Program-made: the position numbers and the translations under genes
The notes under the pieces: model-generated
Told to the model about the DNA's origin: nothing
Database searches by the model: none
What the model saw: the letters and a program-made list of their open reading frames with translations, nothing else
Assembly (NCBI RefSeq): GCF_027856955.1
Contig: NZ_JAPSMD010000010.1
Location: forward strand, 1-45,869
Reading direction: 5' to 3'
Length of the DNA stretch: 45,869 nt
From: Falsiroseomonas oryzae
GTDB lineage: Bacteria; Pseudomonadota; Alphaproteobacteria; Acetobacterales; Acetobacteraceae
Shown here: positions 1-45,869 of the stretch, one piece after another
Layout: every line of letters begins with the position of its first letter
Numbering within the stretch: the first letter of the stretch is position 1

Positions 1-644
1 CGGCCCTGCCGCGCCGCGATGGCCGCCGCCACGCGGTCCAGCGCGTCCTCGCCGCGCGGGACGAGGGGCGGGCCGCCGCCGAGCCGCCAGCGCTCCGCCT
101 CCGGCACGCAATCGGCCAGGAACGGCGTGGTGACGAGGGGCGGCACCTCGCTGAAATGCGGCGCATAGACCACGCGGATGCCGACCTGTTCGTAGCACTC
201 CAGGACAAGGTCGAGGTCGTCCTCGTCGAAGGGCTGCAGGCGGTTCATGTCGGCGACGGTGGTGATCCCGGCCCGCAGGCATTCCGCGGCGCCGAGCAGC
301 GTCCGAAGCCGCAGCTCGTCCCGCAGACGGCGGGGATAGGAGGGTGGCAGCGCCAGCAGCGCCCAATGCTCCAGCGGCAGCGGCTCGAACATGCCCTTCA
401 GCAGCACGTCGTGGGAGTGGTAGTGCGCGTTGACCAGGCCCGGGATGGCCAGGCGCCTGCGACCGTCGAGCACGCGGGCGGGCGGCGGCAGCCCGGCGCG
501 GGCGGGATGCGCGGGATCGGCCAGGCCGTCCGCGACCGCGGCGATGCGGCCCCCCGCGACGAGGATGTCGGCCCTGGTCGGCCGGTCGGGATCGGCCTCG
601 AGGTCGAGCACCAGCGCGCCCTCGATCAGCAGCACATCCGTCAT
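1..644 (-). CDS. Amidohydrolase, cytosine-deaminase/chlorohydrolase type (3' end cut by window edge)
   Basis: The reading frame starts at ATG 644 on the minus strand and stays open to the window edge, giving 214 residues of a family usually about 450-480 long. A short N-terminal beta region (MTDVLLIEGALVLD, then DILVAGGRIAAVADG) leads to GLVNAHYHSHDVLLKG. His74 and His76 there form the HxH metal-binding pair at the start of the TIM barrel of the amidohydrolase superfamily. Members of this branch hydrolyse C-N or C-Cl bonds on heterocycles such as cytosine, guanine, S-adenosylhomocysteine or triazines. The distal metal ligands lie outside the window. A GGAGGG ribosome site precedes the start. 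The gene is divergent from the LacI-type regulator, and the operator at 720-739 lies between them, so it is probably part of that regulon. Substrate unknown. Confidence 0.85.
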   Translation of the reverse strand, partial: MTDVLLIEGALVLDLEADPDRPTRADILVAGGRIAAVADGLADPAHPARAGLPPPARVLDGRRRLAIPGLVNAHYHSHDVLLKGMFEPLPLEHWALLALPPSYPRRLRDELRLRTLLGAAECLRAGITTVADMNRLQPFDEDDLDLVLECYEQVGIRVVYAPHFSEVPPLVTTPFLADCVPEAERWRLGGGPPLVPRGEDALDRVAAAIAARQG

Positions 645-719
645 CGCGTCTCGACCCTCCGCACCGGCAGCATGCCTTCCTGGCCGATCGGGGCGAAGGG
701 GCCGCCAAGACTTGTCCTG

Positions 720-739
720 GCTTGAATGCGCATGCAAGA
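720..739. promoter_or_regulatory. Probable LacI-family operator, copy 1
   Basis: GCTTGAATGCGCATGCAAGA is an imperfect palindrome: CTTG(A)ATGC/GCAT(G)CAAG, with one mismatched pair and a central CpG. A central CpG in an even palindrome is typical of LacI-family operators, whose hinge helix inserts there. The same 20 bases recur at 2381-2400. The site lies between the divergent amidohydrolase and lacI-type genes. It overlaps a weak candidate -10 (CAAGAT, 735-740) spaced 17 bases from TTGTCC (712-717), a position suited to autorepression. The binding partner is inferred from proximity and motif type. Confidence 0.75.
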
Positions 740-802
740 TTCACCCATGGGATGCCCTTCCATCAGGGATGCTATGCGCCGTGACGGCCGCGCGGCCGCA
801 CC

Positions 803-1906
803 ATGAGTCGCGCGGCCGCAGGCGCGGAGCCCCGACCGCGCGTGCCGCATCGGCACGCCACCGCCAGCGACGTCGCGCGCCTGGCCGGCGTGTCGCAATC
901 CGCCGTCAGCCGTGCCTTCACGCCCGGCGCGTCCATCGCGCGCGAGACCCGCGCGCGGGTGGAGGATGCGGCGCGCGAGCTCGGCTACCGACCCAACGCC
1001 ATCGCCCGCTCGCTGACCACGCGGCGCAGCCGCATCATCGGCGTCGCCGCCGCCTATCTGCAGAACCACTTCTACCCCGAGGTGATGGAGGCGCTGTCGC
1101 GCGGATTGCACGCGCGCGGCTACCACCTGCTGCTCTTCACGCCGGATGCCGGCCGCGACGCCGACCCGCAACTGCAGGAGGTCCTGTCCTGGCGCGTGGA
1201 CGGGCTGATCCTGGCCTCCACCACCGTCTCCTCCGCATTGGCCAGCGAGTGCCGCGCGGCCGGGATCCCGGTGCTGCTGTTCAACCGCACCAGCCTTGGC
1301 ACCGATGTCTCCTCCGTGACGGGCGAGAACCTGCGGGGCGGGCGGCTGATCGCGGAGTTCCTGGTTGCGGGCGGGCATCGCCGCCTGGCCTTCCTGGCGG
1401 GCATCGAGGCGTCGTCCACCAGCCGCGACAGGGAGCGGGGCTTTGCCGGCTGGCTCGTCGAGCACGACCTTCCGCCCCCGCTGCGCGAGGTCGGGCTCTA
1501 CGATTTCGACGCGGCCTGCGCCGCCGCACGCCGCCTGCTGGCGCGGCCGGACCGGCCCGACGCCATCTTCTGCGGCAACGACCACATGGCGATCGCGGTC
1601 GCGGAGGTGGCGCGGCACGAGTTCGGCCTGCGCATTCCGCGCGACCTGTCGCTGGTCGGCTTCGACGACACGGCGCCGGCGCGCTGGCCGAGCTTCTCCC
1701 TGACCTCCTTCGCCCAGCCCCTCCAGCCGATGGTGGATGCCGCCGTCGCGCTGATCTGCGAGATGATCGAGAACCCCGCCGCCCCCACCCGGCACGAGGT
1801 GGTGCATGGGGAATTGGTGGTGCGTGGCTCCGCGCGCATCCCGCCGGAAGGCTGCGTCAGCCTCGGCGACCGCCTGGTGTGGCGCCCGCCACGGGATGAG
1901 GCATGA
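803..1906 (+). CDS. LacI/GalR-family transcriptional regulator
   Basis: This is a 367-residue repressor-type protein. The helix-turn-helix lies at about residues 20-45 (ATASDVARLAGVSQSAVSRAF) and the hinge helix at 64-71 (PNAIARSL). A periplasmic-binding-protein-like effector domain follows from IIGV (78-81), with LSLVGFDD and a C-terminal RGSARIPP typical of LacI/GalR proteins. The family usually senses a sugar or small organic metabolite and releases DNA on binding it. The first ATG (803) has no clear ribosome site. GTG 842 (VPHRHATASDV) is an alternative start that would remove 13 residues. Two identical candidate operators flank its transcription units (720-739 and 2381-2400), so it probably controls itself, the divergent amidohydrolase and the downstream ABC operon. 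Confidence 0.95.
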   Translation: MSRAAAGAEPRPRVPHRHATASDVARLAGVSQSAVSRAFTPGASIARETRARVEDAARELGYRPNAIARSLTTRRSRIIGVAAAYLQNHFYPEVMEALSRGLHARGYHLLLFTPDAGRDADPQLQEVLSWRVDGLILASTTVSSALASECRAAGIPVLLFNRTSLGTDVSSVTGENLRGGRLIAEFLVAGGHRRLAFLAGIEASSTSRDRERGFAGWLVEHDLPPPLREVGLYDFDAACAAARRLLARPDRPDAIFCGNDHMAIAVAEVARHEFGLRIPRDLSLVGFDDTAPARWPSFSLTSFAQPLQPMVDAAVALICEMIENPAAPTRHEVVHGELVVRGSARIPPEGCVSLGDRLVWRPPRDEA

Positions 1907-1949
1907 CGCGCACACCTGGCGGGACAACGCCGCCCGGCCTCGTCGTCAG

Positions 1950-1980
1950 GGGCGGCGGGGCACGTGAGGCTCCGCCGCCC
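1950..1980. terminator. Hairpin between convergent genes
   Basis: GGGCGGCGG (1950-1958) and CCGCCGCCC (1972-1980) form a perfect 9-bp GC stem around a 13-base loop. It lies between the ends of the LacI-type gene and the minus-strand dodecin gene, so it could terminate both. There is no T-tract on either side, so it may act with Rho or only as an mRNA-stabilising structure. Confidence 0.45.
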
Positions 1981-2003
1981 TCCACGCACGCAGCCGACCT
2001 ACG

Positions 2004-2210
2004 CTAGCTGTTGTCGAGCAGGAACGAGATCTTCGCGTTCACGCGAAACGCCTTGATCCGGTCGTTCTCGACCGTCGCCTGGAATTCCTTGATGTAGATG
2101 GAGCTGACGCCGCGCAGGGTCCTGGTGGCCTCCTCGACCGCTCTCCGCGCAGCGTCCTCCCAGCTCTGCTCGCTCTCGGCGAGTAGCTCGATGACCTTTA
2201 CGACAGCCAC
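2004..2210 (-). CDS. Dodecin-family small protein
   Basis: The gene encodes a 68-residue protein starting at GTG 2210, eight bases after GGAGG; a longer upstream frame exists but lacks this fit. The pattern is dodecin-like: strand VVKVIELLAES, helix SWEDAARRAVEEATRTL, strand SSIYIKEFQATVEN, then the last strand RVNAKISFLL. Dodecins assemble as hollow dodecamers that store or buffer flavins or other small ligands in the cytoplasm. By hand alignment the Trp that stacks on flavin in well-studied dodecins falls at Ser37, so this belongs to the Trp-lacking branch with an uncertain ligand. It is convergent with the LacI-type gene and has no obvious pathway link. Confidence 0.85.
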   Translation of the reverse strand: MAVVKVIELLAESEQSWEDAARRAVEEATRTLRGVSSIYIKEFQATVENDRIKAFRVNAKISFLLDNS

Positions 2211-2380
2211 GGCGGTGCCCTCCTGGGCAGGTGGGGTGGGTCCCGGCGTTCGGCCAACGAGAGGCCGCGCCATATGGTTGCGGCGGACACGGCGTTCCCG
2301 GCACGGTCTCGCCGCGATGGCCGAACGGGCCTGCACCCGCCGTGCAATGCACCCTTGCCAGCGCGGCCTTGCTGCCGATA

Positions 2381-2400
2381 GCTTGAATGCGCATGCAAGA
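2381..2400. promoter_or_regulatory. Probable LacI-family operator, copy 2
   Basis: This site is an exact 20-base copy of 720-739 (GCTTGAATGCGCATGCAAGA). It lies 38 bases before the start of the ABC-transporter binding-protein gene. A weak candidate promoter, TTGCCA (2355-2360) and GATAGC (2377-2382) with a 16-base spacer, places the operator over the -10/+1 region, where a bound repressor would block initiation. Confidence 0.75.
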
Positions 2401-2438
2401 CGGGCGCGACCGACCGCCCGCTGGGAGGGAGACGCGCC

Positions 2439-3755
2439 ATGGCCATGCGCCGACGAGACATCCTGGCCGCCGCCGCGGGCGGCGCCGCCTTCGCCGCCGC
2501 GGGTCCGGCGCGCGCCTCGGTCACCGCCACGCCCGGGCTGCGGCCCGGCAAGCCCTTCGCCGGCACCGAGCTCAAGGTGCTCTGCGTCGTCGCCAGCCAG
2601 TTCCGTGCGCATGAGGCGCGGCTCGCCGCCTTCACCGAGCAGACCGGCATCACCGCCCGCTACACCTTCATCCCCTTCGCCAGCATGCGCGAGGCGCTGA
2701 CGGCGGAGATGGTCGGCGGCGGCGGCGACTACGACCTGGCGATCGCGATGGACCAGTGGGTTGCCTCGCTCAACAACCTGTTCGATCCGATCGACGCCAG
2801 GGTCCGCGAGAAGGGTATCCCGCTGGACCGCTGGCCGGCGGCGCATCTGCGGCAGGGCCGGGTCGGCGACAACCTGCTCGGCCTGCCGAGCCGCGGCCAT
2901 GTGCAACTGCTGTTCTACCGGCGCGACCTGTTCGAGAAGCACAACCTGACGCCGCCCGCGACCTGGGAGGCGCTGGTGGAGACGGGCCGCACCATCCAGG
3001 AGAGGGAGCCCGGGATCTCCGGCGTGTCGGTGCCCTATGGCCGCGGCAACGGCCAGAACCTGATGGTCTGGTACAACTTCCTCTGGGGCCGCGGCGGCAC
3101 GCTGTTCGACGAGCGGGGCCAGCCGGCCTTCAACAGCCAGGCCGGGCTGCAATCCGTGCAGGACTACGTGGACCTGCTGCGGCGCCACCGCATCACGCCG
3201 GCTGGCGCCGTCTCCTTCGTCGAGCAGGATGCGGTGAACAGCATGGGCCAGGGCAACGCGGCCATGCTGCCGGTATGGTGGTGGGTGCGCTCCACCCTGG
3301 TGAACCCGCAGTCGAGCCGCCTGACCGAGCAGCAGATCGGGTTCGCGCCCATGCCGAGCTATGCCGGTCGGCCGCGCACCACCTTCACCAACACCTGGGT
3401 CTGGGGCATCCCGCGCCGCTCCCGCCGCAAGGACGCGGCCATGGAGTTGCTGACCTGGATCGCCAACCCCGCGCTGGAACGCGAGGTCTTGCTCGATCCG
3501 CGGGAGAACGACGTGGTCTCCGTGATGACGCCGAACCTGCTGGACGATGCGGTGAACGCCCGCTTCGGCGGCATGCACCGCTTCGCGGCGGAAGGGCTGC
3601 GCGACACGCAGTCCATCACCTTCGGGCCGGAATGGCCGCAGATCAGCGAGGCGCTGGAGACCGCCATGAACGAGGCGGCGACCGGCAGCCGCAGCGTCGC
3701 CGACGCCTTCAACAACGCCGCGTCCAGCGTGCGCCGGATCACGCGGCGCGGCTGA
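2439..3755 (+). CDS. ABC transporter extracellular solute-binding protein (family 1, carbohydrate type)
   Basis: This 438-residue periplasmic receptor captures the substrate for the permeases encoded just downstream. The N-terminus MAMRRRDILAAAAGGAAFAAAGPARA has twin arginines, a hydrophobic stretch and an ARA cleavage site, consistent with Tat export. The mature part follows the family-1 pattern: beta strand LKVLCVVASQFRAHEARL, FTEQTGI, then GGGGDYDLAIAMD. Later come the GTLFDERGQPAFNSQAG and FTNTWVWGIPRRSRRKDAAMELL segments found in MalE/UgpB-like binding proteins. It is the first gene of a six-gene operon and lies directly behind operator copy 2. GGGAGG precedes ATG 2439; ATG 2445 is an alternative. 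The ligand could be a sugar, polyol or other polar compound and cannot be fixed here. Confidence 0.92.
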   Translation: MAMRRRDILAAAAGGAAFAAAGPARASVTATPGLRPGKPFAGTELKVLCVVASQFRAHEARLAAFTEQTGITARYTFIPFASMREALTAEMVGGGGDYDLAIAMDQWVASLNNLFDPIDARVREKGIPLDRWPAAHLRQGRVGDNLLGLPSRGHVQLLFYRRDLFEKHNLTPPATWEALVETGRTIQEREPGISGVSVPYGRGNGQNLMVWYNFLWGRGGTLFDERGQPAFNSQAGLQSVQDYVDLLRRHRITPAGAVSFVEQDAVNSMGQGNAAMLPVWWWVRSTLVNPQSSRLTEQQIGFAPMPSYAGRPRTTFTNTWVWGIPRRSRRKDAAMELLTWIANPALEREVLLDPRENDVVSVMTPNLLDDAVNARFGGMHRFAAEGLRDTQSITFGPEWPQISEALETAMNEAATGSRSVADAFNNAASSVRRITRRG

Positions 3756-3770
3756 TCCGACCTTTTTGCG

Positions 3771-4652
3771 ATGCGCGACCGCTGGCTGAAATACATGCTG
3801 ATCCTGCCGGCGGCGCTCATCGTGCTGGGCACGACGATCTGGCCGCTGGCCGTCTCGCTGACGACCAGCTTCCGGGACTGGCGGCTGACGCGCTCGCTGA
3901 CGCCCGGGCCGTTCATCGGGCCCGAGCACTATGTGATCGCGCTGACCGACGATCCCGACTTCGCCAATGCTGCGATGGTCACCGGGCTCTTCGTGCTGTT
4001 CGACGTGACGCTGACCGTCGTCTCGGCGCTCGGCCTCGCGCTGCTGCTGCGCCGGGCCGGCGTTCTGCAGAGCGTGACTCGCGCGGTGCTGATCCTGCCC
4101 TTCGCGGTCTCGCCGGCGCTGGTCGGCATCTCGTTCCGCTTCATGTTCAACGCGGAGACGGGCGTCTTCACCTGGCTGGCGGGGGTGCTGCTGCCGCCGC
4201 TGAAGGGCTTCGTTTGGCTGGCCGATCCCTGGGCGGCGCTGCTGGTACTCGTGTTCTCTGACGCCTGGCGCTGGGTGCCCTACATGACGCTGGTGGTGCT
4301 GGGCGGCCTGGCGGCGCTACCGAAGGAACCCGAGGAGGCAGCCCGCATCGACGGTGCCACCGAATGGCAGGTGCTGCGCGACGTCACCATTCCCGCGCTG
4401 CTGCCGGTGCTGGCGGTGGTCGCCATCCTCAAGACCGTCTTCGCGCTGAAGATGTTCGACCAGGTCGTGACGCTGACCGGCGGCGGGCCGGGCACCTCCA
4501 CGGTGACGCTCGCCTACCTGGTCTATTCCATCGCCTTCCGCTGGTACGACATGGGCTACGCCTCGGCCGTCGCGTGGATCCTGACGGCGCTGCTGGTGTT
4601 CCTGGCCGTCTGGTACATGAAGCTCATCCTGCGCAAGCCGGGCCAGACATGA
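3771..4652 (+). CDS. ABC transporter permease, MalF/UgpA-like
   Basis: This 293-residue inner-membrane permease has about six hydrophobic segments, beginning with LILPAALIVLGTTIWPLAVSL. The cytoplasmic EAA loop that docks the ATPase is at about residues 187-210 (EEAARIDGATEWQVLRDVTIP) and matches the binding-protein-dependent permease signature. It is the first of a pair that should form the heterodimeric channel. It lies 15 bases after the binding-protein gene and overlaps the next permease by 4 bases (ATGA), so the two are probably translationally coupled. The carbohydrate-uptake class 1 layout (binding protein, two permeases, single ATPase) is the basis for the subfamily call. Confidence 0.93.
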   Translation: MRDRWLKYMLILPAALIVLGTTIWPLAVSLTTSFRDWRLTRSLTPGPFIGPEHYVIALTDDPDFANAAMVTGLFVLFDVTLTVVSALGLALLLRRAGVLQSVTRAVLILPFAVSPALVGISFRFMFNAETGVFTWLAGVLLPPLKGFVWLADPWAALLVLVFSDAWRWVPYMTLVVLGGLAALPKEPEEAARIDGATEWQVLRDVTIPALLPVLAVVAILKTVFALKMFDQVVTLTGGGPGTSTVTLAYLVYSIAFRWYDMGYASAVAWILTALLVFLAVWYMKLILRKPGQT

Positions 4653-5491
4653 GCGACCGCGCGGCCGCGGCACGCCGGCGCAGGCTGGTATGGAAGGGGT
4701 TGGAGGCCGCCATCCTGCTGGGGATGCTGTTCCTCATCCTGTTCCCGATCCTCTGGATGGCGCTGACCGCCTTCAAGCGGCCGGTGGACCTGTTCGACCT
4801 GACCATCCTGTTCACGCCGACGCTCGACAACTTCCGCACCATCTTCGGTGCTCCATGGAACATCGGCCGCACGCTGCTGAACAGCACCATTGTGGCGGGG
4901 CTGACGGTGCTCATCTCCGTCCCGGCCTCCACCCTCGCCGCCTATGCCTTCAGCCGGTTCGAGATGCCATTCAAGGGCGCGCTGTTCTTCACCATCCTCG
5001 CCACGCAGTTCATCCCGGCCGTGGTCGTCGTGCTGCCCTTCTACCTGCTGTTCCGCGACCTGGGGCTGCTGGACACACATCTGGCGCTGGTGGTGGTGAA
5101 CCTGGCGATCGTGACGCCGTTCGCCACCTGGATGCTGAAGGGCTTCCTCGACGCCGTGCCCACCGAGAGCGAAGAGGCAGCCCTGGTGGACGGTGCCACG
5201 CGGCTGCGCGTGATCCTCGACGTCGTCGTGCCGATGATCTGGCCGGGCGTGGTGGTGACGGCCGTGTTCTGCTTCATCCTGACCTGGAACGAGTTCCTCT
5301 TTGCGCTGATCCTGACGCGCGACGACGCTGTGACGCTCCCGGTCGGCATCACGCGGTTCCGCACGGAGCGTGGCGACCTGTGGGAGCTGATCGCGGCGGC
5401 CGGCATCCTGATCTCCATCCCGATGTTCCTGCTCGCCTCTGTCATCCAGCGCCACTTCGTGCGCGGCATGACGGGCGGCGCGGTGAAGTGA
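4649..5491 (+). CDS. ABC transporter permease, MalG/UgpE-like
   Basis: This is the second channel subunit, with 280 residues. It starts at ATG 4649, overlapping the preceding stop by 4 bases; a longer upstream frame is out of context. After a basic N-terminus (RAAAARRRRLVWKG) comes the first membrane helix, LLGMLFLILFPILWMALTAF, followed by the MalG-type FTPTLDNF segment. The EAA loop is at about residues 173-196 (SEEAALVDGATRLRVILDVVVP), and WNEFLFALILT is characteristic of this permease family. It should pair with the upstream permease and the downstream ATPase. Confidence 0.93.
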   Translation: MSDRAAAARRRRLVWKGLEAAILLGMLFLILFPILWMALTAFKRPVDLFDLTILFTPTLDNFRTIFGAPWNIGRTLLNSTIVAGLTVLISVPASTLAAYAFSRFEMPFKGALFFTILATQFIPAVVVVLPFYLLFRDLGLLDTHLALVVVNLAIVTPFATWMLKGFLDAVPTESEEAALVDGATRLRVILDVVVPMIWPGVVVTAVFCFILTWNEFLFALILTRDDAVTLPVGITRFRTERGDLWELIAAAGILISIPMFLLASVIQRHFVRGMTGGAVK

Positions 5492-5498
5492 GGCGATC

Positions 5499-6560
5499 TT
5501 GGCCGAGGTGATCCTGCGGAACGTCACCAAGCGATGGGGCGGCTTCGTCGCCGTGCGCGACCAGTCCCTGTCTATCCGTGACGGCGAGTTCATGGTCCTG
5601 CTCGGCCCGTCCGGCTGCGGCAAGACCACGACGATGCGCATGGTCGCGGGGCTGGAGGAGCCGACGGCGGGCGACATCCTGATCGGCGGCAACCGCGTGA
5701 ACGACTTGCCGCCGCGCGAGCGCGACGTGGCGATGGTGTTCCAGTCCTATGGCCTCTATCCGCACATGACAGTGGCGGAGAACATCGGCTATCCGCTGAA
5801 GCTCCGCGGCATCCGTGGTGCGGAGCGGGAGCGGCAGGTGCGCGCGGCCGCCGACAAGGTCGAGCTGGGCGAGCTGCTGCACCGCAAGCCGCGGGAGCTT
5901 TCGGGCGGCCAGCGGCAGCGCGTGGCGCTGGCCCGCGCCATCGTGCGGCGCCCGACGGTGTTCCTGATGGACGAGCCGCTCTCGAACCTTGACGCCAAGC
6001 TGCGTGTCTCCACCCGCGCCGAGATCAAGCACCTGCAGTTCGAGCTAGGCGTCACCACCATCTACGTCACGCATGATCAGATCGAGGCCATGACGCTGGC
6101 GCACCGCGTCGCGGTGATGAGCCAGGGCGAGATCCGCCAGCTCGACACGCCGGAGGCGATCTACGACCGACCGGCGGACCTCTTCGTGGCCGGCTTCATC
6201 GGCTCGCCGCCGATGAACCTGGTCACCGGGCAGCATTCCAACGGCGTCTTCATCGCGGCCGGCGGACTCCGCGCGGAGACCGGTGTCGCCCGGCACGCCG
6301 GCAGCGCTGTGCTGGGCATCCGCCCGGAGGACGTCACGGTCGCGCCGCCCGATGCCGCCGACCTGGTCGCGCAGGTCTACGCCGTGGAACTCACGGGAGA
6401 GGCGGTGCTGGTCACGGTGATCGCCGGCGGATCGCGCCTGATCGCCAAGGCGGACCGTGCCTGGCGCGCCGAGATGGGGGCGACCATCGGCGTGAAGCTC
6501 GATTCCCGCCGCTTGCACCTCTTCGACGCCGAGACCACGAAGCGGCTCAACCCGGAATGA
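5499..6560 (+). CDS. ABC transporter ATPase, MalK/UgpC-like
   Basis: This 353-residue ATP-hydrolysing subunit powers the importer. Walker A is GPSGCGKTT (36-44), the Q-loop is in VFQSYGLYPHMT, the signature LSGGQRQR starts at residue 134, and Walker B is VFLMDEPLSNLD with D-loop. The switch histidine is in YVTHDQIEAMTL. A C-terminal TOBE-type extension (VLGIRPEDVTV) is typical of the MalK/UgpC group and may carry regulatory contacts. The start is TTG 5499 with a weak ribosome site, which fits the conserved N-terminus; GTG 5508 is possible. The stop overlaps the ATG of the bicupin gene by 4 bases, tying that enzyme to the transport operon. Confidence 0.93.
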   Translation: MAEVILRNVTKRWGGFVAVRDQSLSIRDGEFMVLLGPSGCGKTTTMRMVAGLEEPTAGDILIGGNRVNDLPPRERDVAMVFQSYGLYPHMTVAENIGYPLKLRGIRGAERERQVRAAADKVELGELLHRKPRELSGGQRQRVALARAIVRRPTVFLMDEPLSNLDAKLRVSTRAEIKHLQFELGVTTIYVTHDQIEAMTLAHRVAVMSQGEIRQLDTPEAIYDRPADLFVAGFIGSPPMNLVTGQHSNGVFIAAGGLRAETGVARHAGSAVLGIRPEDVTVAPPDAADLVAQVYAVELTGEAVLVTVIAGGSRLIAKADRAWRAEMGATIGVKLDSRRLHLFDAETTKRLNPE

Positions 6561-7564
6561 ACGCCATGCTCAGCCAGCGCCTGATCCGCTATGCGGACCT
6601 GATCCCGTGCCGCAACGCCTTCGTCGACAGCCGGTCGCCTGGCTCCGACGCGAAGGAGAACTTCACCCTGATCGGGCCGGGCGTGTCGGAGAACCCCAAC
6701 CAGCACGTCCATATCGCGGAGCCGCACGGCTTCAACATCGGCGGCGCGCGCCAGCCGCCGCGCTGCCTGAACAGCCAGCACAGCCACGAGACCGCTGAGG
6801 TCTTCGTCGTGCACAAGGGACGCTGGCGCATGATCTTCGGCGTCAATGCCGACGAAGGGGAGGCGGTGATGGAGGAGGGGGACGTGATCTCCATCCCCAT
6901 CCACATGTTCCGGGGCTTCGAGAACATCGGCGACGAGACCGGCTTTCTCTTCGCCGTTCTCGGCGGCGACGATCCCGGCAAGGTGACCTGGTCGCCGCGC
7001 GTCTTCGAACTGGCGCGGCACTATGGTCTCGTGCTGCTCGAGGGCGGGCGGCTCATCGACACGACCCAGGGCGAGTCGGTCCCCGTTGGCGCGCGGCTGC
7101 AGCAGCCGCCCGACGCCGCGGAGATGGCGCAGCTGGCGACGCCGCCGGCCGAGAAGCTGGCGGGGTGCGTGCTGAAGCCGGGGCAGTTCGCCTCGAATCC
7201 CGCGTCACCGCTGGCGCGGCCGGGCGTGGAGGAAGCGGCGATCATCACGCCGACCGCGACCGGCGACTTCTTCGCGCCCGGGCCGATCAGCGGCTGGTGG
7301 CCGCACGGCTTCAATCTGCGCTGCCTGCGGCTGGAATCCGGTGCCGCCGTGCCCGCGCATGTGCGCGACGAGCCGGAGGTGATCTTCGTCCATCGCGGCG
7401 TGCTCCAGGTGACGACACCCGATGGCGAGGTGGTCATGGGGCCCGGAGACACCTTCACGACGCCGAAGGGCATGCCCCGTGGCTTCCGTGCGAGCTCCTC
7501 GAACGACGTCGCAGCCTATGTCGTGCGCGGTGGCGATGCGCCGGCCGCGCCGCGCTTCGTCTGA
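6557..7564 (+). CDS. Bicupin protein, possible dioxygenase or isomerase-like enzyme
   Basis: This 335-residue protein contains two cupin barrels. The first carries likely metal ligands His75, His77 and Glu81 (NSQHSHETAEVF) and His116 (IPIHMFRGF), a complete cupin set. The second has His268 and Glu274 (VPAHVRDEPEVIFVHRG), but where a late histidine is expected it reads TTPKGMPRGF, so its site looks incomplete. The arrangement recalls gentisate-1,2-dioxygenase-like or homogentisate-dioxygenase-like bicupins without matching either closely enough to name. Its ATG overlaps the ATPase stop, so it probably acts on the imported compound or a derivative. Function otherwise unknown. Confidence 0.85.
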   Translation: MNAMLSQRLIRYADLIPCRNAFVDSRSPGSDAKENFTLIGPGVSENPNQHVHIAEPHGFNIGGARQPPRCLNSQHSHETAEVFVVHKGRWRMIFGVNADEGEAVMEEGDVISIPIHMFRGFENIGDETGFLFAVLGGDDPGKVTWSPRVFELARHYGLVLLEGGRLIDTTQGESVPVGARLQQPPDAAEMAQLATPPAEKLAGCVLKPGQFASNPASPLARPGVEEAAIITPTATGDFFAPGPISGWWPHGFNLRCLRLESGAAVPAHVRDEPEVIFVHRGVLQVTTPDGEVVMGPGDTFTTPKGMPRGFRASSSNDVAAYVVRGGDAPAAPRFV

Positions 7565-7575
7565 GGTCGCGCGCC

Positions 7576-8703
7576 ATGGCCCGCATCCTCACCACCCACG
7601 TCGGCTCTCTGCCGCGCAGCCAGATTGTCGCCGACCTGCTATTCGCGCGAGAGCGGGAGGAGCCGATCGCCCCCGCTGCCTACGAGGCTGCCATGGAGCA
7701 GGCGACGGCGGAGGTGCTTCGCCGGCAGAAGGCGATCGGCATCGACATCCCGTCGGATGGCGAGACCTCCAAGATCTCCTACGCGACCTACATCAAGGAC
7801 CGCCTGACCGGTTTCTCGGGCGACAGCCCGCGCCGCGTGCCCGCCGACCTGATGGACTATCCGGCCTATGCCGAGAAGATCGGCCGCTCCGGCGGCACGC
7901 CGACCTACCGGCGTCCGCGATGTACCGGGCCGATTGCGGTGAAGAGCATGGAGCCGCTGGCCCGCGACATCGCCGTGATGCGCGACGCCATGGAGGCGGC
8001 GGGCTACGCACAGGGCTTCATGAACAGCGCCTCGCCCGGCGTGATCGCGCTGTTCCAGCCCTCCGACATCCATCCCGATCTCGACAGCTACATGGCCGAC
8101 CTCGCGGAGGGGATGCGCCACGAATACGAGGCGATCGTCGCCGCCGGGCTGACGCTCCAGATCGACGCGCCCGATCTCGGGCTCGGCCGGCACATGCTCT
8201 ACCCGGATCTCCCGGAGGACGACTTCGTCAGGCGTGCCGGACGCCATGTCGACGTGCTCAACCACGCGCTGCGCAACATAGATCCCGCCTGCGTCCGGCT
8301 CCACATCTGCTGGGGCAACTACGAGGGGCCGCACACCCGCGACATCGCGCTGGCGCGCGTGCTGCCGGAACTGCTGCGCCTGCGGATCGGCGGCCTGCTG
8401 TTCGAGGCGTCCAATCCCCGCCATGCGCATGAGTGGACGGTCTGGCAGGACACGAAGCTGCCGCCCGGCTGGGTGCTGATCCCGGGATGCCTGGACAGCA
8501 CGACGAACTTCGTGGAGCACCCGGAACTGGTGGCGCAGCGCATCGCGACCTTCGCCCGCATGGTCGGGCCGGAGCGCGTGATCGCCGGCACGGATTGCGG
8601 CTTCGGCACCTTCGCCGGCTACGGCGCCGTGCATGGCGACATCGCCTGGGCGAAGCTGGAATCCCTCGTTGCCGGCGCGGCGATCGCCTCCGCGCGGCTC
8701 TGA
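7576..8703 (+). CDS. MetE C-terminal-domain (cobalamin-independent methionine synthase II) family protein
   Basis: The protein has 375 residues, about half of full-length MetE and equivalent to its catalytic barrel alone. It begins ARILTTHVGSLPR, the hallmark of this fold. The zinc ligands of MetE appear conserved: His243 and Cys245 (HICWGN), Glu277 (LLFEASN) and Cys341 (GTDCGFGTF). Relatives move methyl or alkyl groups between thiols and other donors; examples are core-MetE proteins and epoxyalkane:coenzyme M transferase. There is no N-terminal folate half, so the methyl donor is probably not methyl-tetrahydropteroyl-triglutamate. As last gene of the LacI-linked operon, it may demethylate or dealkylate the imported substrate. 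That role is inference. Confidence 0.88.
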   Translation: MARILTTHVGSLPRSQIVADLLFAREREEPIAPAAYEAAMEQATAEVLRRQKAIGIDIPSDGETSKISYATYIKDRLTGFSGDSPRRVPADLMDYPAYAEKIGRSGGTPTYRRPRCTGPIAVKSMEPLARDIAVMRDAMEAAGYAQGFMNSASPGVIALFQPSDIHPDLDSYMADLAEGMRHEYEAIVAAGLTLQIDAPDLGLGRHMLYPDLPEDDFVRRAGRHVDVLNHALRNIDPACVRLHICWGNYEGPHTRDIALARVLPELLRLRIGGLLFEASNPRHAHEWTVWQDTKLPPGWVLIPGCLDSTTNFVEHPELVAQRIATFARMVGPERVIAGTDCGFGTFAGYGAVHGDIAWAKLESLVAGAAIASARL

Positions 8704-8740
8704 GGGGCCAGCCGCTGCGGAAGCCGAGTCGGGACGCGGC

Positions 8741-10252
8741 TCAGCCGCGCATCCAGCCGAGCCAGTCCCACCAGGTGGCGGCGAGCAGCAGGATCACGCC
8801 GTAGCCGACCAGCGTGATCACCACGCCGGACCGGGTGAAGTCGCGGCCGGCGAAGGTGCCGGTGCCGTAGGCCACCAGGTTCTGCGGCGCGTTCACCACC
8901 AGCATGAAGCCGAAGGAGACGGCGAACTGCAGGATCATGGTCACGCCGAGCACGTTCACCGCGACGCCGGCCTTCGAGACCTCCTGCAGCACGGAGATGA
9001 CGATCGGGATGAACGCCGCCGCCAGCGCCGTGGCGGAAGCGAAGCCGAGATGGACGAGGATCAGGAAGGCCGACATCACTGCCACGATGACGAAGGGTGT
9101 GGCCGACTTCAGCGCGAACCAGTCCACGATCAGGTTGGCCAGCCATGGCGCGCCGCGCGTCGTCACCAGCGCCGTGCCGAGCGCGACGCCGACGCCGAAC
9201 AGCAGCAGCGTGCCCCAGGGCACCGAGGCCTGCGCCTGCTTCCAGCTCATCACGCCGAGGCCCGGCAGCAGGAGCAGGGCGATCGCGATGATCGTGCTGC
9301 TGGCCGTGTCGAGGCCGTGCAGCCGGCCTTCCGTGGCCCAGGTCAGCAGCAGCCCCGCCCCCACGATCAGCGTCCGCCATTCGGGCCCGGTCATCGGGCC
9401 GAGGCGGCCCAGGTCGGCGCGGATCGCTGCGGTGCCGCCCTCGATGCTGTCCACTTCCGGCTTGTGGAAGCGCCACAGGATGAAGCCGACGGCCGGTGCC
9501 ATGATCAGCCAGAAGGGCAGGGCGGCGACCAGCCAGTCGAACCAGGTGACCGAGGCGCCGAGAAGCCGCTGCGTGAAGCCGAGCATGGTGGCGTTCTGGG
9601 CGGCCGCGGTCAGCACACCGACGTTCATGACGGAGCAGACCTGCGCCGAGCCGATCATCAGCAGCGCTGCCAGCCGTGACTCGCGCGGGATGCCGAAGGC
9701 GGCGATGATGCCGAGAACGATCGGGACCACGGCGGACACGCGCGCGGTGGCGGAGGGCACGAGGAAGGCCAGCAGGATGCCGACCACGATGGTGCCCGCG
9801 AAGACGGCGCGCGTGCCCGAGCCGACGCGCGAGAGCGTGGCCAGCGCGATGCGTCGGTCCAGCCCCGTGGCGGTGACCGCCGCGGCGAAGACCAGCGCCG
9901 CGCCCACCAGGACGACGGCGTTGTTCGCGAACCCCGCGATGGCCCAGTCGCGCGCCCGCGCGAAGCCGACCCGCTGCGCCGCGTTCTGCAGGTCGGGCGC
10001 GGTGCCGAGCAGAAGGATGATCGCCGCGGCGATCAGCACCGCGCTCACGGTGCTGTCCACCGCTTCGCTGACCCACAGGATCACCGCGAAGATCAGGATC
10101 CCGATCGCCCGCTGCCCGGCGACGGGGAGGCCCTCGAAGGGCGGAAGGGCCGAGAAGGCCAGCATTGCTGCGACGGCCAGGACCAGGCCGAGCAGCTTGC
10201 CGCTCCATGCCCCAGACGGCTTGGCTTCCCGGCTGGCCGTGGTGGTCGCCAT
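8741..10252 (-). CDS. SLC13/DASS-family anion symporter
   Basis: This 503-residue inner-membrane protein has roughly a dozen hydrophobic helices. Family features include VLWVSEAVDSTVSAVL near the N-terminus, the re-entrant-loop region with SAQVCSVMNVGVLTAAAQNA, and the C-terminal NAPQNLVAYGTGTF, the DASS signature in which TPxN-like loops bind Na+ and carboxylate. Members import di- or tricarboxylates or sulfate with sodium. ATG 10252 has a GGGGGAG ribosome site 6-7 bases upstream. The gene lies downstream of the M20 amidohydrolase on the same strand, but a strong hairpin separates them. It could take up acids or acyl-amino acids used by the neighbouring hydrolases. Confidence 0.9.
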   Translation of the reverse strand: MATTTASREAKPSGAWSGKLLGLVLAVAAMLAFSALPPFEGLPVAGQRAIGILIFAVILWVSEAVDSTVSAVLIAAAIILLLGTAPDLQNAAQRVGFARARDWAIAGFANNAVVLVGAALVFAAAVTATGLDRRIALATLSRVGSGTRAVFAGTIVVGILLAFLVPSATARVSAVVPIVLGIIAAFGIPRESRLAALLMIGSAQVCSVMNVGVLTAAAQNATMLGFTQRLLGASVTWFDWLVAALPFWLIMAPAVGFILWRFHKPEVDSIEGGTAAIRADLGRLGPMTGPEWRTLIVGAGLLLTWATEGRLHGLDTASSTIIAIALLLLPGLGVMSWKQAQASVPWGTLLLFGVGVALGTALVTTRGAPWLANLIVDWFALKSATPFVIVAVMSAFLILVHLGFASATALAAAFIPIVISVLQEVSKAGVAVNVLGVTMILQFAVSFGFMLVVNAPQNLVAYGTGTFAGRDFTRSGVVITLVGYGVILLLAATWWDWLGWMRG

Positions 10253-10324
10253 CGCATGCTCCCCCTGAGCGCAGGCGGGCAGACTAGGTGGACGCGATGC
10301 CGCGCACCTTGCGCCGCATCAAGT

Positions 10325-10348
10325 CCCGCCGGCGGCAGCGCCGGCGGG
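10325..10348 (-). terminator. Strong GC hairpin downstream of the M20 gene
   Basis: CCCGCCGGCG (10325-10334) and CGCCGGCGGG (10339-10348) form a perfect 10-bp stem with the 4-base loop GCAG. An outer GTCCCG/CGGGAC pair (10323-10328, 10351-10356) offers an alternative longer fold. The hairpin begins a few bases past the stop of the M20 gene on the minus strand and precedes the SLC13 gene. No T-run follows, so termination may be partial or Rho-assisted. Confidence 0.5.
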
Positions 10349-10356
10349 CCCGGGAC

Positions 10357-11781
10357 CTATTCGGCGAGCGACATGCCCAGCGCCGGCTTCGCGTCGGGCG
10401 GAAGCGGGCTCTGATAGGGCCTGCCGCCCGTGCGGGCGGCATGATCGGCCTTGGCGGCGGCGATCAGCTGGGGGTTGCGGATCGCGTCCACCGCCGTGCC
10501 CGCCATCACCTTCGCCACATGCACCATGCCGGTATGGGCCGCCGGGGCCTTGCCCTGCGCCACGACCTGCCAGGAATGGCCGGGCGTGCCGATGGCATAG
10601 GTCGCGCCCCGGGCCTGCACCGTCGGCACCTTCCAGGAGACGTCGCCGACATCGGTGGAGCCGACCATGCCAGCGCCCTTTGCGCCCAGCGGTACGATCA
10701 GGTCGCAGAGCGACTTGCCCTGCTCCGGTGTGACGCCCTGGCGACGATAGGCCGAGAGAATGTCCTCCTCGCGAAGGGTCTTCTGGATCGCCGCGGCGTA
10801 GGCGCGGTCCTCCTCGGTGAACTGCGGCGGCCCCAGGCGCTCGAAGTTGCCGTGCATCGCCTGCTCCAGCGGCGTGTTGCCCAGCAGGTTGGAGACGGCG
10901 GAGATGACCTGCGTCTCCACCGTCGTCTCCGTCATCAGCGCGGCGCCGTCGGCGATCTTGCGCACGCGTGCGACGAGGCCTGTGAGCTCCTCCAGGTTCC
11001 GCGCGCGGATGAGGTAGCGGACCTTGGTGCGGGACTGCACCACGTTCGGCGCGATGCCGCCGGCGTCCAGGTAGGCGTAGTGGATGCGGGCGTCGGATGG
11101 CATGTGCTCCCGCATGTAGTTCACACCGACATTCATCAGCTCGATCGCGTCCAGTGCGGAGCGGCCGAGATGCGGGCCGGACGCCGCATGCGCTGCGCGG
11201 CCGGTGAAGCTGAAGTCGATGCGCGTGTTCGCCAGGCTCGACGGCTCGTTGACGCCGGAGAAGCAGGCCGGGTGCCAGGAAATGGCGATGTCCACGTCGT
11301 CGAAGGCGCCGTCGCGCACCATGAAGCCCTTGGCAGCGCCCCCTTCCTCCGCCGGGCAGCCGTAGTAGCGCACGCGCCCCGGCAGGTTGTTCGCCTTGAG
11401 CCAGTCCTTCACGGCTGCCGCTGCAAGGAGGCTCGCCGCGCCCAGTACGTTGTGGCCGCAGCCATGCCCCGCGGTCTCGCCCGGCACCGGCTTCGGCTCG
11501 GCGATGCCGGCTTCCTGGCTCAGGCCGGGCAGCGCATCGTACTCGCCGAGAATGGCGATGACCGGCCCGCCCTCGCCGGCCTCGCCCATCACCGCCGTCG
11601 GAATCCCGGCCACCTCGCGCGTGATCCGGAAGCCCTCGGCCTCCAGCATGGCAGTGTGCTCCGCGACCGAGCGGTGCTCGTTGTAGCAGAGCTCCGGCAT
11701 GCCCCAGACGCGGTCGCTGAGCCCCGCATAGGCCTCGCGCCGGTCATCCACCAGCCGCCAGATTTGCTCGTCGTTGCGCAT
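10357..11781 (-). CDS. M20-family amidohydrolase, AbgB-like
   Basis: This 474-residue cytoplasmic metallohydrolase resembles the AbgB subunit of p-aminobenzoyl-glutamate hydrolase. Metal and catalytic residues are visible: Asp82 in GEYDALPG, His106 and His110 in GHGCGHN, Glu145-Glu146 in CPAEEGGAAKG, and His170 in SWHPACF. The lid-domain segment GRAAHAASGPHLGRSALD follows. These enzymes cleave amide bonds of N-acyl amino acids or aminobenzoyl-glutamate. ATG 11781 is preferred over a longer frame because GGGAG lies about eight bases upstream. It is 22 bases downstream of the M28-like gene on the same strand, so the two probably form an operon serving breakdown of N-acylated or peptide-like compounds. 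Confidence 0.9.
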   Translation of the reverse strand: MRNDEQIWRLVDDRREAYAGLSDRVWGMPELCYNEHRSVAEHTAMLEAEGFRITREVAGIPTAVMGEAGEGGPVIAILGEYDALPGLSQEAGIAEPKPVPGETAGHGCGHNVLGAASLLAAAAVKDWLKANNLPGRVRYYGCPAEEGGAAKGFMVRDGAFDDVDIAISWHPACFSGVNEPSSLANTRIDFSFTGRAAHAASGPHLGRSALDAIELMNVGVNYMREHMPSDARIHYAYLDAGGIAPNVVQSRTKVRYLIRARNLEELTGLVARVRKIADGAALMTETTVETQVISAVSNLLGNTPLEQAMHGNFERLGPPQFTEEDRAYAAAIQKTLREEDILSAYRRQGVTPEQGKSLCDLIVPLGAKGAGMVGSTDVGDVSWKVPTVQARGATYAIGTPGHSWQVVAQGKAPAAHTGMVHVAKVMAGTAVDAIRNPQLIAAAKADHAARTGGRPYQSPLPPDAKPALGMSLAE

Positions 11782-11803
11782 CGAGATGCTCCCGCGTGCC
11801 TGT

Positions 11804-13552
11804 TCAGTCCAGTGCCGATTCGACCAACCGCGATGCCTCGCGCAGCGCCGCGACGTAGCGGTTCCGGCCGCGCAGCATCTGGGTCCTGGCGAAGCCCAGC
11901 ATCTGCCCGTGATGCCGCGCAAGCTCCGTCGCCACCGCCAGGCAGGGCAGGGGCGGTGCCGTGTAGGCGGGATCATGCGTGAAGCGCGGCCCGGTGGTGA
12001 AATTCACGGGCACCAGGATGCGCGCCAGGCGCTTCAGCACGGCATTCGCGCGCGCCGCGGGCACCTTCCCCGAGGAAGCGTCCGCCTGCAGTCGTTGCAC
12101 CGCGACGCGGAATGCCTCGGTCGCCTCGACCGCCGGCGTCAGGTCCGCATGGTCGCCGGCCGCCTGCGCATAGCGTGCGACCGTGGCCGCGAACTCCTCG
12201 GCGGTGGCCGTGAAGTCGAAGGGCAGGACCTCCGGCTGTGTCACGCGCAGCACCGACAACAGGTAGATGCGGATGTCGCGCAGCAGATTGTCGCGGTCGG
12301 CAATCTCGATCGTGTCGTTCTCGGTATGCCAGGCGATGTTCCCGCCGCAGCCCGAGACCTCGTAGTAGCCCTTCTCCGCCAGCAGCGCCGCCGGCATGGT
12401 GGAGCTCAGCATGTAGAAGCTGGTGATGCCGATGTTCGAGAAGCTGTAGTCGCCGGCCTGCTTCGGCCGCTTCGTGCCGAACGGCGCATCCGGCACGACA
12501 TCCTTGATCACGCGTTCGACCAGCGCGCGCGTTTCCGACATTGTCGTCGTGTCGTGGAAGCTGCTGGCCCAGCGGCAGCCCGGGCTGTCGCAGTTCACCT
12601 GCGCCACGCAGTGCTCGTCCAGTTCGATCGCGAACGCATCGGCATACCAGGTGCTGCCGGCGTAGCGCCCGGTGGAATGGCCTGGCCACCAGCAGATCCG
12701 CACGCCGCGCCGCAGCCCCGCCCGCTCGGCCCACAGGATCCGCGCGATCTCCAGCAGGGTCGCGTTGCCGGTGGCATTGTCGCCCACGCCGACATCCCAG
12801 GAATCGTAGTGGCCGTGCAGCAGCACGAAATCGCCGGTGCCGTCCGTGCCGGGGATGTCCACGACGGGTACGATTTGCGGGAACAGGCCCTCCAGCAGCT
12901 CGCTCCGGATCGTTGCGGTGCCGCCCGCCGCGGCCACGGCGCGCAGCGCCTCGCCCGAGGCCTTGTTCACAGTCGCCATGGGGATCTTCGGCTTGCGCGG
13001 CAGGTCGTCGAGGTCGGGCGTGCCCCAGATGGTCGTGCAGGTGCCCCAGTGGACGTCCACGCCGGGATTGGCCGCGATCACGCCGAGCCCGCCCCACTCC
13101 TCTACCAGGGAAGCGATCGCCGGGTTGCCGAACCCCTCCGTCAGCAGGATGCGGCCCGCCACCTTCGCCCGCGCATCCGCCTCGTCCCGCACGGCGCCGC
13201 CGAACAGCTCCGCGATGTCGCGCGAGTAGGAGCGCAGCGCCTTCGGATTGGCCGGCAGATGGACCAGTGGCGCCGTGCGGCCTTCCGGGACTGGCAGCGA
13301 GGAAGTCGGAGGCTTGGCGCGGTGCGTGACGCCGCCCGCCTCCACCGAGGCCGAGAGCGGCACGGCGAGGTAGATCTCCGGCTCGTGGAGCGTGACCGGC
13401 ACGCCCAGCGCGCGCAGCCGGTCGGCGATCATGCCGCCGGCACGGTTCACGTCCTCCGGCATCCAGCGCGGGGTGCGGGAGAAGGCTTCCACGAGCTCCC
13501 AGGGCGCATCCAGCGAGACCTGGTTCAGCAGCCGATCCTCGAACGCCGTCAT
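11804..13552 (-). CDS. M28-like zinc aminopeptidase family protein with altered catalytic Glu pair
   Basis: The 582-residue protein has an M28 peptidase domain with a PA-like insert at about residues 90-215, where the metal site resumes. His248 and Asp250 (HGHYDSWD), Asp258 (VGDNATGNATLLE), Asp322 (NCDSPGC) and His409 (AWHTENDT) match M28 metal positions. The usual Glu-Glu pair (general base plus zinc ligand) is His292-Ser293 in WWPGHSTGRYAGS, although the surrounding motif is intact. It may be a hydrolase with a remodelled site or a non-classical amidase. No signal peptide is seen, so a cytoplasmic location is likely. It is divergent from the hydantoinase fusion gene across 210 bases and leads the short minus-strand operon with the M20 enzyme. 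Confidence 0.85.
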   Translation of the reverse strand: MTAFEDRLLNQVSLDAPWELVEAFSRTPRWMPEDVNRAGGMIADRLRALGVPVTLHEPEIYLAVPLSASVEAGGVTHRAKPPTSSLPVPEGRTAPLVHLPANPKALRSYSRDIAELFGGAVRDEADARAKVAGRILLTEGFGNPAIASLVEEWGGLGVIAANPGVDVHWGTCTTIWGTPDLDDLPRKPKIPMATVNKASGEALRAVAAAGGTATIRSELLEGLFPQIVPVVDIPGTDGTGDFVLLHGHYDSWDVGVGDNATGNATLLEIARILWAERAGLRRGVRICWWPGHSTGRYAGSTWYADAFAIELDEHCVAQVNCDSPGCRWASSFHDTTTMSETRALVERVIKDVVPDAPFGTKRPKQAGDYSFSNIGITSFYMLSSTMPAALLAEKGYYEVSGCGGNIAWHTENDTIEIADRDNLLRDIRIYLLSVLRVTQPEVLPFDFTATAEEFAATVARYAQAAGDHADLTPAVEATEAFRVAVQRLQADASSGKVPAARANAVLKRLARILVPVNFTTGPRFTHDPAYTAPPLPCLAVATELARHHGQMLGFARTQMLRGRNRYVAALREASRLVESALD

Positions 13553-13762
13553 CGCCCTGTTCCTGCCCTGCGCATCGCTTCCGGCAGCTCAGGCTGGCAC
13601 CGGCGCGCACGGCAGGGAAGCCGGCGCGCGGGCGTTTTCGTGGGCGGCACCTCTGGTCAGTGCCATCCCGGCTGGCGCATGCTGCGACGGCACGGCGCGG
13701 CGCGAGGTGCCGCCCCATCGGGCTGCGGGCCCGGATGCATGGCGTCGAGGAGCCTGGACGAG

Positions 13763-16700
13763 ATGAGCGCACGCTGGCGGATCGGCTTCGACATCGGCGG
13801 CACCTTTACCGACTTCATCCTGGCCGATGCCGAGGCCGGCTCCATCCGGCTGCACAAGTGCCTGACGACGCCGGCCGATCCTTCCATCGGCGCTCTGGAG
13901 GGGCTGGCCGCGGTGACCGCCGCAGCGGGCATCGCCCTGTCCGATGTCGGCGAGATCATCCACGGCACCACGCTGGTGACCAACGCGATCATCGAGCGCA
14001 AGGGCGCGCGGCTCGGCCTGCTGGCGACCGAGGGCTTCCGCGACCTGCTGGAGATGGGCACCGAGCAGCGCTACGACATCTACGACCTGTTCCTGCAGTA
14101 TCCCGAGCCGCTCGTGCCGCGGCGCCATCGCCTCGGCGTGCCGGAGCGGATGGATCGCGACGGGCGCGTGGTGACGCCGCTGGACGAGGCCGCAGTAGCG
14201 GCGGCAGCGCGCCGCCTGGCGGCGGAGGGCGTGCAGGCCGTCGCCGTCTGCTTCCTGCACAGCTACGCCAACCCGGCGCATGAGCGCCGTGCCGCCGAGA
14301 TCGTGCAGCGCGAGGCACCGGGCCTCGCCGTTTCGATCTCCTCCGACGTGGTGGCGGAGCTTTGGGAGTACCAGCGCACTGTCACGACCTGCGCCAACGC
14401 CTATGTGCAGCCGTTGATGGACCGCTACGTGACGCGGCTCGAACGCGAATTGTGGGCGCGTGGCTTCCGTGGCGCGTTGCGGCTGATGCATTCCGCTGGC
14501 GGCCTCGTCTCCCCCGCGGCGGCGCGGGCCTTCCCGATCCGGCTGCTGGAATCCGGGCCGGCCGGCGGCGGCCTCGCGACCGCGCTGTTCGGCACGCGGG
14601 CGGGGCACCGGGACGTCATCTCCTTCGACATGGGCGGCACAACCGCCAAGGCCTGCCTGATCGAGGACGGGCGCACCGACATCGCCGCGATGATGGAGGC
14701 GGCGCGGGTGCACCGCTTCAAGAAGGGCTCCGGCCTGCCCATCAAGGCGCCGGTCATCGACATGATCGAGATCGGCGCGGGCGGCGGGTCCATCGCGCGC
14801 ATCGACGAGGTCGGCCTGCTGCGCGTCGGCCCACACTCCGCCGGCGCCGACCCGGGGCCGGCCTGCTATGGGCGCGGCGGGACGGAACCAACCGTCACGG
14901 ACGCCAACCTGGCGCTCGGCTGGTACGACCCGGGCTTCTTCCTCGGCGGCCGCATGGCGCTGGACGTCGCGGCGGCGGAGCGCGCGCTGGGGACCCTCGG
15001 CGCCCGGCTGGGATTGTCGCAGGTGGAGACCGCCTGGGGCATCGCGAAGGTCGTCACCGAGAGCATGGCCGCCGCCGCGCGCGTGCACCTGGTGGAGAAG
15101 GGCAAGGACCCGCGGCGCTATGCCATGGTGGGCTTCGGCGGCGCCGGCCCGGCCTATGCCGCGATGGTCGCCCGGGCGCTCGGCGTGCGGGAGGTGATCG
15201 TGCCGCCCGCATCCGGCGCAGCCTCGGCGCTCGGCTTCCTGGTCGCGCCGCTGTCCTTCGAGCAGGTGCGCTCCATGCCCGTCGTCTTCGCTCCGGGCTT
15301 CGATGCGGCGGCGGTCAACCGCGTGCTGGCGGACCTCGAGGCCGAGGGGCGCCGGCTGCTGGCGGAGGCCGGCGTGCCGGAGGCCGAGATACGCGTGGAA
15401 CGCGCCGCCGACATGCGGTTGGTCGGCCAGGTGCACGAGATCGCCGTGCCGCTGCCCGCAGGCCCGCTGGACGAGGCACGCCTCCCTGAGATCGCCGACG
15501 CCTTCGCCCGTTCCTATACCGCGCGCTACACGGCGGTGTTCCAGGGCGCGCGGCTCGAGGCCATCTCCTTCCGCGTGCGCGTCGTCGGCCGGGAGCCGAC
15601 GCTGGCCTTGCAGCAGGCGGGCGCGGACGCAGAGGGGCGCCCGAAGCGGAAGGGCAGCCGCCGCGCCTGGTTCGACGGCGCCTGGCACGAGGCTTCCGTC
15701 TGGGACCGTTACGCCCTGCAGGAAGGCGACCGCATCAAGGGCCCTGCCATCGTCGAGGAACGCGAGGCCACCACCATCGTGCCGCCGGGCGACGTGCTGC
15801 AGGTGGATGCCGGCGGCAACCTGCGCATCGCCGTCGCGTCCGCGCCGATCCCCGATGCCGTCGTCACTCGCGACATGCCGCTGGACGAGGCGATGGCACG
15901 GATCGAGGCCGACCCGATCGCGCTGGAGATCATGTGGTCGCGCCTGGTGACGGTGGTGGAGGAGATGTGGCTCACGGTCTGCCGCACCGCCTTCAGCCTG
16001 ATCATCAGCGAGGCGCAGGACTTCGCCTGCGAATTGCTGGACCCGGAAGGCGAGACGCTGGCCCACAGCCCGCGCGCGATGCCGGTGTTCAACCTGACCG
16101 TGCAGCGCGCCGCCCGCGCCCTGCTGAAGCGCTTCCCGCCGGAGACGCTGAAGCCCGGCGACGTGCTGATGACCAACGACCCTTGGCTTTGCGCCGGGCA
16201 CCTGCACGACCTCGCCATCGCGACGCCGGTCTTCAAGGACGGGCGCATGGTCGCGCTGATGACCTGCGTCGGGCATGTCTCCGACATTGGCGGCACCAAG
16301 GACCACCTCCGCGCACGCGAGGTGTACGAGGAGGGATTGCAGATCCCGCCGATGAAGCTGGTGCGCGCCGGGGTGCCGAACGAGGACCTGTTCACGCTGA
16401 TCGAGGAGAACGTCCGCAACCCCTGGCAAGTGCTGGGCGACATCCACTCCATGGTCGCCGCCAACGCGCTGGGGGCGGAGAGGCTGCTGGCCTTCATGGA
16501 CGAGTACGGCATGCACGACCTGAAGGCGCTTGCCGCCGTCGTGCAGAACCGCGCAGAGGCGGCGATGCGCGACGCGATTCGCGCCATCCCGGATGGCGTC
16601 TACACCTCCACCATCAGCAACAACCCGCTGGGCGAGGTGCTGACCTATCCCCTGAAGGTCACGGTGGACGGCGACTCGATCGAGCTGGACTTCGAGGGAA

Positions 16701-17614
16701 CGCCCGCACAGCTGCCGCGCGGCGGGTTGAACTGCACGCTGAACTACACCGAGGCGCATGCGACCTATCCGCTGAAATGCATGCTGTCGCCCAACGTGCG
16801 CGGCAATGCGGGCTGCTACCGGCCCTTCAAGGTGAAGGCGCCGGAAGGGTCCATGCTGAACTGCACCAAGCCGGCGTCGGTGTATCTGCGTACGCGAACG
16901 GGCTGGTACATCGCGCCCAACATCTTCCGCGCCCTGTCCCAGGCGGCGCCGCAGCTCGTCCAGTCGATGACGGGACTGCCGGTCTCCATCTCGATGTACG
17001 GCCATGATGCGGAGAAGCGTCTCTACTCCGACCACCTCTTCATGGGGGGCGGGCAGGGCGCCTCAGCGCAGGGCGACGGGAAGTCCGCGCTGCTCTGGCC
17101 CACCTCCGCCGCGAACACCTCGATCGAGCTGCTGGAGCAGCGTGTGCCCGTGCTGGTGGTGGAGAAGGGCTACGTGCCGGACAGCGGCGGTCCCGGACGG
17201 CATCGCGGCGGCCTCGGTCAGGTGGTGCGCGTCCGCAAGCTCGCTGAGGACGGGCTGCCGACGCTGACCTCGCTCTACCCGGAGGGAGTGCGCGTCCGTA
17301 CGCCGGGCCTGTTCGGCGGCCAGCCCGGCGGCGTCGCCTGGGGCGGCGTGCGCCAGCCCGATGGCGCCATCGTGAAGGACACCGGTACCGGCGATCTCGT
17401 CACGCTCACGCGTACCGAGGAGATCGCGGAGGTCCAGCTCTGCGGCGGCGCCGGCTATGGCGATCCGCGCGAACGCAGCTTGGCTGCCATCGCGGCGGAC
17501 CTGGCGGATGGCTACGTCACACCCGACGGCGCGGTGCGCGACTATGGCGTGGTGCTGCGGTCGGATGGCACGCTCGACGAGGAGGCGAGCCGCCGGCAAC
17601 GCTCGGCGGCCTGA
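13763..17614 (+). CDS. Fused hydantoinase/oxoprolinase (HyuA-HyuB)
   Basis: The single 1283-residue polypeptide has HyuA in the first ~715 residues and HyuB after that. HyuA opens with the actin-like ATPase motif GFDIGGTFTDFI (8-19) and carries SFDMGGTTAKACLI, AGGGSIA and GFGGAGP. HyuB begins at DPIALEIMWSRL and includes GDVLMTNDPWLCAGHLHD, GHVSDIGG and a C-terminal CGGAGYGDP. These enzymes use ATP to open cyclic amides such as 5-oxoproline or N-methylhydantoin, or to carboxylate ketones. In many bacteria the two parts are separate genes; fusion at this length resembles 5-oxoprolinases. ATG 13763 follows GAGGAG by ten bases; ATG 13739 is in frame but has no ribosome site. It leads the Dpp-type transporter operon. 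Confidence 0.93.
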   Translation: MSARWRIGFDIGGTFTDFILADAEAGSIRLHKCLTTPADPSIGALEGLAAVTAAAGIALSDVGEIIHGTTLVTNAIIERKGARLGLLATEGFRDLLEMGTEQRYDIYDLFLQYPEPLVPRRHRLGVPERMDRDGRVVTPLDEAAVAAAARRLAAEGVQAVAVCFLHSYANPAHERRAAEIVQREAPGLAVSISSDVVAELWEYQRTVTTCANAYVQPLMDRYVTRLERELWARGFRGALRLMHSAGGLVSPAAARAFPIRLLESGPAGGGLATALFGTRAGHRDVISFDMGGTTAKACLIEDGRTDIAAMMEAARVHRFKKGSGLPIKAPVIDMIEIGAGGGSIARIDEVGLLRVGPHSAGADPGPACYGRGGTEPTVTDANLALGWYDPGFFLGGRMALDVAAAERALGTLGARLGLSQVETAWGIAKVVTESMAAAARVHLVEKGKDPRRYAMVGFGGAGPAYAAMVARALGVREVIVPPASGAASALGFLVAPLSFEQVRSMPVVFAPGFDAAAVNRVLADLEAEGRRLLAEAGVPEAEIRVERAADMRLVGQVHEIAVPLPAGPLDEARLPEIADAFARSYTARYTAVFQGARLEAISFRVRVVGREPTLALQQAGADAEGRPKRKGSRRAWFDGAWHEASVWDRYALQEGDRIKGPAIVEEREATTIVPPGDVLQVDAGGNLRIAVASAPIPDAVVTRDMPLDEAMARIEADPIALEIMWSRLVTVVEEMWLTVCRTAFSLIISEAQDFACELLDPEGETLAHSPRAMPVFNLTVQRAARALLKRFPPETLKPGDVLMTNDPWLCAGHLHDLAIATPVFKDGRMVALMTCVGHVSDIGGTKDHLRAREVYEEGLQIPPMKLVRAGVPNEDLFTLIEENVRNPWQVLGDIHSMVAANALGAERLLAFMDEYGMHDLKALAAVVQNRAEAAMRDAIRAIPDGVYTSTISNNPLGEVLTYPLKVTVDGDSIELDFEGTPAQLPRGGLNCTLNYTEAHATYPLKCMLSPNVRGNAGCYRPFKVKAPEGSMLNCTKPASVYLRTRTGWYIAPNIFRALSQAAPQLVQSMTGLPVSISMYGHDAEKRLYSDHLFMGGGQGASAQGDGKSALLWPTSAANTSIELLEQRVPVLVVEKGYVPDSGGPGRHRGGLGQVVRVRKLAEDGLPTLTSLYPEGVRVRTPGLFGGQPGGVAWGGVRQPDGAIVKDTGTGDLVTLTRTEEIAEVQLCGGAGYGDPRERSLAAIAADLADGYVTPDGAVRDYGVVLRSDGTLDEEASRRQRSAA

Positions 17615-17630
17615 GAGGGACGGAGGGGAG

Positions 17631-19238
17631 ATGACGATGACGGGCTTCACCATAGGCCGCCGTGGCGCGATCGCGGCAGGGTTCGGCGCGGCCGCGTTGG
17701 CCGGCGCTGGCCCGGCGCGGGGCTTCGAACGTGACGGCAGCCGCAAGATCCTGGTCTTCGCCGGCGGGCAGCCGGTTCCCGTGCTCGACCCGCATTCGCG
17801 CTACGACTGGTCCACGCGGATGATCCAGCAGTCGGTGTACGACGCGCTGGCGAAATACGTGGACGACCCGCCGCAGATCGTCCCCTGGCTGGCCGAGCGC
17901 TGGGAGGCCAACGCCGACCAGACGGTCTGGACCTTCCACCTGGTCGGCAACGCGAAGTTCCACAACGGCGATCCTGTGGATGCCGAGGCGGTACGCTATT
18001 CCTTCGAGCGCGGGCTGCGCATGAACAAGGGCGTCGCCTGGATGCTGAAGGACGTGCTGCCGCCGGAGAACATCGCGGCGGTGGATGCGCGCACCGTGCG
18101 CTTCACCCTGACGCGCCCGATGCCGAGCTTCCTCACCTTCATCCCGCTCTGGTTCATCGTGAACCCGAGGCAGGTGCAGGCGAACGTCGCCGGTAACGAC
18201 TTCGGCGAGGCCTGGCTGACCGCCAACACGGCCGGCTCCGGTCCCTTCCGCATGCGCCGTTTCGAACCGCAGTCGGTCATCCACATGGATGCCGTGGCGG
18301 ACTACTGGAAGGGCTGGCCGCAGGGCGAGCAGCGGCGCCTGTCCGGCGTCATCTTCCGCATCGTGCGCGAGCCGGCAGCGCGCCGCGCCCTGCTGCAGCG
18401 CGGCGAGGCCGACATCATCACCGAGATCCCGGCCGACGACTTCGAACAGCTGAAGTCCGCACGCGGCATCCGGCCGGAGGACCATCGCGGCCTGACCACC
18501 TTCGCCATCACCATGAACACGACGAAGGGGCCGACGGCGGACATCAACGTGCGCAAGGCCATTGCGCACGCCTTCGACTACGACGCGCTGATCCAGATCC
18601 ACAACGGCGCCGCAAGCTTGATGACAAGCCCCTTCCCGGAGGCCATCCCTGGCCACGTCCAGGTGCCCGGCATCCCGCGCCGCAACCTCGACCGCGCGCG
18701 GCAGTTCCTGGCGCAGAGCCGCTTCCCGAACGGCGGGTTCGAACTGGAATACGTGCATGTGCAGGGGCTCGAGGATCCGCGCCGCATCGGCCTGGCGCTG
18801 CTGAATGCGCTGCAGCCGCTCAACATCCGCGTGAACATCGTGGCGCAGCCCTGGCCGACGATGGTCGCGCGCGGCAGCCGGGCGGAGACGGCGCCGGACA
18901 TGGTCAGCGTGTACGTCACGCCGGTCTCCACCGACCCCGACGTGATCGCCGGCAAGTATCACACCCGTGCCCACGGGAACTTCTGGGGAATGCACCACCT
19001 GACGGATCAGCAGATCAGCCAGTGGGTGGACGCGGCGCGCGTGGAGACGGACGAGGCGAAGCGCAACGCGCTCTACGCCGACATCCAGCGCCGCGTGGTG
19101 GAACTGCAGCCGGAGATCTTCGGCATGCTGGCCAACCGGCGCTGGCTGATGCGGGACTATGTCCGCGGCTTCCAATACTGCCCGCTGCGCCTGACCGGCG
19201 AGGTGGACCTGCATCCGCTGTGGATCGACGCGGCCTGA
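17631..19238 (+). CDS. ABC transporter substrate-binding protein, peptide/nickel/opine type (SBP_bac_5)
   Basis: This 535-residue periplasmic receptor has a Tat-like leader (FTIGRRGAIAAGFGAAALAG, cleavage near PARG). The mature chain follows the DppA/OppA pattern: PVLDPHSRYDWSTRMIQQSVYD at the start, then WTFHLVGNAKFHNGDPVDAEAV and ADIITEIPADD. It also has INVRKAIAHAFDYDALI and a late FWGMHHL substrate loop. The family binds di- and oligopeptides, but also glutathione, opines, nickel complexes and cyclic amides. It sits 16 bases after the hydantoinase gene and heads four transporter genes. GGAGG is 4 bases from ATG 17631 and 10 from ATG 17637, so either may be used. Confidence 0.92.
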   Translation: MTMTGFTIGRRGAIAAGFGAAALAGAGPARGFERDGSRKILVFAGGQPVPVLDPHSRYDWSTRMIQQSVYDALAKYVDDPPQIVPWLAERWEANADQTVWTFHLVGNAKFHNGDPVDAEAVRYSFERGLRMNKGVAWMLKDVLPPENIAAVDARTVRFTLTRPMPSFLTFIPLWFIVNPRQVQANVAGNDFGEAWLTANTAGSGPFRMRRFEPQSVIHMDAVADYWKGWPQGEQRRLSGVIFRIVREPAARRALLQRGEADIITEIPADDFEQLKSARGIRPEDHRGLTTFAITMNTTKGPTADINVRKAIAHAFDYDALIQIHNGAASLMTSPFPEAIPGHVQVPGIPRRNLDRARQFLAQSRFPNGGFELEYVHVQGLEDPRRIGLALLNALQPLNIRVNIVAQPWPTMVARGSRAETAPDMVSVYVTPVSTDPDVIAGKYHTRAHGNFWGMHHLTDQQISQWVDAARVETDEAKRNALYADIQRRVVELQPEIFGMLANRRWLMRDYVRGFQYCPLRLTGEVDLHPLWIDAA

Positions 19239-19239
19239 C

Positions 19240-20250
19240 GTGCTGCGCTTCGTACTGCAGCGGGTGGCGCTGACGGGGCTGATGCTCTTCGGCCTCGTCT
19301 GCATCACCTTCGCCGTCTCCAACGTCGCACCGTCCGATCCCGCGGCGCTCGCCGCGGGGCCGGACGCGACGCGGGACATGGTGGAGACGATCCGGCGGGA
19401 GTACGGCCTCGACCGGCCGCTGCCGGAGCAATTCGTCCGCTACGTCACCGGCCTGCTGCAGGGCGACCTCGGGCGGTCCATCGTGACCACGCGGCCCGTC
19501 GTGCAGGACCTGGCGCGCTACTTCCCGGCCACGCTGGAACTCGTGCTGCTGTCCATGACCTTCGGCGTGCTGATCGGCGTGCCAGCGGGCATGCTCTCCG
19601 CAGTGCTGAAGAACCGCGCGCCGGACCATGCGACGCGCTTCATCGCCGTCTCGCTGGTCGCGCTGCCGGCCTTCTGGTTCGGCATCCTGCTGCAACTGCT
19701 TTTCTCCGTCCATCTCGAATGGCTTCCGACCTCCGGTCGGCTGGACGTGGCGACGCCTCCGCCGCCGCCCGTCACCGGCATGCTGCTGCTGGACAGCGCG
19801 CTCGCCGGCCAGTGGGGGACGCTGGGCGGTGCTCTCTCCCATGCGGTGCTGCCGGCCCTGGTGCTGTCCTTTCCCTGCCTCGCTTCCATCCTGCGGGTGA
19901 ACCGCGCCGAGATGATCGAGGTGCTGTCCTCCGACTACATCGTCGCCGCGCGCGCGCACGGCGTCTCCCGCCTGCGAATCATCTGCGTGCATGCATTGCG
20001 CAACGCCATGCTGCCGACGCTGGCGATCATCGGGCTGCGCTGGGGCTGGATGCTCGGCTCCACGGTCCTGGTGGAGACGGTGTTCGACTGGCCGGGCATC
20101 GGGCTCTACGCCGTCTCCTCCGCCATCGCGGGTGACTTCAAGCCGGTGATGGGTGTGACGCTGCTGATCGGCCTCAACTTCATGATCGCCAACCTGGTCG
20201 TGGACCTGCTGTACGGCGTGCTGGACCCGCGCCTGAGGACGGCGCAGTGA
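19240..20250 (+). CDS. ABC transporter permease, DppB-like
   Basis: The 336-residue inner-membrane permease starts at GTG 19240, one base after the binding-protein stop. The N-terminus LRFVLQRVALTGLMLFGLVCITF and the periplasmic GPDATRDMVETIRREYGLDRPLPEQF are characteristic of the DppB/OppB group. The cytoplasmic coupling loop is SSDYIVAARAHGVSRLRIICVHALRN, and the end VDLLYGVLDPRLR is the usual DppB terminus. It pairs with the DppC-like subunit, whose GTG start overlaps this stop by 4 bases. Confidence 0.94.
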   Translation: MLRFVLQRVALTGLMLFGLVCITFAVSNVAPSDPAALAAGPDATRDMVETIRREYGLDRPLPEQFVRYVTGLLQGDLGRSIVTTRPVVQDLARYFPATLELVLLSMTFGVLIGVPAGMLSAVLKNRAPDHATRFIAVSLVALPAFWFGILLQLLFSVHLEWLPTSGRLDVATPPPPPVTGMLLLDSALAGQWGTLGGALSHAVLPALVLSFPCLASILRVNRAEMIEVLSSDYIVAARAHGVSRLRIICVHALRNAMLPTLAIIGLRWGWMLGSTVLVETVFDWPGIGLYAVSSAIAGDFKPVMGVTLLIGLNFMIANLVVDLLYGVLDPRLRTAQ

Positions 20251-21149
20251 GCGTCGCTCTCGCCCGCCCGTCCTTCTCGGAACGCCACGCGGCGACGTTG
20301 CGCCAGCTGCGCTTCTACGTCTGGAGCTTCGGGCGCAGCCCGTCCTCCATGCTCGGGCTCGCCATCGTCTCCGTCTTCCTGCTGCTCGCGGCCTTCGGGC
20401 CCTGGATCGTGCCCTATCCGCTGGACGGGGCCGGCGCGATGAACCTGGGCAACCGCCTGAAGCCGCCGTCCGCCGCGCATTGGTTCGGCACGGACGAGAT
20501 GGGCAACGACCTGTTCTCCCGCGTCGTGCTGGCGACCCGTACCTCGCTCTGGGTCGGACTGACCATCGTCGGCGTCGCGACGCTGGTGGGCGTGCCGCTG
20601 GGCATCGCGGCGGGCTATTTCGGCGGCGTGGTCCGCACCGTGATCATGCGGGTGACGGATGTCTTCCTCTCCGTCCCGGGCATCGTGCTGGCACTGGCGA
20701 TCGTCGCGGCGCTCGGCCCCGGCATCCTGAACGGCATCGTCGCGCTGTCCATCGTCTGGTGGCCCGGCTATGTGCGCCTGGTCGAGGCGAAGGCGCTGGC
20801 GCTGCGCAACGAGCCCTTCGTGGAAGCCGCGCGCTCCGTCGGCGCGGGCCATGCACGCATCCTGGCGCTGCACATCCTGCCCAACTGCACCTCGCCGATC
20901 ATCGTCAAGGCGTCGATGGACATGGGGCTTGCGATCCTGGCCGCGGCCTCGCTCGGCTTCATCGGCCTCGGCGCCAAGCCGCCGGCGCCGGAATGGGGCG
21001 CGATGATCTCGGTGGCGCGCACCTACATGCCGAACTGGTGGTGGTATGCCGTGTTCCCCGGCTTCGCCATCTACCTGACCGTCCTGGGTTTCAATCTGTT
21101 CGGCGACGGGCTGCGCGACATCCTGGACCCCAAGAGCAGCCGCGGGTGA
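20247..21149 (+). CDS. ABC transporter permease, DppC-like
   Basis: This is the second membrane subunit of the peptide-type importer, with 300 residues, starting at GTG 20247 within a GTGA overlap. It has the extended N-terminal cytoplasmic arm and first helix typical of DppC (SSMLGLAIVSVFLLLAAFGPWIV), then HWFGTDEMGNDLFSR, a near-invariant DppC motif. The coupling loop is NEPFVEAARSVGAGHARILALHILPN, and the C-terminus GDGLRDILDPKSSRG also fits. It overlaps the downstream ATPase gene by 4 bases. Confidence 0.94.
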   Translation: MSVALARPSFSERHAATLRQLRFYVWSFGRSPSSMLGLAIVSVFLLLAAFGPWIVPYPLDGAGAMNLGNRLKPPSAAHWFGTDEMGNDLFSRVVLATRTSLWVGLTIVGVATLVGVPLGIAAGYFGGVVRTVIMRVTDVFLSVPGIVLALAIVAALGPGILNGIVALSIVWWPGYVRLVEAKALALRNEPFVEAARSVGAGHARILALHILPNCTSPIIVKASMDMGLAILAAASLGFIGLGAKPPAPEWGAMISVARTYMPNWWWYAVFPGFAIYLTVLGFNLFGDGLRDILDPKSSRG

Positions 21150-22135
21150 CCCCGCTGCTGGACATCCGCGGCTACCGCCTGGCCTTCGACGGCTTCGAGG
21201 GGCGGGCCGAGGTGCTGGACGGCATCGACCTGGCCGTGCAGCCCGGCGAGACGGTCGGCATCGTCGGCGAGACGGGCTGCGGCAAGTCGGTGCTGGCGCG
21301 CTCGATTGCCCGCCTGGTGGAGATGCCGCCCGGCCGCGTCCTCGGCGGGTCCATCGCCTTCGAAGGGCAGGATGTCTTCGCCATGGATGGCCGCGCGCTC
21401 GCACGGCTGCGCGGACACGGCGTCGCGATGATCTTCCAGGATCCGATGACCTACCTGAACCCGGTCTTCTCGATCGGGTCGCAGATGGTGGACGTGATCC
21501 GCGCGCATGACCGCGCGGAGGGCCGGTCGATGCGCGCGCGGCCGGCTGCCCGCACCCGCGCCGCCGAGCTACTCGCGGCTGTCCGGCTGCCGGAGCCGGA
21601 CCGCCTGCTCGACCGCTACCCGCATGAGCTGTCGGGCGGCATGCGCCAGCGCGTGCTGATCGCCATGGCGCTGTCCGGCGAGCCGCGGATGCTGGTGGCG
21701 GACGAGCCGACCACCGCCCTCGACGTCACCATCCAGGCCCAGGTACTGCGCCTGATTGCGGAACTTGTCGCGACGCGCGGCCTGACCCTGCTGTTGATCA
21801 GCCACGACCTCGGCGTGATCGGCGCCCTGTGCCGCCGCGTCGTGGTGATGTACGCCGGCACGGTGGTGGAGGATGCGGACGCGGGGCTGCTGTTCGACCG
21901 TCCTCGGCATCCCTATACGCGCGGCCTGCTGGCGGCGGTGCCCGACCTTGCGCGGCCGGACCACCGTGTGGCGGGCATCCCGGGCCACATACCGAACCTG
22001 CTCGCCCCACCCGGCGGCTGTCGCTTCCACCCACGCTGCCCCTTAGCGATCCCGCGCTGCGCCGCCGAGAAGCCGGGACTGCGCGACGTGGATGGCCGCA
22101 GGGTCGCCTGCCACCGCGCGGAGGAGGCGGCGTGA
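21146..22135 (+). CDS. ABC transporter ATPase, DppD/OppD-like
   Basis: The 329-residue ATPase starts at GTG 21146 in a GTGA overlap. Walker A is GETGCGKS (41-48), the signature is LSGGMRQR, Walker B with D-loop is MLVADEPTTALD, and the H-loop is LLISHDLGVI. The C-terminal oligopeptide-transporter extension is present, including CRFHPRCPLAIPRC; in some Dpp/Opp ATPases this Cys-rich tail binds an iron-sulfur cluster. It works with the DppF-like partner encoded next. All three upstream transporter genes and both ATPases are packed with 1- to 4-base junctions, so they should be made in fixed ratio. Confidence 0.94.
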   Translation: MTPLLDIRGYRLAFDGFEGRAEVLDGIDLAVQPGETVGIVGETGCGKSVLARSIARLVEMPPGRVLGGSIAFEGQDVFAMDGRALARLRGHGVAMIFQDPMTYLNPVFSIGSQMVDVIRAHDRAEGRSMRARPAARTRAAELLAAVRLPEPDRLLDRYPHELSGGMRQRVLIAMALSGEPRMLVADEPTTALDVTIQAQVLRLIAELVATRGLTLLLISHDLGVIGALCRRVVVMYAGTVVEDADAGLLFDRPRHPYTRGLLAAVPDLARPDHRVAGIPGHIPNLLAPPGGCRFHPRCPLAIPRCAAEKPGLRDVDGRRVACHRAEEAA

Positions 22136-23070
22136 CCGCGCCGCTGCTGGAGGTGACCGGCCTCGCCAAGACCTATCCGCTGAAGGGCGGGCGCGCCGTG
22201 CGCGCGGTGGATGGCATCGACCTCGCGCTGACGCCGGGCGAATCGCTCGGCCTCGTCGGCGAGTCCGGATGCGGCAAGTCCACGGTCGCGCGGCTGCTGC
22301 TGCGCCTGATCGAGCCGACATCCGGCGTCATCCGCTTCGCCGGCACCAACATTGCGACGCTGTCTGACGCCGCGCTGCGGCCGTTCCGCCGCGACGCGCA
22401 GATCATCTTCCAGAACCCGCATGCGGCGCTGAACCCGCGCCGCACCGTCTTCGCCTCGGTCGCGGAGCCGCTGGTGGTGCAGCGCATCGCGAGCGGAACC
22501 GAACTGCAGGGCCGTGTCGCAAGGCTGCTGCAGCAGGTCGGCCTGCCGGAGACCTTCCTCTGGCGCTATCCGCACGAGCTGTCCGGCGGGCAGAAGCAGC
22601 GCGTCTGCATCGCGCGTGCGCTGGCGCTTGAACCCAAGCTGGTGGTGCTGGACGAGCCGACCAGCGCGCTCGACGTCTCGGTGCAGGCGCAGATCCTGGA
22701 CTTCCTCCAGGACCTCCGCACGCGCTTCGGCCTGACCTATCTTTTCATCAGCCACAACCTCGCCGTCGTGCGGCAGGTCTGCGACCGCGTCGCCGTCATG
22801 TATCTCGGCCGCATCGTCGAGGAGGGGCCGGCCGAGCAGGTCTTCGCCGCGCCGCGCCACCCCTACACCCGGGCGCTCGTCGCCTCCGTCCTGCCGCCGC
22901 GGCCCGGTGCGCTGCCGGACGCGCCGCTGGCCGGCGACGTGCCGAACGCCGCGGAGATCCCGCCGGGCTGCCGCTTCGCGCCGCGCTGTCCGCTGCGCAT
23001 GGAGCGCTGCACGCGCGATGACCCGGCGCTGGAGGGCAACGCGCATCGCGTCGCCTGCTGGGCCGCATAG
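22132..23070 (+). CDS. ABC transporter ATPase, DppF/OppF-like
   Basis: The partner ATPase has 312 residues and starts at GTG 22132, overlapping the previous stop. Walker A is GESGCGKS (43-50), the Q-loop is in IFQNPHAALNPR (the NP motif common to DppF), the signature is LSGGQKQR, Walker B is LVVLDEPTSALD and the H-loop is FISHNLAVV. A C-terminal cysteine-containing tail (CRFAPRCPLRMERC) mirrors that of the DppD-like protein. It ends the hydantoinase/transporter operon, six bases before the convergent flavin oxidoreductase gene; I see no classical terminator in that gap. Confidence 0.94.
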   Translation: MTAPLLEVTGLAKTYPLKGGRAVRAVDGIDLALTPGESLGLVGESGCGKSTVARLLLRLIEPTSGVIRFAGTNIATLSDAALRPFRRDAQIIFQNPHAALNPRRTVFASVAEPLVVQRIASGTELQGRVARLLQQVGLPETFLWRYPHELSGGQKQRVCIARALALEPKLVVLDEPTSALDVSVQAQILDFLQDLRTRFGLTYLFISHNLAVVRQVCDRVAVMYLGRIVEEGPAEQVFAAPRHPYTRALVASVLPPRPGALPDAPLAGDVPNAAEIPPGCRFAPRCPLRMERCTRDDPALEGNAHRVACWAA

Positions 23071-23076
23071 GCGCCG

Positions 23077-24255
23077 CTACCCGCTGATCTTGCGGACGTC
23101 CTCGCGCCGTTGAAGCCACCAGGCGTAGCTCCGCGGGAGCAGCTCGTGCGGCTTGTCCAGGCCGAGTGCGGCGGCGGCATGAACCGGCCAGTTCGGGTTC
23201 CACATCAGCTCCCGCGCCAGGGCCACCAGGTCGCAGCGCCCCTCGCGCAGATAGTCCTCCGCCTGCTCCGCTTCGGTGATGAGGCCGACGGCCATGGTCT
23301 GGATCCCGGCCTCGTGCTTGATCCGCTCAGCAAAGGGTACGTGGTATCCGGGGACGCGGGGAACGAGGTGCAGCGTCAGCGGCCCCTCGATCCCGCCGGA
23401 AGAGCAGTCCAGCATGTCCACCCCACGCGCCTTCAGCTCGCGCGCCAGGACGATGGTGTCGTCCAGCGACCAGCCGCCCTGCGCTCCATCCACGCAGGAC
23501 GCGCGGAAGAACAGCGGCAACTCCGCCGGCCAGGCGGCCCGCACCGCCTCCACCAGTTCCAGCCCGAAGCGCATGCGGCCCTGGATGTCGCCGCCGTACC
23601 CATCCGCCCGCCTGTTGGTGATGGGGGAGAGGAACTGCTGGATGATGTAGCCATGGGCGCCGTGGATCTCGAGGATACCGAAGCCGGCGTCCAGCGAGCG
23701 CTTTGCCGCCTCGACATGCAGGGCCACCACGCGGCGGATGTCCGCCGCATCCATTTCCTTCGGCATCATCGCCCCCTCCTTGAAGGGGATCGGGCTGGGC
23801 GCGATGCCGGCCCAGGGCGGCCGGCCGGCGGCGGCGTCTGCTTCGCCAAGGGGCGCGAAGCCGTCCCAGGGCGCGCGCGTGGCGACCTTGCGGCCGGCAT
23901 GGCCCAGCTGCATCGCCGCGATGGCGCCCTGCCCGCGGATGAAGTCGGTCACGCGCCGCCAGGCGCGCGCCTGCGCGTCGGTGTAGATGCCCGGGCAGTC
24001 ATAGGTCTTGCGCGAGGTCTCGGAGACCGAGGTCTCCTCGCAGAACACCACCGCCGCGCCGCCCATCGCGAACTTGCCGAGATGCACCAGGTGCCAGTCG
24101 GTCGGTTCGCCGTTCACGGCGGCGTATTGCGACATGGGCGAGACGACGATGCGGTTCTTCAGCGTCACGCCGCGGATCGCCAGCGGGGTGAACAGCATCG
24201 GCAGGCTGCCCGCCTCGCTGAGCGGCGCTGCGGCGGCGGGGCGGTCGTCGGGCAT
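23077..24255 (-). CDS. Old Yellow Enzyme family NADH:flavin oxidoreductase, YqjM-like
   Basis: This 392-residue FMN ene-reductase reduces activated C=C bonds (enones, nitro compounds) with NAD(P)H in the cytoplasm. The start is ATG 24255, seven bases after AGGAG. Features are LFTPLAIRGVTLKNRIVVSPM at the N-terminus, QLGHAGRK, the substrate-binding pair in HGAHGYIIQQFLSP, and the late AVGLITEAEQAEDYLREGRCDLVALAR flavin-phosphate region. In YqjM the flavin-tuning cysteine lies in SPMCxY; here the position is Ser42 (SPMSQYAA), with Tyr44 kept. This may shift the redox potential. The gene is divergent from the XRE/amidohydrolase operon and could act on an unsaturated intermediate from it. Confidence 0.93.
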   Translation of the reverse strand: MPDDRPAAAAPLSEAGSLPMLFTPLAIRGVTLKNRIVVSPMSQYAAVNGEPTDWHLVHLGKFAMGGAAVVFCEETSVSETSRKTYDCPGIYTDAQARAWRRVTDFIRGQGAIAAMQLGHAGRKVATRAPWDGFAPLGEADAAAGRPPWAGIAPSPIPFKEGAMMPKEMDAADIRRVVALHVEAAKRSLDAGFGILEIHGAHGYIIQQFLSPITNRRADGYGGDIQGRMRFGLELVEAVRAAWPAELPLFFRASCVDGAQGGWSLDDTIVLARELKARGVDMLDCSSGGIEGPLTLHLVPRVPGYHVPFAERIKHEAGIQTMAVGLITEAEQAEDYLREGRCDLVALARELMWNPNWPVHAAAALGLDKPHELLPRSYAWWLQRREDVRKISG

Positions 24256-24489
24256 GGGGGAACTCCTGCGGCGGGTCCTTCGCGGCAGGGCATAGTCCGT
24301 CCGTGCCGCGCGCGGCAACCGCCCGTCAGGCCGCGCTGCCCGACGCAGGCGACGGCCTGCGCCGCCGCGCCGGCCGTGCAGCGCCACCAACCCGCAGCCA
24401 AGGGCGGCGTTCCAGATGCGGCCCGGCTGCGCATCGGGCAGGATCGGGGCACCCGGGGCCACGCCCCGCCGCTTCGCGGAGACGCCACG

Positions 24490-24957
24490 CTGCACGCAAC
24501 CGTTGAGATCGCTGCTCGCATCGATAGCCGCCTCGAACGGCTGGGGCTATCCGCCGAAGAGGCCGACCGGCTGGCCGGGCTGCCACAGGGCAGCGTCGCC
24601 GCGCTGGCTCGGGGCGAGGGCCCCTTGCCCCGTGGCGCGGCCCTGCGCCGCCTGGCGGTCGCGCTCGATGTGGGGGAGGAGTTCCTGCTCGGCCTCGAGC
24701 CCGGCGACCTGATCCCTGCCGACATGCTGCAGGATCCGCAGGGCGAATTGGGCCTGCCGGCGCCGGACGAGGAGGCACTGCTGCGCCAGTATCGCCGGCT
24801 CGACGTGCCGACGCGCGCCGCCGTGCTGCTGCTGGTCACCCGCGCCGCCGGGCCCGAGCCGGAGCCCGACAGGCCACCGCACGCCGCGCGCCGCTCGGCT
24901 GGCCGCTCGGGCAGGGCGGCGCTAGCATTGCCGCAGCGCGGGGAGGGCACGGGATGA
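24490..24957 (+). CDS. XRE-family HTH regulator with a non-AUG start
   Basis: No in-frame ATG begins this protein. I chose CTG 24490 because GGAGA lies seven bases upstream, giving about 155 residues; GTG 24376 would give 193. The helix-turn-helix is at about residues 8-60: ARIDSRLERLGLSAEEADR, then LAGLPQGSVAALARGEG, then LRRLAVALDVGEEFLLGL. This matches the Cro/C1 (XRE) spacing, including the rG...L..LA.aL.v..e.LL pattern. After a linker, EEALLRQYRRLDVPTRAAVLLLV resembles the small C-terminal helices common in such regulators. Its stop overlaps the ATG of the next gene by 4 bases, so it is probably co-translated with the amidohydrolases and may sense their substrate. Confidence 0.65.
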   Translation: MHATVEIAARIDSRLERLGLSAEEADRLAGLPQGSVAALARGEGPLPRGAALRRLAVALDVGEEFLLGLEPGDLIPADMLQDPQGELGLPAPDEEALLRQYRRLDVPTRAAVLLLVTRAAGPEPEPDRPPHAARRSAGRSGRAALALPQRGEGTG

Positions 24958-26039
24958 GACTTCCGCTGGCGGGCGGCATCGACTGCGACGTCCACATCGC
25001 GCCGCCTTCCATGCGCGCCCTGCTGCCGCATCTCGATGCCTATTGGCGCGAGCAGATGGTGAATCGCGGGCTGGACCGCGTCGATTTCACGCTCGCGAGC
25101 GCTCGCCCCCGCCTGCCCATCGCGGCGCGGCCGGACAGCCGGGGGAATGGCGGCGAACTCGACACGCTGCGCGCCCGGCTGCTGGACCCGCTGCAACTCC
25201 GGACCGCGATCTGCCACGCGCTGCACGGCGCGATCGCGCTGCACACCGAGGACATGGCCGCCGCGCTGTGCCGGGCGGTGAACGACTGGGTCGCCGCCGA
25301 ATGGCTGGACCGGGAGCCGCGGCTGCGCGGCTCCATCCTGCTGCCGCTGCAGAACGTGGAACTCGCCGTGGCGGAGATCGAGCGCCGTGCCGCGGACCAG
25401 CGCTTCGTGCAGGTGCTTGCGCTGGCCATGGTGGACCAGCCGCTCGGCCGGCGGCACTACTGGCCGGTCTGGGCCGCGGCGGAGCGGCACGGCCTGCCGC
25501 TGGCCATCCATGCCGGCAGCCTGTTTCGCCACGCGCCCTCGGCAACGGGTTGGCCATCCTTCCATGTGGAGGACCACGTGCTGCAGGCGCAGGCCTTCGA
25601 CGCGCAACTGGCCAGCCTCATCGCGGAGGGCGCGTTCCAGAAATTCGCCGCCCTGAAGGTGGTGCTGCTGGAGAGCGGGCTGACCTGGCTGCCCACCTTC
25701 ATCTGGCGGATGAACAAGATCTGGCGTGGGCTGCGGGCGGAGGTGCCCTGGGTCAAGCAGCCGCCTGGCGACATCATCCGCGACCGCGTTCGTGTCACGC
25801 TGCAGCCGGTGGATGCGCCGGACGACCCGCAGGTGCTGGCGCGGACCCTGGATCACATCGGCGCCGAGCGCATGCTGCTGTTCTCCTCGGACTGGCCGCA
25901 CTGGCACGACGACCGGCCCGACCCGATCCCGGACGGCGTGCCGGACGCGCTGGCGCGCCGGATGCTGCTGGACAATCCCGCCGAGACCTATCCGCGCCTG
26001 TCGCTGCCCGCGGCTCGCGCCACGGAGGCAGCGCGATGA
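24954..26039 (+). CDS. ACMSD-like amidohydrolase (Amidohydro_2), first of a pair
   Basis: This 361-residue TIM-barrel metallohydrolase or decarboxylase has the metal-binding start GGIDCDVHIAP, with DxH where other members have HxH. The next histidine is in LAIHAGSLF and the late aspartate in LFSSDWPHWHDD. The Amidohydro_2 family includes nonoxidative decarboxylases such as ACMSD, 5-carboxyvanillate and gamma-resorcylate decarboxylase, as well as hydrolases. Overlaps on both sides (ATGA) tie it to the XRE gene and to a related amidohydrolase. Compared with its neighbour it lacks the longer glycine-rich HVGGVPGHP loop, so the two may have different substrates or form a heteromer. Confidence 0.9.
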   Translation: MRLPLAGGIDCDVHIAPPSMRALLPHLDAYWREQMVNRGLDRVDFTLASARPRLPIAARPDSRGNGGELDTLRARLLDPLQLRTAICHALHGAIALHTEDMAAALCRAVNDWVAAEWLDREPRLRGSILLPLQNVELAVAEIERRAADQRFVQVLALAMVDQPLGRRHYWPVWAAAERHGLPLAIHAGSLFRHAPSATGWPSFHVEDHVLQAQAFDAQLASLIAEGAFQKFAALKVVLLESGLTWLPTFIWRMNKIWRGLRAEVPWVKQPPGDIIRDRVRVTLQPVDAPDDPQVLARTLDHIGAERMLLFSSDWPHWHDDRPDPIPDGVPDALARRMLLDNPAETYPRLSLPAARATEAAR

Positions 26040-27142
26040 GCACGAACACGCTGGAGCGCAGCGCGGTGGCCGCGAAGCCGAAGCTCTCTCTCGTCGATTG
26101 CGACATCCATCCGAACCTGAAGTCGGAGGCGGAGCTGTTCCCCTTCATGGAACGGCGCTGGGTGGAGCACGCGCAGCAGTTCGGCCCGAACAACCACCAG
26201 GGCCTGGCCTACACGCTGCAGCATCCGCGCTTCCAGCCGGCCGTCTCGCGGGCGGATGCCTGGCCGCCGGGGGGCGGGCCGCCGGGCTCGGACCTCGACT
26301 TCCTGCGCTCCCACCACCTGGACGCGCATGGCATCGCGCATGGCCTGCTGATGCTGTTGCGCCCGACCGGGTGCGACGAGCGCAACCTGGACTTCGCCGC
26401 CGCGCTCTGCGCCGCGGCGAATGACTGGCAGCGCGAATGCTGGGTGAAGCCGGAACCGCGGCTGCATGGCGGCATCATGATCCCGCAGGAGGATCCGGCC
26501 GCCGCGGTGAAGGAGATCGAGCGCTGTGCCCGCACCGGCGGCTTTGCGCAGGTGAACTTCCCGCCGCGCGCGCTGGAGCCGCCGGGACGGCGCCGCTACT
26601 GGTCGATCTACGAGGCCGCGGTGCATCACGGCTTCCCGGTGGGCCTGCATGTCGGCGGCGTGCCCGGCCACCCCACCACCGGCGCCGGCATGCCGACCTA
26701 CTACCTGCAAGAGCACCACTCCAACATGCCGGGGATGCAGGCGGTGGTGTCCAGCTTCGTCTTCGAAGGCGTGTTCGAACGCCTGCCGGAGCTGCGCATC
26801 GTGCTGATCGAGGGCGGCTTCGCCTGGTCGCCGGCGCTGTGCTGGCGGATGGACCGCGCCTGGCGACTAATGCGCGCGGAGGTTCCGCAGGTGCCCCGGC
26901 CGCCATCCGAATACGTGCGCGACCACGTCTACTACACCACCCAGCCGATCGAGGAGCCCGACGATCCCGCGCATCTCGGCGAGATCATCGACTGGATCGG
27001 GCACGAGCGGATCATGTTCTCCACCGACTACCCGCACTGGGATTTCGACGATCCGCGCTATGCCTTCCGCACGAAGCTGACCGAGGCGCAGCGCGCCGCG
27101 ATCTTCGGTGGCAACGCCCGCGCCCTCTACCGCCTGCCATGA
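26036..27142 (+). CDS. ACMSD-like amidohydrolase (Amidohydro_2), second of a pair
   Basis: The protein has 368 residues and starts at ATG 26036 inside the previous stop; the longer upstream frame is a shadow. It begins the barrel with LVDCDIHPN (DxH), has the central HVGGVPGHPTTGAG histidine loop, then LEGGFAWSPALCWRMD and the late STDYPHWDFDDPRYAF with the metal/catalytic Asp. This form is common among predicted TIM-barrel hydrolases of the family. It is paralogous to the preceding gene, sharing the same segment order (WLPTFIWRM versus WSPALCWRM; SDWPHW versus TDYPHW). Its stop overlaps the Rieske gene start. The chemistry (decarboxylation or hydrolysis) is not determinable here. Confidence 0.92.
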   Translation: MSTNTLERSAVAAKPKLSLVDCDIHPNLKSEAELFPFMERRWVEHAQQFGPNNHQGLAYTLQHPRFQPAVSRADAWPPGGGPPGSDLDFLRSHHLDAHGIAHGLLMLLRPTGCDERNLDFAAALCAAANDWQRECWVKPEPRLHGGIMIPQEDPAAAVKEIERCARTGGFAQVNFPPRALEPPGRRRYWSIYEAAVHHGFPVGLHVGGVPGHPTTGAGMPTYYLQEHHSNMPGMQAVVSSFVFEGVFERLPELRIVLIEGGFAWSPALCWRMDRAWRLMRAEVPQVPRPPSEYVRDHVYYTTQPIEEPDDPAHLGEIIDWIGHERIMFSTDYPHWDFDDPRYAFRTKLTEAQRAAIFGGNARALYRLP

Positions 27143-27552
27143 GCCGCCACATCGTCGCCACGGTGGACGAGATTGCGCCCGGCAGCTCGAAGCTCGTCAC
27201 CGTGAAGGGGCGCGAGATCGCGGTGTTCAACGTGAAGGGCGAGTTCTTCGCGCTGTTCAACCGCTGCCCGCATGAGGGCGCGCCGCTCTGCAAGGGGCAG
27301 GTCGTCAGCCTGGTGGAATCCGACGAGCCCGGCACCTACCGCATGTCGCGCCAGGGCGAGCTGCTGCGCTGCCCCTGGCATGGCTGGGAGTTCGACATCC
27401 GCACGGGCCAGTCGTACTGCGACCCGGCGAATACCTGGGTGCGGAAATTCGCCGTGGCGGTGGAACCGGGCGAGCGCCTGGCCAAGGGCCCCTATGTCGC
27501 GGAGACCTTTCCGGTCTCCGTCGAGCAGGACTACCTCGTCATCGAGATGTAG
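27139..27552 (+). CDS. Small Rieske [2Fe-2S] protein
   Basis: This 137-residue protein consists of little more than a Rieske domain. Cluster ligands are Cys43 and His45 (CPHEGAPLCKG) and Cys78 and His81 (CPWHGWEFD). The loop between the two halves is long and contains SDEPGTYRMSRQGELL, unlike the compact ferredoxin at 32743-33069. It ends the amidohydrolase operon with a 4-base overlap, eight bases before a convergent Bug gene. It probably passes electrons to an oxygenase; the nearest is the Rieske oxygenase at 28707. Why an electron carrier is coupled to two amidohydrolases is unclear. Confidence 0.92.
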   Translation: MSRHIVATVDEIAPGSSKLVTVKGREIAVFNVKGEFFALFNRCPHEGAPLCKGQVVSLVESDEPGTYRMSRQGELLRCPWHGWEFDIRTGQSYCDPANTWVRKFAVAVEPGERLAKGPYVAETFPVSVEQDYLVIEM

Positions 27553-27560
27553 CGGCGTGC

Positions 27561-28556
27561 CTATGCCGGCGGGCGCGCCCCATAGGTGCGAGCGATCTCG
27601 GCCAGCCGGTCGTGCAAGCTGCGCAGGTCGGCCGCGAAGCGTTCCGGCGTGGACGGGCGCGGGATCATGCCGAAATCGGCCAGGCGCTGCCGGATCGCCG
27701 GCTCCTGGATGATCTCCTGGATCAGCCCGGAGATCCGGCTGCGCAGCGCGTCGGGCATGCCCTTCCAGCCGCAGAAGCCGGGGAATCCCTCCACCTCCAG
27801 GCCGGGGAAGCCGGCCTGCGCCACGGTCGGCGTTTCGGGCGCGGCGGGCGAGCGCACGGCATTGGTCACCGCCAGCACGCGCAGCTTCCCCTCCCGCACG
27901 AAGGGCAGCAGGTTGGTGGTTAGGGGCATCACCGCCATGTCCACGCGGCCCTCCGCGGTATCGGTCGTGGCTGCGGTCGTCGTGCGGTAGTTGACGAAGC
28001 TCATGTCGAGCCCGCTGCGGCGCAGTTCCGCGTTGGTCAGCAGATAGGTCGCGCCCGGCGCGGAACACCAGGTATGCCGACCGGGATTGGCGCGCACGCG
28101 CTCGAACAGTTCGGCCATGGTGGTGGCCGGGAAGCGGCTGTTCACTGCATAGGCCAGGAAGTCCGTGGCGATCGGCGCGATCGGCACCAGGTCCGTCCAG
28201 GTGTCGTAGGTCAGGTTCTGCATGACCAGCGGCGTCGTCGTGATCGCGCCCGCATGGGTCAGGAACAGCGCGCTGCCGGGTGGCGCCTGCACGAAGGCCT
28301 GGATGGCGATGACGCCCTCCGCCCCCGGCCGCGCCTCCACCGGGAAGGGGCGACCGAGCCGGGCCGCCAGCGCGTCGGCGACCAGCCGGCCCATCACGTC
28401 GGTGGAGCCCCCGGGCGTGCCGGCGGAGATGACGCGGACGGGGCCTTCCGGCCAGTTCGCCTGCGCCGACGCGCCGCCCGCCAGCAATAGGCCGGGCAGG
28501 GCGAGCGCGGCGCGGCGGCCGATGCCGGCGCGGCTGCCGGTCTCTTGGTCGGTCAT
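27561..28556 (-). CDS. Bug/TctC-family tripartite tricarboxylate transporter binding protein (1 of 4)
   Basis: This 331-residue periplasmic binding protein starts at ATG 28556, eight bases after AGGAGG. The leader GIGRRAALALPGLLLAGGASA has twin arginines. The mature part has the Bug pattern WPEGPVRVISAGTPGGSTDVMGRLVADAL, then FLTHAGAI and a late APETPTVAQAGFPGLEVEGF. Bug proteins bind carboxylates through their backbone and pass them to TctA/TctB channels or act as sensors; no tctA or tctB is in the window. The usual VENRxGAGG is VEARPGAEG here, so it is the most divergent of the four. It is divergent from the Rieske oxygenase operon. Confidence 0.9.
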   Translation of the reverse strand: MTDQETGSRAGIGRRAALALPGLLLAGGASAQANWPEGPVRVISAGTPGGSTDVMGRLVADALAARLGRPFPVEARPGAEGVIAIQAFVQAPPGSALFLTHAGAITTTPLVMQNLTYDTWTDLVPIAPIATDFLAYAVNSRFPATTMAELFERVRANPGRHTWCSAPGATYLLTNAELRRSGLDMSFVNYRTTTAATTDTAEGRVDMAVMPLTTNLLPFVREGKLRVLAVTNAVRSPAAPETPTVAQAGFPGLEVEGFPGFCGWKGMPDALRSRISGLIQEIIQEPAIRQRLADFGMIPRPSTPERFAADLRSLHDRLAEIARTYGARPPA

Positions 28557-28706
28557 GGTGGTTTCCTCCTGCCGCAACGGAACCGCAGGACGCCGCGGCG
28601 CGCAACAGGCTTCCTGCCGCCCGGCGCTTGACACCGCCAGTCCCCCTCCGCAGCTTCCGCGCAACGTCTTGCGCCGTGTTCGGCCGCCGAGGAGGTTCGT
28701 CCACAG

Positions 28707-29993
28707 ATGCTGCGCCAGGAGCAGAACGAGCTGCTGACCCGGACCGGCCCCGGCACGCCGATGGGGCAGCTGTTCCGCAGCTACTGGATCCCCGCCCTGC
28801 TGGCCGAGGAACTTCCGGAGGACGACTGCCCGCCGGTCCGCGTGAAGCTGCTCGGCGAACGCCTGCTCGCAGTGCGCGACAGCGCCGGGCGGCTCGGGCT
28901 GATCGACGAGTTCTGCGCCCATCGCGGCGTCTCGCTATGGTTCGGCCGCGTGGAGGAAGGCGGCATCCGCTGCCCCTATCACGGCTGGAAATACGATGTG
29001 ACGGGCCAATGCACCGAGGTGCCGTCCGAGCCGGACGAGAACGGCTTCTGCCGGAAGATCAGGCTGGCGTCCTATCCGCTCATCCGGCGTGGCGACATCC
29101 TCTGGACCTACATGGGCCCGAAGGAGACGACGCCGCCCGAGCCGGAATGGGAATTCGCGCTTGTTCCGCCGGAGCAGACCTTCACCTCCAAGCGCCTGCA
29201 GGAATGCAACTGGCTGCAGGCGATGGAGGGCGGGATCGACAGTTCCCACGTCTCCTGGCTGCACCGCGGGGCGCTGTCCTCCGACCCGCTGTTCAGGGGC
29301 GCGAAGGGCAACCAGTACAACCTGAAGGATGCGAAGCCCGTCTTCGAGGTGGTGGAGGCGCCGGGCGGCCTGTTCATCGGTGCCCGGCGCAACGCGGAGG
29401 AGGGCCGCTACTACTGGCGCATCACGCCCTGGGTGATGCCGTCCTTCACCATGGTGCCGCCGCGCGGCGACCACCCCGTGCACGGCCATTTCTGGATTCC
29501 CATCGACGACGAGAATTGCTGGGCCTGGAGCTTCGACTACCACCCCGTCCGCGCGCTGACCGCCGAGGAGCGCCAGGCCATGAAGGACGGCCACGGCATC
29601 CATGTGCGCTACGTGCCCGGCACCTATCGGCCGCTGGCCAACAAGGACAACGACTACCTGATCGACCGCGCGGCACAGAAGCGCGGCGAGACCTATTCCG
29701 GCGTTGCGGGCATCGCCATGCAGGATGCCTCCCTGCAGGAAAGCATGGGCCCCATCGTGGACCGCCGGAAGGAGAACCTGGTCTCCACCGACAACGGCAT
29801 CATCATGGCCCGCCACCGGCTGATGCGCGCGGCGAAGGTGCTGGCTGAGAAGGGGGTGCTGCCGCCAGGCCGCGATCCCGCGCATCAGCGCGTGCGCTCC
29901 GCCGCCGTGATCCTGCCGCCAGACCAGGCCTTCGGCGAGGCCGCGAAGGAGGATCTCAGCGTCCGTCCCGGCCTGCACCACAGCACCGTCTGA
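28707..29993 (+). CDS. Rieske non-heme iron oxygenase, alpha subunit
   Basis: This 428-residue oxygenase component has its Rieske cluster ligands at Cys70/His72 (CAHRGVSLWFG) and Cys89/His92 (CPYHGWKYD). The mononuclear iron site is in EGGIDSSHVSWLH: Asp178, His181 and His186, the classic D-x2-H-x4-H. Length and order resemble phthalate 4,5-dioxygenase-like, alpha-only enzymes; no beta-subunit gene is adjacent. Such enzymes hydroxylate or cis-dihydroxylate aromatic rings, or O/N-demethylate, in the cytoplasm. ATG 28707 has GAGGAGG upstream. It heads an operon with a GR-type reductase, a Rieske ferredoxin and a PdxA/TphB-like dehydrogenase, so an aromatic-acid cis-diol pathway is likely. Confidence 0.94.
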   Translation: MLRQEQNELLTRTGPGTPMGQLFRSYWIPALLAEELPEDDCPPVRVKLLGERLLAVRDSAGRLGLIDEFCAHRGVSLWFGRVEEGGIRCPYHGWKYDVTGQCTEVPSEPDENGFCRKIRLASYPLIRRGDILWTYMGPKETTPPEPEWEFALVPPEQTFTSKRLQECNWLQAMEGGIDSSHVSWLHRGALSSDPLFRGAKGNQYNLKDAKPVFEVVEAPGGLFIGARRNAEEGRYYWRITPWVMPSFTMVPPRGDHPVHGHFWIPIDDENCWAWSFDYHPVRALTAEERQAMKDGHGIHVRYVPGTYRPLANKDNDYLIDRAAQKRGETYSGVAGIAMQDASLQESMGPIVDRRKENLVSTDNGIIMARHRLMRAAKVLAEKGVLPPGRDPAHQRVRSAAVILPPDQAFGEAAKEDLSVRPGLHHSTV

Positions 29994-29998
29994 CCACG

Positions 29999-30499
29999 AT
30001 GCCCTCCGAGAGCGCGCGCGCCAGCACGGCCGCCGAGGCGCGGTTCCGCGTCCAGGCGCCGAACTCCGTGCCGCGCAGCGTGGTGGTGGTGGCGCTCGAT
30101 GGCCCGGGTGCGGACGCCGCCGCCGATCTCGCGGCACGCGCGTGGCGCGGCGCGGCCTTCTGGCATGCGCGCGACTTCGCGCCTGCGCAAGCGAGCCGTC
30201 TGGAAGGCTTCCTGGCCGATCTCGCGGGCTGCACGCAGCGTCTGGTGGAGGTGGTGGAGGCCGCCGACCTGGTCGTGCTGCTGACCGGGCCCGCCGGCAC
30301 CGAGGGGGCGGCTCTGCCGGCGATTGCTGAAGCCGCGGCCGCGCGGCGCGTCACGGTGATCGGCGTGGTGGTCGCCAGCGAGCCAGGCGCTTCCGCCCTG
30401 TCACGGAGCCTTGCCGCGCTGCGGCCGCATGTCGCCATGCTCGTCCGCGCGCAGGATCCCGACTACGCGGCGGCGATGCTGGAGGCATTGCGCGCCTGA
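29999..30499 (+). CDS. Unrecognised 166-residue protein in the oxygenase operon
   Basis: I do not recognise a family. The chain looks like a single alpha/beta domain. A strand (RSVVVVALDGPG) and helix (ADAAADLAARAW) come first, then a helix-rich middle (ASRLEGFLADLAGCTQRLVEVVE). Next is strand-loop-helix (DLVVLLTGPAGTEGAALPAI), strand (VTVIGVVVASEPG) and a C-terminal helix (DYAAAMLEALRA). The glycine/threonine loop after DLVVLLT recalls the T4 loop of FtsZ/tubulin-fold GTPases, but the overall match is weak and the protein is far too short. It lies 5 bases after the oxygenase gene and its stop overlaps the reductase start (TGATG), so it should be made with them and may be an accessory factor. 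Confidence 0.75.
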   Translation: MPSESARASTAAEARFRVQAPNSVPRSVVVVALDGPGADAAADLAARAWRGAAFWHARDFAPAQASRLEGFLADLAGCTQRLVEVVEAADLVVLLTGPAGTEGAALPAIAEAAAARRVTVIGVVVASEPGASALSRSLAALRPHVAMLVRAQDPDYAAAMLEALRA

Positions 30500-31710
30500 T
30501 GCGCCGCACCGTGGTGATCATCGGGGCAGGCCAGGCCGGCGGCCGCATGGCGGAGGCGCTGCGCCAGCGCGGCAGCGATGCGCGCATCCTGCTCGTCGGG
30601 GACGAGCCCGAGCCGCCCTATGAGCGCCCGCCCCTGTCGAAGGAGGTGCTGGCGGACGCTTCGGCGGAGGTCGCGGCCCGTCTTGGAGGCGGAGAGCCGC
30701 ATTGGCGTTCGCTCGACGTCGAGCTCATGACGGGGCTGCGTGCCACCGGGCTGGACCGCGCGGCGCGGCGCGTCGTGCTGAGCGACGGGGGCGCGCTGGG
30801 CTACGACACGCTGGTGCTCGCCACCGGTTCGCGGGCGCGGCAGTTGGCACTGCCGGGCACCACCGTGCCGGTGCTCGCCTTGCGGAGCCTTGCCGATGCG
30901 CGCGCCCTGCGCGGGCATCTCGGCCCCGGTCGCACCGTTCTGCTGCTCGGCGGCGGCGTGATCGGGCTCGAAGTGGCGGCAAGCGCGACCGCGCGCGGGG
31001 CATCCGCGGTGGTGGTCGAGGCCGCGCCGCGCCTCATGTCGCGTTGCGCCTCACCCTTCTTCGCCGACCGGCTACTGGCCATGCATCGTGCGCGGGGCGT
31101 CGCCGTGCATCTCGGCGCGCGGCTGGCGCGTGTGGAGGGCCGTGTCGCGACGCTGTCGGACGGCACCCGGGTGGAAGCGGATCTCGTGCTGGTCGGCATC
31201 GGCGCCGTGGCGAATGACGAGGTCGCAGCCGCGTCCGGGCTTCCCACCCGGGATGGCATCCTGGTCGATGGGCATGGCCGCACGGCCGACCCGAGCGTGC
31301 TGGCGGTGGGCGAGGTTGCCCGGCATCCCCTGGCGCGCTTCGGCATCGCCGACATCCGCCAGGAGAGCTGGCGTCACGCCGATTCGCACCCGCGCGCGGT
31401 CGCGGCGGCCCTGCTGGGCGCGACGGCCGCCGCCTATGACGAGGTCCCTGGCTTCTGGTCCGACCAGCATGGCGAGCGCTTCCTGGTGGAAGGCCTGCCA
31501 GGGCGCGGCCAGCACGAGGTGCTGCGCGACGCGGACGGCCCGAGGCCCGTCGCCTTCCATCTGGACGCGGAGGGCGCGGTGGTCGGTGCCGCGACGCTCG
31601 GCGATACGCGCGCCATGGCGGTGGCGCGCCGGCTGATCGCCGCCCGCGCCCGGCCCGATCCGGCCCGGCTTGCGGATGCCGGGGCAGACCTGCGCGCGCT
31701 GCTGCGCTAG
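30499..31710 (+). CDS. FAD-dependent ferredoxin reductase (BphA4-like, GR type)
   Basis: This 403-residue flavoprotein moves electrons from NAD(P)H to a Rieske ferredoxin. The FAD-binding site is VVIIGAGQAGGRMAEAL at the N-terminus, followed by PPYERPPLSKEV, a signature of oxygenase-coupled ferredoxin reductases. The NAD-binding GxGxxG is VLLLGGGVIGLEVA. The second FAD motif is in TADPSVLAVGEVA; the usual GD is GE here. The C-terminal reductase domain follows RQESWRHADSHPRAVAAALLG. Its ATG overlaps the stop of the 166-residue gene. It should serve the ferredoxin encoded at 32743 and the oxygenase at 28707. Confidence 0.92.
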   Translation: MRRTVVIIGAGQAGGRMAEALRQRGSDARILLVGDEPEPPYERPPLSKEVLADASAEVAARLGGGEPHWRSLDVELMTGLRATGLDRAARRVVLSDGGALGYDTLVLATGSRARQLALPGTTVPVLALRSLADARALRGHLGPGRTVLLLGGGVIGLEVAASATARGASAVVVEAAPRLMSRCASPFFADRLLAMHRARGVAVHLGARLARVEGRVATLSDGTRVEADLVLVGIGAVANDEVAAASGLPTRDGILVDGHGRTADPSVLAVGEVARHPLARFGIADIRQESWRHADSHPRAVAAALLGATAAAYDEVPGFWSDQHGERFLVEGLPGRGQHEVLRDADGPRPVAFHLDAEGAVVGAATLGDTRAMAVARRLIAARARPDPARLADAGADLRALLR

Positions 31711-31740
31711 ATGCGGGTGGCACGAAGGGAGGGCGCAGGC

Positions 31741-32733
31741 ATGACGCAGCGCAGACCGTACCGTCCGACACGGCGCGCCCTGTTCGCGGTGGGTGGCGGC
31801 GCGCTGCTGGCGCGGCCAGCCCTTGCCCAGACGGGCGCTTGGCCGAACCGCACGGTACGCGTCATCGCACCTTTCGTGCCGGGCGGCAGTGCGGACACGC
31901 TCGGCCGGCTGGTGGCGCAGGAACTGACGACCACGCTCGGCCAGTCCTTCGTGGTGGAGAACCGTGCCGGCGCCGGCGGCGTGGTGGGCAGCCAGCAGGT
32001 CGCGCGCGCCGCGCCGGACGGCTACACCTTCGTCATCTCCGGCATCGCCAGCCATGTGGTCGCACCGGTGGTCAACCCGAACGCAGGCTTCGACCCGCTG
32101 CGCGACTTCACCCATGTCGCCTTCCTCGGCGGGCCGCCCACCATCCTGGTCGTGGGCGCTCAGCTGCCGGTGCACAACCTCGCTGAGTTCATCGCCCTGG
32201 TCCGCGCGGGACGACCGATGAGCTACGGCTCGCCCGGCGCCGGCACGCATGGCCATCTGTTCGGCGTGGCCTTCGCACGCGCCAGCGGCCTGCCCTTGGA
32301 ACACGTGCCGTATCGCGGTGCAGGCGGCGCCGTCGCCGACCTGATCGCCGGCAACCTGCCTGCCGCCTCCATCACGCTGGCATCGTCGCTGGCCGGGATC
32401 CGCGCCGGCCAGTTGCGGGCGCTGGCGGTCACCACGCCGCGACGCACCGCGGTGGTGCCCGATGTGCCGACCTTCGCCGAGCAGGGGTTCCCCGACCTGG
32501 TCGGCATCACCTGGTTCGGCCTCTCCGGCCCTGCCGGCCTGCCCGAGCCCATCGTCACCACGCTGAACCGGGAAGTCGTGCGCATCATGGCCGGCCCGCG
32601 CATGCGCGAGCGCCTGGCAGCCGACTCCTTCGAGTCCGGCGACTACTCCGCGCCGGCCTTCACGCGCTTCGTCGAGAGCGAGATCGCGCGCTGGGCGCCG
32701 GTTGCGCGCGCCGCCGGACTTTCCGCCGAATAG
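31741..32733 (+). CDS. Bug/TctC-family binding protein (2 of 4), inside the oxygenase operon
   Basis: This 330-residue periplasmic carboxylate receptor starts at ATG 31741 with GGGAGG upstream; ATG 31711 would add ten residues without a ribosome site. The leader TRRALFAVGGGALLARPALA ends at ALA-Q. The core pattern is NRTVRVIAPFVPGGSADTLGRLVAQEL, VVENRAGAGGVVGSQQVARAAPDGYTF, and PYRGAGGAVADLIAGNL. Its location between reductase and ferredoxin, with a 30-base gap before and 9 after, suggests it captures the oxygenase substrate, as the Bug protein TphC does for terephthalate. Membrane partners must be encoded elsewhere. Confidence 0.93.
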   Translation: MTQRRPYRPTRRALFAVGGGALLARPALAQTGAWPNRTVRVIAPFVPGGSADTLGRLVAQELTTTLGQSFVVENRAGAGGVVGSQQVARAAPDGYTFVISGIASHVVAPVVNPNAGFDPLRDFTHVAFLGGPPTILVVGAQLPVHNLAEFIALVRAGRPMSYGSPGAGTHGHLFGVAFARASGLPLEHVPYRGAGGAVADLIAGNLPAASITLASSLAGIRAGQLRALAVTTPRRTAVVPDVPTFAEQGFPDLVGITWFGLSGPAGLPEPIVTTLNREVVRIMAGPRMRERLAADSFESGDYSAPAFTRFVESEIARWAPVARAAGLSAE

Positions 32734-32742
32734 GACCGATCC

Positions 32743-33069
32743 ATGACGCTGCTGGCGCTCTGCGCGACCGACCACGTGCCTGAAGGCGAAGCCCGCCGGA
32801 TCGAGGCCGGGGGCTTCGACTACGCCGTCTACAACCTGGGCGGCGTGTTCTTCGTGACGCAGAACCTCTGCACGCATGGGCCGGGAAATCTGGGCGAAGG
32901 CTTCGTGGAGGGCGACGAGATCGAGTGCGACTTCCACCAGGGCCGCTTCGACATCCGCACCGGCCAGCCGACAGCGCCCCCCTGCACGGAGCCGCTGACC
33001 GTGTGGGACGTGACGGTGCGGGACGGACAGGTCTGCATCGATCCCGCCGCGGGCCGGAAGACGTCGTGA
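32743..33069 (+). CDS. Rieske-type ferredoxin of ring-hydroxylating oxygenase
   Basis: This compact 108-residue electron carrier has [2Fe-2S] ligands Cys43/His45 (CTHGPGNLGEG) and Cys62/His65 (CDFHQGRFDIRTGQP). The RFDIRTG segment and the following PPCTEPL are typical of ferredoxins that feed ring-hydroxylating dioxygenases; the common HGG is HQG here. It should take electrons from the upstream GR-type reductase and give them to the Rieske oxygenase. Its stop overlaps the next gene's GTG start by 4 bases, so expression with the PdxA/TphB-like enzyme is coupled. Confidence 0.94.
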   Translation: MTLLALCATDHVPEGEARRIEAGGFDYAVYNLGGVFFVTQNLCTHGPGNLGEGFVEGDEIECDFHQGRFDIRTGQPTAPPCTEPLTVWDVTVRDGQVCIDPAAGRKTS

Positions 33070-34064
33070 CCGGCCTGCCCGCCCTGGCGATCGCGCTGGG
33101 CGATCCTGCCGGCATCGGGCCGGAGATCGCGCTGAAGACCGCGCTGTCGGAGGAGGTGAGGCGCTTCTGCCGCCCCGTGCTGGTGGGCGATCGGCAGGCG
33201 GTCGCACTTGCGGCCGGCAGTTTCGCGCCGGATGTCGCGCTGCGCCCCGTGATGTCGCCACGCGACGCCGCGCCGGTGCCTGGCTGCGTGGACCTGCTGG
33301 AGGTTCCGGCCTTCGCGCCGGGCGAACTCGTGCCCGGCAGCGTCACCCCCGGGAATGGTCGCGCCGCGCTGGCCGCCTGCGCCGCCGCCATCCGCGCGGC
33401 GCAGGCGGGGGAAGCGCATGCGGTGCTCGCGGCGCCGATGAACCAGACCGCGATCGCTGCCGCGGGCATCGCCTTCGACGGCTATCCCGGCTTCGTCGCG
33501 CAGCAGACCGGCCTGCCCCCCGAGGACGTCTTCCTGATGCTGTGCTTCGACAGGACGCGCATCGTGCATGTCACGCTGCACGTCTCCGTCGCCCAGGCGT
33601 TGCGGCTGCTGACCCGCCAACGCATCGCGCGCGCGATCACCTCGACCGACGTCGCGCTGCGCCGGCTGGGGATTGCGCATCCGCGTATCGCCGTCGGCGG
33701 CCTCAACCCGCATGCGGGGGAGGGCGGGCTGTTCGGCGAGGAGGACCTCACGGTCACGACCCCCGCCATCGACGATGCGCGGGCCGCGGGCGTGCAGGTG
33801 GACGGTCCCTTCGGCGCGGACACCATGTTCCACAAGGCGGGCTACGACGCCTTCGTCGTCATGCTGCACGACCAGGGACACATCGCCGCGAAGATGGTGG
33901 CGGCGCATCGCACGGCGGGCCTCTCCATCGGCAGCCCGATCCTGTTCTCCTCGGTCGCGCACGGTTCGGGCCACGACATCGTCGGCCAGGGGAAGGCGGA
34001 TCCGACGGCGATGATCGAGGCGGCGCGGCGACTCTGCGGGGCGGAGACGGGACTGCTGCGCTAG
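33066..34064 (+). CDS. PdxA-family dehydrogenase, PdxA2/TphB-like
   Basis: The 332-residue protein starts at GTG 33066 in a GTGA overlap. PdxA-fold metal ligands are present at His172 (HVTLHVS), His216 (GGLNPHAGEGG) and His268 (VMLHDQGH), with the N-terminal LGDPAGIGPEI. The HDQGHIAAK form points to the PdxA2 branch rather than vitamin-B6 PdxA. TphB, which oxidatively decarboxylates the cis-dihydrodiol of terephthalate, is a PdxA homologue. As the last gene of a Rieske dioxygenase operon, this protein could do the same for a carboxylated cis-diol. A role in 4-hydroxythreonine-phosphate metabolism is less likely given the context. Confidence 0.9.
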   Translation: MTGLPALAIALGDPAGIGPEIALKTALSEEVRRFCRPVLVGDRQAVALAAGSFAPDVALRPVMSPRDAAPVPGCVDLLEVPAFAPGELVPGSVTPGNGRAALAACAAAIRAAQAGEAHAVLAAPMNQTAIAAAGIAFDGYPGFVAQQTGLPPEDVFLMLCFDRTRIVHVTLHVSVAQALRLLTRQRIARAITSTDVALRRLGIAHPRIAVGGLNPHAGEGGLFGEEDLTVTTPAIDDARAAGVQVDGPFGADTMFHKAGYDAFVVMLHDQGHIAAKMVAAHRTAGLSIGSPILFSSVAHGSGHDIVGQGKADPTAMIEAARRLCGAETGLLR

Positions 34065-34073
34065 ACTTGGTGG

Positions 34074-34781
34074 CTACGCGCCCGGCGCCACGCCGTCGCG
34101 CAGCGTCGCCAGCCAGGACAGGACCTCCGTGCTGGGCAGCACGTCGGCGAACTGGCGGTCCATGTCGAACAGCGCGACGGCGTGGCTCAGCGGAATGCGG
34201 TCGAACACCGCTTCCTGCGGCACGATGGCGCGCAGGTTGTAGGACGCGGCGTCGAACACCGTGGCCTGCACGCAGTTGCTGGTGGCGCCGCCGGTGACGA
34301 TCACCGTGTCCACGCCGCGGTCCAGCAGATAGCCAAGCAGGGGCGTGCCGTGGAACGCCGAGGGCTTCTTCTTGACCAGGACGATGTCGCGCGCGTGGGG
34401 CGTAAGCTCCGGCGCGAGTTCCGCGCCGGGGGTGCCGGTCAGGCACCAATGCTGGCTCTGCAGGAGGTCGCGCTTGCGGGCATAGATGCCGATGTCGCGT
34501 CCATCCGGATCCAGCTCGAAGCGCGTGAAGAAGCACGGCACGGCAGCGGCCTGTGCAGCGCGCGTCAGGCGCACGATCTCGGCCAGCGCCGCGCGCCCGA
34601 TGGCGCCGCAGGATGACGGCCAGGCGGCATCCTCGCCCTCGGCGCCGACCATGTAGCGCTGCGCGTCGATCACCAGCACGGCCGGACGCCGACCGAATCC
34701 CATGCGACGTCCGAATCGCCCCTTCGCCAGCACGGCGTGATCGGCCTCGGTGAGGAAGGCGTCCCATGGACGTTCGGTCAC
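34074..34781 (-). CDS. Isochorismatase-fold cysteine hydrolase, N-carbamoylsarcosine amidase-like
   Basis: This 235-residue cytoplasmic amidase starts at GTG 34781 after AAAGGA. The catalytic triad is visible: Asp39 (VLVIDAQ), Lys in VLVKKKPSAF (137-139) and Cys170 (GGATSNCVQATV). The later EAVFDRIPLSH and LFDMDRQFADV segments recall N-carbamoylsarcosine amidase and maleamate amidohydrolase rather than true isochorismatase. Likely activity is hydrolysis of a carbamoyl or amide group. It is convergent with the oxygenase operon (9-base gap) and divergent from a Bug gene. Together with the PuuE-like enzyme it hints at ureide or carbamoyl breakdown, but no other purine-pathway genes are present. 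Confidence 0.9.
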   Translation of the reverse strand: MTERPWDAFLTEADHAVLAKGRFGRRMGFGRRPAVLVIDAQRYMVGAEGEDAAWPSSCGAIGRAALAEIVRLTRAAQAAAVPCFFTRFELDPDGRDIGIYARKRDLLQSQHWCLTGTPGAELAPELTPHARDIVLVKKKPSAFHGTPLLGYLLDRGVDTVIVTGGATSNCVQATVFDAASYNLRAIVPQEAVFDRIPLSHAVALFDMDRQFADVLPSTEVLSWLATLRDGVAPGA

Positions 34782-34858
34782 GACCTGTCCTTTCGTTGAC
34801 CCCGCGGCCTCGCATTGCCTAGCCTCGCGGCCCGGACGTCAAGGGCGGGAGGCACGCG

Positions 34859-35830
34859 ATGACGACGCGACGTGGCATGCTGGGTGCGGCGGCCCTGGTG
34901 CTGGCGCGGCCCGCCCTGGCGCAGGGCACCGGCGACTGGCCGAACCGCCAGATCCGCCTGATCTCACCCTTCCCGCCCGGCGGTGCGGCCGACCTCACGG
35001 CCCGCATCATGGCGGAGGAACTCACCACCGCGCTGCGGCAGACCGTCTTCGTCGAGAACCGCACCGGCGTCGGCGGCGCGGTCGGGACGGAGGCTGCGGC
35101 GCGCAGCACGCCGGACGGCTACACCTTCGTCCTCGCCTCCACAGGCCCGTTCGCCATCAATCCCGGCCTGTTCCGCCTGAACATCGACCCGTCGCGCGAC
35201 CTGGCGCCGGTGGCGATGGTGGCGATCGTGCCCTCGATCTTCGTGGTGAACCCGGCCGTGCCGGCGCAGAACATGGCGGAGCTGATCGCGCTGGCGCGGC
35301 AGCGCCCGGGCCAGCTCTCCTATGCCTCCGGCGGCAACGGCACGGCGCAGCACCTGTTCGGGGAGCTGCTGAAGCAGATGGCGAATCTCGACATCCAGCA
35401 CGTGCCCTATCGCGGCGGCGGCCCGGCGATGACGGACACCATCGCGGGCCGCGTGCAGATCCTGTGCGACACGCTGCCGCTGGCGCTGCCGCATATCCGC
35501 GAAGGCCGCGTGCGCGCCGTCGCCGTCACCACGGCGCAGCGTCATCCCGCGGTGCCGGAGGTGCCGACGGTCGCGGAATCCGGCGTGCCCGGCTACGAGG
35601 CGGTGGGCTGGTACGGCATCGCCGCGCCGGCCGGCGTGCCGGCGCCAATCGTCGAGCGCGTGAACGCCGTGGTGAACGAGCTGATCCAGCGCCCGGCGCT
35701 CGCCGCGCGGCTTTCCGGCCAGGGCGCCGATCCGCTGGCGATGACGCCGGCCGAGTTCGGCGCGCGGATCGAGCGCGACCGCGCGCGCTGGACGCAGGTG
35801 ATCCGCGACGCGCAGATCCGGCCGGACTGA
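34859..35830 (+). CDS. Bug/TctC-family binding protein (3 of 4)
   Basis: This 323-residue periplasmic receptor has leader TTRRGMLGAAALVLARPALA and cleavage ALA-Q. The Bug core is NRQIRLISPFPPGGAADLTARIMAEEL, VENRTGVGGAVGTEAAARSTPDGYTF, HVPYRGGGPAMTDTIAGRV and PEVPTVAESGVPGYEAVGWYGI. GGGAGG lies seven bases before ATG 34859. It is flanked by the divergent isochorismatase-fold amidase and the convergent PuuE-like gene, so its ligand may belong to that pair. No TctA/TctB partner is nearby. Confidence 0.93.
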   Translation: MTTRRGMLGAAALVLARPALAQGTGDWPNRQIRLISPFPPGGAADLTARIMAEELTTALRQTVFVENRTGVGGAVGTEAAARSTPDGYTFVLASTGPFAINPGLFRLNIDPSRDLAPVAMVAIVPSIFVVNPAVPAQNMAELIALARQRPGQLSYASGGNGTAQHLFGELLKQMANLDIQHVPYRGGGPAMTDTIAGRVQILCDTLPLALPHIREGRVRAVAVTTAQRHPAVPEVPTVAESGVPGYEAVGWYGIAAPAGVPAPIVERVNAVVNELIQRPALAARLSGQGADPLAMTPAEFGARIERDRARWTQVIRDAQIRPD

Positions 35831-35836
35831 GCTCGC

Positions 35837-36763
35837 CTACTCGTTCAGCCCCTTGCCGGGGTAGGGGTGGGTCGCGATCCAGTGCCGGGCGATCTCCGCG
35901 CGGCGCGCGAACCACACCTTGCCCTTGGCCTGCATGTGGTCCAGCAGGCGGATCAGCCCCAATGCGCGCGCCGGCTGGCCGGTGATGCGCGGATGCAGGC
36001 CGATCGACATCATGGTCGGCCGGTCCGCGGCGCCTTCCTCCCACAGCAGGTCGAAATGGTCGCGGCAGAAGGCGAACCACTGGTCGCTGTTGGCGACGCC
36101 CGCGAAGTATTTCGAGTCGTTCACCGTCTGCGTGTAGGGCACCACCAGGTGCGGCTGGCCCTCCACCGTGGTCCAGAACGGCAACTCGTCGCCGTAGTAG
36201 TCGCTGTCGTAGAGAAAGCCGCCATGCTCGACGACCAGGCGGCGCGTGTTCACGCTCGGGCCGTAGCGGCAGTACCAGCCATCCGGCCGGCGGCCGAGCG
36301 TGCGCTTCAGGGACTGCACGGCGCGCGCGATATGCTCGCGCTCCTCCGCCTCGTCCAGTTCGAAATGCTTCACCCAGCGCCACCCATGCGAGCAGACGTC
36401 GTGGCCGGATTCGCGGACCGCCTCGGCCATCTCCGGGTTGCGCTCCAGCGCCAGCGCGCAGGCGAAGATCGTCATCGGCAGGCCGCGCTGCTCGAAGATG
36501 CGCAGCACGCGCCAGGCGCCGACGCGGCTGCCGAACTCGAACAGGCTCTCCGCCGCCAGGTCGCGGCCGCGCGGGATCTGGTTGCGGCCATGCGCCTCGC
36601 TCAGGTTGGTCTCGCTGAACCCCTCGCCATCCTGCACCGAGGGCTCGGAACCTTCCTCGTAGTTGAGCACGAAGTTGACGGCGACATGCGCGCCGCCCGG
36701 CCAGCACGGATCGGGCGGGTTCGCCCCGTAGCCGATGAAATCGCGCGGCACCTCCCACGCCAT
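35837..36763 (-). CDS. Polysaccharide-deacetylase-fold allantoinase, PuuE-like
   Basis: The 308-residue protein is close in length to PuuE allantoinase (about 316). ATG 36763 has GGAGGAG upstream; the much longer frame beyond it is antisense to the CoA-transferase gene. PuuE-like segments are VNFVLNYEEGSEPSV, the metal-site HDVCSHGWRW, GWYCRYGPSVNTRRL and SIGLHPRITGQPAR. PuuE opens the hydantoin ring of allantoin without a classical amidohydrolase site. Relatives also deacetylate or hydrolyse other amides, so allantoin itself is only the best guess. It is convergent with the third Bug gene, with a 6-base gap. Confidence 0.88.
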   Translation of the reverse strand: MAWEVPRDFIGYGANPPDPCWPGGAHVAVNFVLNYEEGSEPSVQDGEGFSETNLSEAHGRNQIPRGRDLAAESLFEFGSRVGAWRVLRIFEQRGLPMTIFACALALERNPEMAEAVRESGHDVCSHGWRWVKHFELDEAEEREHIARAVQSLKRTLGRRPDGWYCRYGPSVNTRRLVVEHGGFLYDSDYYGDELPFWTTVEGQPHLVVPYTQTVNDSKYFAGVANSDQWFAFCRDHFDLLWEEGAADRPTMMSIGLHPRITGQPARALGLIRLLDHMQAKGKVWFARRAEIARHWIATHPYPGKGLNE

Positions 36764-36862
36764 CGCCGTCTCCTCCGCAGATTGACCCCTTAGGGCGGTG
36801 CCCATAGCTTTCCCCGCCGGCCGCCCTTCATGCAAGGCGCGGCCGCGGGAGGACAGGACGGC

Positions 36863-38107
36863 ATGGCGGACCGCGCGGGTCTTCGGCGGCGCGACTTCGA
36901 CCCCGCTGCGCGCGGCGCACTGGACGGGCTGCGGGTGGTGGACCTCTCCCGCCTCGTCGCCGGCAACATGCTGACCAAGGTACTCGCCGATCACGGGGCG
37001 GAGGTGGTGAAGGTGGAGCCTCCCGCCGGCGACAGCCTGCGCGCCTGGAAGGTGAAGGGCGTCGAGACCAGCTGGAAGACCTGGTGCCGCAACAAGCGCA
37101 GCATCTGCCTCGACCTGCGCGCCGCAGCGGGCGTGGAGGTGGTGCGGCGGCTGGCGGCCGACGCCGCGCTGTTCGTGGAAAGCTTCCGCCCCGGCGTGCT
37201 CGAGGAGATGGGCCTTTCGCCGGATGCGCTGCTCGCGGCCAATCCGCGCCTCGTCATTGTGCGCGTCTCCGGCTGGGGGCAGACCGGGCCGTTCAGCCAC
37301 AAGCCTGGCTTCGGCACGCTGGTGGAAGGCTATGCCGGTTTCGCCGCGCTGAACGGCTTCGCCGACCGCGAGCCGGTGCTGCCGCCGATGTTCATGGCGG
37401 ATGCCTATGCCGGCCTGTACGGCGCCTCCGCCGCGATGATCGCGCTGCGCCATGCGGAGACAACCGGGCAGGGGCAGGTGGTGGACCTCTCGCTGTTCGA
37501 GCCGCTCTTCGCCGTGCTGGAGCCGCAGATGGCGAACTGGCGCCTGACGCGCCAGGTCAAGCCGCGCACCGGCAGCCGCAGCACGAACACCGCGCCGCGC
37601 AACGCCTATCGCACGAAGGATGGCGGCTGGGTGGGCCTGTCCACCTCCACCCAGGCGGTGTTCGTCCGGCTGATGCGCAGCATCGGCCGGCCCGAACTGG
37701 CGGAGGATCCGCGCTTCCGCACCAACCCGGACCGGCTGCAGCACATCGAGGAGATCGATGGCGTGGTGCGCGACGCGATCGCGCGCATGACGCTGGACGA
37801 GGCGTTGGCGCAGTTCGACCGCGACGGCGTGACCATCGGCCCGATCATGGATGTGCGCGGCCTGGACGGCGACGCCTATGTCGCCGGACGGGAGGCGCTG
37901 ATCGAGGTGCCGGACGCGGAGATGCCCGGCGGCGTGCTGCCCATGCATGGCGAGGTGCCGCGTCTCTCCGCCACGCCCGGCATCCTGCGCAACCCGGCGC
38001 CGAGGCTGGGCGAGCACAATGCCGAGATCCTGCGGCCGCTGCTCGGCGCGGAGACCTTCGCGCGGTTGCAGCAGGCCGGGGTGATACTGGGTGGGGACGC
38101 GGCGTGA
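36863..38107 (+). CDS. CaiB/BaiF-family (class III) CoA-transferase, copy 1
   Basis: This 414-residue cytoplasmic enzyme moves CoA between carboxylic acids. The start is ATG 36863, nine bases after GGGAGG; ATG 36830 is in frame but less well supported. The N-terminal pattern is LDGLRVVDLSRLVAGNMLTKVLADHGAEVVKVEPP, then NKRSICLDLR and SGWGQTGPFSHKPGFG. Asp180 in PPMFMADAYAGL fits the catalytic aspartate that forms the acyl-enzyme anhydride. It is joined to the CitE-like gene by a TGATG overlap, suggesting activation of an acid that the lyase then cleaves, as in citramalyl- or methylmalyl-CoA pathways. Confidence 0.93.
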   Translation: MADRAGLRRRDFDPAARGALDGLRVVDLSRLVAGNMLTKVLADHGAEVVKVEPPAGDSLRAWKVKGVETSWKTWCRNKRSICLDLRAAAGVEVVRRLAADAALFVESFRPGVLEEMGLSPDALLAANPRLVIVRVSGWGQTGPFSHKPGFGTLVEGYAGFAALNGFADREPVLPPMFMADAYAGLYGASAAMIALRHAETTGQGQVVDLSLFEPLFAVLEPQMANWRLTRQVKPRTGSRSTNTAPRNAYRTKDGGWVGLSTSTQAVFVRLMRSIGRPELAEDPRFRTNPDRLQHIEEIDGVVRDAIARMTLDEALAQFDRDGVTIGPIMDVRGLDGDAYVAGREALIEVPDAEMPGGVLPMHGEVPRLSATPGILRNPAPRLGEHNAEILRPLLGAETFARLQQAGVILGGDAA

Positions 38108-38946
38108 TGCGTGTCTGGCGGTCCATGCTCTACGTGCCGGCCAACGTGCCGCGCTTCGTCGCGAAGGCGCCGACGGCCGGCGCGGATGCCGTGGTGCTGG
38201 ATGTCGAGGATTCGGTGCCGCACGACCGCAAGGCGGAGGCCCGCGCCGCGCTGGCCGACGCCGTGCCGATGGCACGCTCCGGCGGCGCGGCTGTGCTGGT
38301 GCGCGTCAACCGCCCGCTGCGGCTTGCCGTGCCCGATATCGAGGCGGCGGTTGCCGCGGGCGCGGATGGCATCCTGCTGACCAAGGCGATGGGTCCGGAC
38401 CACGTCGCGCTCGCGGCCGAGATCCTGGCGGAGGCGCCGCGCCCCATGCGCATCGTGCCGATGGTGGAGACTGCCGCCGCGGTGCCGAAGCTGTCGGAGA
38501 TCGCACGCGCCTCGCCCTTGGTCGCGGGCCTGCTCATCGGGGCGGAGGACCTGGCGCTCGAGTGCAACGCCGCCTCCGACGACGAGCTGATCGTGCTGGC
38601 CAAGCGGCAGATGGTGCTGGCGGCCTATGCGGCCGGTGTCGCGCCCTTCGGCACGCTCGGGACCGTCGCCGACTACCGCGACGCCGAGAAAGTGCGCGCC
38701 CTGGTCGCGCGCTCCCGGCGCTCTGGCTTCCTCGGCGCCACCTGCATCCACCCCGCGCTGGTGCCGATCCTGAACGAGGGCTTCTCGCCGACCGCGGAGG
38801 AGGTGGATCTGGCGCGCCGCCAGCTCGCGGCGGCGGCGGAGGCAGCGCGGGAAGGGCGCGGCAGCTTCACCGTGGATGGCCGCATGGTGGACGAGCCGAT
38901 CCTGATCCGCGCTCGGCGCATCCTGGCCCAGTCCGGCGGGGCTTGA
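38107..38946 (+). CDS. CitE-like CoA-ester lyase (HpcH/HpaI aldolase fold)
   Basis: The 279-residue enzyme starts at ATG 38107; GTG 38104 is an alternative. The CitE/malyl-CoA-lyase pattern is WRSMLYVPANVPRFVAKA, AVVLDVEDSVPHDRK, RIVPMVETAAAV, LLIGAEDLALE and GFLGATCIHPALVPILNEGF. The Glu of MVET and Asp of GAED match Mg2+ ligands of the family. These lyases split beta-hydroxyacyl-CoAs (malyl-, citramalyl-, beta-methylmalyl-CoA) to acetyl-CoA or propionyl-CoA plus an oxo-acid. Coupling to a CaiB CoA-transferase, with a hotdog hydratase nearby, fits such a route. The precise substrate is not visible. Confidence 0.92.
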   Translation: MRVWRSMLYVPANVPRFVAKAPTAGADAVVLDVEDSVPHDRKAEARAALADAVPMARSGGAAVLVRVNRPLRLAVPDIEAAVAAGADGILLTKAMGPDHVALAAEILAEAPRPMRIVPMVETAAAVPKLSEIARASPLVAGLLIGAEDLALECNAASDDELIVLAKRQMVLAAYAAGVAPFGTLGTVADYRDAEKVRALVARSRRSGFLGATCIHPALVPILNEGFSPTAEEVDLARRQLAAAAEAAREGRGSFTVDGRMVDEPILIRARRILAQSGGA

Positions 38947-38960
38947 GCCGCGGCGCGGTC

Positions 38961-40169
38961 TCAGCCCACCACGCCCTTCGCCCGCAGCGCCGCGAGCTCC
39001 GCCTCATCCAGGCCGAGCTCGTCGCGCAGCACCACTTCGCCATGCTGGCCGAGCACCGGCGGTGGCTGCAGTGGTGCCTGCTGCGCGCCGGGGAACTTGA
39101 TCGGGCGGCCGAGCAGGCGCAGCAGGCCGGCGGTGGGATGCTCGACCTCCTCCACCATGCCGCGCGCGGCGGCGTGCGGGTGGTTCAGGGCGCCGGTCAC
39201 GCCCAGCACCGGCGCGTGCGGCACGTCGTGCGCGGCAAGTCGCTCCTCCCATTCGGCCACGCTGCGCGTCGCGGTGATGGCGGCGATGCGCGGCTCGATC
39301 TCGGCACGGTGTTCGCGACGCAGCGCCATCGTCGCGTAGCGCGGATCGGCGCCCATCTCGGGACAGCCGAGCGCGGCGCAGAGCTTCGGCCAGAAGCGGT
39401 CGGCAAGGCAGGCAATGATGATCGTGCCGTCGCGTGCGGGAAATCCATCATAGGGCACGACGGACGGGTGCCGTGAACCCATCGGCGTCGGATCCCGACC
39501 GTTCAGCATCGCCAGCTGCGCCAGGTAGCCGAGCATCGACATGGTGCCGTCGTAGAGGCTGATGTCGATCACCCGGCCCCGTCCCGTGGCGTTGCGCTCG
39601 TGCAGCGCCGCCAGGATCGCGATGGCCCCGAAGATGCCGCCGGACATGTCGCCGACCGGCAGGCCGAGCTTCACCGGCGGCGCGCCCTCCGTGCCGTTCA
39701 CGCTCAGCACGCCGGTCAGCGCCTGGGTGACGATGTCGAAGGACGGCTTGTCGCGCAGTGGGCCGGTCTGGCCGAAGCCGCTGATCGCGCAGTAGATCAG
39801 CCGCGGATTGGCTTCCATCAGGCCGGCCGCGCCGAGGCCGAGGCGTTCCATCACGCCGGGACGGAAGTTCTCCACCAGCACGTCGGCGCGTGCCGCGAGC
39901 CGCCGCAGCAGCGCGGCGCCTTCCTCCTGCCGCAGGTCCAGCACCAGGCTTTGCTTGCCGCGGTTGAGGCCGACGAAATAGTGGCTCTCCCCGCCCACGA
40001 AGGGCGCGAAGCTGCGCGTCTCGTCGCCCGTCCCCGGCGGCTCCACCTTCAGGATCTCGGCGCCGAGGTCGCCCAGGAACTGCGTCGCGAGCGGGCCTGC
40101 GAGGACGCGGGTCAGGTCCAGCACGCGCAGCCCGGCCAGCGGGCCGGGCCAGGCCGCCTGCTCCGTCAC
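38961..40169 (-). CDS. CaiB/BaiF-family (class III) CoA-transferase, copy 2
   Basis: This 402-residue protein starts at GTG 40169. Typical segments are LAGLRVLDLTRVLAGPLATQFLGDLGAEILKVEPP, NRGKQSLVLDLR, VENFRPGVMERLGLG and SGFGQTGPLRDKPSFD. Asp174 in LPVGDMSGGIFGA is the expected catalytic aspartate in the common GDMS setting. It is the last gene of a minus-strand operon after an acyl-CoA synthetase, hydratase and Bug protein, with only 4 bases to the Bug gene. The two CoA-transferases of the window are convergent neighbours but clearly different in sequence, so they probably act on different acids or steps. Confidence 0.93.
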   Translation of the reverse strand: MTEQAAWPGPLAGLRVLDLTRVLAGPLATQFLGDLGAEILKVEPPGTGDETRSFAPFVGGESHYFVGLNRGKQSLVLDLRQEEGAALLRRLAARADVLVENFRPGVMERLGLGAAGLMEANPRLIYCAISGFGQTGPLRDKPSFDIVTQALTGVLSVNGTEGAPPVKLGLPVGDMSGGIFGAIAILAALHERNATGRGRVIDISLYDGTMSMLGYLAQLAMLNGRDPTPMGSRHPSVVPYDGFPARDGTIIIACLADRFWPKLCAALGCPEMGADPRYATMALRREHRAEIEPRIAAITATRSVAEWEERLAAHDVPHAPVLGVTGALNHPHAAARGMVEEVEHPTAGLLRLLGRPIKFPGAQQAPLQPPPVLGQHGEVVLRDELGLDEAELAALRAKGVVG

Positions 40170-40173
40170 GGCG

Positions 40174-41136
40174 CTACTGCGCCCGCAGCCCGAGGCCCTC
40201 GATCACCGGCTGCCACTTCGCGCGATCGGTGCGCATCAGCGCAGCCAGGTCGTCCGGCGTGCCGCCCAGCGGCTCGGCCCCGCCATTCACCACGAATCCG
40301 CGCAGTTCCGCATCGGCCAGCGCCGCGTTGGACGCGGCGTTCAGCACGCGCACGACCTCCGCCGGCGTGCCGCGCGGCGCGTAGAAGGCATTCCAAGCCG
40401 TGACCTCCACGTCCACGCCCTGCTCGCGGAAGGTCGCGACCTGCGGGACCGACTCCGACCGCTTGCCCAGCGAGACGCCGAGCGGCCTGACCTGGTTGCC
40501 GCGGATGGGGCCGAGCGAGGCCGCGATGGTGTCCACCACCGCCAGCACGTCGCCGCGCAGCGCACCGGTCAGCGCCTGGCCGCTGCCGTTGTAGGGCACC
40601 TGCTGGATCTCGATGCCCGCCGCGCGGCGCAGCATCTCGGCGGCGACGCGCGCTGTGGTGCTCGGTACGCCGACCGTGGCCTGGCCGGGGCGCGCCTTGG
40701 CCGCCGCGACGAAATCCGCCAGCGACCGCGGCTCCGCGCCCTGGCCGGTGTAGAGCACCATGCCAAGGCTGAGGATACCGGCGATCGGCGCGAAGTCGCG
40801 CACGGGGTCGAAGCCGAGCGAGGCGAACATGAACTCGTTCGCGGCGTGCGTGGCATTGGTGCCCCAGAGCAGCGTGTAGCCATCGGGTTCCGCCCGCGCG
40901 ACGAGGGCCGTGCCGATGTTGCCGCCGGCGCCGGCGCGGTTCTCCACCACGAAGGGCTGGTTGAACTGGCGCTGATAGAACTCCGCGAAGCGCCGGCCGA
41001 AGATGTCCGTGCCCTGGCCTGCCGGATAGGGCACGACGATGCGCACCGGGCGTGCCGGCCAGGTTTGCCCGAGTGCCGGCCGCGCCAGCGCCGCCGCGCC
41101 CAGGAGCGGCAGGGTGAGCAGATGCCTGCGATGCAT
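40174..41136 (-). CDS. Bug/TctC-family binding protein (4 of 4)
   Basis: This 320-residue periplasmic receptor starts at ATG 41136 with GGAGG nine bases upstream; ATG 41154 would add six residues. The leader MHRRHLLTLPLLGAAALARPALG ends before QTWPARPVRIVVPYPAGQGTDIFGR. VVENRAGAGGNIGTALVARAEPDGYTL and PYNGSGQALTGALRGDV follow, the Bug core. Embedded in the CoA-synthetase/hydratase/CoA-transferase operon, it probably supplies the acid processed there. No TctA/TctB genes are present. Confidence 0.93.
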   Translation of the reverse strand: MHRRHLLTLPLLGAAALARPALGQTWPARPVRIVVPYPAGQGTDIFGRRFAEFYQRQFNQPFVVENRAGAGGNIGTALVARAEPDGYTLLWGTNATHAANEFMFASLGFDPVRDFAPIAGILSLGMVLYTGQGAEPRSLADFVAAAKARPGQATVGVPSTTARVAAEMLRRAAGIEIQQVPYNGSGQALTGALRGDVLAVVDTIAASLGPIRGNQVRPLGVSLGKRSESVPQVATFREQGVDVEVTAWNAFYAPRGTPAEVVRVLNAASNAALADAELRGFVVNGGAEPLGGTPDDLAALMRTDRAKWQPVIEGLGLRAQ

Positions 41137-41169
41137 GGACCGTGTCCTCCCCATTGTTCTCGTTGCCGG

Positions 41170-42324
41170 TCAGCCGGCGCGGGATGGTAGCGCGATGGTG
41201 CCCGTGCCGACCACCGAGAGCTCGCCGTCCTGGTTGCGCGCCTCCTGCTGCACATCGACCAGGTGGCGCCCGTTCTCGACGCGCTTGGCTGTGACCTTGC
41301 CGTCGATGAAGAGCAGGTCGCCTTCCGGGTTGTGCCGCCGCAGCTTGCTCGTGGCGCGGACCAGGAAGCCGGTGTCGCCCATCCAGTCCGTCAGGTGGTG
41401 CGTCAGCCAGGAGCAGCGTTCCGGCCCGTAGTCGTAGGCGCCCGGGGCGCCGACCATCAGCGCCATCTCCGGCTCCCAGTGCACGCGCTCCGGGCAGTCC
41501 GGGATGTTGAACCGGTTGCGGATGCCGAGGCCGGGATGCGCCTGCACCTGCTTCCAGGCCAGCCGGTTCGCACGGATGTAGAGCCCGCCCCAGCCCTGCG
41601 CATAGGCGATGAAGCCGGTGACGGTCATCGGGCCCTTCGGCATGGTGGGCAGCGCCTCGCCGAGCTGGACGTCCTCGAAGTAGCGGGGCGTGGCGCCGCG
41701 CGGCCGCTCCTCGGCATAGAGCTGCCAGATCCTGTCGAGCTCCGCATCGGTGTAGCGCCGGGGCGGCTTGGCCTTCAGCTCGCGGTACTTCGTGCCCTGT
41801 TCGCGCGCCGCGTCGCGGTCGGTGCGGAAGCACCAGCTATCCGCCTCCGCCACCAGCTCGCCGCCGTCGCCGAAGAAGCGGACGTGGTAGATCTGCTGGA
41901 TGGAACGGCCGGCGAAGCTGGTCCTGTGCTCCACCAGGTCCTTCAGCCACGCCTCGGTGGTGATCGTCTCGTTGCGGCGGACCCAGCGGTGCCAGGTCCA
42001 GTCCGCCCCGGCCCACATGGCGTGCACGCCGGGGATCCCGCCGACATAGCCTGAGATGATCCGGCTGGTGGCGAAGAGGAAGCTTGGCAGCGCGACGATG
42101 CCGCCCAGCGCGCTCCTCTCCGCATAGGCGGGGTCGCACCACAGCGGGTTGTCGTCGCCGATGCCGTGCGCGTAATGGCGGATGTTGTCGCGGGTCGCCT
42201 CGTGGCACCAGGGCTCCAGCGTGTTCTCGATGCGCACGCCGATGCGCGCGCGCAGCTCGTCCAGCGCGGCATCGGTGATCTTCGGGAAGTGGCGCGTCTT
42301 CGGCTCGTCGATGGCTGCGGACAA
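41170..42324 (-). CDS. Double-hotdog acyl-CoA hydratase (FAS1-like/MaoC-like dehydratase)
   Basis: This 384-residue protein is built from two hotdog-like halves. The start is TTG 42324, eight bases after AGGA in AAGAGGA; the longer frame lacks support and runs antisense to nothing conserved. The N-terminal half holds EATRDNIRHYAHGIGDDNPLWCD, the usual MaoC-type substrate-pocket segment, followed by GGIVALPSFLFA. The C-terminal half has a second motif set (PMTVTGFIAYAQGWGG; HLTDWMGDTGFLVRATSKL; VENGRHLVDVQQEARNQDG). Such proteins hydrate enoyl-CoAs, for example mesaconyl-C4-CoA or itaconyl-CoA. Between the acyl-CoA synthetase and Bug genes, it fits hydration of the activated acid. Confidence 0.88.
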   Translation of the reverse strand: MSAAIDEPKTRHFPKITDAALDELRARIGVRIENTLEPWCHEATRDNIRHYAHGIGDDNPLWCDPAYAERSALGGIVALPSFLFATSRIISGYVGGIPGVHAMWAGADWTWHRWVRRNETITTEAWLKDLVEHRTSFAGRSIQQIYHVRFFGDGGELVAEADSWCFRTDRDAAREQGTKYRELKAKPPRRYTDAELDRIWQLYAEERPRGATPRYFEDVQLGEALPTMPKGPMTVTGFIAYAQGWGGLYIRANRLAWKQVQAHPGLGIRNRFNIPDCPERVHWEPEMALMVGAPGAYDYGPERCSWLTHHLTDWMGDTGFLVRATSKLRRHNPEGDLLFIDGKVTAKRVENGRHLVDVQQEARNQDGELSVVGTGTIALPSRAG

Positions 42325-42344
42325 GGCGGGATTCCTCTTGCGTG

Positions 42345-43907
42345 TCAGGCGTTGGCCGGGGGCCGTGCGGCCTCGGCGTCCCGGAGGGCTCTCCGGTTGA
42401 TCTTGCCGGCCGGCGTCTTCGGCAGCTCGGCGGCGAAGGCGACGTGGCGCGGATACTCGTGCTGGCTGAGCCGTGCGCGCGTGAATTCCTGCAGCTCGCG
42501 CGCGAAGGCCGCGTCGCCGGCGCGGGGGCTGACGATGAAGGCCTTCACCACCTGGCCGCGCAGCGCGTCCGGCACACCGATCGCGGCGGCCTCCCGCACG
42601 TCGGGGTGCTGGAGCAGGACGTCCTCGATCTCCACGGCGCTCATCGTCCAGCCGGCCGAGATGATCACATCGTCGGCGCGGCCGGCGTGGTGGAAGTAGC
42701 CGTCCTCGTCCACCTTCCCGAGGTCCTTGGTGGGCACCCAGGCGCTGCGGCGGAGCACCTTGATCTCGCCGATCTCCCCGGGCGGGCATGGCGTGCCATC
42801 CGCGCGCTGCACCTCCACCCGCAGGCCGGGCACCGGCTTGCCGAGCGAGCCGGGCTTGACGCGGAAGTCGGTGGCGCCCGGGTAGTTCACCAGCACCACG
42901 CCGACTTCCGTGGTGCCGTACATGCTGCAGGCCGGCACGCCGAAGGTCGCGTCGATGAAGCGCAGCGTCTCTGCGTCGATCGGCTCTCCGGTGAAGGACA
43001 GCTTGCGGATGGCGAAGCGGAACTGGTGCGCCGCGCCGCTGGTCCGCATCATGCGGTAGTGCGTGGCGGCGGCGGAGAGGTTGGTGATCCCGTAGTCCTG
43101 CAGCGCCTGCATCAGCCGCACCGGGTCGAACCTGCCGGCATAGGTGCCGGTGGTCACGCCGAGCGCGAGCGGCGCCAGCGTGCCATGTGCAAGTCCATGC
43201 CCCCAGGCAGGCGAGGAGGGGCAGAAGAACTCGTCGCCCGGCCGGATGCCGGTTCCGTAGAGCGCGGCCAGCATCAGCACCACCACCGCGCGGTGCGTGT
43301 GCTTCACCGCCGCCGGCAACTCACGGGTGGTGCCGGAGGTGTACTGGAACAGCGCCATGTCGTCGGCGCGCGTCGCGACCTGCCAGGAGTTGGGCAGGGC
43401 GGCGAGTTCCGCCTGCCACGCATCGTCCGCGACCACCACCTCGACGCCCGGGATCCCGGCGGCGGTCTCTGCCTTCCCGGCCGTGGTGATCAGCACGCGC
43501 GGCGCGCAGTCGGCCACCCGCAGCCGCACGCCGTCCGGCCCGAACAGGGTGAACAGTGGCACCGCGATGGCGCCGCGCTTCATCGCGCCGAACATCGCGA
43601 CGTAGAACGCGAGCGATGGATCGAGCATCACGGCGACACGTTCGCCCGGCCCTATCCCACGCTGTGCGAGCCAGTGGGCGAAACGCGACGAGCCGTCGGC
43701 GATCTGGCGGAAGCCGAGGGCCTCGTCGCGCCCGTCGGCATGGGCCACGCGCACGGCGAGCCGCGTCGGATCGCCCGCGTGCCGGTCGATGCACTCATGC
43801 GCGATGTTCAGCGAGGATCGGTCACCCTCGAAGAAATCCCACAGCCGCTCGGGTGCGAAATGCGCCTGCGCGAAGGCGTAGTCCGTGCTGTCGGTCAGCA
43901 GGGGCAT
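42345..43907 (-). CDS. AMP-forming acyl-CoA synthetase
   Basis: The 520-residue enzyme belongs to the ANL superfamily and should ligate CoA to a carboxylic acid with ATP in the cytoplasm. The phosphate-binding A3 loop is YTSGTTRELPAAVKHTH, in which the usual G-x-P-K-G is altered and one residue longer. SMYGTTE (A5), WVPTKDLGKVDEDGYFHHAGRADD (A7/A8 hinge region) and KTPAGKINRR with the catalytic lysine (A10) are present. The pattern recalls benzoate-CoA ligase and short/medium-chain acyl-CoA synthetases. It is first in a minus-strand operon and divergent from the IclR gene across 96 bases, which suggests IclR control. Confidence 0.93.
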   Translation of the reverse strand: MPLLTDSTDYAFAQAHFAPERLWDFFEGDRSSLNIAHECIDRHAGDPTRLAVRVAHADGRDEALGFRQIADGSSRFAHWLAQRGIGPGERVAVMLDPSLAFYVAMFGAMKRGAIAVPLFTLFGPDGVRLRVADCAPRVLITTAGKAETAAGIPGVEVVVADDAWQAELAALPNSWQVATRADDMALFQYTSGTTRELPAAVKHTHRAVVVLMLAALYGTGIRPGDEFFCPSSPAWGHGLAHGTLAPLALGVTTGTYAGRFDPVRLMQALQDYGITNLSAAATHYRMMRTSGAAHQFRFAIRKLSFTGEPIDAETLRFIDATFGVPACSMYGTTEVGVVLVNYPGATDFRVKPGSLGKPVPGLRVEVQRADGTPCPPGEIGEIKVLRRSAWVPTKDLGKVDEDGYFHHAGRADDVIISAGWTMSAVEIEDVLLQHPDVREAAAIGVPDALRGQVVKAFIVSPRAGDAAFARELQEFTRARLSQHEYPRHVAFAAELPKTPAGKINRRALRDAEAARPPANA

Positions 43908-43967
43908 GCGGCGTTTCCACTCCTACGCCCGCCGGGCGCGGTGGAAGGAAAGGCGCGATCGCTGGCT

Positions 43968-44003
43968 GTTGTCAAATGGCATTACTGATTGTATTAGGAC
44001 AAC
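43968..44003 (+). promoter_or_regulatory. Candidate promoter and IclR operator in AT-rich divergent gap
   Basis: In a strikingly AT-rich island, TTGTCA (43969-43974) and TATTAG (43992-43997) form a -35/-10 pair with a 17-base spacer. A perfect 6-bp inverted repeat, GTTGTC (43968-43973) and GACAAC (43998-44003), brackets both boxes. The predicted start point would fall at or next to ATG 44004, implying a leaderless or nearly leaderless mRNA, though AGGA (43996-43999) could act as a short-spaced ribosome site. The neighbouring IclR protein is the likely binder. Confidence 0.5.
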
Positions 44004-44840
44004 ATGCGTCCGCTCCAGCGACCGCCTTCGCAGCTTGCGGCCGGCGCAGCCGCGGGTCTGGACGCCGGCGAGGCGGCAGGCCAGGCCGCCGTCATCCGAC
44101 AGGTACCCGCCGTCACGCGCGCCGCCGCGATCCTGCGGCTGCTGTCGCGCAGTGAGGCGCCGCTTGGCGTGCAGCCGATCGCACGTGCGCTCGGTATCGT
44201 GCCGAGCACCTGCCTGCACATCCTCCGCGCGCTGGTCGCCGAGGAACTCGTCGCCTTCGATCCCGCGACCAAGCGCTACGGACTGGCGAGCGGTGTCGTG
44301 GCGCTCGCCCGCGGCATGCTGCGGCACGACGCCTTCAGCAATCTCGCTCAGCCCGTGCTCGATGCGCTGGCCCACCGTCACGGCGCGACGGCGATCGGCG
44401 TGGAGGTCGCCAGCCTCGATCACATCGTCGTGGTCGCAATCTCGCGGCCGGGGCAGGCGCTGCGCCTGCAGGTGGACGTCGGCAGCCGCTACCCCGCCCT
44501 GATCAGCGCGACGGGGCGCTGCATCGCTGCCTGCGGCGGGCATCCCTGGCCCGCGCTGGAGCGGCGCTTCGCCGGCCTGCGCTGGCAGGATCCGCCGAGC
44601 CTGTCGCAATGGCGCGCCGACATCGCGGCGACCGCGCAGGCCGGCTACGCGGTGGACGAGGGGCGCTACATCGCGGGTGTGACGGTGGTCGCCGCGCCGG
44701 TGATGCCGCGCGGACGGGTGTCGCACGCGCTGGTCATGGTCGGCGTCAGCGCGCAGCTTCGGCGCATCGGCGTCGCCGCGCTGGGCGAGGAGCTGCGCGC
44801 GGAGGCGGCCGTCCTCTCCCGCCGCCTTGCCGATACATGA
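44004..44840 (+). CDS. IclR-family transcriptional regulator
   Basis: This 278-residue regulator has an N-terminal extension of about 35 residues before a winged helix-turn-helix: VPAVTRAAAILRLLS, then PIARALGIVPSTCLHILRALVAEEL and RYGLASGVVALAR. The C-terminal effector domain includes GATAIGVEVASLDHIVVVA, ISATGRCIAAC and YAVDEGRYIAGVTVVAAPV. IclR proteins typically sense aromatic or aliphatic acids and act near a divergent target. Here the target should be the acyl-CoA synthetase/hydratase/Bug/CoA-transferase operon. Its stop overlaps the MFS transporter start by 4 bases, so the transporter shares its transcript. Confidence 0.94.
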   Translation: MRPLQRPPSQLAAGAAAGLDAGEAAGQAAVIRQVPAVTRAAAILRLLSRSEAPLGVQPIARALGIVPSTCLHILRALVAEELVAFDPATKRYGLASGVVALARGMLRHDAFSNLAQPVLDALAHRHGATAIGVEVASLDHIVVVAISRPGQALRLQVDVGSRYPALISATGRCIAACGGHPWPALERRFAGLRWQDPPSLSQWRADIAATAQAGYAVDEGRYIAGVTVVAAPVMPRGRVSHALVMVGVSAQLRRIGVAALGEELRAEAAVLSRRLADT

Positions 44841-45869
44841 GCATCGCGGGCTGGCTGCACGGCCTGGGCGCGGCCTTGCTCGCCACGACGGGCGCGCAGG
44901 CGCTGGCGACACTCGCGGTCTACGTGCTGCCGGTGCTGGCCCCGGTCGCGGCGCCCGACCTCGGCGTCGCGCCGCGACTGATCGGCATGCAGGTTGCGCT
45001 CGTCTACGGCATGGCCGCCATGACCTCGCTCTTCGCTGGGGCGTTGCTCGCGCGGCTCGGGCCGGCTGGCGCCACGCAGCTGGCGCTGGGGCTGGGCGGC
45101 GTTGGCGCCGGCATGATCGCGCTGGGCGGCCTTTCCGGCGTGGCCGCGGGGTCCATGCTCCTCGGCATCGGCTACGGCCTGACCACGCCTGCGGCGACCC
45201 AGGTGCTGACGCGCCTGGTCACCCCGGCGCGGCGCAACCTGGTGTTCTCGGTGAAGCAGATGGGCGTGCCGCTGGGTGGCGCCCTGGCGGGGCTGCTGCT
45301 GCCTTCCCTGGCGATGCTGGCGGGCTGGCGGGGCGCGGCGCTCGGCGTCGCCATCGCGCTGCTGCTGGCCGCGGCGATCCTCTCGCCGCTGCGGCGGTCA
45401 TGGGACGTCGAGCGCGGCAGCGGGCGCGGGCCATCTGCGCGGCTCGGCACCTGGCAGGCGCTGCGCGCGGGCAGGGGCCTGTTCGCGCTGGCCACCATGG
45501 GCGCTCTGTTCTCCGCCACCCAGCTCTCGCTGAGCGCCTTTGCCGTGACGATGCTGGTGGGCGAGTTCGGCTGGGGGCCGGTCGAGGCAGGCGCCGCGGC
45601 GGCCGCCATCCAGGTGAGCAGCGCTGGCTCCCGCCTGGCGTGGGCCATGCTCGCCGACCGCCTGCATGCCGGCCTGCCGGTGCTGATGGCTGTCGGCCTC
45701 GGCACCGCGGCAGCGGCCCTGGCCACGCCCTTCGCCCTGCACTGGCCACCCTTCGCCGTGCTGGGCCTGCTGTGCGGCTTCGGCGCCTGCGCGGCGGGCT
45801 GGACCGGCATCGCCATGGCGGAGGTGGCGCGGCTGGCGCCGCCTGGCGCGGCGGGCGCCGCGACGGGCG
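44837..45869 (+). CDS. MFS transporter (3' end cut by window edge)
   Basis: The frame opens at ATG 44837 inside an ATGA overlap and runs out of the window after 344 codons of a family usually about 400 long. Hydrophobic helices appear at regular spacing, with short basic cytoplasmic loops such as LLARLGPAG after helix 2 and VTPARRNLVFSVKQMGVPLGG between helices 4 and 5, as in CynX/NimT-like and related 12-helix MFS carriers. AWAMLADRLHAGLPV marks the repeat of the A-motif region in the second half. Co-transcription with the IclR regulator suggests import of the acid used by the divergent operon, or export of a product. Confidence 0.88.
   Translation, partial: MSIAGWLHGLGAALLATTGAQALATLAVYVLPVLAPVAAPDLGVAPRLIGMQVALVYGMAAMTSLFAGALLARLGPAGATQLALGLGGVGAGMIALGGLSGVAAGSMLLGIGYGLTTPAATQVLTRLVTPARRNLVFSVKQMGVPLGGALAGLLLPSLAMLAGWRGAALGVAIALLLAAAILSPLRRSWDVERGSGRGPSARLGTWQALRAGRGLFALATMGALFSATQLSLSAFAVTMLVGEFGWGPVEAGAAAAAIQVSSAGSRLAWAMLADRLHAGLPVLMAVGLGTAAAALATPFALHWPPFAVLGLLCGFGACAAGWTGIAMAEVARLAPPGAAGAATG

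Follow-up and report, generated by a model that had tools for sequence, protein, structure and literature searches.

Two questions are raised by a six-gene operon of Falsiroseomonas oryzae: which aromatic acid its Rieske oxygenase acts on, and what a small gene lodged right behind the oxygenase gene contributes. The operon lies on the + strand at 28707-34064 of the window, the whole 45,869-nucleotide stretch of DNA analyzed. It opens with an alpha-only Rieske oxygenase of 428 aa (28707..29993; Rieske plus LigXa_C), followed by a 166-aa protein similar to the FtsZ N-terminal domain (29999..30499; sequence profiles and predicted model), a GR-type FAD ferredoxin reductase of 403 aa (30499..31710; Pyr_redox_2 plus Reductase_C), a Bug/TctC-type periplasmic receptor presumed to serve substrate uptake (31711..32733; TctC), a Rieske [2Fe-2S] ferredoxin of 108 aa (32743..33069; Rieske family), and a PdxA-like, TphB-type dehydrogenase with a GTG start, decarboxylating by homology (33066..34064; PdxA). 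Junctions are tight, being formed in gene order by 5 nt, a 1-nt overlap, abutting frames, a 9-nt gap and a 4-nt overlap. A promoter scan gave no sites, a terminator scan one site against 0.8 expected. The first-pass annotation had named five of the genes; all are open frames of the expected families, and the residues it singled out (D178, H181 and H186 in the oxygenase, H172, H216 and H268 in the PdxA-like protein) are exact in the translations, but the FtsZ-like gene between oxygenase and reductase had been left out. This gene is absent from 10 of 14 genomes of the same genus; in the four that have it, the order of the six genes is kept.

The oxygenase carries the Rieske motif C70/H72/C89/H92, the bridging D178 and the iron ligands H181 and H186. 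Its best match among solved structures is the isophthalate dioxygenase IPDO, or IphA2, of Comamonas testosteroni KF1 (9INA, 491.7 bits; the next two chains score 330.9 and 238.8). Both are alpha-only enzymes, alignable over 416 residues (9INA, 9IOY; excerpts of PMC12445078), with the same iron ligands and the same two carboxylate-binding residues, R and H. In a quick tree, in which partner labels refer to the locus and not to the genome, IPDO and the Comamonas endophytica oxygenase form one group (100), and the window oxygenase falls among the 94 rows of another (99), the two groups joining at only 83. TphA2, proposed earlier for comparison, is thus not the closest known oxygenase, yet the idea of a diol-forming relative holds: according to the excerpts of PMC12445078, IPDO is a cis-diol-forming enzyme and a plain alpha trimer. 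A grouping with demethylases, which the first-pass annotation had named as the case against a diol product, was not found.

The pocket of the window oxygenase is made up by S179, V182, N202, R238, V250, R253, H261, I298 and I336. G172, V178, R234, H257 and I294 of IPDO are kept, the last four as V182, R238, H261 and I298, and T175 is changed to S, L198 to N, I246 to V, F249 to R and F333 to I. The full ten-residue IPDO pocket is therefore not matched, and since five of the compared positions differ, the actual substrate may be an acid other than isophthalate. In the excerpts of PMC12445078, replacement of R234 or H257 abolishes IPDO activity, V178 and I294 are tied to the exclusion of ortho- and para-carboxylates, and F249 and L198 are discussed with regard to ortho-carboxylates, the broadened variant needing V178A plus F249H. 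S179, N202, R238, R253 and H261 are identical in 86/86 loci compared (two are duplicates), which, at the level of sequence, suggests one substrate shared by the clade. Dipicolinate, considered as a substrate for its resemblance to isophthalate, is kept as no more than a candidate for assay, the one paper listed for it in open-licence literature being unrelated.

The PdxA-like protein has the terephthalate cis-diol dehydrogenase 4ATY as its closest solved structure, and its metal-site residues H172, H216 and H268 align with the histidines of 4ATY. In a tree of 24 rows, the protein and 10 associated relatives make a clade of their own (100/99), which joins the TphB-type enzymes as a sister; a 100/100 branch separates this larger group from E. 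coli PdxA as well as from the genome's three other copies, one of which, on contig C393, groups with the E. coli protein at 98/96. Because of this separation, the objection that the protein might be a vitamin-B6 PdxA fails on phylogeny, and the parallel with TphB and TphC drawn in the first-pass annotation gains support from both the 4ATY match and the tree. The likeness to TphB, represented by 4ATY and by a gene on pRHL2 of RHA1, thus extends to family, metal-site histidines, link to a Rieske oxygenase and tree position. The pRHL2 gene, PdxA in its record, is presumably TpaB. The window protein differs from TphB in its separate clade, in its 46% identity to the RHA1 protein, and in its association with an oxygenase devoid of a beta subunit. 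Among five plasmid relatives examined, four belong to operons that encode an alpha-beta oxygenase and a reductase, and one record is unannotated.

Electron carriers and cluster neighbours vary. The window operon has a ferredoxin and a GR-type reductase, IPDO a single reductase; IPDO assays use this reductase alone (excerpts of PMC12445078), so an FtsZ-like partner is not a requirement of the oxygenase fold in itself. The Comamonas endophytica cluster also holds a Bug gene, but features an SDR-family dehydrogenase in place of the PdxA-like one, and no FtsZ-like partner was found within 17 kb around its oxygenase gene. The combination of alpha-only oxygenase, GR-type reductase and separate ferredoxin, previously regarded as uncommon, is not unique, 13/80 loci of the oxygenase clade holding both carriers; still, in the 2008 scheme, as far as the available text of PMC2358900 goes, groups with GR-type reductases are described as alpha-beta oxygenases. 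The window operon has the [2Fe-2S] ferredoxin and GR-type reductase of Type IV in that scheme, but lacks a beta subunit gene among its six. Genes of one cluster, the only tested member of which matches 4,5-dihydroxyphthalate decarboxylase, occur in 46/80 loci, and IclR regulators in 32/80. The FtsZ-like gene is more unusual than the carrier combination.

No Pfam or NCBIfam family was matched by the 166-aa protein, and 59 relatives gave scattered weak Pfam matches only, each shared by at most two members (best E 0.0016). Against solved structures, the best 47 of 54 rows obtained with the profile are all FtsZ (whole-sequence E at best 3.6e-5, and 0.0031 when only the matched domain is counted). 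Pairwise hhalign against 18 FtsZ sequences gave 95.8% and E 6.7e-9 over residues 24-152, with controls at 0.1% (seven beta subunits) and 0.4% (reductases). The AlphaFold2 model (pLDDT 86.7, pTM 0.81) retrieves FtsZ at ranks 1-44 of the 50 shown by VIA-align (Z 12.3), an unrelated GTPase also reaching Z 10.8. Foldseek is less clear, FtsZ 6unx (8.1e-4) coming third. Profiles and predicted fold hence point to a likeness to the N-terminal GTPase domain of FtsZ. The differences from FtsZ are marked. The GTP loop (GGGTGTG-like; pattern G[AGS]GTG) is missing in 69/69 sequences, which rules out a working GTPase; the second, C-terminal domain is absent, model residue 165 or 166 aligning near FtsZ residue 198; and conserved terminal segments of its own are present. 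The protein evolves fast (median identity 36%, vs. 74% for the oxygenase); across 59 sequences, R17, R142, A163 and L164 are the only positions that never vary, and no cofactor motif was recognized. Conservation peaks over residues 3-26 (mean top-residue frequency 0.66, 0.38-0.59 elsewhere), and residues 1-20 are poorly modelled (pLDDT 52-55), as a binding segment might be. Oxygenase and FtsZ-like protein modelled as one read-through chain gave a pLDDT of 44.6.

Unlike FtsZ, the gene is tied to the oxygenase. It was found in 63/80 loci carrying an oxygenase of this clade (within 200 bp in 58), across Proteobacteria, Acidobacteria and Actinobacteria. The order of the pair is kept in most loci, and reductase type, ferredoxin position, dehydrogenase and regulators change around it. 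In 395 genomes of the order, the gene resides in eight, always beside the oxygenase; in the same sample, genome G768 carries a close oxygenase (887.8 bits) without the FtsZ-like partner. Nine of the 80 loci lack a strong match in locus or genome, and all nine are MAGs whose completeness is not given. In five genomes the gene adjoins a ferredoxin, with no oxygenase inside the 3.5-kb stretch examined. Distances of oxygenase and partner correlate over 69 loci (r 0.83; 0/1000 permutations as high), a correlation also expected if the genes merely travel together. At E 0.001 or better the partner profile detects 38/289 genomes, its own strongly and the other 37 at 4e-6 to 1e-3. Most weak matches are to be discarded, since 25/31 loci checked hold the GGGTGTG of FtsZ in an open 325-residue stretch; the motif was not seen in L113, L114, L124, L129, L131 and L136. 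Two weak matches (L008 and L009) were not counted as relatives, no oxygenase and no profile match being found in larger stretches, and in L170 the partner was found at 7.5e-18. Searched by itself against plasmids and phages, the FtsZ-like protein matched nothing within the limits applied, a result reflecting sensitivity, because plasmids L098-L102 hold the gene. No FtsZ-like partner of Rieske oxygenases is reported among the matches listed in open-licence literature.

We infer substrate class, order of reactions and what the FtsZ-like protein might bind or do as follows. The Bug receptor would capture the aromatic acid; electrons would pass from NAD(P)H to the GR-type reductase, the Rieske ferredoxin and the IPDO-like oxygenase, which would add two cis-hydroxyls, one at a carboxylate-bearing carbon; the TphB-type enzyme would oxidize the diol with loss of CO2 to a catechol-type acid, most likely protocatechuate or an analogue of it that is carboxylated. 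For an aromatic polycarboxylate, homology supports the scheme first proposed, with uptake, cis-dihydroxylation and oxidative decarboxylation, given the IPDO-like oxygenase and the TphB-type grouping. The FtsZ-like protein may serve as an accessory or assembly subunit that binds the oxygenase by itself or together with the ferredoxin. In this it would be comparable in kind to NdmE of the caffeine N7-demethylase NdmCDE, (excerpts of PMC4408171), which has a different fold; NdmC lacks its Rieske cluster, and the window oxygenase has the Rieske motif. A three-component aromatic-polycarboxylate system with TphB-type dehydrogenase and FtsZ-like accessory or assembly subunit is the reading we favour, with a probability of about 0.6.

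A plain isophthalate pathway, differing in its electron carriers and its dehydrogenase, would explain why IPDO is the nearest known oxygenase, why R238, H261, V182 and I298 match, and why the positions linked to ortho/para exclusion (V178/I294; excerpts of PMC12445078) are kept or similarly replaced. It is nonetheless somewhat unlikely, as F249 is R253 and L198 is N202 in all 86 loci, the decarboxylase-like gene of 46/80 loci represents a step isophthalate would not need, and in the Comamonas cluster grouping with IPDO the dehydrogenase is of the SDR family and the reductase of the PDR type. In one special case of the subunit reading, the FtsZ-like protein would stand in for a beta subunit, capping the alpha trimer as in TphA2A3-type enzymes. 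The gene directly follows the alpha gene, as beta genes do in TphB-type operons, and the product is about as long (166 aa vs. 154-164 aa in the beta genes compared). Homology to beta subunits was rejected on the hhalign score (0.1%), and the closest solved relative, IPDO, is a trimer of alpha subunits alone (excerpts of PMC12445078), so that we hold such a cap to be unlikely.

Roles outside a subunit are more doubtful still. As a catalytic or redox component, the protein might, for example, be a shuttle that binds flavin or a nucleotide, or else act as an enzyme on the oxygenase product; Foldseek does place the FMN-type flavoprotein 4ici (2.6e-4) first, above FtsZ, and in the five genomes mentioned the neighbour is a Rieske ferredoxin. 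The operon is already provided with ferredoxin and reductase, VIA-align and hhalign favour FtsZ, and neither the four invariant residues nor the fast evolution of the protein fits such a role, which is rated improbable. An equally low rating is given to the idea that the protein regulates the cluster, at the transcriptional or post-translational level, from outside the enzyme complex. The frequency of IclR regulators in the same clusters is in line with it, but these coexist with the FtsZ-like gene, the latter matches no Pfam family, and its steady order with the oxygenase differs from the mobility of regulators.

The accessory-subunit reading can be extended, tentatively and at less than even odds, to the whole clade: an FtsZ-derived, nucleotide-free subunit family would be needed for assembly of, or electron delivery by, Rieske oxygenases in at least three phyla. 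The clade would act on a common natural polycarboxylate with two meta-carboxylates and an acidic or polar group at Arg253/Asn202, in an unnamed soil pathway often including 4,5-dihydroxyphthalate-decarboxylase-like and LigK-type steps. Well studied as Rieske oxygenases are, one of their clades has, in several phyla, a conserved neighbouring gene with no annotation beyond hypothetical protein. If its product is a subunit, attempts to reconstitute these enzymes without the partner would be unsuccessful or misleading, and an enzyme accessory would have evolved from a cytoskeletal fold.

The gene junctions at 28707-34064 on the + strand are those of a single operon. According to window translations, it is made up by an oxygenase (28707-29993), a 166-aa FtsZ-like protein (29999-30499), a GR-type reductase (30499-31710), a Bug receptor (31711-32733), a Rieske ferredoxin (32743-33069) and a PdxA-like enzyme with a GTG start (33066-34064). 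Pfam and NCBIfam concur with the five identities assigned by the first-pass annotation, and the catalytic residues named there match the window translations exactly. The 166-aa gene, lying between the oxygenase and reductase genes, was absent from that account; at E 0.001 neither Pfam nor NCBIfam gave a family match for it. A search of 99 genomes gave nine with a match to this sixth gene, two of them (loci L008 and L009) weak and without an adjoining oxygenase. Within the same genus, the gene is missing in 10 of 14 genomes, and the six-gene order is kept in all four that carry it.

Upstream of the operon, at 24954-27552, are found a tandem pair of Amidohydro_2 proteins, then a second Rieske ferredoxin, 137 aa long and with a longer spacing between the two cluster motifs; a Bug gene on the opposite strand (27561-28553) separates them from the operon. 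Downstream (34077-40169), an HpcH/HpaI (citrate-lyase-like) gene is flanked by two family III CoA-transferases, adjoined by isochorismatase-type (34077-34781) and polysaccharide-deacetylase-type (35840-36757) genes. Additional Bug receptors reside at 34859-35827 and 40177-41154.

Querying genome contigs with the oxygenase confirmed at least 547 relatives, the best 80 of which (71-88% identity over almost the full length) were used as locus set. An iterated profile detected the sixth gene in 63 of the 80 loci, its start being less than 200 bp from the oxygenase end in 58. In two of the remaining 17, fewer than 500 bases were available downstream of the oxygenase. For eight of the 17, a strong match (E <= 3.2e-61) resides elsewhere in the genome; for nine, the genome search with the profile gave no strong match, one weak match being FtsZ. 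Two of the eight off-locus copies adjoin an oxygenase copy, five a Rieske ferredoxin, and the stretch carrying the last is short. In those five genomes (loci L139-L143), the FtsZ-like gene is divergent to the ferredoxin, with no oxygenase within the 3.5 kb stretch, as if the oxygenase had moved out of the usual ferredoxin-oxygenase-partner arrangement. One MAG has two close oxygenase copies (L051 and L059), with the FtsZ-like gene beside just one, and an alcohol-dehydrogenase-like gene separates oxygenase and partner in Burkholderiaceae loci L081, L087 and L102. The annotated plasmids examined label the FtsZ-like gene product a hypothetical protein.

In one shared draw of 395 genomes of the order, searched for both genes, the sixth gene was found in eight (E <= 1e-8), adjoining the oxygenase every time. 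Oxygenases of at least 826 bits were found in nine genomes, eight with the sixth gene, genome G768 being the exception; seven more genomes with weaker oxygenases (424-797 bits) all lack it. Among 398 genomes of the phylum the gene was found in the own genome only, as was the only strong match among 289 of the class. The sixth gene is rare, yet closely tied to this oxygenase clade. In two Rhodococcus plasmids (R. fascians pGS01, L170 1995-14653; L100 12001-21464), oxygenase and FtsZ-like gene lie near a terephthalate-type alpha-beta-PdxA-reductase operon.

Searched against solved structures, a 59-sequence profile gave FtsZ in all the top 47 of 54 rows, with E 3.6e-5 at best over the whole sequence and 0.0031 over the matched domain alone. 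Compared with an alignment of 18 FtsZ sequences, it scored 95.8% (pairwise E 6.7e-9, 130 columns), as against 0.1% for beta subunits and 0.4% for GR-type reductase used as controls. AlphaFold2 produced a good model (pLDDT 86.7, pTM 0.81), which VIA-align aligned to FtsZ with Z 12.3 and rmsd 3.5 over 130 residues, ranks 1-44 of the best 50 all being FtsZ, though SelB, an unrelated GTPase, still reached Z 10.8. Foldseek by itself was less clear, placing a flavoprotein at the top and a von Willebrand factor domain next, ahead of FtsZ in third place. The GTP loop was found in none of 69 FtsZ-like sequences. Residues 3-26 are the best conserved stretch, and the initial part is modelled at low confidence.

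The top solved-structure match of the oxygenase is 9INA (491.7 bits; next 7FHR, 330.9, and 7FJL, 238.8), the isophthalate dioxygenase (IPDO) of Comamonas testosteroni KF1, described as binding isophthalate by R234 and H257 in a pocket formed by G172, T175, V178, I246, F249, I294 and F333; its V178A/F249H variant also accepts phthalate and terephthalate, and V178A alone does not accept phthalate (PMC12445078). In the alignment, G176, V182, R238, H261 and I298 of the window oxygenase are the same residues as in IPDO, whereas S179, N202, V250, R253 and I336 replace T175, L198, I246, F249 and F333. S179, N202, R238, R253 and H261 are identical in all 86 compared loci, which include two duplicates under other locus ids; IPDO-numbered positions 246, 294 and 333 vary slightly. 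The retained V182 and I298 argue against simple phthalate or terephthalate as substrate, and the pocket suggests a meta-dicarboxylate bearing an extra polar or acidic group. In a quick tree of 106 rows, IPDO pairs with a Comamonas endophytica protein (support 100), three Rhodococcus/Arthrobacter proteins cluster (96), and the window oxygenase falls inside a 94-row group (99); where these groups join, support is only 83, and the deep branches are long.

Dicamba demethylase and LigX are other alpha-only systems with GR-type reductases. Groups with GR-type reductases are alpha-beta oxygenases in the 2008 scheme as described in PMC2358900, so the alpha-only plus GR-type combination falls outside that description.

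The PdxA-like enzyme had been assigned to the TphB/PdxA2 type, and homology supports this. Among solved structures it matches terephthalate cis-diol dehydrogenase 4ATY best (252 bits), followed by 8zj3 and near-copies (222), PdxA2 2hi1 (196) and E. coli PdxA 1ps7 (136). In a 24-row tree, a 100/100 branch has the window clade and TphB-type proteins on one side, and E. coli PdxA with three further copies from the own genome on the other, which speaks against a vitamin-B6 PdxA; the own-genome copy on contig C393 groups with E. coli PdxA (98/96). Structure matches and tree thus indicate a TphB-like enzyme, not a housekeeping PdxA. Matches were obtained in 516 plasmid records, five of which were examined; in four the gene sits with those for both oxygenase subunits, alpha and beta, and for a reductase, and the fifth is unannotated.

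Companion genes around the oxygenase-partner pair vary. The locus counts are approximate (partner 55 by clustering vs. 63 by profile), since they come from single-linkage clustering of frames that were called mechanically, and each cluster takes its name from a single tested member. Of 80 loci, 42 have a ferredoxin cluster, 44 either reductase (21 GR-type, 23 PDR-type, none both), 46 a 4,5-dihydroxyphthalate-decarboxylase-like gene, 35 each a Zn-type alcohol dehydrogenase, a cupin and an alpha/beta hydrolase, 30 a PanB-like, 29 an EutA-like, 25 an amidohydrolase, 14 a LigK-like and six a PdxA-like gene. The cupin, weakly resembling gentisate-type dioxygenases, adjoins the EutA-like gene near the oxygenase in many of loci L018-L097 (a further example is L099, 7682-10453). 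The tested decarboxylase-like protein matches 9jp7, a 4,5-dihydroxyphthalate decarboxylase (1.5e-83), and the tested LigK exceeds the NCBIfam cut-off. In the own genome, the former has six homologues at 39-45% identity plus one weak, and one LigK is above cut-off; the cupin query found no match there, a result which by itself shows nothing. These genes would fit a route from a dihydroxylated aromatic acid to 4-carboxy-4-hydroxy-2-oxoadipate. The reaction sequence of the operon would be that read from its enzyme families; in the account of a review, TphB dehydrogenates the diol, CO2 is lost, and isophthalate is treated alike (PMC13040137).

Median identity is 36% for the FtsZ-like protein vs. 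74% for the oxygenase, and the distances of the two proteins correlate (r 0.83, 69 loci). A single-chain fold of both failed (pLDDT 44.6), and weighs neither way. Linkage and conservation suggest that the FtsZ-like protein may have a role with the oxygenase, a precedent being NdmE, a protein of unrelated fold described as required by a Rieske-type oxygenase (PMC4408171).
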